A stretch of 37,974 bases of DNA from Acidobacteriota bacterium. GTDB lineage: Bacteria; Acidobacteriota; Vicinamibacteria; Vicinamibacterales; UBA8438. Below the pieces are notes generated by a model. The model saw only the letters and a program-made list of their open reading frames with translations, was not told where the DNA came from and did not search any database. The first letter of the stretch is position 1. Each line of letters begins with the position of its first letter. Of this stretch, positions 1 to 37,974 are shown in pieces. The stretch is from assembly GCA_022562495.1 (NCBI GenBank), contig JADFPE010000010.1:1-37974 (forward strand). The letters are read 5' to 3'. The position numbers were made by a program, and so were the translations under genes.

Positions 1-2399
1 ACATGTAGTACCCCGGAGGCGCCACAAACGCGTTTGGGGGTGCCGTGAGCGTCAGCGATCCGCTCTGGGCGGTGACGATACTCAGACCCACGTAGCGCTG
101 CTCCTGGTTGAAGGAGTGTGTTACCGCGCCCGGCCGAATGAGCGCCGCCGACACCACCGCGCCGGCGTCCGGAGCGATCACGTCGAAGTTCGCCCCGTAG
201 GCGACCGTATCCGGCGCGCTCGTCACGTTCGGTCGTGGGCCTTGGAACAGGTACGGCGGGCTGTATATTTCCACGCGGTACTCGGGATAGTGGAACGGGT
301 GGGGGTTGAACTCCTCGTCCTTCCCGGACGTGAGCACCCGCCCGTCCGGCAGCAACAGCGCCGTCGCGTGATACAGCCGCGGCACGCGCATCGGGCACAG
401 GGCGGTCCAGGTGTCGGTCGATGGATCGTAGCGCTCGACCGCGAACACCGGGTTGATGCCGTTGTCCGCCACTCCGGTGCTGCTGCCGTTCATCACGAGG
501 ACCGTGCCGTCGGGGAGCAGCACAGAGTCGGGCATCACGCGCGGATGCGACATCGGCGTGGCCGGCGCCCAGGCCAACGGGGCCTGACCGAGGTCGAGCA
601 CTTCGCACGTCGCGGTGGCCGGCGTCGTATCGGTGGCGGGCGTCGGACAGGAGACTCCAGCCCCCCCGATCAGCATCACGCGCGCCCGATAGGGTGGATT
701 CGATGTCGGCAGGAGCGGGAGGAGCACCGACGTCCCCTCAGACGGGTACGTGCGCGCCGTCTGCGACAGCGTCGACAGGCGCGTCGCATCGAAGGTGAAG
801 CTCGACAGATCCAAGAACGCCGTCGTCGTCTTCGCGTGGATCAACAGCTTGCCGGAGGGCAGCACGTACACGAAGGGATACAGCCAGTACGGGTCCACCT
901 CGTTCATGAACGGCGCCGGTTGCGGAGGTTCGAGACCGGACGCTGGATTGAAGATCTCGTATGTCGCCTGGATGGCGCCGCCGGTAATCTGGCACGAATG
1001 GGGGTTGACGCGTGGTCCGCCGCCGGTGCCTCCGATGATGAAGATTCGACCGTCGGGCAGCGTCGTCACCGTCGGATACCAGCGACCGGCCGAGATGTTG
1101 CCCAGCTCTTGCCATTGGCCGCCGCCCCCGTTCGGCGTGAACGTATGTAGTGCGTTCGCCCCGCCGAGATTGCCACCGACCACGAGTACGCGTCCATCGT
1201 CGAGCGTCGAGTGACCGCAGCAGAAAACATTCCGGGCGAGCGCGAGGCGTGTTTCCTCACCGGTCACCGGGTTGAAGACCACGGAGTCGCCCGAGGCCTG
1301 GTCCTCGTGCTCCTTGTAGGAGGCGAACAAGACGCTGCCGGTACGCAGCAGCACCGTGTGGATCCCGACGACACCCGCGGAGTGCGGCACGCGCCATTCG
1401 CCCTGGCTGACCGGGTTGCACAACGGTTCGGTGCACGCGGCGGCCGCCGGACCCGTCCAGTCGTGCGGCGGTGCCTGACTCCGCACGTACACGACCGTGT
1501 TGGATCCGACCCTCGCGATCGCATCGAGGCTCCCGGCACCCGGTGTGCCCGGCCGGGCATGAATGAGCGCGACGGCGCTCACGGTCCCGCTGCCGAACTC
1601 GACCGGTGGGCTCCAGGGCGTCGTCGGGTGATCGTTGTCGCGCGTGATATGGGACAGCCCGCTCGCGGCGAGCGGCGTCACGAGCTCGAAGTTGCCCTTC
1701 GTGCCATGTCGGCTCTGGATGAACGCGGGGATGCCGGCGGCGCTCGTGAGCACAGTCTGCGGCGGGCTCCACGCGAACGCCGGACCGACGTCGCGGAACA
1801 TGTGAGACAACACGTCACCGGCACGTGCAATGACCTCCAGGTTGCCGGGGGGGCCGCCGTAGTTGCTCTGTATCATGGCGACCGCGTCGACCTGACCCAA
1901 CCCGGCCGCAAAGACGCCGGTATGGATCCAGTGCGGGTGGGGTTGGTCGTTGTCCCACCAGTAGTGGCTGATGCCGCCGGATGCCGTCGGTACGACGAGC
2001 TCGAGATTGCCGTGCGTCCCGAACCGGCTCTGGATCAGCGCGGGATTTCCAGCAACGCCGGACGCGAAATGCACCGGGCCGAACCAGACAAACGGCTTGC
2101 CCGGTCCGGGTACCCGGCGCGTGTAGTGTGCGAGCCGGGGTCCGACGCGCGCCACCAGTTCAAGGTTGCCGTTGTGGACGGACGGCACCTGGTCGCTGCG
2201 CGCCACCAACGACACTGTGTCCACGCCCGCGCTCCCGAACGCGTCGCCCAGGAGCCATGGGGCGCCGGGTAGGTCGTTGTTGCGCCAGCAGTGCCGGAGT
2301 CCGCCCAGCGCGCTGGGGGACACGAGCTCGTAGTTGCCGTGCGCGCCGTGCGCGCCCTGCACCGCGAATCCACTCTGGGTGTACGGGATGGAGTCCTTT
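1..2399 (-). CDS. Copper radical oxidase (galactose/glyoxal oxidase-like), partial, with N-terminal repeats
   Basis: The reading frame is open from about 2399 to the window edge, so the C-terminal end is missing. The distal part is a Kelch-type copper radical oxidase. All four expected active-site elements are visible: Cys in FCCGH (about 1212-1229), the radical Tyr in RWYPT (about 1073-1090), Tyr-His in RLYHAT (about 366-383) and the last His in THSFNQEQR (about 100-126). The last visible residues, LTAPPNAFVAPPGYYM, belong to the C-terminal DUF1929-type sandwich. Ahead of the oxidase are about five repeats of the form QSxxGxxGNxELV...HYWRDND, resembling blades of PLL-type lectin propellers (tentative). 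Such enzymes oxidise alcohols or aldehydes with O2, giving H2O2, outside the cell. I found no in-frame ATG, GTG or TTG from about 2650 down to a GTG at 2362, and that GTG lies inside the first repeat. No signal peptide is visible, so the 5' end may be lost. Function is clear, start is not. Confidence 0.8.
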
Positions 2400-2415
2400 T
2401 GGGGAAACGGCCGGA

Positions 2416-2717
2416 TTATTGTGCGCGCGCGTCTTCGTGCGTGCTTTGAACGGCCGTCATCGACCTGCCAGGATCGGGACGGGCGTGGCGGTCGAGCATT
2501 GCACAGGCTGGACGGTGCAGCGAGGCGAAGACCGTCACGTCCCGCTCGACGCGCGCCTGGCGGTTCCGGTCGGACATGAACGCCTCGGGCAGCACCATGA
2601 GCGCCACGTCCCGATCGAGCGTGGTGTCGCGGGTCTGCCAGACTTGTCCCATGCGCCCTCGCCACGGAGGGCGGTCACGTCGTCGCGCCCGAGACGCGTG
2701 CCGGGGCTTTGGGGCAT
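2416..2717 (-). pseudogene. Ser/Thr protein kinase N-terminal fragment (frameshifted), kinase-leader copy 1
   Basis: The ATG at 2717 opens MPQSPGTRLGRDDVTALRGE, the usual start of acidobacterial Ser/Thr kinases of the Pkn type. One base is missing inside the Gly-rich ATP loop (GEGGMG). The frame that continues, from about 2652, reads MGQVWQTRDTTLDRDVAL then MVLPEAF and stops at 2416. The catalytic Lys of the VALK motif is Met, and only about 70 residues of the N-lobe remain, so no active kinase can be made. The downstream oxidase frame follows directly and is itself without a clear start, which suggests a rearrangement joining a kinase 5' end to a truncated oxidase gene. Confidence 0.8.
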
Positions 2718-2823
2718 GAGCGGGACGAGTCCCGAGCCATGCTACGCCCGGACGGTCAACGACTCCACCGTCGGGGACAGCCGTGCCCCGAGCACGCGCA
2801 CGTGCTCAGCGGGTCTGTCGTGG
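2718..2823 (-). promoter_or_regulatory. Kinase-type promoter block, copy 1
   Basis: This segment between the PQQ dehydrogenase stop and the kinase-remnant ATG is recognisably similar to 6188-6302 and 7101-7213. Shared pieces on the plus strand are CGGGTCTGTCGTG at the distal end, GGGGACAG in the middle and CTACGCCCG near the ATG. Read on the minus strand it has a -10-like TAGCAT (2739-2744), 22 bases from the ATG. I infer a promoter with a short untranslated leader. No convincing -35 box is seen. Confidence 0.6.
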
Positions 2824-2869
2824 TGCGTGGTGCAGGGGGCCCCGTGCTATACCGCAGCCCGCACAGCTC

Positions 2870-4852
2870 CTACGGCAGGCTCAGCGCGATCAACTCCGGT
2901 ACCTCGCCGCCGACCGTCAGCGCGATGTACTGCGTCCCCTCGTACATGTAAGTCATCGGCGTGCCGATGGCGCCGGACGGGAGATCAACCGAGCCGACGA
3001 TGACCCCGCTCGCCTTGTCGCGCGCCACGAGCCTGGGACCGTCGTCCGTGCCGCCGGCAGACAGGGCGCTGATGAGCAGGGTCTTCGTCAGCACCGGTCC
3101 GCCATGCCCTTCGCCACCCAGCGGCGGCAGATCGAGATCGCGCAACAGCGGGTGGTTGCGATAGCGGTTGCCGTCGCCGTTCGGCTGCATCCACGCATGC
3201 TCGCCTGTGTTGAGGTCGATCGCGGTGATCCGTGTGTAGGGCGGCTTCAGCAGCGGCAGGCCCTGCGGCATCCGAGGCTGGGTGCCGGCGGCGAGCCCGC
3301 GAAACGTGTAGCGAAGGTTGCCGCCGTCGGCCGGGTCCGGCGTGTAGTACTTCAGCACCGAGAAGCGGTTCATCGACGGCACGTACAGCAGCCCTGTCTC
3401 GGGGTCGACGGCCGCGCCGGTCCAGCTGGCGCCACCTCCGACGTAGGGGCGCTGAATCGTTCCCTGCAACCCACCGTCGACACTCAGCATCGGTGGACTG
3501 AAGAGCGGCCCGAGCCTGAAGTTCTTGACCGCCTCGACCGCCATCGCCCGTATTTCTGGTGTGAAGTCGACCAGGTCGTCGATGCTGACGCCTTGATACT
3601 CGAACGGCGGCGGCTTCGTCGGGAACGGCTGTGTCGGCGACAAGATGTCGCCTTCCAGGTCGGTGTCGGTTGCCACGGGGCGTTCTTCGATCGGCCAGAC
3701 CGGGTCGCCGGTCACCCGGTCGAAGACGTAAGTGAAGCCCTGTTTGCTCACCTGGGCGATGGCCTTCACCGAACGGCCGTCCACCGTGATGTCGACCAGG
3801 TTCGGCGCGGCGGGAAAGTCGTAGTCCCAGACCCCGTGATGCACCGCCTGGAAGTGCCACATGCGCTGGCCGGTCTCGATGTCGAGCGCGACGAGGCTTT
3901 CGGCAAACAGGTTGTCACCCAAACGGTGACCCCCGTAGTAGTCCCCGGTCGGCGTGCCGGTCGGTAAGTAGATGTAGCCGAGCTCGTCGTCGACGCTGAG
4001 CATGGTCCAGACGTTCGCGTTGCCCGAGTAGCGCCACGACTCGTTCAGCCACGTGTCGGCGCCGAAGTCGTCGGCTTGCGGCACGGTGCGGAACATCCAC
4101 TTCGTCTCGCCGGTTCGCGCGTCGATCCCCTTGAGCCAGCCGGGCGGTGCCTCCTTGTGGATCGCGCCATCCGAGATGACGCTCGGTGTGACCACGACAT
4201 CGTGCGCGACGATCGGCGGTGAGGCCACCCCGAACAAGTTGCGCCCTCTGTAGTTGGTCTCTCCGCGCACGGCGCGCGGGATGCCCTCCATCAGGTCGAC
4301 GCGACCGCTGTCGCCGAAGTCGAGCACCGGCTGCCCCGTGCTGGCGTCGAGCGCCAGCAGATAGCCCTCGTTCGTGCCGAAGAAGATCCGGGCATCGTCA
4401 CCGTCGGTCCAGTAGGCGACACCACGCGAGTTGTAGAAGTGGGTCGGGCTGCCGCCCAGGTAAACCTCCGGATTGTGCACCCACAGGGTGTCGCCGGTCG
4501 CGGCATCGACCGCCGCGACCTGGTGCATCGCGGTCGAGAGGTACAGGACACCCTCGACCATCAGCGGTGTCGCCTGGAACATCCGGAATTGCACTCGCGG
4601 CACCTGCTGCCTGATGGCCTCGAGGTCGAGCGACCCATCGGCCGACTGCCAGCGCCACGCGAGGCGGAGGTCCCGGAAGTTCGTCGCGTCGATCTGATCC
4701 AGAGGGGAGTACTTGGTGCTGCCGAGGTCGCCGCCGTAGCTCCGCCACTCGCCGTCCGTGGCGCCGTATTGGGCCAGGCTCGGGGCAGGCGACAACAGCA
4801 CCGCACAACACCAGGCGGCACAGACGCAGCGTGGACTCGCAATCCTAGACAT
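2870..4852 (-). CDS. PQQ-dependent dehydrogenase (quinoprotein glucose/alcohol dehydrogenase type), exported
   Basis: This is a 660-residue protein. I chose the ATG at 4852 because GGAGG stands about six bases upstream; an ATG 21 bases earlier would lengthen it by seven residues. A signal peptide (hydrophobic AAWCCAVLLSPAPSLA, cleavage near SLAQ) directs it to the periplasm. The mature part is an eight-bladed quinoprotein propeller: WRSYGGDLGSTKYSPLDQI at the start, repeated ALD..TG..LW blades, and the active-site stretch HHGVWDYDFPAAPN with the catalytic Asp expected in this family. Such enzymes oxidise sugars or alcohols with PQQ and pass electrons to quinone or cytochrome c. No haem-binding CxxCH is present, so an external acceptor is needed. 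The substrate cannot be told from sequence. A kinase-derived leader ORF (4845-4976) overlaps its start. Confidence 0.88.
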   Translation of the reverse strand: MSRIASPRCVCAAWCCAVLLSPAPSLAQYGATDGEWRSYGGDLGSTKYSPLDQIDATNFRDLRLAWRWQSADGSLDLEAIRQQVPRVQFRMFQATPLMVEGVLYLSTAMHQVAAVDAATGDTLWVHNPEVYLGGSPTHFYNSRGVAYWTDGDDARIFFGTNEGYLLALDASTGQPVLDFGDSGRVDLMEGIPRAVRGETNYRGRNLFGVASPPIVAHDVVVTPSVISDGAIHKEAPPGWLKGIDARTGETKWMFRTVPQADDFGADTWLNESWRYSGNANVWTMLSVDDELGYIYLPTGTPTGDYYGGHRLGDNLFAESLVALDIETGQRMWHFQAVHHGVWDYDFPAAPNLVDITVDGRSVKAIAQVSKQGFTYVFDRVTGDPVWPIEERPVATDTDLEGDILSPTQPFPTKPPPFEYQGVSIDDLVDFTPEIRAMAVEAVKNFRLGPLFSPPMLSVDGGLQGTIQRPYVGGGASWTGAAVDPETGLLYVPSMNRFSVLKYYTPDPADGGNLRYTFRGLAAGTQPRMPQGLPLLKPPYTRITAIDLNTGEHAWMQPNGDGNRYRNHPLLRDLDLPPLGGEGHGGPVLTKTLLISALSAGGTDDGPRLVARDKASGVIVGSVDLPSGAIGTPMTYMYEGTQYIALTVGGEVPELIALSLP

Positions 4853-4976
4853 CGTGTCCTCCGTGGTTGTCAACGCGTCCCACCGTCACCGACGGCGGGG
4901 AGCAGTCCGACGACGAAGCCTCACCGATGAGGCCGGTCACGGCGTGCCCGAGGCAGGTAGCAGGACTCAGGGTCAT
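4845..4976 (-). other. Kinase-leader copy 4: 43-codon upstream ORF overlapping the PQQ dehydrogenase start
   Basis: The ATG at 4976 opens MTLSPATCLGHAVTGLIGEA, clearly the first 20 residues of the Ser/Thr kinase family (consensus MxLxPGTRLGHYxVTxLLGEG). It then runs through unrelated codons and stops at TAG 4847-4845. The next gene's ATG is at 4852-4850, so the two frames overlap by eight bases. The frame is intact from ATG to stop. Whether the peptide matters or is only a fossil of the kinase 5' end is unknown; the layout would allow translational coupling. Confidence 0.65.
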
Positions 4977-4996
4977 GGTGAGCCGGAAACGGGCCC

Positions 4997-5002
4997 ATCA
5001 TA
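4997..5002 (-). promoter_or_regulatory. -10-like box of kinase-leader copy 4
   Basis: On the minus strand TATGAT lies 21 bases upstream of the leader ATG at 4976, the same spacing as the -10-like boxes in the three other kinase-leader copies (21-27 bases). The sequence further upstream (to 5093) is not obviously like the other copies. Confidence 0.45.
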
Positions 5003-5093
5003 CCGGAACACCGGTGTGGACCCAGGCGTGTGGCGACCGTCCCAGCTGTCCGGGACACCGTGCTCGTCCCGCGAGTGTGAGCCGCCGGTGTGA

Positions 5094-6086
5094 TCAACGA
5101 AACGGTGCCGGCGTGCTCCGGACCGTCATGCCTGGACTGGTCACACTGACCTCGATCTCGTCTGGCGGAATCAGCGCCTGGGGTCGTGCATACGCGAGGA
5201 TGTACTGGTTGGCGAGCTCGTGTACGATTCGCGCTAACCACTCTGCCAAGGCCGACGTCGAGCCCAGTTCCTCGCGACCGCCTCCGGTGACGCGCGGGAG
5301 CTGCTCGAGCACTGCGGCCCGATCGAAATCTCCCTGATCAATAAGTAATCCTCTCGTTGCCGACGAGGTATTCGCTGCCGCTGAGAAGGCGGGGAGTCCG
5401 ATGTCCCGGACGACCAGCGTGTGTACGGCAACCCGGGTGTCACGCAGCACGGCCATCACGCGGTCGAAAGCCAGGCCCTGACCACCTCGCGGGGACACGA
5501 CCACGGCGCCCTGAGCGCCCGTCCGCAGTCTGGCCGTGGCTGCGTTCGTCCCTTCCGTGGTGATGAGAACGATGACCGGCCGGATCGCGCCGCGTGCGCT
5601 GAGATCGAGCGCTGTCTCGACCAGCGCGTTCGTCATGTAAGCGCTGGTCTCTGAGAAAAGCACGAACTGCACCGCCGCCGCTGTGAGCCGCGCTTTGTCC
5701 TGCGTGTAGTCCACCAGGGTTTGCAGGTGATCGCCGAAGGTGATCAAGGCAACCAGCTGACCGTCGGGCAAGGCTTCGATGAGCTCGGTGAGGCCGTTGC
5801 GCACATGCGACAACGTGCGCGTGAGCCCCGTGCTGTCATCGACGAGAATGGCAAGCTGCATCGGGACGGCGGCATGTTCCACGCGCAGAATTTCTCGCCG
5901 CTGACCGTCTTCTTCCACGATGAAGTCTTCCACGGTCAGACCGACGACAGGAGTCCCACGCTCGAGCACGCTCACGAAGATGAACTGGTCACTCGCCTGC
6001 GCTCCGACCGCCGGTCCACGGCCCGCCGCGCCGAAGCCGACCGTGAGAGCCACCGCTCCGCCGACGAGCGTTCGACAGATGCTCAT
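5094..6086 (-). CDS. Secreted VWFA-related protein (acidobacterial type)
   Basis: This is a 330-residue protein. The start ATG 6086 is chosen from GAGGAGG just upstream and from the following signal peptide (MSICRTLVGGAVALTVG, cleavage near VGAQA). It has the layout of the acidobacterial VWFA-related family (TIGR03436 type): a short strand-rich N-terminal part with VEDFIVEEDGQRREI, then a von Willebrand A-like domain from about residue 75 (MQLAILVDDSTGLTRTL) to 250. The metal-binding DxSxS motif is degenerate (DDSTG), and the later ITTEGTN replaces the usual TDG, so metal-dependent ligand binding is doubtful. The role is unknown; I infer an extracytoplasmic binding or surface protein. A kinase-derived leader ORF ends on its start codon. 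Confidence 0.75.
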   Translation of the reverse strand: MSICRTLVGGAVALTVGFGAAGRGPAVGAQASDQFIFVSVLERGTPVVGLTVEDFIVEEDGQRREILRVEHAAVPMQLAILVDDSTGLTRTLSHVRNGLTELIEALPDGQLVALITFGDHLQTLVDYTQDKARLTAAAVQFVLFSETSAYMTNALVETALDLSARGAIRPVIVLITTEGTNAATARLRTGAQGAVVVSPRGGQGLAFDRVMAVLRDTRVAVHTLVVRDIGLPAFSAAANTSSATRGLLIDQGDFDRAAVLEQLPRVTGGGREELGSTSALAEWLARIVHELANQYILAYARPQALIPPDEIEVSVTSPGMTVRSTPAPFR

Positions 6087-6187
6087 GGGCTCCTCCTCTC
6101 GATCGCCGTACGGCTCCCCCAGGCCCCCTCGCCGAGGAGGGCAGCCACGGCGTAGTGCCCGAGGCGGGTGCCGGCAAACAAGGGCAT
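6083..6187 (-). other. Kinase-leader copy 2: 34-codon upstream ORF ending in ATGA overlap
   Basis: The ATG at 6187 opens MPLFAGTRLGHYAVAALLGE, then GAWGS where the kinase Gly-rich loop would continue, and the frame stops at TGA 6085-6083. The stop overlaps the VWFA gene's ATG (6086-6084) as ATGA, the classic coupling arrangement. The coding match to the kinase N-terminus ends at about codon 25. The Shine-Dalgarno sequence of the downstream gene lies inside this ORF. Confidence 0.7.
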
Positions 6188-6302
6188 GGTCTGTTGAGGA
6201 CGAGTCACGAGCCATTCTACGCCCGAACGGTCAACACTTCACCCTCGGGGACAGAAGTGCCCGTGCACTGCGCACGTGCGCAGTGGGAGCGGGTCTGTCG
6301 TG
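6188..6302 (-). promoter_or_regulatory. Kinase-type promoter block, copy 2
   Basis: The best preserved copy of the block. On the minus strand it has a -10-like TAGAAT (6219-6214), 27 bases from the leader ATG. On the plus strand it shares GAGCCAT, TACGCCCG, ACGGTCAAC, CGGGGACAG and AGCGGGTCTGTCGTG with copy 1. The remaining bases to 6412 hold nothing I recognise. Confidence 0.6.
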
Positions 6303-6412
6303 CCGGACGGTCTCTCAGGGGGTGCTACACCCGCCCAGGCGGAGGTCGGGTCTCCAACGGCCGTGGTGGTCGGCTGCATCTCACCAGCGAAGCGGGCCTG
6401 AACGTGGATGCT

Positions 6413-6970
6413 TCAGCGTCGGGTGCGACTCGACAACCACCAATAGACCAGAACCAGAGTCCCGGCGACGAACAAGGGACCTGCCCAGAGGAGGCGTGCG
6501 GCACGGCCGTCGTTCTTTCCCTCGGCCTCGACCGGACGCGGTGTTCCGGAGTTCCCGCGCGGGTCGTCCGACGCGATGGCCCGATCGTTGACCACCGCCG
6601 GCCGCCCGCCAAGGAGCTCACGCACACGGCTGATGACGACCTGCGGCGCGAACGGTTTGACCAGCACCGCGTCACATCCGACCTGCCGGACGCGATCTTC
6701 GTCGACGGGCTCGCCCGCCACGGTCAGCAGCACGACCGGAATGTGCGCGAGCGCGGGATCCTCCTTGATGAATGTCGCGACCTCATAGCCGTCGCGCTCC
6801 GGCATTCTGGCGTCGGCCAGCACGATGTCCGGCGGATTCGCCTTGATTCGATCGATCGCTTGTTGTCCGTTCCCGACGGCGATCACCCGGATATCCTCGT
6901 CGGCGAACGTCAACTCGATGACACGCCGGATCGTGGCGCTGTCGTCGGCGACCAGGAGTGTCTGTGACAT
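6413..6970 (-). CDS. Response regulator receiver domain with a C-terminal membrane anchor
   Basis: This is a 185-residue protein. Residues 1-125 form a complete receiver domain: acidic pair in LLVADDSATIRR, phospho-acceptor Asp in DIVLADARMPERDGYE, and the conserved Lys in VLVKPFAP. There is no DNA-binding or enzymatic output domain. After a polar linker (about 125-160) comes one strongly hydrophobic segment, LLWAGPLFVAGTLVLVYWWL, then a positively charged SSRTRR end. The predicted layout is a cytoplasmic receiver held at the inner membrane by a tail anchor, which is uncommon. The start ATG 6970 is chosen because the receiver fold begins there. No cognate histidine kinase is adjacent. A kinase-leader remnant lies 130 bases upstream. 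Confidence 0.82.
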   Translation of the reverse strand: MSQTLLVADDSATIRRVIELTFADEDIRVIAVGNGQQAIDRIKANPPDIVLADARMPERDGYEVATFIKEDPALAHIPVVLLTVAGEPVDEDRVRQVGCDAVLVKPFAPQVVISRVRELLGGRPAVVNDRAIASDDPRGNSGTPRPVEAEGKNDGRAARLLWAGPLFVAGTLVLVYWWLSSRTRR

Positions 6971-7043
6971 GGGTCTGGGGGCGATGCTGGAGCTGGCTGG
7001 AGCGGCGTGTCGGATTCGCGCTCCGGCCTCCGTCGTCACGATC

Positions 7044-7100
7044 GCCGATCTTGGCCGTTGTGCCGTAGTGCCCGAGCCGGGTACCCGCAGGCAGGCGCAT
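7044..7100 (-). pseudogene. Ser/Thr kinase N-terminal remnant, kinase-leader copy 3
   Basis: The ATG at 7100 opens MRLPAGTRLGHYGTTAKIG, matching the kinase N-terminal consensus, after which similarity is lost. The frame does not stop before the response regulator start (6970) but continues into that gene in another frame, to 6783. It is thus the least ordered of the four copies. Confidence 0.65.
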
Positions 7101-7213
7101 CGTCTGTTGGACACGCGCCGAGTCATTTTACGCCCAAGTGGTCGAGGCGCTACCGACTGGTACTGAAATGCCCCTGGAGAGCGCACGGGCGCGTTCTCAG
7201 CGGATCTGTCGTG
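7101..7213 (-). promoter_or_regulatory. Kinase-type promoter block, copy 3
   Basis: Similar to copies 1 and 2 in the same order: CGTCTGTTG next to the ATG, AGTCATTTTACGCCC, a central GTACTGAAATGCCC and a distal CAGCGGATCTGTCGTG. On the minus strand the -10-like hexamer is TAAAAT (7130-7125), 25 bases from the leader ATG. Confidence 0.55.
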
Positions 7214-7509
7214 GAGGGGAGGGCAGGCGCTTGGACCTCGTTCCGAGATCGCCGGGCGGCTGGTTCCTCATCGGCCTCCTCTGCCACCCGCAGCCCCAAC
7301 GTGACAGGGCCCGTCGACGAGATCGGATCACGCCCACCTCGGGCCGTGCGCTGCCCGTGCTGCATCTCGTATTAAGATGTGTTCGAACAGTCGATGGCGC
7401 GCGAGAGCCGGACCCGCCAGCGCGATGGCGCTCGAAGCCACGCCCGGCGCGGCGGGCTACTCGACCGGGTTCTTCGACGGAGACTCGGCGCGGAAGAGAG
7501 AGACAGCTG
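7214..7509 (+). promoter_or_regulatory. Non-coding region upstream of the second PQQ dehydrogenase
   Basis: No convincing gene is seen here. The only promoter-like feature for the downstream plus-strand gene is TATTAAGAT at about 7369-7377, which could hold a -10 box. I see no clear -35. A purine-rich GGAAGAGAGAGACAG stretch just before 7510 is the probable ribosome binding site. Confidence 0.3.
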
Positions 7510-9324
7510 ATGAGATCTCTGGACAGACGACGTGTCCGCGTGGCGGTGACGACGCTCGCCCTTGCGGCGATCCCCGGCCTCCATCCGGTGGACGCCGAGC
7601 AGCAGGGGCGGACCACCCGGACGGGGGTACCGCCCACGATCACCGCCGGCAGCCGCCAGACGAACTGGGCGAGTCACAACCTGGACCCGTACAACCAGCG
7701 GTATGCCGAGATCGACCAGATCAACACCGACACCGTCGACCGGCTCCAGCGTCGCTGGTCGTTCGACGTGCCGCCCGGGCTCTCCGTGAGCCAGGTCACT
7801 CCGCTGGTCGTCGACGGTCTCATGTACCTTCACTCCGGCGCGACGGTGCTCGCCATCAACGCGGTGACCGGGGAAGCGGTGTGGACGCTGGAGGTCGATG
7901 GCGTCAGCGGTGGGGTCGTGCGCGGACCGCTGTATGCCCGCGGCACGATTTATTCCTACCACGGCGACAAGCTCGTGGCGGCCGATGCGAAGACCGGGGA
8001 GCTGGTCGAGAGCTTCGGTGACGGCGGCGTCCTTCCGATTTTCGGCCTGGCGCTGGAGACCAAGTACCCGGACCTGTATCCGCCAGGCTTCGACGCCTCT
8101 TCGCTGAACTACCGGATGAACAGCTCGCCGGCGTATCACGACAACACGCTCTATGCCGCCTCCGCGATCTCCGAGGGGAACATCCCCGGCGGGCTCGTGG
8201 TGGCCGTCGACGCCACCACCGGAGAGATCAAGTGGGTGTTCAACACGATCCCGCAGGGCCCGCAGGACGAGGGCTGGGCGCATGCGGACCCGACGTGGGG
8301 CGACGGCAAGCGGGTGGGGGCCGGCATCTGGACCCAGCCGGCGATCGACGTCGACCTGGGCCTGCTCTTTTTCAACACCGCCAATCCGAACCCCCCGTAC
8401 GACGGCTCCGCCCGGCCTGGGGCGAATCTGTTCACCAACTCGACGATCGCGTTGGACCTGGAGACCGGTGCGCTCAGGTGGTACTTCCAGTCGATCCATC
8501 ACGACCTCTGGGACTGGGACAACATCACCGGTCCGGTGCTCTTCGATGTCACGCGCAACGGCGAGACCATCAAGGGGGTGGGCGCGGCCGGCAAGAACTG
8601 CCTGCTCTACCTCTGGCATCGCGAGACGGGCGAGCCGATCAACCCGATGGTCGAGACGCTCGTCCCCACCGAGACGAACGTGCCGGGCGAGGTGGTCTAT
8701 CCGACCCAGCCGATCCCGTACAACGCCCGCGGCGTGCCGCTGACGCCGTTCTGCGCCACCTATCTGGATCTCGACGACCCGGAGCTGCAGGCGCAGGCGC
8801 GACAGATGTACACACCCTACTCGACCGACGAGCACTACATCGTGGCGCATGGGGGCTCGAGCTTCGGCTCGCCCTCTTTCAGCCCGCGTACCGGCCTGCT
8901 CTACGTCACCGGCAAGAACGCCGGTGTGTCACTCCTCGTCAAGCCGCTCGGCGACAGTCTGAAGCTGGGGGAAGGCGGTGGCCATGCGAAGAACTTCACC
9001 GAGATCGACCGGATCCCGGCCTACCCGCCGACGATGACGCTGACGGCCTACGAGCCGGCCAGCGGAGAGGACGTGTGGCAGCAGGTCCTGCCGGCGCTCA
9101 CCTTCGGCGCCTCGAGCGGTAGCCTGACCACCGCGGGCGATCTCGTCTTCCAGGGGACCGAGGACGGCGGCTTCTACGCGTTTCACGCCGAAACGGGAGC
9201 GCAGGTCTTCCACTACGACGCGGGACGCACGATTCGTTCGAGCCCGATGACATATGAAGTCAATGGCACGCAGTATGTCGCCGTGATCGCATCGAATACC
9301 GTCCTGGCGTTTGCCTTGCCGTAG
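7510..9324 (+). CDS. PQQ-dependent alcohol dehydrogenase-type quinoprotein, exported
   Basis: This is a 604-residue protein. The start ATG 7510 follows a purine-rich ribosome binding site and opens a signal peptide (VAVTTLALAAIPGLHPVDA, cleavage before EQQ); the longer upstream frame is not protein-like. The propeller begins NWASHNLDPYNQRYAEIDQI and has the active-site run SIHHDLWDWDNITGPVLF, where the Trp-Asp pair corresponds to the catalytic Asp region of PQQ alcohol dehydrogenases. The end, FHYDAGRTIRSSPMTYEVNG, is typical of the last blades. The adjacent-Cys pair that forms a vicinal disulphide in classic PQQ alcohol dehydrogenases is not seen; only isolated Cys residues occur. There is no haem motif. 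A periplasmic alcohol or sugar oxidation role is likely; the substrate is unknown. Confidence 0.87.
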   Translation: MRSLDRRRVRVAVTTLALAAIPGLHPVDAEQQGRTTRTGVPPTITAGSRQTNWASHNLDPYNQRYAEIDQINTDTVDRLQRRWSFDVPPGLSVSQVTPLVVDGLMYLHSGATVLAINAVTGEAVWTLEVDGVSGGVVRGPLYARGTIYSYHGDKLVAADAKTGELVESFGDGGVLPIFGLALETKYPDLYPPGFDASSLNYRMNSSPAYHDNTLYAASAISEGNIPGGLVVAVDATTGEIKWVFNTIPQGPQDEGWAHADPTWGDGKRVGAGIWTQPAIDVDLGLLFFNTANPNPPYDGSARPGANLFTNSTIALDLETGALRWYFQSIHHDLWDWDNITGPVLFDVTRNGETIKGVGAAGKNCLLYLWHRETGEPINPMVETLVPTETNVPGEVVYPTQPIPYNARGVPLTPFCATYLDLDDPELQAQARQMYTPYSTDEHYIVAHGGSSFGSPSFSPRTGLLYVTGKNAGVSLLVKPLGDSLKLGEGGGHAKNFTEIDRIPAYPPTMTLTAYEPASGEDVWQQVLPALTFGASSGSLTTAGDLVFQGTEDGGFYAFHAETGAQVFHYDAGRTIRSSPMTYEVNGTQYVAVIASNTVLAFALP

Positions 9325-9347
9325 CGCGCGCCCCTTATCACGCAGGG

Positions 9348-9625
9348 TTGTTGTCGTACTCCCTCCAGAAGCTGCGCGCGACGCCGGACGGCGATGGCTC
9401 GCTTCTGGACCAGGTGATGATCCTGTATGGGAGCGGCATGGCAACAGCAACCTTCATAACATCCAGCACCTGCCGATCCTCTTGGCCGGCGGGGGAGCAG
9501 GCCGGCTCCACGGGGGCCGCCACATCCGGTACTCGGACCAGACTCCGCTGATAAATCTGTATCTGACGCTGCTGCACAAGCTGGATGTGCCGGTGGAGAG
9601 CATCGGCGACAGTACAGGCGAGTGA
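9348..9625 (+). pseudogene. Decayed C-terminal fragment of a DUF1552 protein
   Basis: Two frames together give the C-terminal third of a DUF1552 protein. The first has LRATPDGDGSLLDQVMILYG and SGM. After a one-base shift near 9440 the second continues NSNLHNIQHLPILLAGGG, RHIRYSDQTPLINLYLTLL and GDSTGE, ending at TGA 9623-9625. The N-terminal two thirds are absent; the preceding PQQ dehydrogenase stops only 23 bases earlier. DUF1552 genes are common in Acidobacteriota and Planctomycetota, usually beside cytochrome-containing DUF1592 partners, which are not present here. I read this as a deletion scar. Confidence 0.75.
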
Positions 9626-9873
9626 CAGCATCTGACCGACATCTGAGTGTTGGGTGGTGCATTCGATGACCAGGACACGATCGACGATGCGGACGTTTCC
9701 GTATTCGCGGACTGACGTACGCCCAGTGCCGTGTACCGTGCCGTCACACCACAGCCCCTCCGCGAGTGTCGGGACGCGCCGAGTGCCGTTGGCTGCGTTC
9801 GCCGCCACGCTTCGTGTGGGAACCAGGGCAGGTCACTTCGGGTCCTGCGACCACGAGGTCGTGACGTGCGACA

Positions 9874-9904
9874 CTGACATCGATGAGGAGTGGTGCCGTA
9901 GAAT
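9874..9904 (+). promoter_or_regulatory. Candidate leaderless promoter of the ferredoxin gene
   Basis: A CTGACA (9874-9879) and a TAGAAT (9899-9904) are separated by 19 bases. The ATG at 9911 lies seven bases after the -10-like box, where transcription would begin, so the mRNA may carry no leader. No Shine-Dalgarno sequence precedes either ATG (9905 or 9911). The rest of 9626-9873 shows nothing recognisable. Confidence 0.4.
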
Positions 9905-9910
9905 ATGCAC

Positions 9911-10261
9911 ATGTCCCAGCTGACGGTCGAAGGATACGGAACGTTTGACGTCCCCGCGCAGAAACGCTTGGTGCTTGCCGTCGAGCAAGATGCCGGCGTC
10001 GACATCATGCACGCCTGTGGCGGCAACGCGCGCTGTACCACATGCCGCGTCGAGTTCGTCGACGGAGAGCCCTCCACGATGACGGCGGCTGAGAAAGAGC
10101 GCCTCAGCGAGCGCGGTCTGACCGGCGTGCGGCTGTCGTGCCAGATTCTGTGCGACCACGACATGACGGTCCGCGCGATCAGCCGGTTGGAAGGCACAGG
10201 CCGACCTGACCCTGGGGCCACGCCGGCGGACGCCATTACGCCGCCGCCGGAGTGGGTGTAG
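9911..10261 (+). CDS. Plant-type [2Fe-2S] ferredoxin
   Basis: This is a 116-residue protein from ATG 9911 (an ATG at 9905 adds two residues). The cluster ligands are present in the plant-type arrangement: C-x5-C-x2-C in HACGGNARCTTCRVEF and the fourth Cys in VRLSCQILC. It is an electron carrier of about 95 residues followed by a Pro/Ala-rich tail of about 20 residues (GRPDPGATPADAITPP). It stands alone between a decayed gene and the padR locus, so its redox partner cannot be told from context. Confidence 0.88.
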   Translation: MSQLTVEGYGTFDVPAQKRLVLAVEQDAGVDIMHACGGNARCTTCRVEFVDGEPSTMTAAEKERLSERGLTGVRLSCQILCDHDMTVRAISRLEGTGRPDPGATPADAITPPPEWV

Positions 10262-10282
10262 CCGTGGTCGGCGCCCGTCATC

Positions 10283-10304
10283 AGGCGGCTCCCGCGCCTT
10301 TTTT
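10283..10304 (+). terminator. Weak intrinsic terminator after the ferredoxin gene
   Basis: A five-base-pair stem AGGCG / CGCCT around a seven-base loop is followed by a run of six T (10299-10304), 22 bases after the ferredoxin stop. The stem is short, so efficiency may be low. The region from here to 10488 shows no gene I can support. Confidence 0.45.
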
Positions 10305-10488
10305 CTGAAACTCCCATCCCGCAGCTCGCTGGACCGGTGTCGCCACACCACTGCCGACCCGCCTCGTAGGTCACCGCGGCACCCCGCAGGGTCAGCAGGT
10401 CCTCTACATCCTTCATCGGTGGAGCCTGTCCGTTCATCCTCAACGTGACAGTGCCCCCACGGCAGAGGGCGACGGCGTTTCTGTCCTC

Positions 10489-10536
10489 TTGACAATCTAG
10501 AGAAGCGGTGTATCGTTATCCTCTAGTTAATCTAGA
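10489..10536 (+). promoter_or_regulatory. padR promoter with TCTAG(A) boxes
   Basis: TTGACA (10489-10494) and TATCGT (10511-10516) are spaced by 16 bases, a good sigma-70-type pair. TCTAGA occurs at 10496-10501, inside the spacer, and again at 10531-10536, with a TCTAG at 10522-10526 just before it (TCTAGTTAATCTAGA). PadR repressors usually bind palindromes in their own promoters, so these boxes are good candidates for an autoregulatory operator. A TCTAGA also stands before the other permease gene in this window. Confidence 0.6.
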
Positions 10537-10554
10537 TGACTGAGGACCGACGAG

Positions 10555-10905
10555 ATGCCCGTACGAGAAAAGCCGAGCGGCGTCGTCCAGGGCACTCTGG
10601 ACATGCTGATCCTGAAGACCCTGGACCTGGAACCGCTTCATGGGTACGGCATCGGCCTGCGTCTGCACCAGATCAGTCGGGGTGTGCTCGACGTCAACGC
10701 CGGCTCGTTGTTTCCGGCGTTCCGGCGTCTGGAGCGCGACGGTCTGATCACGGGTGAGTGGCGGGCCACCGAGAACAATCGCCGCGCGAAGTACTACTCG
10801 TTGACCAGACGGGGACGGGCGACGCTCGAGCGCGAGACCCGTGAGTGGGAAACCCAGAGCGCGGCGATCGCCAGGGTGCTGCGGGCTTCCCGGAGTGAGC
10901 TGTGA
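10555..10905 (+). CDS. PadR-family transcriptional regulator
   Basis: This is a 116-residue winged-helix regulator. It shows the PadR pattern LDMLILKTLDLEPLHGYGI, the recognition-helix region AGSLFPAFRRLERDGLI and the wing WRATENNRRAKYYSLTRRG, followed by the C-terminal dimerisation helix ERETREWETQSAAIARVL. The length matches the short PadR subfamily found next to permeases in Acidobacteriota. The start ATG 10555 follows GAGGACCGACGAG. Its last bases overlap the GTG start of the permease, so the two are almost certainly one transcript. I infer that it represses this pair in the absence of an inducer, which is unknown. Confidence 0.88.
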   Translation: MPVREKPSGVVQGTLDMLILKTLDLEPLHGYGIGLRLHQISRGVLDVNAGSLFPAFRRLERDGLITGEWRATENNRRAKYYSLTRRGRATLERETREWETQSAAIARVLRASRSEL

Positions 10906-13601
10906 CGGTGTGGCTGAGCCGGCTGACCGGCGGGTGTCGGGCGCTGTTCGCCAGGCGTGCGGTGGAACGGGAGCTGGACGACGAGCTGCGCGCGCATTTT
11001 GAGATGGCCGTCGAGCAGAAGATGGCGGCACGGATGTCCCGGGCCGAGGCTCGACGGGCCGCCCGTCTCGAGATGGGCAACCTGGAGGTCGTGAAGGACC
11101 AGGTCCGGGACGTCGGGTGGGAATCGCTGGTCGATGCGGTCGGGCGGGACCTGCGCGATGCCTGGCGCTCGGTGCGCAGGAGTCCTGGTGTCACGACCCT
11201 AGCCGTGCTGACGCTGGCGCTCGGCCTCGGTTCGGCCACGGCGGTGTTCACGCTCGCCCACGGGGTGCTGTTCACACCGTTGCCCTATGAGGACCCGGAT
11301 CGCCTCGTCCAGTTCGAGCTCGGCATCGGTCCCGACCGATTCGGGATCTCACCCGGACAATACGTCACCATCGAGCACCAGAGCCGTCGGTTGTCGGGCG
11401 TGGGGGCGTTCTACGTCCAGGAGATGACGCTGACCAGCGAGGAACGACCCGAGCGCATCCGCGTCGGTCGGATGACCGCGTCGTTCCTGCCGGTGCTCGG
11501 CGTGACGCCGTCGCTGGGTCGGTATGTGGCGCCCGAAGCCAGACGCACCGGTGCGAACGGCGGAGGCTACCTGCTCGGTCATCGGACCTGGGTGCGCCGC
11601 TTTGGCGCTGATCCCGGGGTGCTCGGTCGACCGCTCACGCTCGACGGCGTGGTCGCTCCCATCGTTGGTGTGCTGCCGGAGGGCTTCTTCGCACCGCGCG
11701 ATCTCCTGTCGCCGGGCGACGTCGAGGTGTGGGCTCCCCTGGTGCTCAATCGCGCCGATCTCAACTGGGGAAATCACTACCTGACCGCCATCGGCCGGCT
11801 GGCTCCGGGCGCCGACCTGGCCCGCGCACAGACCGAGTCGGACCTCCTGCTGGACCGGATCGGGCGAGCCCGGCCCGCCTATTTTCCCGACAACGTCGAG
11901 GTCTCGCTCACGGTGTCACCGGTGCTCGACCGGCTGACCGGGGAGGTCCGCCCGGCGTTGCTCATGCTGATCGGTGCGGTGAGCCTGGTGGTGCTGATCA
12001 CAACGGCGAACGTCGGCGGGATGCTCTTGAGTCGGGGGCACGGTCGGCGCCGGGAGCTCGCGGTCCGGGCCGCGCTGGGCGCGGGACGCTGGAGCGTGTC
12101 ACGGCAGCTCCTGACCGAGAGTGTGCTGCTCGCTGGGGGGGCGACCGTGCTGGGGACGGCGGTGGCCGCACTCCTCCTCGCGATCCTGCCGCGGCTGGCG
12201 CCGGCTGATCTCCCGCGACTGGACGGCATCGGTCTGGACTGGTGGGCCCTGTCGTTCATCGGAGTCATCGGCGCGTTGACGGCGCTGGTGCTCGGCGTGG
12301 TGTCGGCGGCCTCCGCCCTGCGCAGCGACCTCTCTCCGTCGCTCGAGACCGGTCTCCAGCGCGGTGACATACGTCGCGAGTCGCTCGGACGTGAGGTGCT
12401 CGTGACCGGCCAGATCGCCCTGGCGGTCGTGCTGATCGTCGCAGCCGGTCTGTTGCTGCGCAGCTTCGGCACCATGCTGCAGATCGATCCCGGCTTCGAC
12501 CCGAGCCACCTGCTTACCTTGAGGGTCGCGCCGCCGGAGGGGTTTGCCGCGGGAGAGAGCAGCGGCACGTTCCGGAAGAGATTGGTCGAGCGGTTCGAGG
12601 AGCTGCCTGGGGTGACGGGGGTCGCCGCCGCCAACGCGGTGCCGCTCGCCGACCATCCGGGCGACACGGTCTTCGACATCGAGGGGCGGCCGTCCGCGCT
12701 CGAGAGCGGAGCGCGGGACAGCGCGCAGTATCAGCACGCGACCCAGCGGATGGTGACACCGGGCTACTTCGACGTCCTGGGCGTGCCGATCCTCGGTGGC
12801 CGTGGTTTCCGCGAGTCCGATCGGGCTGGTGCTCCGGGCGTCGTCATCATTAATCAGCAACTGGCCGAGCGGTTCTGGCACGGTCGCGACCCGGTAGGCC
12901 GGCGCATGCGGATGCACTGGACACCCCACCGGAACGGCCGGTGGCTCGAGATCGTCGGGGTCGCCGGGAACGCGAAACAGCTGAGCCTCATCGACGAGTT
13001 CGACACCGAGATGCTGCACCCAGTCGCCCAGGCCGGACCCAATACCGGCATCGGCTCGATGGCCACGATCATGGTGTTGATTCGCACCACGGCCGACCCG
13101 ACCGCCCTGGTCGAAACGGTGCGGCACGCCGCAGCGTCGCTCGACCCGCGCGTGCCGGTCTACGACATTCGAACGATGGATCAGCGGGTCGCGGCATCGA
13201 TCGCCCAGCCACGACTCACCCTTGTCCTGGTTGGTGCTTTCTCACTCGTCTCGCTTGGGCTTGCCGCCATCGCCATCTACGGCGTCGTGGCCCACGCCGT
13301 GAACCAACGGACGACGGAACTCGCGATCCGGATCGCCCTCGGAGCGCGGACCGGGTCGCTGCTGGCGCTTGTGCTCGGGCGGGCCTGGCGAAGCGGGGTG
13401 GTCGGGCTGACGGCTGGGTTGGCGGCAGCCGTCGCGTGCGCGCGGGTGTTCCGGGCCCAATTCTACGGGATCGACCCGACCGACCCGGTGGCAATCGGCG
13501 CGGTCGTCGTCACGGTCTCGGCGGCGTTGCTGGTGGCGATCTATCTGCCCGCCCGCCGTGTCTCGGCGGTCGACCCGATAACCGCCTTACGAGTCTCGTG
13601 A
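10902..13601 (+). CDS. ADOP-type FtsX/MacB permease (899 aa) with N-terminal prefix domain
   Basis: The GTG start at 10902 overlaps the padR stop (GTGA). Residues about 15-80 are a charged helical prefix domain (ERELDDELRAHFEMAVEQK, EARRAARLEMGN) found in acidobacterial duplicated orphan permeases. Then comes MacB-like architecture twice over: a first membrane helix LAVLTLALGLGSATAVFTLA, a periplasmic domain, an FtsX core of three helices (about 350-470, with LAVRAALGAGRWSVSRQLLT), then ALAVVLIVAAGLLLRSFG, a second periplasmic domain and a second FtsX core to the end (LAIRIALGARTGSLLALVLG). There is no ATPase domain and no ABC ATPase gene nearby, as is usual for this orphan type. Mechanotransmission or lipid/peptide export is possible; the function is not established. 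Confidence 0.87.
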   Translation: MTVWLSRLTGGCRALFARRAVERELDDELRAHFEMAVEQKMAARMSRAEARRAARLEMGNLEVVKDQVRDVGWESLVDAVGRDLRDAWRSVRRSPGVTTLAVLTLALGLGSATAVFTLAHGVLFTPLPYEDPDRLVQFELGIGPDRFGISPGQYVTIEHQSRRLSGVGAFYVQEMTLTSEERPERIRVGRMTASFLPVLGVTPSLGRYVAPEARRTGANGGGYLLGHRTWVRRFGADPGVLGRPLTLDGVVAPIVGVLPEGFFAPRDLLSPGDVEVWAPLVLNRADLNWGNHYLTAIGRLAPGADLARAQTESDLLLDRIGRARPAYFPDNVEVSLTVSPVLDRLTGEVRPALLMLIGAVSLVVLITTANVGGMLLSRGHGRRRELAVRAALGAGRWSVSRQLLTESVLLAGGATVLGTAVAALLLAILPRLAPADLPRLDGIGLDWWALSFIGVIGALTALVLGVVSAASALRSDLSPSLETGLQRGDIRRESLGREVLVTGQIALAVVLIVAAGLLLRSFGTMLQIDPGFDPSHLLTLRVAPPEGFAAGESSGTFRKRLVERFEELPGVTGVAAANAVPLADHPGDTVFDIEGRPSALESGARDSAQYQHATQRMVTPGYFDVLGVPILGGRGFRESDRAGAPGVVIINQQLAERFWHGRDPVGRRMRMHWTPHRNGRWLEIVGVAGNAKQLSLIDEFDTEMLHPVAQAGPNTGIGSMATIMVLIRTTADPTALVETVRHAAASLDPRVPVYDIRTMDQRVAASIAQPRLTLVLVGAFSLVSLGLAAIAIYGVVAHAVNQRTTELAIRIALGARTGSLLALVLGRAWRSGVVGLTAGLAAAVACARVFRAQFYGIDPTDPVAIGAVVVTVSAALLVAIYLPARRVSAVDPITALRVS

Positions 13602-13673
13602 GAGACACAGCTGCCCTGCCAGTGGACACGTGGTGACGGTCGAGCGGAGGACAAACCAAGAGGAGGATGAGTC

Positions 13674-14099
13674 ATGCGATCCAGGCGGTTCCGGGTTGGT
13701 CTGACGGCAGTTGTGATGACGTTGGCGTTCGGCGGTCTGCTCTGGGGGACCCTCGCCGAGGGCACCGAGTACTACATGCATGTCGATGAAGTGATGGCCG
13801 AGCCGGACGCGTGGTACGGCAAGAAGCTGCAGGTGCACGGGTTCGTGGTCGAGGGATCACGGCTGTGGAAGCCGGACACGCTGGAAGTCCGGTTCCAGGT
13901 CGAGCACAACGGTGCCGTGATCGACGCCGAGTACACCGGTCTCGTGCCCGACACCTTTCAAGACGGCTCGGAGGTGGTCATCTCGGGCCAGCTCGGTCCC
14001 CACGGTTTCACGGTGGCGCCCAACGGCGTGATGGCCAAGTGCCCATCGAAATATGAGCCCAAGCCCACCCTGGGCTCCGCGGCGTCCAGTAACTGGTAA
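13674..14099 (+). CDS. ccmE: Cytochrome c maturation haem chaperone CcmE, Cys-type
   Basis: This is a 141-residue protein with AGAGGAGG before ATG 13674. It has one N-terminal membrane anchor (LTAVVMTLAFGGLLWGTLA) and the CcmE OB-fold: YYMHVDEVMAEPDAWYGKKL, VHGFVVEGSR, FQVEHNGAVIDAEYTGLVPD and EVVISGQLG. In classic CcmE the haem is held by His in an HxxxY motif. Here the equivalent place reads VMAKCPSKYEP, i.e. Cys in CxxxY, at about residue 122. Cys-type CcmE is known from archaea and some Desulfovibrio-like bacteria (system I*). The gene is followed 35 bases later by ccmF-ccmH. CcmABC, which load haem on CcmE, are not in the window. Confidence 0.9.
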   Translation: MRSRRFRVGLTAVVMTLAFGGLLWGTLAEGTEYYMHVDEVMAEPDAWYGKKLQVHGFVVEGSRLWKPDTLEVRFQVEHNGAVIDAEYTGLVPDTFQDGSEVVISGQLGPHGFTVAPNGVMAKCPSKYEPKPTLGSAASSNW

Positions 14100-14134
14100 C
14101 GAGGCGGAGCCTCGTTACGTCGAGGTCGAACACG

Positions 14135-16615
14135 ATGGCATCCCTGGGTTACCTCACACTGCTGGCGGCGTTCGTCGCGTGCAGCTATGCCGCTGCCGTC
14201 TCGGTGGCGGGCGCGCGCCGGCGCTCCCCCCGGTTGATCGAAAGCGGCATCGGCGCCTTCTACCTCGTCACGGCGCTCATGCTGCTGGCGTCGGCGATCA
14301 TCGTCCACGCCTTCGTCACCGAAGACTTTTCCATCCGGTACATCGACCACTACTCGGATTCGGCGCAGCCGTTGTTCTACAAGCTCACCTCCTACTGGGG
14401 CGGACTCGACGGCTCCATCATGTTCTGGGTGACCCTGCTGGCGATCTTCGGGGCCGCGGCGGTCTACTCGAACCGGGAGCGCCAGCGCGAGCTGATTCCG
14501 TATGTCGTCGCGGTCATCGCGGTCGTGCAGATGTTCTTCTTGTTCCTGATGATCGTGCACAAGAATCCCTTTGCCACCTATCTCCTCGAGGCGCCGGTCG
14601 ACGGGCGGGGGCTGAACCCGCTGCTCCAGAACTTTTACATGGCGATTCACCCGCCGTCGCTCTACATCGGGTTCGTGGGCATGACGATCCCGTTCGCGTT
14701 CGGGATGGCGGCGTTGATCACGGGGCACCTGGACGACTCGTGGCTGCGGGCCGTCCGCCGGTGGACCATGATGTCGTGGCTGTTTCTGACGCTCGGGTTG
14801 ACGCTCGGCATGATGTGGGCCTACGAAGAGCTGGGCTGGGGCGGCTACTGGGGCTGGGACCCGGTGGAGAATGCCGCACTGCTGCCGTGGTTCACGGCGA
14901 CCGCGTTTCTGCACTCGGTCATGGTGCAGGAACGCCGGAGCATGCTGCGGGTCTGGAACATGACGCTCGTGATCATGACGTTCTTCCTGACGATCTTCGG
15001 GACGTTCATGACCCGCTCCGGGATCGTGCAGTCGATACACGCCTTCGGGCAGGATATGGCGCTGGCCTGGATGTTCACGATCTTCATGGTGGTGCTGCTG
15101 GTAGCCAGCTTCGGGCTGGTCATCTACCGGCTGCCGTTGCTGCGGGCGCGCAACGAGCTGGAGTCGTGGGTGTCGCGTGAAGCGGCCTTTCTGGTGAACA
15201 ACTGGATTCTGCTGTTCTCCGCGGTGTTCGTGCTGTTCGCCACGATGTTCCCCACGCTGAGCGAGGTGGTGACCGGCGCGCGGCTCACGGTCGGGCCGCC
15301 GTTCTACACCACATGGATGTTGCCGATCGGGCTCATCCTGCTGACCCTGACCGGGGTCGGCCCGTTGCTGGCGTGGCGTAAGTCGACGCCGTCGAACCTC
15401 CGCTATCAGTTCACCTGGCCGGTCGTGCTGGCCGCGGCGACGATGGGCGGCCTGTATGCGGCCGGGTTCCGGGTCTGGGTGTCCGGGCTGTGCTTCGGGT
15501 TGTGCGCGTTCGTGTGCGGCACCATCGGGCAGGAGTTCGTGCGCGGCGCCGTCGTCCGGCGTGAGGCGACCGGCACCGACATCGTCACCGCGATCGTCGG
15601 CCTGGTGGCGCGGTCACGCCGGCGCTATGGCGGCTATATCGTGCACGTCGGGATCGTCCTGATGTTTCTCGGGTTCGCCGGGTCCGGCTACAAGCGCGAC
15701 GCGCAGGTGTTGCTGCGCCCGGGGGAGGCGACCGAGATCGGCCGGTACACGGTGCGGTACGACCGGCTGAGCGAGAACTCCGACGCGCGGAAGCAGATGA
15801 TCACGGCGCACATGACCGTGCTGGTCGAGGGCGAGGTGGTCGACCAGCTGTATCCGGCGCGCTGGTTCTTCTTCAAACACGAGACGGAACCGACGACGGA
15901 GGTCGCCCTGCGGCGCACCGTCGCCGAGGATCTCTACGTCGTGCTCGCCGGCTACGAGATGTCCGACCAGGCGGCGAGCTTTCAGCTGACGGTCAATCCG
16001 CTGGTGAACTGGATCTGGTTCGGGTTCGCGGTGCTGGCGCTGGGCACCGGGATCGCCCTGTTGCCGGAGAGCGCGTTCGCCTATGCCGGGGCCGCCGCGC
16101 CGCAGGGGGCGGCGACCGCGTCCGTCGTGCTGCTGGCGGCGGCCCTGACGCTCCTGGGGCCGGTGGCGGTGTTCGCCCAGCCGCTCGAGGGCGCGCTGCA
16201 AGAGGCCAACGAGGCGACCCCGCTCGAGCTCGACTTGCGCCGGTCGCTGGTCTGTATGTGCGACGGCCCCGGCTGTGGGAAGAAGCTCGTGGCGGAGTGC
16301 ATGTGTGTCGAGGCTGTCAGGCTGCGCGGAGAGATCCGGGGTCTGGTCGCCGAGGGGTTGACCCGCGATGAGGTGCTGCGGTTCTACATCGACACGCACG
16401 GCAGCCAGGAGCCACTCGCGGCGCCGCTCAACGAAGGCTTCAACCGGCTGGCCTGGTTCTTCCCGTATGCGCTCGGCGCGGTGGCGCTGGGCGCGCTCGT
16501 TCGGTGGACGCGGGTTGGCCAGGAGCCGGAGCGCGCGACCAGCCCGGCGGAGCCAGGCAGCGACACCGCGCAGCTCGAGGCCCGTCTGGATGATGAGCTC
16601 CGGAACCTCGACTGA
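14135..16615 (+). CDS. ccmF: CcmF-CcmH fusion, cytochrome c haem lyase
   Basis: This is an 826-residue protein. Residues 1 to about 650 are CcmF, with many membrane helices, the tryptophan-rich haem-handling motif WGGYWGWDPVENAALLPW (about 232-250) and His residues in HPPSLYIGFVG, GIVQSIHAF and YIVHVGIVLMFLG that match the haem-ligand positions of the family. After a further hydrophobic stretch, residues from about 690 form a CcmH-like domain: LRRSLVCMCDGPGCGKKLV, AECMC, a three-helix part (RGEIRGLVAEGLTRDEVLRF) and a last membrane helix. The usual CcmH LRCxxC is replaced by a Cys-rich CMC...C...CMC pattern. The fused protein would reduce apocytochrome and attach haem in one polypeptide. The stop overlaps the next gene's start. 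Confidence 0.87.
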   Translation: MASLGYLTLLAAFVACSYAAAVSVAGARRRSPRLIESGIGAFYLVTALMLLASAIIVHAFVTEDFSIRYIDHYSDSAQPLFYKLTSYWGGLDGSIMFWVTLLAIFGAAAVYSNRERQRELIPYVVAVIAVVQMFFLFLMIVHKNPFATYLLEAPVDGRGLNPLLQNFYMAIHPPSLYIGFVGMTIPFAFGMAALITGHLDDSWLRAVRRWTMMSWLFLTLGLTLGMMWAYEELGWGGYWGWDPVENAALLPWFTATAFLHSVMVQERRSMLRVWNMTLVIMTFFLTIFGTFMTRSGIVQSIHAFGQDMALAWMFTIFMVVLLVASFGLVIYRLPLLRARNELESWVSREAAFLVNNWILLFSAVFVLFATMFPTLSEVVTGARLTVGPPFYTTWMLPIGLILLTLTGVGPLLAWRKSTPSNLRYQFTWPVVLAAATMGGLYAAGFRVWVSGLCFGLCAFVCGTIGQEFVRGAVVRREATGTDIVTAIVGLVARSRRRYGGYIVHVGIVLMFLGFAGSGYKRDAQVLLRPGEATEIGRYTVRYDRLSENSDARKQMITAHMTVLVEGEVVDQLYPARWFFFKHETEPTTEVALRRTVAEDLYVVLAGYEMSDQAASFQLTVNPLVNWIWFGFAVLALGTGIALLPESAFAYAGAAAPQGAATASVVLLAAALTLLGPVAVFAQPLEGALQEANEATPLELDLRRSLVCMCDGPGCGKKLVAECMCVEAVRLRGEIRGLVAEGLTRDEVLRFYIDTHGSQEPLAAPLNEGFNRLAWFFPYALGAVALGALVRWTRVGQEPERATSPAEPGSDTAQLEARLDDELRNLD

Positions 16616-17090
16616 CAGCGCCGCGTTCCGTCCCTGGCACCTGTTCGTCCTGGCCGCGCTCGTCGCAGCGACGATCGCCATGCTGGTGGCCAGACCGTCC
16701 GACCCGGTTGGCACGGTCCTGCTGATGCTGGCAGTCGGCGCGGCGAGCCTCGTCGGACTGGCGGCCTATCGCGCGATCCTCCCCCTGACCCAGAAGGAGT
16801 TCGTGGAGACGACCGTCATGGTCGGATCGCGTAGCCGCGCGGCGGTGGAGCGCGAGAAGACGCTGGTGCTGCGCTCCCTCAAGGAGCTCGAGTTCGACCG
16901 GGCGATGGGGAAGGTGTCGGACGGTGACTTCGAGGAGATGGGCCGGCGGCTGCGCGTGCTGGCCATCCGGCTGATGAAGCAGCTGGATGTCGACGCGGTC
17001 GACTATCTCTGGTCTATCTGGCGGCGGCTCGACACGGTGGAGCGCGAGCTGACGAGCGTCTCGCGTCGGGTGGCCGAGCGCGAACTATAG
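16590..17090 (+). CDS. CcmI-like membrane protein of the cytochrome c maturation cluster
   Basis: This is a 166-residue protein starting at one of two adjacent ATGs (16590/16593) inside the end of ccmF-ccmH. The longer upstream frame is low in protein character. Two membrane helices come first (LFVLAALVAATIAMLVA, VLLMLAVGAASLVGLAAYRA), then a cytoplasmic helical part. That part contains EKTLVLRSLKELEFDRAMGK and VSDGDFEEMGRRLR, the signature of the first segment of CcmI/CycH proteins (ERDLALGKISxxDY). The large TPR domain of proteobacterial CcmI is absent. Likely role: support of haem lyase assembly. Confidence in the family is moderate; overlap with ccmF-ccmH supports it. Confidence 0.65.
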   Translation: MMSSGTSTDSAAFRPWHLFVLAALVAATIAMLVARPSDPVGTVLLMLAVGAASLVGLAAYRAILPLTQKEFVETTVMVGSRSRAAVEREKTLVLRSLKELEFDRAMGKVSDGDFEEMGRRLRVLAIRLMKQLDVDAVDYLWSIWRRLDTVERELTSVSRRVAEREL

Positions 17091-17269
17091 TGTCCCGAGT
17101 CAGACGGTCGCGGACACGGTTGCCGGCGCCCGGTTGGACACTGTCAAGGCGAACAGATCCACGACGACGTGGCGTGGTGCGACCCCATGCCCCTCCCGGA
17201 GACCGCCAAGATCGCCGGCCCGGTGTGCGTCGACCACGAGAGGGTGTCGCCGAACGATTCGCCAGCAAC

Positions 17270-17788
17270 CTATCGGGTGTCCGCTCGAGTGTTCGCGACG
17301 GTACTGCTCAGCCGGCACGACGCGCCATCGGGTGCCCGACGCCTGAGTCGCGTGCCGAGGCTCTCCAGATCGGCCGGGTCCATCTCCCGCTGCATCGTTG
17401 CGAACAGCACCCGTTCTTCCCGCCGGACGTGCGCGTCGAGCAGGCGACCCAGGGAGGGCAGCCGGACGTCGAGATCCGTCGTGGGGTCCCGCTCCAGGTC
17501 GCGAATCCGCGTCCGCATCGCATCGTGTTCGTCGAGCAGCTGACCGACCAGGTCGGCTGCACCGGGCAGATGCGCGATCACCGCCGGGAAGAGATGCGCC
17601 TCCTCGACCTCGAAGTGCGACCATAACGTCTGGGCGAAGAAGGCGACCACCCGGTCCACCTGCGCCCGCCGGGCGGTCGGCCAGTCCGACCGCGGCGCCT
17701 TTGACCGGCCCAGGATGAGTCCCTGTGCTACCACGAGCGCGTCGTGGTGATCGTGCGAGAGCGGGATCAGGCTGGGGTGTCGCTTCAT
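17270..17788 (-). CDS. Hemerythrin-domain protein
   Basis: This is a 172-residue protein. The four-helix HHE domain shows all expected iron ligands: HDHHDAL (residues 12-18), SHFEVEEAHLFPAV, LLDEHDAMRTRI, and DAHVRREERVLFATMQ. The ATG 17788 follows GGAGACGG. Such cytoplasmic di-iron proteins sense or bind O2 or NO, or protect Fe-S centres. The C-terminal 30 residues are disordered-looking and vary. A decayed second copy of the C-terminal half of this gene lies at 31022-31223. The 179 bases between this stop and the CcmI-like gene show nothing recognisable. Confidence 0.85.
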   Translation of the reverse strand: MKRHPSLIPLSHDHHDALVVAQGLILGRSKAPRSDWPTARRAQVDRVVAFFAQTLWSHFEVEEAHLFPAVIAHLPGAADLVGQLLDEHDAMRTRIRDLERDPTTDLDVRLPSLGRLLDAHVRREERVLFATMQREMDPADLESLGTRLRRRAPDGASCRLSSTVANTRADTR

Positions 17789-17899
17789 CCGTCTCCGATA
17801 CCATACGACGTGTGGCCGACCCGTGCTGGCGACTCGCCTCGGCCACCCGCGACATCACGTGGGGAGCCGGAGGGTCCTGGCCAGCCGTCGGGTCAGCGT

Positions 17900-18328
17900 C
17901 TACGGGATCTCGATGTCACGACGATCGCGGATGCGATACGCGAAGGTGATGGAATGCACCTCGGAACTGCCCTTCTTCTTGAAGGTCAGGACGGCCTCGT
18001 ACTCACCGGGAACCGTGAAGATATGCCGCGTCTGGAGCAGGCCAGGGTCTCGCCGGGCTCTTCTCGCGTCGAAGGGTCCGTACTCTGTGCCATCTCGAGT
18101 GATCACCACCGTGGCGTCTTCCAGATCCTCAAACGGCTCGTCGGAGTCGGTGGGCTGAAATCGCCAGCGGAGGTGCTCAATCTCGCCGGTGAGGGCGGGC
18201 TCGGGCTCGGCTCCGAACACCACCACCAAGCCGGCGATCTCCTTGCGTTCGTGAGCCGACGCGAGCGAGGGCAGGAGAACGGCGCCGACGATGCCCGCGA
18301 CCAGTCCGACCACGGTGAGCTGTGTCAT
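17900..18328 (-). CDS. Small exported protein of unknown function
   Basis: This is a 142-residue protein from ATG 18328, preceded by AGAAGGA. It has a clear signal peptide (MTQLTVVGLVAGIVGAVLLP then SLASA, cleavage before HERKE). The mature part looks like an all-beta domain with WRFQPTDSDEPFEDLEDATV and IFTVPGEYEAVLTFKKKG, the kind of Ig-like fold seen in periplasmic proteins; the latter stretch resembles the end of YtkA-like or PKD-like domains. I do not recognise the family. A TATGCT box about 45 bases upstream of the ATG on the minus strand could be a -10. Confidence 0.65.
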   Translation of the reverse strand: MTQLTVVGLVAGIVGAVLLPSLASAHERKEIAGLVVVFGAEPEPALTGEIEHLRWRFQPTDSDEPFEDLEDATVVITRDGTEYGPFDARRARRDPGLLQTRHIFTVPGEYEAVLTFKKKGSSEVHSITFAYRIRDRRDIEIP

Positions 18329-18456
18329 GGTTGCTGTTCCTTCTCGAATGTCTCTCTCCACACTGGGAGCATAGTCGCAATGCGGGGTCGATGACACTCG
18401 GTGTCGTTCGCGCCGAGCCCGGGGCTCGCAGTCGATGGTGAACGTCCAGGGGTGAC

Positions 18457-18794
18457 GTGGTGTGGGAGCGGACCGCGGTCGACGCGACACCCCACGCAGG
18501 GTTTCCTCCCCCGTATGGTAGCGTGGCGTCGAACTCGCCCGTGAGCGATGGTGAGCATGTCTTCACCTATTTCGGTTCACGCGGCCGCCGTCGCTACGAT
18601 CTCGACGGCACGCCTATCTGGCAGCACGATCCGGGTCGGATGAGCACGTGTCTTCCGTGTGGTGAAGGCACGCCACTCGTGCGGCAGGACGATCGATTGA
18701 CCGTCACGTTCGACCATGACGGCGATTCATTCCTCGTGGTCCTCGACACAGCGACCGGCACAGAGCTCTGGCGCGTGGATCGCGACGACGTCAG
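18457..18794 (+). pseudogene. Internal fragment of a PQQ-like beta-propeller protein
   Basis: The frame reads WERTAVDATPHAGF, YGSVASNSPVSDGEHVFTYF, GSRGRRRYDLDGTPIWQHD, DDRLTVTFDHDGDSFLVVLD and TATGTELWRVDRDD. This is one and a half blades of a PQQ-like propeller protein common in Acidobacteriota. There is no proper start, no signal peptide and no continuation; similarity ends within five bases of the nifS stop codon on the other strand. It is a truncated remnant, probably left when the operon to the right was joined to this region. Confidence 0.72.
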
Positions 18795-18795
18795 G

Positions 18796-19929
18796 TCATG
18801 TCGGTCTCGCCGTCCGCAGCGCCCGTACCGACTCCACGACCTGTGCCGTGGCGATGTCGATCTCCTCGGCGGTGTTGAATCGGCCGAGGGAGAACCGCAC
18901 GCTCCCCCGGATTCGCGCCTCGTGGCAGCCCAGGGCGCCCAGCACGTAGCTCGGCTGGAGCAGCGCGCTCGTGCAAGCGGAGCTCGAGGACACCGCGACC
19001 TCAGGCATCGCCTTCATCAGCTTCGCGCCGTCCACGCCGTCGAAGCTCAGATTCGTCGTGTTGGCCAGCCGCTGTGTGGGGTGGCCGTTGATCTCGACCC
19101 CGTCCAGGCCGGAGAGAATCCCGGTTTCCAGCCGGTCTCGCAACGCCCGCACTCCGTCGTCCGCCCGAAGTGTCGCGGCGGCGCCCATGCCGACGATGCC
19201 CGGCACGTTGAGCGTCCCCGATCGCAGACCCCGCTCATGCCCTCCCCCGTGCAGCAGCGCCGCGCAGCGCACACGGGGGTCCCGGCGGCGGACATACAGC
19301 ATGCCGACCCCCTTTGGTCCGTGCATCTTGTGCGCGCTTGCGCTCAGTAGGTCGATCCCCATTGCGTGCACGTCGATCGGTTCCTTGCCGAACGACTGTG
19401 TCGCATCCGTGTGGAACAGCACCCCACGGTCCTTGCAGAGCGCGCCGATGTCCGCAATTGGATGGAGCACGCCGATCTCGTTGTTGGCGTGCATGACCGA
19501 GACCATCAGCGTCTGGTCCGTGATCGCCTTCGTCAGCCGATCCAGATCGAGACAGCCGTCGGAATCGACCCCGAGGTAGGTGACCCTGAACCCTCGCGTT
19601 TCGAGCACCTCGCACGGGTCGAGGACGGCGCGGTGTTCCGTCGCGACCGTGACGATGTGTCTCTTCTTGTAGACAGGAGACTGGGCAACTCCCTGCAGCG
19701 CGAGGTTGTCGGACTCCGTCGCGCCGCTCGTCCAGATGATCTCGCGCGGATCGGCCCCGATCACGGACGCGACCTGTTCGCGCGCCGTCTCGACGGTCTT
19801 CGCGGCGTCGCACCCCAGGACATGATGGCGGCTTGCGGGATTCCCGAAGTGCTCCGTGAAGAACGGCATCATCGCGTCGAGGACGCGTGGGTCGACGGGC
19901 GTCGTAGCGTTGTGATCGAGATAGATCAT
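18796..19929 (-). CDS. nifS: Cysteine desulfurase, NifS/IscS type
   Basis: This is a 377-residue PLP enzyme; the ATG 19929 opens the typical MIYLDHNATTPVDPRV. The PLP-binding Lys (residue 201) is in LLSASAHKMHGPKGVG, the His that stacks on PLP is in VATEHRAVLDP, and the catalytic Cys (319) is in SSSSACTSALLQPS. The length and the SSGSACTS-type loop mark a class I (NifS/IscS) enzyme. It releases sulfur from cysteine for Fe-S clusters or thiolated products. It is the last gene of the nine-gene minus-strand row: its ATG comes one base after the cyclase stop. No iscU partner is adjacent, so it may supply the many Fe-S proteins of this operon or put sulfur into its product. Confidence 0.92.
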   Translation of the reverse strand: MIYLDHNATTPVDPRVLDAMMPFFTEHFGNPASRHHVLGCDAAKTVETAREQVASVIGADPREIIWTSGATESDNLALQGVAQSPVYKKRHIVTVATEHRAVLDPCEVLETRGFRVTYLGVDSDGCLDLDRLTKAITDQTLMVSVMHANNEIGVLHPIADIGALCKDRGVLFHTDATQSFGKEPIDVHAMGIDLLSASAHKMHGPKGVGMLYVRRRDPRVRCAALLHGGGHERGLRSGTLNVPGIVGMGAAATLRADDGVRALRDRLETGILSGLDGVEINGHPTQRLANTTNLSFDGVDGAKLMKAMPEVAVSSSSACTSALLQPSYVLGALGCHEARIRGSVRFSLGRFNTAEEIDIATAQVVESVRALRTARPT

Positions 19930-19930
19930 T

Positions 19931-21607
19931 CTATTCAGCGCAACGCGGGGTCTCACCACAGGCTGCGAGGGCCGCGACCGTGAAGATCAGCGGATAGAGC
20001 TTCTCCGAGTACCAGAGTTTCGCGAAGTAGAGTCCGATTGGCGACGGCTCGAAGTCGGCTCGTTCTTCGAGCCAGCGCCTCCCGCGTGCGTCTCCGAGCG
20101 CGGCGACGGCAAGCGCGGTGTCTTCGATCGGGCCGAAGCTGCCGTCCTCCTGTTGGACGGAGTACAGGAACTGTTGTCCACGTTGCCGCGCCTGGTGAGG
20201 GAGCAGGTCGCCGCACTGGAGCACTCGTGCCGTGCCGTAAACCGGGTTGGTCTGGTCCGCGGTCCACGGATTCCCGAACCAGAGGGGGATCCAGGAGCCG
20301 TCCCCTTGCTGGGATCGCAGGAGATACCGCACCGCGCGTTCCATCGCGCCGTCGATGCGGGGATCGACGGTGCGCCATGCCTGCCAGGCTCTCAGCGCGT
20401 GCGCCGTGAGATCGGGGCTGCTCCGATCGAACGGCAGCGTTCCCCAACCCCGGCAGAACGTCGGGATGCCGCCGTCCGAGTTCTGCACGTCGATCAGCCA
20501 CTTCACACCCGCCGTCGCGGCCGTCCGGATCTCCGGGTCGTCGCCGAGGGCGCACAGCGCCAGGAGCGCACCAGACGTGTCATCGCCGTCGGGAACGCCG
20601 CCAGTGAGATCGGTCCACGCCCAACCGCCCGGCGCGGACTGCGTGTACGGATGCACGACCGTGTACTGCTGATCGAGCAGCCAGCTCCGCAGGTGGCTCC
20701 GTTCCTCCGCAGAGAACGCATCCGCGCCCAGCGCATTGATCGACAGCGTGGTCACCCAGGTCGAGAGATTGGTGTCGATCGGCCAGCTGCCATCGTCACG
20801 AACGGACTCGGTGAGAAACTCGACGCCCTTCCGCGTGACCGGATGATCTCTGAAGCCGCTGCCGGCGAGGCTCATCGTCACGAAACTCGTCAGCGGCGTG
20901 GCTTCCAGGAAGCCGCCCGATTCGGGCTGGATCGATTCCAGGACGCGCAGTGTCCTCCGCTGCGTCACCCTGCGCAGCAGACGGCTCAGTGGGTGCCTGG
21001 TCGGATGATGATGATGCTGCGCCTGCCCGATCGCGATCAGCGCCGGGAGCGCGTAGCTGACGACCGGCAGCCCCACCCGCTTGAACCACGACTGGGGCAG
21101 CGCCGCGAGCTCGAAAGGGAGCGCCGCGATCTGTTCCCACCCGAGCCTGCCGGCCAGCGCGCAGTGGGTCAGGATCGGTATCGAGAAGGTCCGGTCTTCT
21201 CCATAGGCGTCATTGATGGCCTTCGCCATCGACTCAGCCGTCAGCTCCCCGACGCGCTTCGTGAGCCAGGCTTCAGCGCGGGCGACGGCCGACGAGCCGT
21301 GCATGGAGAGTGTTGCCCACGCGAGCGTCGTGGTGCTGATGTTGCTCGGACAGCCTGCGGCATCGCCGAACCCACCGTCCGCATTCTGATCCTCCATCAG
21401 CCAGCGTACGCCGTCGCGCACCAGCACATCGTTCCCGCCGACGAGCGACAGCGCGCAGACGGCCGTTGCCGTCGAGAGTGCGCTCGACGACAGCTCGCCC
21501 TCCCAGTGTCCGGCGGATGTGCGCTCGGCGAGCAGGCGCTCACGCAAGGCTGAGATGCCCCATCGCGAGGAGCGCATAGTAGGTGTATTCGCAGTCCGGC
21601 TCATCAT
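19931..21607 (-). CDS. Squalene-hopene cyclase-like class II terpene cyclase
   Basis: This is a protein of up to 558 residues (an ATG at 21574 gives 547). It is an alpha/alpha-barrel protein with at least five QW-type repeats, e.g. WLMEDQNADGGFGDAAG, FLTESVRDDGSWPID, WLIDVQNSDGGIPTF, YLLRSQQGDGSWIPLW and FLYSVQQEDGSFGP. The catalytic acid motif DxDDT is intact in GGVPDGDDTSGALL at about residue 340, which marks protonation-initiated (class II) cyclisation. The end of the barrel, FGNPWTADQTNPVYGTARVL, matches the NYxYGT region of squalene-hopene cyclases. It is shorter than true squalene-hopene cyclase (about 630), and no squalene-forming enzyme is nearby. A prenyl diphosphate synthase lies two genes upstream, so a prenyl diphosphate or prenyl chain is a likely substrate. 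The 5' end overlaps the preceding gene. Confidence 0.85.
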   Translation of the reverse strand: MMSRTANTPTMRSSRWGISALRERLLAERTSAGHWEGELSSSALSTATAVCALSLVGGNDVLVRDGVRWLMEDQNADGGFGDAAGCPSNISTTTLAWATLSMHGSSAVARAEAWLTKRVGELTAESMAKAINDAYGEDRTFSIPILTHCALAGRLGWEQIAALPFELAALPQSWFKRVGLPVVSYALPALIAIGQAQHHHHPTRHPLSRLLRRVTQRRTLRVLESIQPESGGFLEATPLTSFVTMSLAGSGFRDHPVTRKGVEFLTESVRDDGSWPIDTNLSTWVTTLSINALGADAFSAEERSHLRSWLLDQQYTVVHPYTQSAPGGWAWTDLTGGVPDGDDTSGALLALCALGDDPEIRTAATAGVKWLIDVQNSDGGIPTFCRGWGTLPFDRSSPDLTAHALRAWQAWRTVDPRIDGAMERAVRYLLRSQQGDGSWIPLWFGNPWTADQTNPVYGTARVLQCGDLLPHQARQRGQQFLYSVQQEDGSFGPIEDTALAVAALGDARGRRWLEERADFEPSPIGLYFAKLWYSEKLYPLIFTVAALAACGETPRCAE

Positions 21608-22319
21608 CCGCCCAGTTTCCGCAGAACGCCGCGCCGGTCCAGAGCGTATCGAGAAAATCGAGCGTCTTGTTCTTCAGGTGCGCGACCGAGACGTGCTGCC
21701 CGGATAGCGCGTGCAGCGCGGTCGCCGTGGACAGCAGGTCCGGCATCGGTGCGCCCTCCGTCGCCACGAATCCGCCCTCCGGATGCGCCCGCGCCAAGAG
21801 ATAGCGCACGGCGTCCTGGGGCACCGCCGCCTGCATCTGCCGCAGCAGCGTCACCCCCGCGGCGGTCGTCGGCGTCGTGGTGGCCAGCGATCCGTCCCGG
21901 AAAGGAAACGGTTCCGGCTCCCGCCCCAGATCCTGCAGCGCACCCCACGCGAGAAAGCTGTGATAGACGCTGTCGCGGTTCCACAGCGCGTCGATCCGTC
22001 CCGCCAGGGTCGGGGGGGCCGGCTGCTTCAGCGCCGCCCAGCACCGGGCGAGGCAGCACAGATGCACCAAATCCAGGTCGGTTCCGTCTCCGACACGCTC
22101 CAGGAACAGCCGTACGCGGGGCGGGAGCTCGCGCTGCAGGGCGATCAGTCCCTCCAGGGCGAAGACGGTGTAGTAGAGGTCGCTGTGCCCCGCGCGGTCC
22201 GTCGCCGCGCCATCATCGTTGAACCGGGACAGGAAAAACTCGGCGACCGGATCAGCGGCTTCCTGGAGCAGCGTCGGCGCCAGTCGCGCGACCTGCAGCA
22301 TTTCGAGCCTCAAACTCAC
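21540..22319 (-). CDS. Cyclase-like alpha-barrel protein (prenyltransferase/squalene oxidase repeat)
   Basis: This is a 259-residue protein (an internal ATG at 22301 would remove six residues). It has helix pairs like one barrel of terpene cyclases or a prenyltransferase beta subunit: HSDLYYTVFALEGLIALQ, VHLCCLARCWAAL, SVYHSFLAWGALQDLG, YLLARAHPEGGFVATEGAPM and TYYALLAMGHLSLA. No DxDDT or DDxxD is seen. It overlaps the upstream DUF116-synthase gene by 68 bases and the downstream cyclase gene by 68 bases. I infer that it is either the missing barrel half of the adjacent cyclase, acting as a heteromer, or a scaffold or chain-binding partner. The exact function is unknown. Confidence 0.65.
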   Translation of the reverse strand: MSLRLEMLQVARLAPTLLQEAADPVAEFFLSRFNDDGAATDRAGHSDLYYTVFALEGLIALQRELPPRVRLFLERVGDGTDLDLVHLCCLARCWAALKQPAPPTLAGRIDALWNRDSVYHSFLAWGALQDLGREPEPFPFRDGSLATTTPTTAAGVTLLRQMQAAVPQDAVRYLLARAHPEGGFVATEGAPMPDLLSTATALHALSGQHVSVAHLKNKTLDFLDTLWTGAAFCGNWADDEPDCEYTYYALLAMGHLSLA

Positions 22320-24009
22320 TGCAGTAGCCCTCGATGAGGTTCTCGCCGAAGATCTTGCTGACGATGCGGCGCATCAGGCCCTTGAGGGTCGGGCTCGACA
22401 GGAAGCGGAGCGACCGGATCGCCTCCTCCTTGTAGGCTTCGAGGAGGTCCTCGGCCTTGTCGAGCACGCCCCGCTCCGTCACGATGCGGCGCACCTCGTC
22501 CAGGCACCCGGGCGCGCTCGACCGGATGAAGGACGCGATCCGTTCCTTCTCGGCACCCTGGGCGCGCTTGTGCGCGATGGCGAGAATCAGCGACAGGCGC
22601 ACGTGCTCCAGGTCGTTGGAGTCGCCTTCGCCCGTGAAGTCCTCGAGATCGTCCTTGATCTGATAGCCGATGCCGAGTGACTCGCTGTACGTCGAGAGCA
22701 CGTCGTGCGTCTGCTCGTCCGCGCCGCCGAGAATTGCGCCCAGGCGCAGCGCCACTTCGAAGGCGGCCGCCGTTTTCTGTCGGAAGATCTCCAGGACCTG
22801 CATCGAGGGCAGGGGCTCGGGGTGTCGCGTCCACAGCAGCTCGCGGCCCTGGCCGCGACAGAGCGTCACGTGCCCCTCGGCGGCGACCGCCGTCATGTCC
22901 GGCCGGCCCAGCTCGCCGAGCAGTCGATAGCCTTCGCCCAGCAGGAAGTCGCCGATGTTCAGCGCGACCGGCACGCCGACGACGGTGTGCAGCGCAGGGC
23001 GCTCATAGCGCTGCTCGTCGCCATCCTCGATGTCGTCGTGAATCAAGGACGCCTTGTGGAAGCACTCGACCGCGACGGCCGCCTTCTTCATGTCCGCCGT
23101 CAGCTCGGGCTTGCCGTCCCGACGGTCGCTCTCGAGCGCCATGTAGGTACAGGTAGCGAGGTAGGGACGCCAGCGCTTGCCGCCTGTGGCCAGCCAGTCC
23201 CGCGCGATCTGCGCGGTCTCGTCATCGTCCCCGGCCTCGCCCATGATCGTGTCGAGTGACGCCCTGGCGAACCATCCGCGTACCTCGGTCTTGAGGTCGT
23301 CGAGGTCCAGGCGGTAGGTCTTGTCGTCGGAGGTCAGGTGGATCACGTCCCAGACCCAGTCGAGGTCCACCGTCGTGTTGATGCAGTCGTCCTGCAGCAG
23401 CGGAATCGCGACGCTCGGGACCGCGGCCGCCTCCATGTGCGGGAAGCATTTCTCCAGCACGTTGATGCAGCTGACCCCCACGATCGCTTCGATCTTGCCG
23501 GTCTCGATCATCGACCGGACAATCGCCGACCCCTCCGCCACCAACACCGCGTAGCCCAGACGCTCGGCTTCGACGGTCAGGTCCTGGATGGAGCAGAGGC
23601 CGCACTCCTTGCACAACAGGCCGAACTCGTCGAACGGGGCTGGGCACCGATCCTCCACCCGCAGACACTTCGGGATGAGCAGCAGCCGCCGGTGGTACGG
23701 AATCCGCGCAAGCGAGTCGCGCCAGGCGGCGTTGCTGATCAGGATGGCGATGTAGTCCTTGTAGATCGGGTCGAGGCCGGCCTCCTGGAGGACCGCGCCC
23801 GTGTGCTCCAGCAGCTCGGCCATCGTGAGCGGCGGCACCGCGCCGACCGTCGCGACATAGTCTTCGGTGAGTTTCTTCAGCTGGACCCGTACGTGCTTGT
23901 CATCGGGGATGTTCGACTGCGCCGGGCGGTACTGCTGCCTCGGGACCTGGACGGGCAGCTGCAGCGGGAACACGTGCTTCTCCAGTTTGTCCGGGGTGTC
24001 CTGGATCAT
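22252..24009 (-). CDS. DUF116 - polyprenyl diphosphate synthase fusion
   Basis: This is a 585-residue two-domain protein. After about 50 polar residues, a DUF116 domain spans roughly 80-250, with Cys-rich CLRVEDRCPAPFDEFGLLCK, ECGLCSIQDLTVEAERLGY, GVSCINVLEKCFPHMEAA and PLLQDDCINTT; many Cys suggest Fe-S or metal binding. From about 260 it is an isoprenyl diphosphate synthase with GGKRWRPYLA, the first Asp-rich motif LIHDDIEDGD (about 322) and the second QIKDDLEDFTGEGDSND (about 452). Both Mg-binding motifs are intact, so chain elongation should occur. The product length cannot be judged. Fusion with DUF116 ties prenyl synthesis to the redox genes upstream. ATG 24009 lies 18 bases after the radical SAM stop. 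Confidence 0.87.
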   Translation of the reverse strand: MIQDTPDKLEKHVFPLQLPVQVPRQQYRPAQSNIPDDKHVRVQLKKLTEDYVATVGAVPPLTMAELLEHTGAVLQEAGLDPIYKDYIAILISNAAWRDSLARIPYHRRLLLIPKCLRVEDRCPAPFDEFGLLCKECGLCSIQDLTVEAERLGYAVLVAEGSAIVRSMIETGKIEAIVGVSCINVLEKCFPHMEAAAVPSVAIPLLQDDCINTTVDLDWVWDVIHLTSDDKTYRLDLDDLKTEVRGWFARASLDTIMGEAGDDDETAQIARDWLATGGKRWRPYLATCTYMALESDRRDGKPELTADMKKAAVAVECFHKASLIHDDIEDGDEQRYERPALHTVVGVPVALNIGDFLLGEGYRLLGELGRPDMTAVAAEGHVTLCRGQGRELLWTRHPEPLPSMQVLEIFRQKTAAAFEVALRLGAILGGADEQTHDVLSTYSESLGIGYQIKDDLEDFTGEGDSNDLEHVRLSLILAIAHKRAQGAEKERIASFIRSSAPGCLDEVRRIVTERGVLDKAEDLLEAYKEEAIRSLRFLSSPTLKGLMRRIVSKIFGENLIEGYCSEFEARNAAGRATGADAAPGSR

Positions 24010-24027
24010 CGACGGTCGTCCATACTT

Positions 24028-25326
24028 CTAAGAATACGCGCCAAATCCGAAAAACCAGTGTTTCTTCGCGAAACGATAGACCCAGTTCTCCTCCGGGATC
24101 TCATTGCCCGGATTGTGCTGGCTGGGTCGCGACCGCAGGTCGTTCAACTCGGCCATCGCCGTCTTGCGGATCGTGGTGTCCTGGGCGCCGTGCCGCTCGA
24201 CGATCTGTTTCAGCAGGTCGGGCCGCTCCAGCACGATGCATCCGCGCGTCGCGTTCGCGGCCGTCCGGCGGAAATCCTGCAGCAACGGCGACTCGGTCAT
24301 GGTCTTGTAGATGTCGCCGTCGTTGTCCTGAATCTTCTCAGTGGCGAACTGGATGATCGGGCACGGTTCCACGTCTCCAAACGGACTGATGTGGTGGCTG
24401 ATACCGGTGGCCGCGGGACAGAGCGCCTGTCCCTTGTCGTCCCAGTAGGCGTCGATGAGCCCGATCGGTTTGCGGTTCCGCATGTCCATGACGAACCGGC
24501 GGACCTTCAGCACCTGCTCCGGCGTCAGCGCCAGCTGCGGATTCGACACGGGCCCGACGACTCGGTAGGTGTGGAACCAGCAGTAGTGCACACCCATCTT
24601 GATCAGCTCGTCGATCCACTCTTCCCGCACGAGATCGTCGATGTTGCTCTGACAGACACTCGTCGCCACACCGGTGATCAGCCGGTTCCGGACGCTGGCC
24701 CGGATGCCTTCGAGCGTATGGTTGAGGACGCCCGTCCGACCGCGGCGAGTGTCGCTGATCGACGCGGTCCCCTCCACGCTGATGAGCGGTGTCGCGTTGC
24801 CCGCTTCCCGCAGCTGGCGGGCCATCGCGTTCGTGATGGGATGGCCGTTCGTGAAGATCTGGAAGTAGCAGTCCGGGTGCGCCTTCAGGATCCGGATCAG
24901 ATCCGGATGCATGAACGGTTCGCCGCCCAGGATGCCGAAGAAGCTGTTCCCGTGCTGCTTGGCGTTGTTGATCAGCGTGTTCATGTCGTCGAAGCTGATC
25001 AGGTGCTGCGGCTTGTCCACGTCGACCCAGCACCCCTGGCACCGGAGATTGCAACCGTTGGTGATGGAGATATAGAGGAACGGCGGGAACGTGATCCCTT
25101 GCCGGAGGCGCTTCTTGAAGCGCTGGACCGACCGGATGCCTTTGTAGCCGCAATTGTAGGCGAACTTCCAGAGGACACGCGCATCGGTCGAGCGCAGTGT
25201 CCGGTACCCGAGACCCACGGTCGCTGTCAACATGGCATTGAAGTAGAAACCGGCGAAGCCCCCCGGTTTCCTTCTGACTCCTGTCTCCTGACTGCTGACG
25301 TCTGGAGCACCCGTTAAATCCCCCAC
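24028..25326 (-). CDS. Radical SAM enzyme
   Basis: The frame has 432 residues from GTG 25326; an ATG at 25233 gives 401 and may be the true start, because the first 25 codons cover a low-complexity tract (25271-25299). The radical SAM motif CxxxCxxC is in SITNGCNLRCQGCWVDV, followed by the GGEPFMHPDL (GGE) motif and the LISVEGTASISDTRRG region. Further Cys residues near the end (ALCPAATGISHHISPFGDVE then PCPI, and RGCIVLERPDLL) suggest an auxiliary cluster of SPASM/twitch type. It resembles, but is not clearly, the HpnH family that adds adenosyl to hopanoid skeletons. It would make a 5'-deoxyadenosyl radical to modify a prenyl or terpenoid substrate or a protein. The substrate is unknown. Confidence 0.85.
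   Translation of the reverse strand: MGDLTGAPDVSSQETGVRRKPGGFAGFYFNAMLTATVGLGYRTLRSTDARVLWKFAYNCGYKGIRSVQRFKKRLRQGITFPPFLYISITNGCNLRCQGCWVDVDKPQHLISFDDMNTLINNAKQHGNSFFGILGGEPFMHPDLIRILKAHPDCYFQIFTNGHPITNAMARQLREAGNATPLISVEGTASISDTRRGRTGVLNHTLEGIRASVRNRLITGVATSVCQSNIDDLVREEWIDELIKMGVHYCWFHTYRVVGPVSNPQLALTPEQVLKVRRFVMDMRNRKPIGLIDAYWDDKGQALCPAATGISHHISPFGDVEPCPIIQFATEKIQDNDGDIYKTMTESPLLQDFRRTAANATRGCIVLERPDLLKQIVERHGAQDTTIRKTAMAELNDLRSRPSQHNPGNEIPEENWVYRFAKKHWFFGFGAYS
25271..25299. repeat. Low-complexity CTGACTCCTGTCTCCTGACT tract
   Basis: An imperfect tandem of (T)CTGACT/CTGTCTC units lies where the radical SAM frame begins. It is translated as SSQETG if the GTG at 25326 is used. Similar pyrimidine-biased tracts occur between genes in many genomes, so its presence argues that coding starts downstream (ATG 25233). 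Confidence 0.45.
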
Positions 25327-26189
25327 TCTGCTTCAGAGGGAGCGGGCCGTGCATCCTTCACGGTCTGGGAGCGGGCCTGCCGTTTGGCAAGCTTTGTCCT
25401 GGCCCGGGCGGCGCGCTCTTCGATATCGTCCGCCGACGGGAGGGTCATCAGGACTTCGTCTGGAATATCGAGCTCCTTCTTCAGCTTGCCCAGGCACCGT
25501 TTCCGCTCCAGGAGCGCTTTCGATTCATCTCGCTCGGTCGAGAACCGCTTCCGCGCTTCGCTCTGCCGCGTGCGGAGCGATCCGTACAGGTCCCCGCCGA
25601 GCAGTGTCGAGATGTCGACCTTCATCGCCTCGCGTTGGATGTCCTGGTCCCGCACCTCGTCGCCGTTGATCGGCCCCTTCGCGTACTTGGGGAAGAGAAT
25701 GGCGACCTCAGGACAGACACGCGAGCACGCCGGGCAGTCCGTCTTGCAGTTGTCCTGGTTCTGCACGGTGATTTTTTGTTCCGTGTCCACGCCATAGACG
25801 TCGAAGAGACAGAACGTCAGGCACTGCATGCAGTTGGTGCACCGATCGAAATCGATCACCGGGAACCAGGGCTTCCATGCGTCGAGCGTGCGCGCGCCGG
25901 TCGCCTTGCGGACTTCACGGGCGGCGTCGAGCGCGTTCACCTGGGCCAGGTCGCGGAAGTGCACCTCATGGTCTTCCGCAACGAGCGGCTCGCCATCCAG
26001 CAGTCCCAGGACGAGCACCGGGGCGTCGTCGGGAGGCGCCACCTCCTGTCCTGCGACGGGGCGGGTCACCTCGAAGCCGTTGTCGAGCAAGGAGGAGAGC
26101 ACCTGGTAGCGATCTCCATCGTCCAACGGTGTGCTCCCGGGTCCTTCGTAGAGGATGACGCGCAGGTTTCTGCCTTCGGTCCGGCTCAT
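25314..26189 (-). CDS. Ferredoxin-type 2[4Fe-4S] protein (291 aa)
   Basis: ATG 26189 overlaps the preceding stop (ATGA). Residues 1-110 form an alpha/beta domain without Cys (RVILYEGPGSTPLDDGD, APVLVLGLLDGEPLV). Then come two cluster-binding motifs: CTNCMQCLTFC (CxxCxxCxxxC) and CKTDCPACSRVCP (CxxxCxxCxxxC), spaced by about 30 residues. The C-terminal 100 residues are charged helices and likely coiled coil (RQSEARKRFSTERDESKAL, IEERAARARTKLAKRQ). I infer an electron carrier that links a cellular reductant to the radical SAM or DUF116 proteins of the operon. It is not a simple small ferredoxin, and I do not recognise a named family for the whole chain. Confidence 0.82.
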   Translation of the reverse strand: MSRTEGRNLRVILYEGPGSTPLDDGDRYQVLSSLLDNGFEVTRPVAGQEVAPPDDAPVLVLGLLDGEPLVAEDHEVHFRDLAQVNALDAAREVRKATGARTLDAWKPWFPVIDFDRCTNCMQCLTFCLFDVYGVDTEQKITVQNQDNCKTDCPACSRVCPEVAILFPKYAKGPINGDEVRDQDIQREAMKVDISTLLGGDLYGSLRTRQSEARKRFSTERDESKALLERKRCLGKLKKELDIPDEVLMTLPSADDIEERAARARTKLAKRQARSQTVKDARPAPSEAEWGI

Positions 26190-26500
26190 ACGAGGAGCTC
26201 CTTGACGACGTGCTCCGCGGAGTCCACGCGCATGTTCAGGACGTCGATGCCCTCGTCGGGCAGCGGCGTCCCCGCGGCGTGGAACAGCCACTTCACCGCA
26301 CGCGGGTAGCACGCAACGATTTTGGTGCACCCGCCGTCAGCGATCTTCTTGAGCGCGGGATCTTTTCGCGCCGACATGTCGCAGAGGTCGGCCACGGCGT
26401 CGAACGCCCGACCGGAATCACTGAGTTGGCGCAGCACATCCTGCTTCACGTCCTTCGGGACGACCTTGGCGTAGGTGCAGTTGCAGTAGAGGATCTTCAT
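26186..26500 (-). CDS. Small Cys-containing protein (HdrA N-terminal-like, tentative)
   Basis: This is a 104-residue protein with four-base ATGA overlaps with both neighbours. It starts MKILYCNCTYAKVVP, with a CxC pair, and has further Cys at CDMSARKD and in GGCTKIVACYPRAVKWLFHA. The CNCT start and the ACYPRAV segment recall the small N-terminal domain of HdrA-like heterodisulfide reductase subunits, which binds a [4Fe-4S] cluster, but no FAD domain follows. It is probably a small redox partner of the adjacent ferredoxin. Family assignment is uncertain; that it is a real gene is well supported by the tight packing. Confidence 0.65.
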   Translation of the reverse strand: MKILYCNCTYAKVVPKDVKQDVLRQLSDSGRAFDAVADLCDMSARKDPALKKIADGGCTKIVACYPRAVKWLFHAAGTPLPDEGIDVLNMRVDSAEHVVKELLV

Positions 26501-27597
26501 TGGGTCATCCGATGCGTCGGCACCGGCCGTCCGGGCCGGAGCTGCTCGAGGTGTTCCATGGTGGCCCGGACCCCGCTGAGCGAGGTCACGGCCTCGCGGG
26601 TGACCGATTCAAGGACCGCCGGGTCGGCTTCGGCCCGGAGGTTGATGACCAGCTCACCACGATCCACGCGATCCAGCAGTGATTCCCGCAGGTCGGGCTC
26701 GCCGTCATTCCCAACCAGGCTGACGACCGACAGCGTGCCGGTGCCGTCTCGTGAATCCAGAGTCATCTTGAGATGGGCGATATCCCCACCCTGTGCGACG
26801 ACGCGGTCGCGGATACCGCTGGCCAGATCGACCAGCGTCTGGTTGCCGTCGAACGGTGCGTCCGCCTCCAGCTGCACGGTGCAGTTGAGCCAACCCAGCA
26901 ACGCCTCACCTTCAGCGTACCTGTCGTAGTCTATCTCCAGTGGCCGCGAATCGCGACTGTCCATTGACAGAACGGCGTCAAACCAGGCATCGACGCCCGT
27001 CCCCTCCTTGACCGAACAGACGAATGTCTGCGCACGGGGGAACGTGTCCCCAATCGTGGACACCAGTCTCTCGAGCAACGCTGGCGGATGCGCATCGCAC
27101 TTATTGACGACGATGAGGTCCGCTTCCTCCAGCTGTTTCCGATACACGTAGGTCACCTTCTCGGAGAAGCTGCGGCCTTCGGCCAGCCCGAGAATCCGCG
27201 CGGCGCGCGCGGGATCGATCAACACGCTGAGCGGCGCCACCGTGAACCGGTCGCCATAGATACGGCGCAGCGGATAGGAGACCGTTGCGATGAGATCAGT
27301 GCAGCTCCCGACCGGTTCGGCCAGGAACAGATCGGGTGCTGATGCGCGCCTGAGATTGTCCGCGGCGTCGAGCAGCGAGTTGAAGCGGCAGCAGAAGCAG
27401 CCGCCGGTGATCTCCTCGACGGAAAAGCCCTTGGACCGGAGGAGCACGGTGTCAACCAGTCCGCTGCTCTGGTCGTTGCAGATGAGCCCGACCCGTGTGC
27501 CCCGGTCGGTGAGATGCCGCGCGAGCCGGGCGACCGCGGTTGTCTTCCCCGCGCCGAGGAACCCGCCGATCATGATGTACCGAGCCGGTTCACTCAT
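26497..27597 (-). CDS. CobW/COG0523-family metal-chaperone GTPase
   Basis: This is a 366-residue G3E-family GTPase. It has the P-loop IGGFLGAGKTTAVARL (residues 10-25), the family metal-binding CxCC in ITGGCFCCRFNSLL (about 64-78), the switch/Walker B region LFLAEPVGSCTDL and the base-specificity motif VVNKCD (about 163). The C-terminal part is the variable CobW_C-like domain (MTLDSRDGTGTLSVVSLVGN). Such proteins deliver Zn, Co, Fe or other metals to client enzymes. There is no Zur-like site or zinc gene near it, and its place in this operon suggests a client among the Fe-S, radical or lipoyl proteins. It overlaps the genes on both sides by 8 and 4 bases. Confidence 0.88.
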   Translation of the reverse strand: MSEPARYIMIGGFLGAGKTTAVARLARHLTDRGTRVGLICNDQSSGLVDTVLLRSKGFSVEEITGGCFCCRFNSLLDAADNLRRASAPDLFLAEPVGSCTDLIATVSYPLRRIYGDRFTVAPLSVLIDPARAARILGLAEGRSFSEKVTYVYRKQLEEADLIVVNKCDAHPPALLERLVSTIGDTFPRAQTFVCSVKEGTGVDAWFDAVLSMDSRDSRPLEIDYDRYAEGEALLGWLNCTVQLEADAPFDGNQTLVDLASGIRDRVVAQGGDIAHLKMTLDSRDGTGTLSVVSLVGNDGEPDLRESLLDRVDRGELVINLRAEADPAVLESVTREAVTSLSGVRATMEHLEQLRPGRPVPTHRMTQ

Positions 27598-28039
27598 GAC
27601 GCGTGCCCAGCATCTTGTCGATCGTCGTGTCCAGCAGGGAGACGTAGCCGTGCACGTCGAGGCAGTCGGTGCCCGGCTGTCCCTGCACCTGGAACAACCA
27701 CCCCCTGGTGTACGGCGCGGTCGTCAGCAGGGTGATGTTCTCGTCCAGCGCGGGATTGCTCCCCTCGAAACGGCCCGACAGAGGCGAGAAAATATCGGTC
27801 ACCGCCTTGAAGCCTTCCAGCCAGCCGATGACCTGGCCGGTCTCGACGGGCGATCCTCGTGTCATCTCGAAACCGAGCTCTACGATCTCTCCCAGCATGC
27901 GGACCGCGAACTTGGTGAATCCGATCCGCCAGAGGTCCGCCTCCTCCCGCTCCAGCCAGCTGTGTCCAGCCGTATAGAGTCGGTCTTCGAGTAGGCGCGT
28001 CGAGAACCGCGAGCGCTTGTAGTGCACCTCTCCGGGCAT
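27590..28039 (-). CDS. GcvH-like lipoyl carrier protein
   Basis: This is a 149-residue protein with the H-protein fold: YTAGHSWLEREEADLWRIGF, TKFAVRMLGEIVELGF, then the lipoylation site GWLEGFKAVTDIFSPLSG with Lys 78 as the lipoyl-lysine, and NITLLTTAPYTRGWLFQVQG. The canonical site is ES(V/F)K; here it is EGFK, still with Glu at -3. No glycine cleavage genes (gcvT, gcvP) are nearby. The gene leads the nine-gene row and overlaps cobW by eight bases. H-like proteins outside glycine cleavage are known as carriers, e.g. LbpA in sulfur oxidation, so I infer a swinging-arm carrier for this pathway. The longer upstream frame to 28247 is low in protein character and not used. Confidence 0.83.
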   Translation of the reverse strand: MPGEVHYKRSRFSTRLLEDRLYTAGHSWLEREEADLWRIGFTKFAVRMLGEIVELGFEMTRGSPVETGQVIGWLEGFKAVTDIFSPLSGRFEGSNPALDENITLLTTAPYTRGWLFQVQGQPGTDCLDVHGYVSLLDTTIDKMLGTRHE

Positions 28040-28393
28040 TCTTGTGGCCTACGTCGAACCGGTGGGCGAACGCCGTCGGTCTCGGGATCGCCGTGGAGGG
28101 CGATGTCGTGCTGAACGCCCCGCGCCGTGGCGCCGCGTCACGCTGCGCGCCGATGCTCGCCATCTCGCCTTGCCGAGACGCCGTAGCGACTGTCTCTGTG
28201 CGACGCGGGTCTGTCACCACGGACTGCTCGAGCAAGGCCTCACACACTCTACCTGAAGCTGCGTGTCTTCAGACATTCGGTCGGGGTCGCACATTTCTTG
28301 TGCGGTATCAGTCTCATCGGCGTTGATCATGTTGATCATCCTTCCCTACACGCCACCCTGTTCCGGCGGCCTGACGGAAGTCGAGGAGGAACC
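28040..28393. promoter_or_regulatory. Divergent intergenic region between the nine-gene operon and the response regulator
   Basis: This 354-base region must hold the promoter of the minus-strand operon and of the plus-strand regulator. Visible elements are a six-base-pair inverted repeat CGCACA-TTTCT-TGTGCG (28289-28305) and a tandem GTTGATCAT GTTGATCAT (28323-28340) containing two TGATCA palindromes. Either could be a regulator site. No strong -35/-10 pair is evident. The stretch 28060-28250 shows no gene I can support. Confidence 0.4.
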
Positions 28394-28831
28394 ATGACTC
28401 GTACAGCCAGACCATCGGGCGAGACGATCCTGCTCGTCGAGGACGACCCGTTGATCCGGCGTCTCATCCGGCACATGCTCCAGGGGCAGGGGTACCAGTT
28501 GCTCGAGGCCTGCCACGGCCCCGCGGCGCTCAGTCTCGCAGAGGACCACCGCGGACCGATCGACCTGCTCGTGACCGATGTCGTGATGCCACAGATGGAC
28601 GGGTTCACGCTGGGCGAGCGGCTGGTCGAGTCGCACCCGGAGACCCGGGTGCTGTTCCTGTCGGGCTATGCCGACCAGTCGGCGAGGGTCCGCGACGCGC
28701 TCAAAAAGGTTGGATCGGCGTTTCTGCCCAAGCCGTTCACCCAGAGCGGCCTGCTCCAGAAGATTCGCGTCCAGCTGGACACCGCGGCAGGCCGCGGTCC
28801 GGTCCTGGCGCAGAGCCCGTCGTCGGATTGA
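28394..28831 (+). CDS. Single-domain response regulator
   Basis: This is a 145-residue protein from ATG 28394, which has a strong GAGGAGGA site. It consists of one receiver domain: acidic pair ILLVEDDPLIRRL, phospho-acceptor Asp in DLLVTDVVMPQMDGFTLG, Thr/Ser in VLFLSGYADQ and Lys in FLPKPFTQSGLLQKIR. There is no output domain. The receiver resembles the C-terminal receiver of the hybrid kinase that follows 220 bases later on the same strand, so the two probably form a phosphorelay. It diverges from the nine-gene operon, but a link to its regulation is only suggested by position. Confidence 0.87.
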   Translation: MTRTARPSGETILLVEDDPLIRRLIRHMLQGQGYQLLEACHGPAALSLAEDHRGPIDLLVTDVVMPQMDGFTLGERLVESHPETRVLFLSGYADQSARVRDALKKVGSAFLPKPFTQSGLLQKIRVQLDTAAGRGPVLAQSPSSD

Positions 28832-29028
28832 GCGTGTGAGGAAGGGGAGACCACGATCGTGCAGCGGTCGACCACCGCCGAGCGGGGTCACGGTGCGCGG
28901 TGCAGATCAACGCCATCTCACCGGTCGCCCAGGGTCCAGGGCGTCGTCAGCAACACAGCACAGCGGTGACGTGCATTGCGCGGAGCAGACGACTCAGGCC
29001 GATACAGGATGAGAGGGGGAGCATCGCA

Positions 29029-29055
29029 ATGTCATCGCAACGCGAAGAGACGTGA
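29029..29055 (+). other. Eight-codon leader ORF overlapping the hybrid kinase start
   Basis: ATG 29029 follows a strong purine tract (GAGAGGGGGAG, ending eight bases before). It encodes MSSQREET and stops at TGA 29053-29055, overlapping the GTG at 29052 as GTGA. The arrangement would let ribosomes loaded at the good site reinitiate at the weak GTG. If the GTG is not the true start the reading is moot; no in-frame ATG is available nearby. Confidence 0.4.
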
Positions 29056-31022
29056 CCGAGCACAGGCGCGTCGATCGGGAGCTGGCTGAAGTCCAGGCGA
29101 ATTACCGGGTCCTGGTAGAGGGCTGTCAGCTGGGCGTCTACATCATCCAGGATGACCGATACGTGTATGTCAATTCATGGATGACGGAGATTTTTGGGCG
29201 CACCGAGGAGGAGTTCCTCGCCTTGCCAAGCGTCACGCGTGCGGTCTCCAAGGCTGACCGTACAGCCGTCGCGGCACAGATGGAGCGGCGGCTGAGAGGC
29301 GAGACGGCATCGTCCACCTACATGTTCCGAACGCGACATGCGGACGGTCACCGAATGCAGATCGAGGTCCACGGCGGACGCACCAACATCAAGGGACGAC
29401 CCGCTGTCATCGGGACGATGTTCGATGTCACCGAACGCGAAGACATTCACGACAAGCTCAGGCGCACAGAGCGGCAATATCGGGAGCTGTTCGAGGAAGC
29501 TCCGCTGATGTACGTCATCACCCGGAACGAGGGCGGCAGGTCGGTCATCGAAGACTGTAATCGCAGTTTCTTGACGAGCCTGGGCTACGCTCGTGACGAG
29601 GTCGTGGGCCGCGAGATGACCGAGTTCTCCAGGCCCTCATCTCCTGAGCCTGGTGAACTATGGGGCCAGGATGCGGTCCCGGGCAGCGTCAGCGACCAGG
29701 AACGACAGCTGATTCGCAAAGATGGCGGTGTGCTGGAGACACTCATGCGTACGGTGCCGCTCTATGAGGAAGACGGACGGATGTGCGGCGAACGGGCGAT
29801 GTACATCGACATTTCACAGCGGCGCACGGCCGAGCGGGAGATCTTCAGCCTCCAAGCGCAGCTGTTGCAGAGCCAGAAGGTCGAGGCCATCGGGAGACTC
29901 GCTGGTGGGGTCGCTCACGACTTCAACAACGTCCTGACGGCCGTGCTCGGCTACAGCCAGATGCTGCTCGAACAGATCGACGAAGACAAGCCGATGTACG
30001 CGGACCTCAAAGAGATTCAGAGGGCCGCCGAGCGGGCCGCGTCGCTCACGCGGCAGCTCCTGACCTTCAGCCGTCAGCAAGTGCTGGACCTGGTCGTCAT
30101 CGACCTGAACCGGGTCGTGAGTGAGTTAGAGCAGATGCTGCAGCGGCTGATCGGCGAAGACGTCATCATGGCCACGCAGCTGGCGCCGGCGCCGTGTGTC
30201 ATCAAAGCCGACCAGACACAGCTGGAGCAGATCCTCGTGAACCTGGCTGTGAACGCCCGTGATGCTATGCCCTCGGGCGGTCGTCTGACCATCGAGACGG
30301 CGAACATCACCTATGCGAGGGCTCACGCCGGGGATGGAGAGACGGTACCCCCGGGACGCTACGTGCGGCTCTCGGTCAGCGACACCGGCTGTGGCATGAC
30401 TCCAGACACCCGGGTTCGTGTGTTCGAGCCGTTCTTCACGACGAAAGAGAAGGGCAAGGGGACCGGCCTGGGTCTCGCCACTGTCGACGGAGCGGTCAGA
30501 CAGCTCGGGGGCTTCATCTTCGTGCGCAGCCAGCTGCAACAGGGGACGACGTTCGAGATCTTTCTGCCACGCTGTGACGAAGTCGTGAACCAGCCACGGG
30601 CTGAAGAGCGGACCGGGACCGAGATCGGCGCCGGCGAGATGGTCCTGCTCGTCGAGGATGATCCGATCGTCAGGAACTTCTCGGCTCGCGTGCTGACGCG
30701 ACACGGCTACCGCGTGCTCGAAGCCGAATCCGCGGATCGAGCCCTCACCCTCTCGGACGAGTTCTCGGACCCGATACATCTGCTCCTCGCCGACGTGGTC
30801 ATGCCCGGCATGAGCGGATCGGACCTGGCTGCAATCATTGAAACCCGGCGGCCCGGCACGAAGATTCTCTTCATGTCCGGGTACACCGGCGATCTGGCGA
30901 AGAACGTTCTCAGACGAGGCGTGGGGTTGCTCGAGAAGCCGTTTTCCGCGGACACGCTGTTGCGGCGGATACGGCGAGTGCTCGACGGTGACCCGGCCCG
31001 AGATGATGACGCGACAGCGTGA
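29052..31022 (+). CDS. Hybrid sensor histidine kinase (PAS-PAS-HisKA-HATPase-REC)
   Basis: This is a 656-residue protein without membrane helices, so probably cytoplasmic. Two PAS domains come first (about 15-130, YRVLVEGCQLGVYIIQDDRY; about 135-275, YRELFEEAPLMYVITRNEGG). The HisKA motif follows, with the phospho-accepting His in GRLAGGVAHDFNNVLTAVLG (about residue 289). The ATPase domain has the N box LVNLAVNARDAMPSGG, the G1 box SDTGCGMT and the G2 box GKGTGLGLATVDG. The C-terminal receiver has Asp in LLLADVVMPGMSG (about 579) and Lys in GLLEKPFSADTLL. No haem or flavin signature is seen in the PAS domains, so the signal is unknown. The partner is probably the regulator at 28394. Confidence 0.92.
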   Translation: MTEHRRVDRELAEVQANYRVLVEGCQLGVYIIQDDRYVYVNSWMTEIFGRTEEEFLALPSVTRAVSKADRTAVAAQMERRLRGETASSTYMFRTRHADGHRMQIEVHGGRTNIKGRPAVIGTMFDVTEREDIHDKLRRTERQYRELFEEAPLMYVITRNEGGRSVIEDCNRSFLTSLGYARDEVVGREMTEFSRPSSPEPGELWGQDAVPGSVSDQERQLIRKDGGVLETLMRTVPLYEEDGRMCGERAMYIDISQRRTAEREIFSLQAQLLQSQKVEAIGRLAGGVAHDFNNVLTAVLGYSQMLLEQIDEDKPMYADLKEIQRAAERAASLTRQLLTFSRQQVLDLVVIDLNRVVSELEQMLQRLIGEDVIMATQLAPAPCVIKADQTQLEQILVNLAVNARDAMPSGGRLTIETANITYARAHAGDGETVPPGRYVRLSVSDTGCGMTPDTRVRVFEPFFTTKEKGKGTGLGLATVDGAVRQLGGFIFVRSQLQQGTTFEIFLPRCDEVVNQPRAEERTGTEIGAGEMVLLVEDDPIVRNFSARVLTRHGYRVLEAESADRALTLSDEFSDPIHLLLADVVMPGMSGSDLAAIIETRRPGTKILFMSGYTGDLAKNVLRRGVGLLEKPFSADTLLRRIRRVLDGDPARDDDATA

Positions 31023-31223
31023 GGACCAGTGGCACGGAGCGGCGCTGGCCAGGGACAGCGTGGGCACGACGCGCCGTGAGGCGCGACTCCTGAGTCGTGT
31101 GCCGAGGGTCTCCAGATCGTCCAATTCCCGCTTTCGCTGCACCGTCTCGAACGGCACCCGCTGTTCCAGCCAGACGTGCGCGTCCAGTCGGTGACCCGAT
31201 GAGGTCGGCCGGACGTCGAGATA
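31022..31223 (-). pseudogene. Decayed C-terminal half of a hemerythrin gene
   Basis: The minus-strand frame from about 31223 reads YLDVRPTSSGHRLDAHVW, LEQRVPFETVQRKREL and DDLETLGTRLRSRAS. It aligns without gaps to DLDVRLPSLGRLLDAHVR ... DLESLGTRLRRRAP of the hemerythrin at 17270-17788, about 29 of 49 positions identical by eye. The HxxxE iron ligands (DAHVWLEQR) are still present, but the first three helices are missing and there is no start. It is a paralogous fragment lying between two plus-strand genes. Confidence 0.75.
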
Positions 31224-31285
31224 CAATACGATGCCTGACCGGCCCTCCGGGGGGGGCGGCGTCTCGCCTGCAAAGGAGAACAGAC

Positions 31286-31738
31286 ATGCGTAGCTGGTTG
31301 CCGTTTGTCGTCCTGACCGTGTTGAGCTGGGGAACCTACATCCCGACGTTGCACAAGGGGCAGGTCGCCCTGGGCGGGAGCGGAATGCATGCGTTCCTGA
31401 TGGTGGGCGTGGCATATCTGCTGGTGGCGATCCTGGTTCCCGGCGCGCTGATCGCCCGCGCCGGCACCTGGGATCTGTTCACGACGGGCGGGATGGCGTT
31501 CACAATCGGGGCCGGGGTGCTCGGGGCGCTGGGCGCGCTCGGCATCGTGTTCGCGCTGGTCAACGGCGGCCGGCCCAACGTCGTGCCGCCGCTGGTGTTC
31601 GCCGGCGCCCCGGTGGTGAGCGTCTTCGTGGCGATGCTCTACAATCCACCGGAGCACAGCCCGTCGCCGCTCTTCTTCCTCGGAATCCTGATGGCGGCCG
31701 CCGGGGTCGGGCTGGTGCTGGTGTATCGCCCGGCCTAG
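31286..31738 (+). CDS. Small multi-helix membrane protein, DMT/EamA-like (tentative)
   Basis: This is a 150-residue protein from ATG 31286, with AAAGGAG nine bases before it. Four to five membrane helices are seen: LPFVVLTVLSWGTYIPTL, AFLMVGVAYLLVAILVPGAL, MAFTIGAGVLGALGALGIVF, PPLVFAGAPVVSVFVAMLY and LFFLGILMAAAGVGLVLVYR. The VLSWGTYIP start and the arrangement resemble half of a drug/metabolite transporter (EamA). A half-size unit would need to dimerise. The substrate is unknown. Confidence 0.7.
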   Translation: MRSWLPFVVLTVLSWGTYIPTLHKGQVALGGSGMHAFLMVGVAYLLVAILVPGALIARAGTWDLFTTGGMAFTIGAGVLGALGALGIVFALVNGGRPNVVPPLVFAGAPVVSVFVAMLYNPPEHSPSPLFFLGILMAAAGVGLVLVYRPA

Positions 31739-31808
31739 AAGCACTAGGCATATGATGGGACTTTTAGCAAGCGGGGGGAGGAACTGTGGCGTGGTCAAAC
31801 ATAACGAT

Positions 31809-32288
31809 ATGTCGCTGAAGCGTGGGGTGTGGGTGGCGCTGGCCGTGTGCGTGACCGCCGGGGCGGTTGCGTGTGGAGGGGGCGCGTCCGGGGGCGAGGC
31901 GGAGTCGGCGGCTGGTGACGCGCCCACCGCGACGCCGCGGGTGTTCTTCGTGGCGCCCCTCGATGAAACCGATCATCCGACCGAGATACCGCTCGCGTTG
32001 ACGTTCGGCATCGAGAACTTCCAGATCGGCGCCGTACCCGAAGAGGCGTCGACGCCGCGGGGCGGCACGGGGCACTATCACCTCGGCTACAACACCGAGT
32101 GCCTGCCGGCCGGCGAGATCATCCCGGCTGCGGACCCCTGGACACATTTCGGTGACGGTTCAGACGGCATGGAGATGCAGCTGGAGGGGGGCGAGTACCG
32201 GTTCAGCGTGCAGATCGGTGACGACGAGCACCGGACGATCGAAGGGCTCTGCGAGACGATCACGATCCGGATGGAAGACGGCATCTAG
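31809..32288 (+). CDS. Lipoprotein with a DUF4399 domain
   Basis: This is a 159-residue protein from ATG 31809; an in-frame ATG at 31752 would add a non-signal-like extension. The start MSLKRGVWVALAVCVTAGAV is followed by ACGGG, a good lipobox with acylated Cys at about residue 22, then a Gly/Ser/Ala-rich linker. The DUF4399 domain follows: VFFVAPLDETDHPTEIPLAL, TFGIENFQIGAVPEEAS, GGTGHYHLGYN and GEYRFSVQIGDDEHRTI. The family is periplasmic, small and of unknown function; the GHHHL-like motif (GHYHL here) might bind metal. No convincing ribosome binding site is seen. Confidence 0.8.
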   Translation: MSLKRGVWVALAVCVTAGAVACGGGASGGEAESAAGDAPTATPRVFFVAPLDETDHPTEIPLALTFGIENFQIGAVPEEASTPRGGTGHYHLGYNTECLPAGEIIPAADPWTHFGDGSDGMEMQLEGGEYRFSVQIGDDEHRTIEGLCETITIRMEDGI

Positions 32289-32307
32289 TGCCGCCGTGAT
32301 GATGTGG

Positions 32308-32327
32308 CGCAGGCCTTCAGGCCTGCG
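32308..32327. repeat. Perfect 9-bp hairpin (REP-like)
   Basis: CGCAGGCCT-TC-AGGCCTGCG forms a perfect nine-base-pair stem with a two-base loop, 20 bases after the DUF4399 stop and between convergent genes. There is no T run on either side. This type of CAGGCCT...AGGCCTG palindrome is widely repeated between genes in Acidobacteriota. It could act as a bidirectional transcription or mRNA-stability barrier. Confidence 0.6.
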
Positions 32328-32385
32328 TGGCGAGGCGGACGCCTTGCCCGCGTTCCGAGTCAGGGTGCCGTAGGCCGTCAGCGAT

Positions 32386-33471
32386 TCACCGGTCTTGGTG
32401 CGGCGCGGGATCGTCACCATGGAGGGCCAGGAAGGCGTCCACACGCGCCTGCACGTTCTCGCGGATGTTCATATAGAACAGGGCGTAGTCGTAGATGTGG
32501 TAGTTGTCGCGCCCGAGCGGCATCAGTGAATAGTTGTCCGAGTGGATCTCCGACACGTACAGTCGGCCGTCGCGGCATTGGGCATCTGCCACACCGGGCT
32601 CTGGGGCGTCCCCGGCATCGAGATTGACGGCGCCGAGGTTGGCGTCACGGTCGGCGAGGGCGCCGTCGATCCGCCAGGTCAGCGGATTCACACAGATATT
32701 GTCCGGAGACGCGAAGAGCGCCCCGGCTGCCGGACCGACGCTGTTCCACGTGACCTGACAGCCGGTCTGTGTCGGGGTTTCGCACACCGGGACGCCGTTG
32801 CTGCCGTCGAGCTCGAACCCTACCGGGTAGGCCGCGATCATGCGTCCAGCCAGCTCGGTCCCGACGATCTCGTCCGCCATCAAGTAGTCCGCATGGCGTG
32901 ATCCCTGGCTGTGCGCCGCCAGCACGAATGGTCGCCCCTCGTTGAAGTGCGTCATGTAGTAACGGAACGCGGCGACCACATCCGTGTAGGCGAGCGCCAG
33001 CGCCCGTGAGGCGCTCTCGCCCTCGTCGAAAAACGCCGCCAACGTGGCCTGCCGATAGCGTGGCGCGTAGATGCGACAGCATCCGTTGAAGACGCTGGCC
33101 TGTCCCCGCATCACCATCTCGTCGGTCAACTCGTTGGTGGCGGCATCATCGAGAGACTGGTTCCAGGCATCCGGGGAGAGGAACGTGGTCGGATGCAGAA
33201 AGAACAGGTCGACCGGCGCGGTGGCCTGGGCGTCGGTGGCACCGGTCGGGACGCTGTCGGCCAGATCTGCGCGGTCGGGCAGCGCGGCCCAGTGCAGGGG
33301 GTTGGCGTAGTCCGGCGGTGCCGGGGACGACGCGTCGGTGAACGCCTGGTCCGGGGTGATCATCATCACCATCAACCGGAGCTGCAGGTCGGCGCGATAC
33401 ACGAACGCCAGACCCGCGAGACCGGCCACGATGACGCCGATGGCGACGAGCGCCGTCTTCTTGATGGTCAT
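32386..33471 (-). CDS. DUF3089-family alpha/beta hydrolase, membrane anchored
   Basis: This is a 361-residue protein whose ATG 33471 overlaps the dihydroorotase stop by four bases. One N-terminal hydrophobic helix (TALVAIGVIVAGLAGLAFVY) anchors or exports it. The family core follows: DLFFLHPTTFLSPDAWNQSL, SVFNGCCRIYAPRYRQATLA, and the nucleophile elbow FVLAAHSQGSRHADYLM with Ser in HSQGS. The end has SLMPLGRDNYHIYDYALFY, where His and Asp of a catalytic triad are plausible. DUF3089 proteins look like serine esterases; the substrate is unknown. Pairing with a dihydroorotase gives no obvious shared pathway. Confidence 0.82.
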   Translation of the reverse strand: MTIKKTALVAIGVIVAGLAGLAFVYRADLQLRLMVMMITPDQAFTDASSPAPPDYANPLHWAALPDRADLADSVPTGATDAQATAPVDLFFLHPTTFLSPDAWNQSLDDAATNELTDEMVMRGQASVFNGCCRIYAPRYRQATLAAFFDEGESASRALALAYTDVVAAFRYYMTHFNEGRPFVLAAHSQGSRHADYLMADEIVGTELAGRMIAAYPVGFELDGSNGVPVCETPTQTGCQVTWNSVGPAAGALFASPDNICVNPLTWRIDGALADRDANLGAVNLDAGDAPEPGVADAQCRDGRLYVSEIHSDNYSLMPLGRDNYHIYDYALFYMNIRENVQARVDAFLALHGDDPAPHQDR

Positions 33472-34790
33472 GGTCGGTCGAACTCCAGGGCCCGGCCGCC
33501 CGAGCCCCCGTTGAAGTGGCCGTCCCGGTACCGCAGTTCGCCGTTCACCCAGGTCATGCGTACTCTCGACGCGAACACGATGTCGCTGAACGGGCTCCAC
33601 CCACACTTGGAAAAGATGGGGCCGTTGCTCGTCGGCGTGGTGGGATCAACCAGCACCAGATCGGCCCAATAGCCCTCCCGGATGAACCCGCGTTCTGTGA
33701 TGCCGAACAGTCTCGCCGGTGCGTGCGCGGTCTTTTCGACCACCGTCTCGATGCTGAACGTGCCGGCGCGCACATGCTCGAACAGCGTGAGCAGCGCGTG
33801 TTGCACCAGCGGGAGCCCGGCCGGCGCCTCGGCGTACAGCCGGGCTTTCTCCGCGGCGGTGTGCGGCGCGTGATCCGTCGCAATCACGTCGATGCGGTCC
33901 TCGTTGACCGCCGTCCAGAGCGCCGGCTGGTCCGCCGCCGACTTAATTGCCGGGTTGCACTTGATGTCGGCGCCCTTGGCCGGATACGACGTGTCGTTGA
34001 AGAAGAGATGATGCACGCAGGCCTCCGACGTGATCCGTTTGTCGGCCAGGTCTCCGGGCTCGAAGAGGCTCAGCTCGCGTGCCGTCGTGATGTGGAGCAC
34101 GTGGAGCCGTGCGTCGTAGCGTGTCGCCAGCTCGACGGCGAGGCTCGACGACCGATAGCAGGCGTCGGCCGAGCGGATGTGCGGATGCTCCGTGAAGGGG
34201 ATGTTGTCCCCGTATCTGGCCCTGGCGGCCGCTTCGTTCGCGACGATCGTCGGGGTGTGCTCGCAGTGGGTGGCGATGACGAGCGGCGACGCCGCGAAGA
34301 TGCCCTCGAGGGTGCGCTCGTCGTCGACCAGCATGTTGCCGGTGCTGGACCCCATGAAGATCTTGATGCCGCACGCCAGCCGCCGGTCGACCGCCTTGAT
34401 CGCGTCCAGGTTGTCGTTGGTCGCGCCGAGGTAGAACCCGTAGTTGGCCATCGACCGGGCGGCGGCTCGGGCGTGCTTATCCTCGAGCGCGCTGGCCGTC
34501 ACCGTCTGCGGGTCGCAGTTCGGCATCTCCAGGTAGCTCGTGACACCGCCGGCGACGGCGGCGCGCGATTCGGTTGCGATCGTGGCCTTATGCTCGAGCC
34601 CCGGCTCGCGGAAATGCACTTGGTCGTCGATCATGCCGGGCAACAGGTAGGCGCCGGCCGCGTCGACGACCTCGGCGCCACGTGGCGGCGGCACGTTCAC
34701 CCCGAGGATGCGCCCCCGGGCCACAGACAGGTCGCCCATGATCACGGTGCCCTCGTTGACGATCTTCGCGTTGACGATGTGGTAGCTCAC
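33468..34790 (-). CDS. pyrC: Dihydroorotase (class I type)
   Basis: This is a 440-residue amidohydrolase, start GTG 34790. It has the metal-binding HxR motif in MIDDQVHFREPGLEHKATIA, the Asn-containing SYLEMPNCDP, the region CGIKIFMGSSTGNMLV whose Lys is typically carboxylated in the class, metal His in VIATHCEH and RLHVLHITTAREL, and the catalytic Asp in DVIATDHAPHT. This is the set expected for class I dihydroorotase, third/fourth step of pyrimidine synthesis, interconverting carbamoyl aspartate and dihydroorotate. No other pyrimidine genes are in the window; related hydantoinase-like functions remain possible. The 225 bases upstream (34791-35015) show no gene or clear promoter. Confidence 0.85.
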   Translation of the reverse strand: MSYHIVNAKIVNEGTVIMGDLSVARGRILGVNVPPPRGAEVVDAAGAYLLPGMIDDQVHFREPGLEHKATIATESRAAVAGGVTSYLEMPNCDPQTVTASALEDKHARAAARSMANYGFYLGATNDNLDAIKAVDRRLACGIKIFMGSSTGNMLVDDERTLEGIFAASPLVIATHCEHTPTIVANEAAARARYGDNIPFTEHPHIRSADACYRSSSLAVELATRYDARLHVLHITTARELSLFEPGDLADKRITSEACVHHLFFNDTSYPAKGADIKCNPAIKSAADQPALWTAVNEDRIDVIATDHAPHTAAEKARLYAEAPAGLPLVQHALLTLFEHVRAGTFSIETVVEKTAHAPARLFGITERGFIREGYWADLVLVDPTTPTSNGPIFSKCGWSPFSDIVFASRVRMTWVNGELRYRDGHFNGGSGGRALEFDRP

Positions 34791-35015
34791 CGCCCTAGCT
34801 TACGCCCCGAGCGAAACGACAGCCTGCTGGGACAGGTGATGAATAGGGCTGTTGCCAGACGGTTTGCCCCGCGGCTGTGGGCGCTGGCTGACGCACGAAG
34901 ACAAGAGGGCCGCGCCCGGTCGCCGGAAGGGCGGCCAACGTCGCGCTCAGTCAAGAGCTTCGTCCTGAAGCCTGCAGCCCCACGCCCAACGTAGATATGT
35001 CTTCGGCACACCCAA

Positions 35016-35363
35016 TCATTCAGGGCGAGCCTGTGCTCGCCTCTTCATGCCAACGATGAGGAACAAGACACCGGGCACACTCATCATGCCCCACACCGCG
35101 TAGGCGCCTGGATCGAACACCCGTCCCGTCACGGCCTGGCTGATCGCCATGCAGGCCAGGCTGACGCATCCGCCAGCAAGGGGCCACCGCAATGCGGTGA
35201 CGTACCCGACCGAGAATCCGAACGGGAAGAAGAAGAGGTAGACCCACTCGGCGCCAGTCGGCTCGCCGAGTTCCCCCGTCACCATGACGATCGACAGCAG
35301 CACGACGGCCACGCCGCTGATGCCCGCGATCCACCAGAGGAGTGTGGTCGTCTTGGTCAGCAT
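35016..35363 (-). CDS. Small membrane protein, unknown function
   Basis: This is a 115-residue protein from ATG 35363 (a GTG at 35375 adds four residues). Four membrane helices are seen: LLWWIAGISGVAVVLLSIVM, WVYLFFFPFGFSVGYVTAL, GGCVSLACMAISQAV and VWGMMSVPGVLFLIVGM, ending in a positive KRRAQARPE tail. The pattern LGEPTGAEWVYLFFFPFGFS is shared with small acidobacterial membrane proteins of unknown role (DUF7670-like, tentative). It lies 28 bases after the end of the ADOP permease gene on the same strand, so it is probably co-transcribed. Confidence 0.7.
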   Translation of the reverse strand: MLTKTTTLLWWIAGISGVAVVLLSIVMVTGELGEPTGAEWVYLFFFPFGFSVGYVTALRWPLAGGCVSLACMAISQAVTGRVFDPGAYAVWGMMSVPGVLFLIVGMKRRAQARPE

Positions 35364-35391
35364 GTGGCCACCCACCGCCGTCGTCGGTTCG

Positions 35392-37818
35392 CTACGCCTC
35401 CCGCAGTGCCGCCATCGGGTCGATCATGGTCGCCCGCCGCGCCGGAATGTAGCAGGCGGCCGCCGCCACCCCCAGCAGCAGCAGTGTGACGCCGACAAAG
35501 ACGCTGACGTCGTAGCGTCCCACCCCGAACAGCAGACTCTGCAGATAACGCGTCAGCACGAAGGCGCCGAGCAGGCCGAGACCAAGACCGACACCGACCG
35601 TGCGCAGGCCTTGCGTCATGACCAGTGAGAGGATGCTGCGGCGGTCGGCGCCCAGTGCTTGCCGGATCCCGAGCTCGCGGACACGTTGCGCCACGCCGAA
35701 TGCAAGCACCCCGTAGATGCCGATCGCCGAGAGCGCCGCCGCGACCGCGCCGAACATCGCCAGGAGCGCCGCTGGTGTCCGGCGCCCGTCCAGCGATTGG
35801 GTCACCCACTGGTGCATCGTCCGCACGTTGGTGATCGGCCGTTCGGGGTCGATATCCTGGACCGTCGCTCGCACCTGGGGCACCAGGCTCTCGGGGTCCA
35901 GGGTGGTCTTCACCATCAGCGTCATGGCGGTCCGCGCCTGCTGAGTGACCGGATAGTAGACGCGCTCCTTCGTCACCGGCTCACCCAGGTCGATGCTGTT
36001 CACGGTGCCGACGACACCGACGATGGTGAACGGGGGGCTGGTGGGTCCACCGCGGCGGATCTGCTGGCCGATCGGGTCGCGGTCGGCGAAATATCGATCG
36101 ACCAGATACTCGTCGATGACGACGACCGGCAGGGTGTCGGCGGTGTCGGTGTCGTCGAAGACCCGGCCCGCGACGAGTGGAATCTGCATGGCGCGGAAGT
36201 AGTCGCCGCCCACCACCTCCTGGCGGCCGTGCGGCTGCGCTTCGGATGGTCCGGGCGTATAGCCGACGATCGAATACGAGCCGGAGCTGACACGACCGCT
36301 GAACGGCACGTTCGACGTCAGACCGACCGCCGTCACCCCTGGCAGCGCGGCAATGTCGGTGCTCACGCGCTCCCAGAATCCGGCGCGGGCGGTCGCGTCA
36401 GGATAGCGGGTCGCCGGCAGGGCGATCGTCGCGGTGAGCACGCTATCGGTCGAGAACCCGGGGTCGACGTCCTGCAGCCGTGTCAGGCTCTTCATGAGCA
36501 GTCCCGCGGCCACGAGGAGCATCAGGGCCAACGCCGTTTCGGCGACGACCAGCAGCCTGCGGATCGTGCCCGTGCCCCGGACCGCGGTGCTCCGGGCACT
36601 GTCGTTCTCGAGCAGCGTGCCGGTGCCCCCGCGGGTCACGGCCAGCGCCGGGACCAGGCCAAAGACGAGCCCCGTCACGAGCGTGACCAGCAGCGTGAAC
36701 GCCAGCACGGCGGTGTTCAGCGACGGGTCGACCAGACCGGGAATCTGCGTCGCGCTCGCCGTCCCCAGGGCTCGGACTCCGACCAGTGCGACCCCCAGGC
36801 CGGCGATGCCGCCCAGCATCGACAGCACCAACCCCTCCGTCAGCATCTGCCGCGTGAGCCGCCATTTGCCGGCGCCCAATGTAGTGCGGATCGCGAGCTC
36901 CCGCCCGCGACCGGTGGCGCGCATCAGCAGCAGGTTCGCGACGTTTGCGCAGGCGATGAGCAGGACGAAGATGACGCTGCCTTGCAGCACCAGGAGCGGA
37001 GTGCGGGCGTCGCCGGCCAGCTGCTCGCGGAACGGCACCGCGTAGCCGCCGAACCCGCTGGTCTCGGCGAACGCCCGCCGCGCTGGGAGCCGGTCGAGAA
37101 TGCGGGCGACGATGGTCGCCATCTGCGCCTCGAGCTCCTCCACCGTGGCGCCGGGCCGGAGCCGTGCGACCATCGAGCTGAACTCGCGGCCGCGTTCGGC
37201 GTCCGACATCTGCTGCGGTGTGAACGAGAACGGCACCAGCAGCGCGATCTCGCGCGACGGCAGCTCGAAGTCGGCGGGCAGCACGCCCACCACCTCGTAC
37301 GCTTCCCCATCGAGTCGGATCGAGCGTCCGACCAGCGTGCGGTCGGCGGCGAACCGGCTGGTCCAGAAACCGTGCGTGAGGATGGCGAATCGATCGGCGC
37401 CGGGTGTGGCGTCCGTGTCGTCGAAGCCGCGTCCCAGCGACGGTTGCCGACCGAGCGTCGAGAAGAACGACGGCGTCACGGCCAGCGCGCGGAGCTGCTC
37501 TGGGCGTCCGCCGTCGGCCAGGCTCAGGCTCCGACCCGTGAACAGCGTCGCGTCCTCGAGGGCTGGTGCCTCGTTCTTGCGGTCGAGATAGTCAGGGATC
37601 GAGACGCTCGCCTGTGGGAGCCCCATCAGCGGATACGTGTTCCAGACGAAGACCAGTCGGTCGGCATCCGTATACGGCAACGGTCGCAGCAACACCTGAT
37701 GCACCAGACTGAAAATGGTCGTGTTGGCACCGATGCCAAGGGCGAGCGTCAGCACGACGACGAGCGTGAAGGAGGGGTTTCTCGCGAGCGTCCTAAGTGC
37801 GTAGCGAACATCCTGCAT
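35392..37818 (-). CDS. ADOP-type FtsX/MacB permease (808 aa)
   Basis: The start ATG 37818 opens MQDVRYALRTLARNPSFTLV, the standard entry of acidobacterial orphan permeases without the prefix domain carried by the 10902 gene. It has a first helix (VVVLTLALGIGANTTIFSLV), a large periplasmic domain, and an FtsX core with IACANVANLLLMRATGRGRE and LAIRTTLGAGKWRLTRQML. Then RRLLVVAETALALMLLVAAG follows, then a second periplasmic domain and a second FtsX core (ELGIRQALGADRRSILSLVM). No ATPase domain or gene is adjacent. No PadR gene accompanies this copy, but a TCTAGA box lies 30 bases upstream. Confidence 0.87.
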   Translation of the reverse strand: MQDVRYALRTLARNPSFTLVVVLTLALGIGANTTIFSLVHQVLLRPLPYTDADRLVFVWNTYPLMGLPQASVSIPDYLDRKNEAPALEDATLFTGRSLSLADGGRPEQLRALAVTPSFFSTLGRQPSLGRGFDDTDATPGADRFAILTHGFWTSRFAADRTLVGRSIRLDGEAYEVVGVLPADFELPSREIALLVPFSFTPQQMSDAERGREFSSMVARLRPGATVEELEAQMATIVARILDRLPARRAFAETSGFGGYAVPFREQLAGDARTPLLVLQGSVIFVLLIACANVANLLLMRATGRGRELAIRTTLGAGKWRLTRQMLTEGLVLSMLGGIAGLGVALVGVRALGTASATQIPGLVDPSLNTAVLAFTLLVTLVTGLVFGLVPALAVTRGGTGTLLENDSARSTAVRGTGTIRRLLVVAETALALMLLVAAGLLMKSLTRLQDVDPGFSTDSVLTATIALPATRYPDATARAGFWERVSTDIAALPGVTAVGLTSNVPFSGRVSSGSYSIVGYTPGPSEAQPHGRQEVVGGDYFRAMQIPLVAGRVFDDTDTADTLPVVVIDEYLVDRYFADRDPIGQQIRRGGPTSPPFTIVGVVGTVNSIDLGEPVTKERVYYPVTQQARTAMTLMVKTTLDPESLVPQVRATVQDIDPERPITNVRTMHQWVTQSLDGRRTPAALLAMFGAVAAALSAIGIYGVLAFGVAQRVRELGIRQALGADRRSILSLVMTQGLRTVGVGLGLGLLGAFVLTRYLQSLLFGVGRYDVSVFVGVTLLLLGVAAAACYIPARRATMIDPMAALREA

Positions 37819-37840
37819 CGGCGTCTTCAGTATGTGACCT

Positions 37841-37853
37841 GATCCTATCTAGA
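37841..37853 (-). promoter_or_regulatory. TCTAGA box upstream of the second permease
   Basis: On the minus strand AGTCTAGATAGGAT lies 23-38 bases before the permease ATG, with TCTAGA at 37853-37848 and a -10-like TAGGAT next to it. The same TCTAGA motif is repeated in the padR-permease promoter (10496-10536). I infer a shared PadR-type operator. Confidence 0.4.
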
Positions 37854-37889
37854 CTCCTTAGTGGCCCCGGTCATAATTACGGTAGCATT

Positions 37890-37974
37890 CGGCTGGCGAT
37901 GCATCCCGCCTGGACGGCGTTGCTCCTCGGTCACAAATCCCCCAATTTGCTCCCTCGTCGCGCCTTGCCAGCCG
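37890..37974. repeat. 85-base palindromic intergenic element reaching the window end
   Basis: It is bounded by exact eight-base inverted ends, CGGCTGGC (37890-37897) and GCCAGCCG (37967-37974). Inside it has a small inverted repeat CAAAT-CCCCCA-ATTTG (37934-37949) and two direct copies of TTGCTCC followed by (C)TCG. Such nested palindromes are typical of REP/MITE-like dispersed elements. It may continue beyond the window. No other copy is in this window. Confidence 0.55.

Follow-up and report, generated by a model that had tools for sequence, protein, structure and literature searches.

The window, the whole stretch of 37,974 nucleotides analysed here, is a 38-kb contig (C46) of a marine Acidobacteria draft genome (G000; 4.74 Mb, 339 contigs, ~90% complete), whose closest named relative is Acidobacteria bacterium SZUA-1123; the dispersed kinase starts described below belong to a group of marine Acidobacteria. 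Analysing its first part, we found that four consecutive minus-strand genes, encoding a response-regulator receiver protein, a VWFA-domain protein, a PQQ-dependent dehydrogenase and a kelch protein, each carry one protein kinase N-terminus just upstream (Table 1). Translation confirmed that the minus-strand ATGs at 7100 (MRLPAGTRLGHYGTTAKIGD), 6187 (MPLFAGTRLGHYAVAALLGE), 4976 (MTLSPATCLGHAVTGLIGE) and 2717 (MPQSPGTRLGRDDVTALRGE) encode the kinase N-termini assigned to them in the first-pass annotation. All four copies stop before residue ~87 and no kinase middle is found at these sites; the catalytic loop HRD and the activation segment of PF00069 are absent from all four. A second PQQ dehydrogenase gene lies on the plus strand at 7540-9324, and copies of it in three genus members (87-94% identical) align over the gene only (~7475-9326).

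Table 1. Coordinates of the kinase starts, their upstream regions and the genes behind them in the window.
Feature	Position	Strand	Details
Class A module, upstream part	7101..7227	-	-10-like TAAAAT 7130-7125; blastn and alignment to 7 other copies
Leader ORF with kinase N-terminus (~20 aa of kinase)	6783..7100	-	overlaps the regulator gene
Response-regulator receiver protein, downstream gene 1	6413..6970	-	Pfam PF00072; DNA blocks
Class A module, upstream part	6188..6320	-	-10-like TAGAAT 6219-6214
Leader ORF, 34 aa, kinase N-terminus	6083..6187	-	stop codon TGA and VWFA start codon ATG overlap (ATGA)
VWFA-domain protein, downstream gene 2	5094..6086	-	Pfam PF13519
Class B promoter region (putative)	4977..5040	-	TATGAT 5002-4997; same family as C153:4428 and G002:C157:5675
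Leader ORF, 43 aa, kinase N-terminus	4845..4976	-	8-nt overlap between its stop and the PQQ start (ATGTCTAG)
PQQ-dependent dehydrogenase, downstream gene 3	2870..4852	-	Pfam PF01011
Class A module, upstream part	2718..2836	-	TAGCAT 2744-2739
Frameshifted kinase remnant, ~87 aa over two frames (2717-2535, 2652-2416)	2416..2717	-	
Glyoxal/galactose oxidase-like kelch protein, downstream gene 4	2..2362	-	Pfam PF07250, PF09118; gene model; runs off the window, start uncertain

The -10-like boxes reported in front of the four ATGs are present, at gaps of 21 (TAGCAT), 20 (TATGAT), 26 (TAGAAT) and 24 nt (TAAAAT) rather than the 21-27 originally given. DNA alignment also bore out an upstream block of ~110-125 bp common to the 2717, 6187 and 7100 copies, here called class A: the 2717 and 6187 blocks are 76% identical over 187 bp (E ~1e-32), the 7100 and 6187 blocks 72% identical over 152 bp (E ~2e-17), and the 5’ edge is fairly sharp, about 115-133 bp before the ATG. 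The 4976 copy matches the other window copies in its coding part only and has a different promoter family upstream (class B), which rules out a single promoter shared by the four starts. The proposal that a kinase 5’ module was repeatedly placed upstream of unrelated genes thus holds, genome-wide and in relatives, but not as one module for all four sites, and the common control signal envisaged for the four genes is not supported, as several promoter families exist and a strict consensus scan of the region detected no full sigma-70 promoter. A known RNA element was rejected on two grounds: no Rfam match was obtained in window positions 1-10500, and the class A consensus fold is weak (-2.98 kcal/mol, 2 compensatory pairs).

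Class A is not confined to the window. The suggested genome-wide search yielded seven copies in the genome, and the module occurs in all four genus genomes and in none of 36 others, standing before response-regulator, VWFA, kelch, PQQ and alpha/beta-hydrolase genes. The copies are 78-87% identical to their consensus and 72-76% identical pairwise; the most conserved 12-mer, GGGCGTAGAATG (mean 0.95 vs 0.80), fits a putative -10 element. TATAAT lies about as far ahead of the ATG in several other promoter families. Another promoter family, GATATAAT...GACTCTC, precedes full-length kinases in the genus member G002 as well as orphan starts (kinase N-termini with no kinase middle within 700 bp, as judged by neighbour pairing) in G000 and G010, which links the orphan starts with genuine kinase promoters. 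For the class A promoter no such full-length kinase turned up, so that the blocks match intact kinase promoters in the GATATAAT...GACTCTC family and not in class A. Two further upstream sequences were observed. A repeated block, TTAAGGATYGGA...GACCCAGGACG, precedes three kinase starts in G002 (L227, C14:4277; L224, C48:2011; L228, C67:40712), which have unrelated downstream genes and no obvious TATAAT. At ~1501-1544 of L250 (G001:C377) the inverted-repeat part of class A stands by itself, with no kinase start, which suggests that it is a separable piece.

Kinase parts were counted by six-frame searches and from fetched stretches, with three queries of 80 aa each, for the N-terminus (hand-composed), the middle and the C-lobe; all genomes compared are drafts. 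In the 4.74-Mb genome these gave 70 N-terminal, 36 middle and 24 C-lobe matches, the N-lobe being the best conserved part of the kinase. Neighbour pairing left 39 orphan starts vs 4 orphan middles, all four of them weak, while a second paralogous family of the same genome, permeases, serving as the control for such a skew, gave 22 matches each for its start and its end. The excess of starts recurs in genus members (N-terminus to middle 60:24 in G002, 11:4 in G003 and 38:26 in G001) and in a related genus, further relatives giving 33:15 (G010), 23:10 (G016) and 13:4 (G022), and is absent from most other families of the order, for which the ratio across 14 genomes is ~1.1 (357:324). Given that single-genome probabilities are modest (p = 0.0006 in G002 and 0.006 in G000, not significant in G001 and G003), the case rests on repetition across genomes and on the orphan counts. 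Insertion of genes into kinases with no loss of the kinase body was ruled out, as leftover middles would then be found, and simple decay of kinases in place is disfavoured by the 39 vs 4 orphans and by a deletion shared between copies (see below). It is scarcely credible that the pattern is an artefact of assembling or binning metagenome genomes: many orphan starts are indeed found on short contigs or close to the end of one, and every genome is a draft, but four copies sit inside one 38-kb contig and the same pattern appears in independently assembled genomes, one of them 96% complete with 1% contamination.

To describe what follows the orphan starts, their surroundings were examined in three genomes (G000, G002 and G010), with gene starts called by a home-made codon-usage finder. 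Where a gene was predicted within 300 bp downstream, it lay on the same strand as the kinase start in 52 of 62 cases; some orphan starts face a gene on the opposite strand or have none close by (10 near, 6 far). The upstream neighbour is also on the same strand in 47 of 69 cases, partly since modules form arrays, so the excess in orientation is moderate, although the downstream rate differs from the upstream one (p = 0.004). The downstream genes are mutually unrelated and include those for a sulfatase, a beta-lactamase, a PQQ dehydrogenase, a cytochrome c, a radical SAM protein, an MmgE/PrpD protein and a cupin, among others. An ATGA-type overlap with the predicted ATG of the next gene was found for 8 of 34 leader frames vs 2 of 76 control frames (p = 0.001), the 6187 leader and the VWFA gene being one such pair. 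Other leaders are fused in frame to the following gene (a sulfatase at C151:1323, a serine hydrolase at C153:4428, cases on C1, C48 and C76 of G002, and a PQQ gene of G003). Most fused genes retain an internal ATG and a signal peptide after the leader, indicating that the in-frame fusion may be incidental. An array larger than that of the window was seen at L224 (G002:C48), where five consecutive kinase starts all have different genes behind them (cupin, unknown, fused alpha/beta hydrolase, fused methyltransferase, potassium-channel-like). We considered whether the short kinase peptides are functional themselves, for example as decoys or interaction tags, as the open leader frames of most copies and the several in-frame fusions would allow. 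This we regard as very improbable: many copies are frameshifted or have no glycine-rich loop, leader lengths vary widely, and in most fusions the downstream gene retains an ATG and a signal peptide of its own.

The relatives show how the cluster is composed. Over 2852-4872 the window PQQ gene matches one of SZUA-1123 at 95% identity, and nothing aligns beyond this block; in SZUA-1123 that gene has a different upstream neighbour and no module, while a PQQ paralogue on the same SZUA-1123 contig, 80% identical, is preceded by a class A module whose leader is in frame. For the VWFA gene, alignment with the G002 orthologue is limited to 5104-6088, and the G002 copy is likewise without module. The receiver part of the regulator (6595-6974, from the ATG to residue 125) shares 83-88% identity with paralogues from the same genome and its relatives, whose sequences are unrelated to its C-terminal part, making 6413-6970 a chimeric gene. 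By these alignments, of which those of the PQQ and VWFA genes end at gene edges, the cluster is a mosaic of gene-bounded blocks, set differently in relatives. On the side of the starts, a one-base deletion in the codons of the glycine-rich loop is common to the 2717 copy, C193:17196 and the SZUA-1123 copy (L095 of G003). The 6187 copy is consistent with it, C155:25137 does not have it, and C121 and the 7100 copy are too diverged to judge. Either an already broken start was copied or the same breakage arose three times, which would be very unusual. Two further traces of rearrangement were seen. A 223-bp piece of the kelch gene (1550-1772) is 94% identical to C262:9959-10183 of the same genome, where it adjoins another kinase N-terminal fragment, and is a recent shuffling of gene pieces. 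Paired kinase N-termini 89 bp apart occur on two contigs of this genome (L059, C253, 1841/1930; L046, C265, 12027/12116), joined at nearly the same point (GMTADSCTQ and GMTADRRTQ); here a start was inserted into a start and the product was itself duplicated.

An array of module-gene-module-gene in a single orientation, blocks bounded by genes, the fairly sharp 5’ edge of class A and a 20-bp palindrome in the 6187 copy are what one would expect of an integron attC-like or MITE-like unit that moves with or between gene cassettes. Inspection of the ends and folds makes such a unit improbable, however. No inverted-repeat pair of the kind expected for a MITE or insertion sequence is common to the four window modules. 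As to target duplications, the direct repeats seen at these modules measure 13-24 nt at only 66-86% identity, and none of them is common to the modules. The repeated block has no conserved consensus fold of the attC type, and neither palindrome nor fold is conserved between copies. Moreover, the 3’ edge varies from ~20 to 87 codons, and promoter families other than class A behave alike with none of the class A sequence.

A neutral origin deserves more weight and still seems to us unlikely. By this account a large kinase family undergoes birth and death and leaves truncated pseudogenes, whose starts survive by chance and are of no use to the genes downstream. The kinase part has indeed decayed, with frameshifts and broken glycine loops, some orphan starts have no same-strand gene nearby, and the genome contains other gene fragments, such as the kelch fragment at C262. 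Random decay, however, predicts as many orphan middles and ends as starts, contrary to the orphan counts and to the balance of the other family; nor does it account for the -10 core being the most conserved segment, for the excess of same-strand genes and ATGA overlaps, or for the shared deletion, by which a broken start was copied.

Taking the dispersal, the conserved cores and the placement together, we consider it probable that a kinase-derived promoter and translation-start module has been reused as an expression leader for neighbouring genes. On this model the kinase promoter, 5’ untranslated region, start codon and first 20-60 codons would have become detached from the kinase body, been copied to many places and come to serve the adjacent gene as its expression leader. 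RNA polymerase would start from the conserved -10-like core, which precedes the kinase ATG by ~20-27 bases, and ribosomes would start on the kinase-derived leader frame, which would pass translation to the new gene by an ATGA stop/start overlap, by in-frame read-through or by leaving it to its own start shortly downstream. The kinase part of the leader would yield no kinase, as it ends before the catalytic loop. Illegitimate recombination may have joined gene-sized DNA blocks to kinase starts, and the arrangement may have been kept because expression was gained. A bolder version, which we put forward tentatively and hold to be somewhat doubtful, is that kinase starts form a standing stock of expression modules, each with promoter, ribosome site and leader frame, from which incoming or shuffled genes across the genome are supplied with copies, i.e. 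a promoter-plus-leader capture system going beyond a mobile promoter alone.

The closest known kind, as far as summaries of it go, is the putative mobile promoter, described in PMC8049555 and PMC9944727 after Matus-Garcia et al. (2012, NAR 40:10032) and van Passel et al. (2014, Genetics 197:291) as short repeats, thought to be promoters, upstream of unrelated genes; here the unit also carries coding sequence. Class A resembles these elements in placing one upstream sequence before several non-homologous genes of a genome. It differs in that their near identity between copies is not seen, the copies being old and diverged (70-87%), and, as far as those summaries describe the elements, in that part of a named protein family, a start codon and 20-60 codons, belongs to the unit and that one and the same kinase start goes with several promoter families. 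Horizontal regulatory transfer, or regulatory switching of intergenic regions (Oren et al. 2014, as presented in PMC9944727), likewise moves regulatory DNA apart from the gene it controls, but is described there as replacement at the same locus between strains, whereas here one source stands before many different genes of a single genome. In experimental evolution, promoter capture by gene fusion (a term used in PMC4395868) similarly puts a gene under the promoter and start of another by rearrangement; the present case is natural and repeated dozens of times from one gene family. An expansion of Ser/Thr kinases as full paralogues has been reported for Candidatus Solibacter usitatus of the Acidobacteria (PMC3174227), and the source here is also an expanded kinase family of that phylum, but truncated starts, pseudogenes and promoters go unmentioned in the text of PMC3174227. 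The literature searched, with most subscription papers outside its coverage, gave no description of the kinase-start leader pattern.

Annotators of these genomes should be wary of short ‘protein kinase’ genes and of unrelated enzymes with an N-terminal kinase domain, as what looks like a signalling protein there is probably the remnant of a leader. For bacterial genome evolution, one gene family having seemingly donated its start dozens of times makes it countable and testable, by genome comparison, how genes that have just arrived or been shuffled gain working expression signals. If the bolder version is true, dozens of unrelated enzymes would share their control and translation start with a kinase family.

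Follow-up and report, generated by a model that had tools for sequence, protein, structure and literature searches.

Organization of the Locus

The window, a 37,974-nucleotide stretch of DNA from an Acidobacteriota bacterium, contains nine minus-strand genes in which lipoyl-carrier, Fe–S and radical SAM functions are combined with a prenyl synthase and a class II terpene cyclase. An ORF check of the window recovered all nine open frames at the positions given in the initial annotation, and these positions confirm the tight packing that it had described. Its domain identities are likewise upheld by Pfam and NCBIfam searches, in which the small Cys protein has no match. The genes and motifs are as follows:

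27590..28039, minus strand: GcvH-like lipoyl carrier, 149 aa (GCV_H, 6.4e-18; codon of the lipoyl Lys78 at 27806-27808)
26497..27597, minus strand: CobW/COG0523-type GTPase, 366 aa (cobW, 3.4e-23)
26186..26500, minus strand: small four-Cys protein, 104 aa (conserved C6, C8, C40, C64; no Pfam/NCBIfam match)
25314..26189, minus strand: 2[4Fe-4S] ferredoxin-domain protein with an unassigned N-terminal domain, 291 aa (ATG at 26189; Fer4_10, 3.8e-7)
24028..25233, minus strand: radical SAM protein (Radical_SAM, 6.1e-16; longer frame from GTG 25326)
22252..24009, minus strand: fusion of DUF116 (residues 84-222; 4.5e-35) and trans-polyprenyl diphosphate synthase (residues 266-511; polyprenyl_synt, 2e-45)
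23023-23037 and 22639-22653, minus strand: conserved Asp-rich motifs DDIED and DDLED of the synthase
21540..22319, minus strand: single alpha/alpha toroid protein, 259 aa (Prenyltrans, 6.7e-6)
19931..21607, minus strand: DxDDT class II cyclase, SHC-like, 558 aa (SQHop_cyclase_C, 2e-23; DGDDT at 20576-20590)
18796..19959, minus strand: NifS/IscS-type cysteine desulfurase (likely start ATG 19929; Aminotran_5, 7e-87)

Overlaps amount to 8 bases for gcvH/cobW, 4 for cobW/four-Cys gene, 4 for four-Cys gene/ferredoxin gene (ATGA), and 68 each for synthase/toroid and toroid/cyclase. The gap between the radical SAM and synthase genes is 18 bases with the longest frames, and a gap of 80 bases results if the radical SAM gene starts at 25233, which is the more likely start because most aligned relatives begin at a Met matching residue 32. 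For NifS, the probable start is ATG 19929, one base past the cyclase stop. A simple sigma-70 scan of positions 18000-29100 finds one site (0.9 expected in shuffles), placed at the cyclase/nifS junction; the scan, which is weak evidence on this point, provides no indication of separate promoters within the operon.

Conserved Residues of the Encoded Proteins

The GcvH-like protein can be aligned with solved H-proteins and carries the lipoyl-attachment Lys, with a score of 65.7 against the glycine cleavage H protein model TIGR00527 that is under the cut-off (115.85). Lys78 is conserved in 44 rows, invariant in 27 aligned sequences and kept in all nine further relatives found, and LipA is present in 15 of 15 carriers tested. 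The lipoate-binding protein LbpA has two strictly conserved Cys residues near its N and C termini, with some archaeal exceptions (PMC6067878). The 27 GcvH-like sequences have no invariant or nearly invariant Cys, and membership of LbpA was rejected on the lack of these two residues.

Walker A and C67-x-C69-C70 are conserved in the CobW protein. The AF2 model of the four-Cys protein (pLDDT 91.8) is Rossmann-like. The N-terminal domain of HdrA is one of its structural matches, with six HdrA-type chains aligned (VIA-align Z 5.5-6.5 over 99 residues), a likeness that unrelated Rossmann-like folds equal (up to Z 7.0). The four-Cys protein has no sequence match to HdrA, and the HdrA family NF041778 has no match in its own genome. 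The eight cluster Cys residues of the ferredoxin, arranged in two clusters, are conserved, and each of the 14 further relatives found retains them.

The radical SAM protein has CxxxCxxC and conserved C153, C225, C303, C322 and C363 (432-aa numbering); the six of its Cys residues that were checked are retained in all seven further relatives found. Its match to the HpnH model TIGR03470 is confined to residues 70-247 and scores 38.6 bits against a cut-off of 225.05. Known sulfur-insertion enzymes are absent from the best 25 of its 53 NCBIfam matches, all of which are under cut-off. In NifS, Lys211 and Cys329, which we take to be the PLP-binding Lys and the catalytic Cys, are conserved. NifS scores 292.2 against 21.5 bits for Aminotran_5, and 501.5 against 548 (under cut-off) for the IscS model. 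It forms two deep clades, mostly placed at opposite ends of the operon, which is no more than suggestive of a link between desulfurase and operon.

The synthase half of the fusion protein scores 155.4 bits for polyprenyl_synt (gathering threshold 27). Position -5 relative to its first Asp motif is Ala, and Tyr occupies this position in the solved C20 synthase 1wy0. Seven Cys residues of DUF116 are conserved, and the model of this domain has a pLDDT of 63.5. The toroid protein falls just under the Prenyltrans gathering threshold (26.2 vs 26.5), and its profile matches the beta subunits of RabGGTase and FTase as well as class II cyclases. When it is compared with 6o60, whose presumed zinc ligands are an Asp, a Cys and a His, the Asp is kept (D194) and the Cys and His are replaced by Leu196 and Tyr50, in weakly aligned stretches. 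Conservation is seen in another patch, a candidate for metal binding, made up of H86, C89 (in 89% of 57 rows) and C93 (93%). Assignment of the toroid as a zinc protein prenyltransferase is weakened but keeps some probability.

Recurrence and Co-occurrence of the Genes

The initial annotation had taken the redox and terpene halves as one functional unit and had made this depend on the gene set recurring elsewhere. Searches of other genomes found the nine-gene set again, with retained gene order, in Acidobacteriota, Planctomycetota and Verrucomicrobiota. Among the 32 loci with full flanks, collected with the synthase as the entry point, all nine genes are kept in 20, the eight besides nifS in 24, and the desulfurase gene in 22. 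Ten frames neighboring the verrucomicrobial loci L058 and L093 yielded nothing informative.

The radical SAM family (E < 1e-130) occurs in 59 of 294 Planctomycetota genomes, all of them among the 69 with the DUF116–polyprenyl synthase fusion; this contrast (59/69 vs 0/225 other genomes) was assessed by a Fisher test that ignores kinship. The family was not found at this threshold in 10 of the 69 fusion carriers, and a weaker relative is present in 11 further genomes that lack the fusion. In 24 of the 59 genomes having both genes, the two were not seen linked. The cyclase is encoded in 18 of 18 tested genomes whose synthase locus, over the stretch covered, shows none. Pairwise distances of eight families are correlated (r 0.52-0.91), and in 500 permutations no value this high was reached for any one of the 28 pairs, kinship again being ignored. 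Active-site residues are mostly retained down to about 37% identity. Among 20 diverged or split loci that were selected, absence of the toroid gene, of cobW and of the four-Cys gene is common.

That the genes recur in several phyla and co-occur backs the single functional unit. Linkage, unlinked co-occurrence and matched divergence give good support for grouping the synthase, radical SAM protein, cyclase, H-like protein and ferredoxin. Membership of cobW, the four-Cys gene, the toroid gene and nifS is supported by linkage. Chance adjacency or hitchhiking, in favor of which nothing was found, is highly improbable: it was rejected on the recurrence, the radical SAM/synthase co-occurrence and the detection of the cyclase in all 18 genomes tested, and the correlated distances also argue against it.

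The Cyclase and the Squalene Route

The DxDDT motif (D340, D342, D343, T344) and His403 of the cyclase are conserved. Its best solved relative is the squalene–hopene cyclase (SHC) 1gsz, with which the catalytic His matches, and it scores 94.8 bits against a cut-off of 431.1 for the SHC model TIGR01507. In its own genome, no other PF13243 match exceeds the cut-off, and the squalene/phytoene synthase family PF00494 was not found there (genome 89.7% complete). PF00494 was not found in a total of 17 of 59 carriers (the own genome, 4 of 9 and 12 of 49), one of which is 99% complete and others of which may be incomplete. It was found in 42 of the 58 other carriers; squalene is therefore still a possible substrate in these 42.

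SHC-family cyclases are known to cyclize squalene and tetraprenyl-curcumene. In the Bacillus sesquarterpene (tetraprenyl-beta-curcumene) pathway, a long-chain prenyl synthase feeds an SHC-family cyclase. The operon shares these two components and differs in its lipoyl and radical SAM genes, and DUF2600 was not found in any of the 17 carriers without PF00494 (the control matches in B. subtilis), on which grounds the sesquarterpene pathway was rejected. As neither family was found there, the cyclase of these 17 carriers probably works without the squalene or sesquarterpene routes, and its route probably differs from ordinary hopanoid synthesis.

A Predicted Pathway and Its Alternatives

Our proposal is that the nine genes direct synthesis of a cyclic polyprenoid longer than C20 by a pathway that is independent of squalene and includes a lipoyl-carrier/Fe–S/radical-SAM step. 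We hold this reading with about even confidence; its product, step order and lipoate role are predictions. Judging from its motifs, the synthase half of the fusion would produce a polyprenyl diphosphate that is all-trans and exceeds C20 in length. The conserved Asp and His residues of the DxDDT cyclase suggest that it protonates the tail of this chain, or of a compound derived from it, and forms the rings; the toroid protein may be its prenyl-binding partner. DUF116, the two-cluster ferredoxin, the four-Cys protein and the lipoylated H-like protein may form a low-potential relay of electrons and of substrate or sulfur to the radical SAM enzyme, which would act on the prenyl chain or on a group replacing its diphosphate. 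NifS would supply sulfur for the many Fe–S clusters, and possibly for the product, and CobW would handle metal. In a more specific and still doubtful form, the lipoyl arm would hold the prenyl chain, or the group replacing its diphosphate, while DUF116, the ferredoxin and the radical SAM enzyme reduce, sulfurate or couple it and the DxDDT cyclase closes the rings.

The cyclase could instead be an SHC variant in a hopanoid operon, with the redox genes acting in maturation or modification of the hopanoid. Its SHC-like sequence with DxDDT and the matching His, and PF00494 in 42 of 59 carriers, agree with this, but the operon has a prenyl synthase of its own, the cyclase scores far below the SHC cut-off, and PF00494 was not found in 17 carriers, including the own genome and the 99% complete one; we regard this explanation as distinctly unlikely. 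For the carriers without a recognized squalene synthase, the hopanoid pathway proper was rejected on the low TIGR01507 score and the missing PF00494. The operon further departs from the hopanoid pathway in its extra toroid and its lipoyl and Fe–S genes.

The redox genes might also supply Fe–S clusters, metal and electrons to the radical SAM protein alone, with no lipid chemistry and with the lipoyl protein as a redox relay. This is rather unlikely, even though NifS and CobW belong to maturation-type families, NifS falls into two clades, and cobW and the four-Cys gene are often absent from diverged loci: in five diverged loci (L109, L110, L111, L113 and L114), the H-like protein and ferredoxin genes adjoin those for the cyclase/synthase while the radical SAM gene lies elsewhere in the genome, so a direct role in the lipid pathway fits better. 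In a third explanation, the lipoyl protein would be a sulfur carrier like LbpA (PMC6067878), and the radical SAM enzyme would insert sulfur from NifS to give a sulfur-containing terpenoid. The frequent desulfurase (22 of 32 loci, two clades) and the extra conserved radical SAM Cys residues, which could hold an auxiliary cluster, are in line with this. However, LbpA's two Cys residues are missing, no known sulfur-insertion enzyme appears among the best 25 of the 53 radical SAM matches (all under cut-off), and ordinary Fe–S assembly also uses desulfurases; we consider this explanation quite unlikely.

Relationship to Known Systems and Implications

In sHdr–LbpA sulfur oxidation, a GcvH-like protein is linked with Fe–S and radical SAM proteins (PMC6067878; PMC10332631), as it is in the operon, whose small four-Cys protein is possibly HdrA-like. 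The operon differs in lacking LbpA's two Cys residues and in having ordinary LipA and terpene genes. No shdr-type gene was recognized among the 29 window frames scanned with Pfam. HpnH adenosyl-hopene transferase is likewise a radical SAM enzyme of terpenoid metabolism, but the match to it is weak and far under cut-off.

The view that the set is undescribed is supported within the open-licence papers searched, in which no description was found; the nine-gene set is not described in the available text of PMC5898192, PMC8692599, PMC12628686, PMC8303584, PMC6067878 and PMC10332631. Of its parts, only the DUF116–polyprenyl synthetase fusion was found to have been mentioned before, in 2015, as Psta_0175 of Pirellula staleyi, with DUF116 proposed for electron transfer; the domain fusion is the same, but no operon or pathway is given in the available text (PMC5898192).

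This widespread set joins an SHC-family cyclase, which has a fused prenyl synthase of its own, to a lipoyl carrier and a radical SAM enzyme, and it occurs in part in genomes where no squalene synthase was found. From it we predict a class of lipids, so far undescribed, in several phyla of soil and marine bacteria, and an SHC-like gene by itself should not be taken as a sign of hopanoid production. Lipoate could gain another role outside central metabolism. Carrier-tethered synthesis, if true, would parallel acyl-carrier biosynthesis on the terpenoid side and use lipoate in a new way. These predictions are testable because the carriers include single-contig Planctomycetota genomes and because the fusion is reported in a named organism, Pirellula staleyi (PMC5898192).

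Nine Linked Genes and a Putative Pathway

The DUF116-polyprenyl synthase fusion, radical SAM enzyme, DxDDT class II cyclase, GcvH-like lipoyl carrier (H-like protein), and ferredoxin very likely belong to one pathway, in which cobW, the small four-Cys protein gene (cys), the alpha/alpha toroid protein gene, and nifS likely also take part, as judged by linkage. We infer a role for lipoate and a radical SAM step in this pathway. Nearly all parts of the operon are known families, the nearest kind of system being bacterial class II terpenoid operons, and the chemistry is putative. If the prenyl chain, or a group replacing its diphosphate, were held on the lipoyl arm during reduction, sulfuration or coupling, and cyclization, the operon would represent a new kind of system beyond these known operons.

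Structure of the Locus

The window corresponds to contig C46 of the host genome (4.74 Mb, 89.7% complete). Judged by this locus, the host's closest relatives carry the record titles Vicinamibacterales, Vicinamibacteria or Acidobacteria. As proposed in the initial annotation, nine minus-strand genes are packed at 18796–28039 with overlaps of 4–68 bases or short gaps. Domain searches uphold the gene labels. Three starts were corrected: 26189 for the ferredoxin protein and, as probable positions, 25233 for the radical SAM protein, which gives a gap of 80, and 19929 for NifS. The toroid protein lies just below the Pfam gathering score. The following genes surround the operon:

7138–9324, PQQ-dehydrogenase-type propeller protein
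10902–13601, MacB/FtsX-type permease
13674–14099, plus strand, CcmE (cytochrome c maturation), adjoining the operon
14135–16615, plus strand, CcmF, frame with a CcmH-like tail (cytochrome c maturation), adjoining the operon
29052–31022, hybrid PAS-histidine kinase fused to a receiver domain, divergently oriented, its start some 1 kb upstream of the operon
35392–37818, second MacB/FtsX-type gene

The hybrid kinase is a possible candidate for the operon regulator.

Recurrence of the Gene Set

With the DUF116-synthase as query, at least 563 stretches were confirmed in genome contigs, and the best 80 loci were kept and all examined; a neighbor was counted if it exceeded a self-set phmmer score threshold on the same strand within about 10 kb. 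Among these best 80 of at least 563, and counting for each gene only loci with sufficient flank, the synthase is accompanied by gcvH (30/37), cobW (28/37), cys (30/37), the ferredoxin gene (31/37), the radical SAM gene (33/37), the toroid gene (43/51), the cyclase gene (41/51), and nifS (22/32). The set is thus found again elsewhere: where both flanks are complete (32 loci), all nine genes occur in 20 and the eight other than nifS in 24, while four have the synthase with the radical SAM gene at most. No tenth conserved family was recognised in an all-versus-all comparison of neighboring frames of at least 110 aa, in which the remaining clusters are, by position, mostly frames that overlap the nine genes. 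By record titles, the best 80 of at least 563 come from Acidobacteriota, Planctomycetota, and Verrucomicrobiota, with one or two loci each from Hydrogenedentota and Omnitrophota.

No cyclase is seen in 29 of the 80 loci, and 22 have neither cyclase nor toroid, many owing to a contig end. For 18 of these 22 loci, all titled Verrucomicrobiota-type, the genome was searched, and every one encodes the cyclase (E 1e-220 or better); its location apart from the synthase holds for at most eight, because only eight of the 18 loci extend 5.5 kb downstream of the synthase. Ten cyclase regions were read at greater length: five contain the toroid gene, one of these with cobW and another with gcvH, and the synthase was not found in the ten, several of which are on short contigs.

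The fusion is present in 10 of 396 genomes of the window's phylum, including the host. In Planctomycetota, 69 of 294 genomes have a fusion match at 1e-30, some few of which span only one of the two domains. The radical SAM family (E < 1e-130) occurs in 59 genomes, all within these 69; ten have the fusion without it, and 225 have neither (Fisher p 5.7e-52 for 294 genomes, kinship ignored). In 24 of the 59, no linkage of the two genes is seen: they are on different contigs in 15 and separated by over 15 kb in nine. A weaker radical SAM relative (E 1e-60 to 1e-70) is present in a further 11 genomes, which do not have the fusion; it was set aside as a separate family, and if it is counted, the overlap becomes 59/70. 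A radical SAM homologue with 37–40% identity to the window's protein adjoins the operon at two loci (L086, 15965–17221; L094, 4420–5703), and may serve a different step or be a replacement.

Evolutionary History of the Operon

Pairwise distances of eight families are correlated (r 0.52–0.91; 34 loci plus the window, with no species-tree correction), and 0 of 500 permutations gave values as high. In the synthase tree (41 rows: 40 of the 80 loci plus the window), the Acidobacteriota label must change four times on well supported branches, for which binning error or paralogy is possible. NifS proteins form two deep, fully supported clades: of the 12 copies located upstream of gcvH, 10 are in one clade, and the other holds all 19 downstream copies, including the window's, and the remaining two upstream copies. 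This division fits a desulfurase that joined or was swapped more than once; alternatively, it may reflect one ancient change.

Supply of the Cyclase

Searches for PF00494 (squalene/phytoene synthase) gave no match in the host genome, in four of nine other Acidobacteriota carriers of the fusion, and in 12 of the 49 carriers drawn from the wider contig search, where a genome was taken if its locus among the 80 had a strong cyclase match. In total, 17 of 59 carriers have no match, although the pooled sets may overlap; one of the 17, G183, is 99% complete, and the 12 from the wider search may be incomplete. DUF2600, the enzyme that opens the sesquarterpene pathway, likewise has no match in any of the 17. 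Because neither family was found there, the supplier of the cyclase in these genomes is most likely the operon's own synthase. In the host, the operon cyclase is the sole PF13243 match above the cut-off, with one weak match on contig C78. Under the established chain-length rule, a small residue at position −5 of the first Asp motif permits products longer than C20; this position is Ala throughout the operon's synthase family and Tyr in the solved C20 synthase 1wy0. The 17 genomes likely carry out squalene-independent cyclization of a polyprenoid longer than C20.

Conserved Residues and the Lipoyl Carrier

Residues were taken as conserved at 95% or more in 31–81 rows per family, with members below self-set score thresholds left out. 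These comprise lipoyl Lys78 of the H-like protein; Walker A and C67-x-C69-C70 of CobW; Cys 6, 8, 40, and 64 of the four-Cys protein; the eight cluster Cys and C279 of the ferredoxin; C92, C96, C99, C153, C225, C303, C322, and C363 of the radical SAM protein; seven DUF116 Cys and both DDxxD motifs of the fusion; DxDDT and His403 of the cyclase; and Lys211 and Cys329 of NifS. The toroid protein (21540–22319) has a conserved patch across its family (D83, H86, C89, C93), which could be a putative metal site with CobW as a natural supplier.

A further 20 loci were hand-picked among the 69 Planctomycetota carriers, many with about 37% identity in the fusion. Counting only loci where each gene was found, the lipoyl Lys is kept in 9/9, the cyclase DxDD(T/S) and His in 13/13 (a 14th match is cut off), the eight ferredoxin Cys in 14/14 (C279 in only four), six radical SAM Cys in 7/7, the DUF116 Cys in 18/20, and the −5 Ala of the synthase in 20/20. 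In the diverged class among them, the second Asp motif is NDxxD. Toroid, cobW, and cys are often missing from these loci.

All 15 carriers tested have LipA, and lipoylation of the H-like protein is therefore possible. As a GcvH, this protein falls below NCBI's cut-off; as an LbpA, it has neither of the family's two conserved Cys (PMC6067878). By analogy with both, it may work as an arm presenting something to several sites. The best sign that it would serve the lipid pathway directly is that gcvH, with the ferredoxin gene, adjoins the genes for cyclase and synthase in five of the diverged loci (L109, L110, L111, L113, L114), where the radical SAM gene is elsewhere in the genome.

Two fusion relatives (L119, 8506–10470; L124, 8409–10469) have lost several or all conserved DUF116 Cys and keep the synthase Asp motifs; they are perhaps paralogues without Fe-S. 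One TGA lies within the synthase match at each of L031 (genome G409) and L086 (G440), which could come from faulty assembly or from a stop lying just within the matched stretch.
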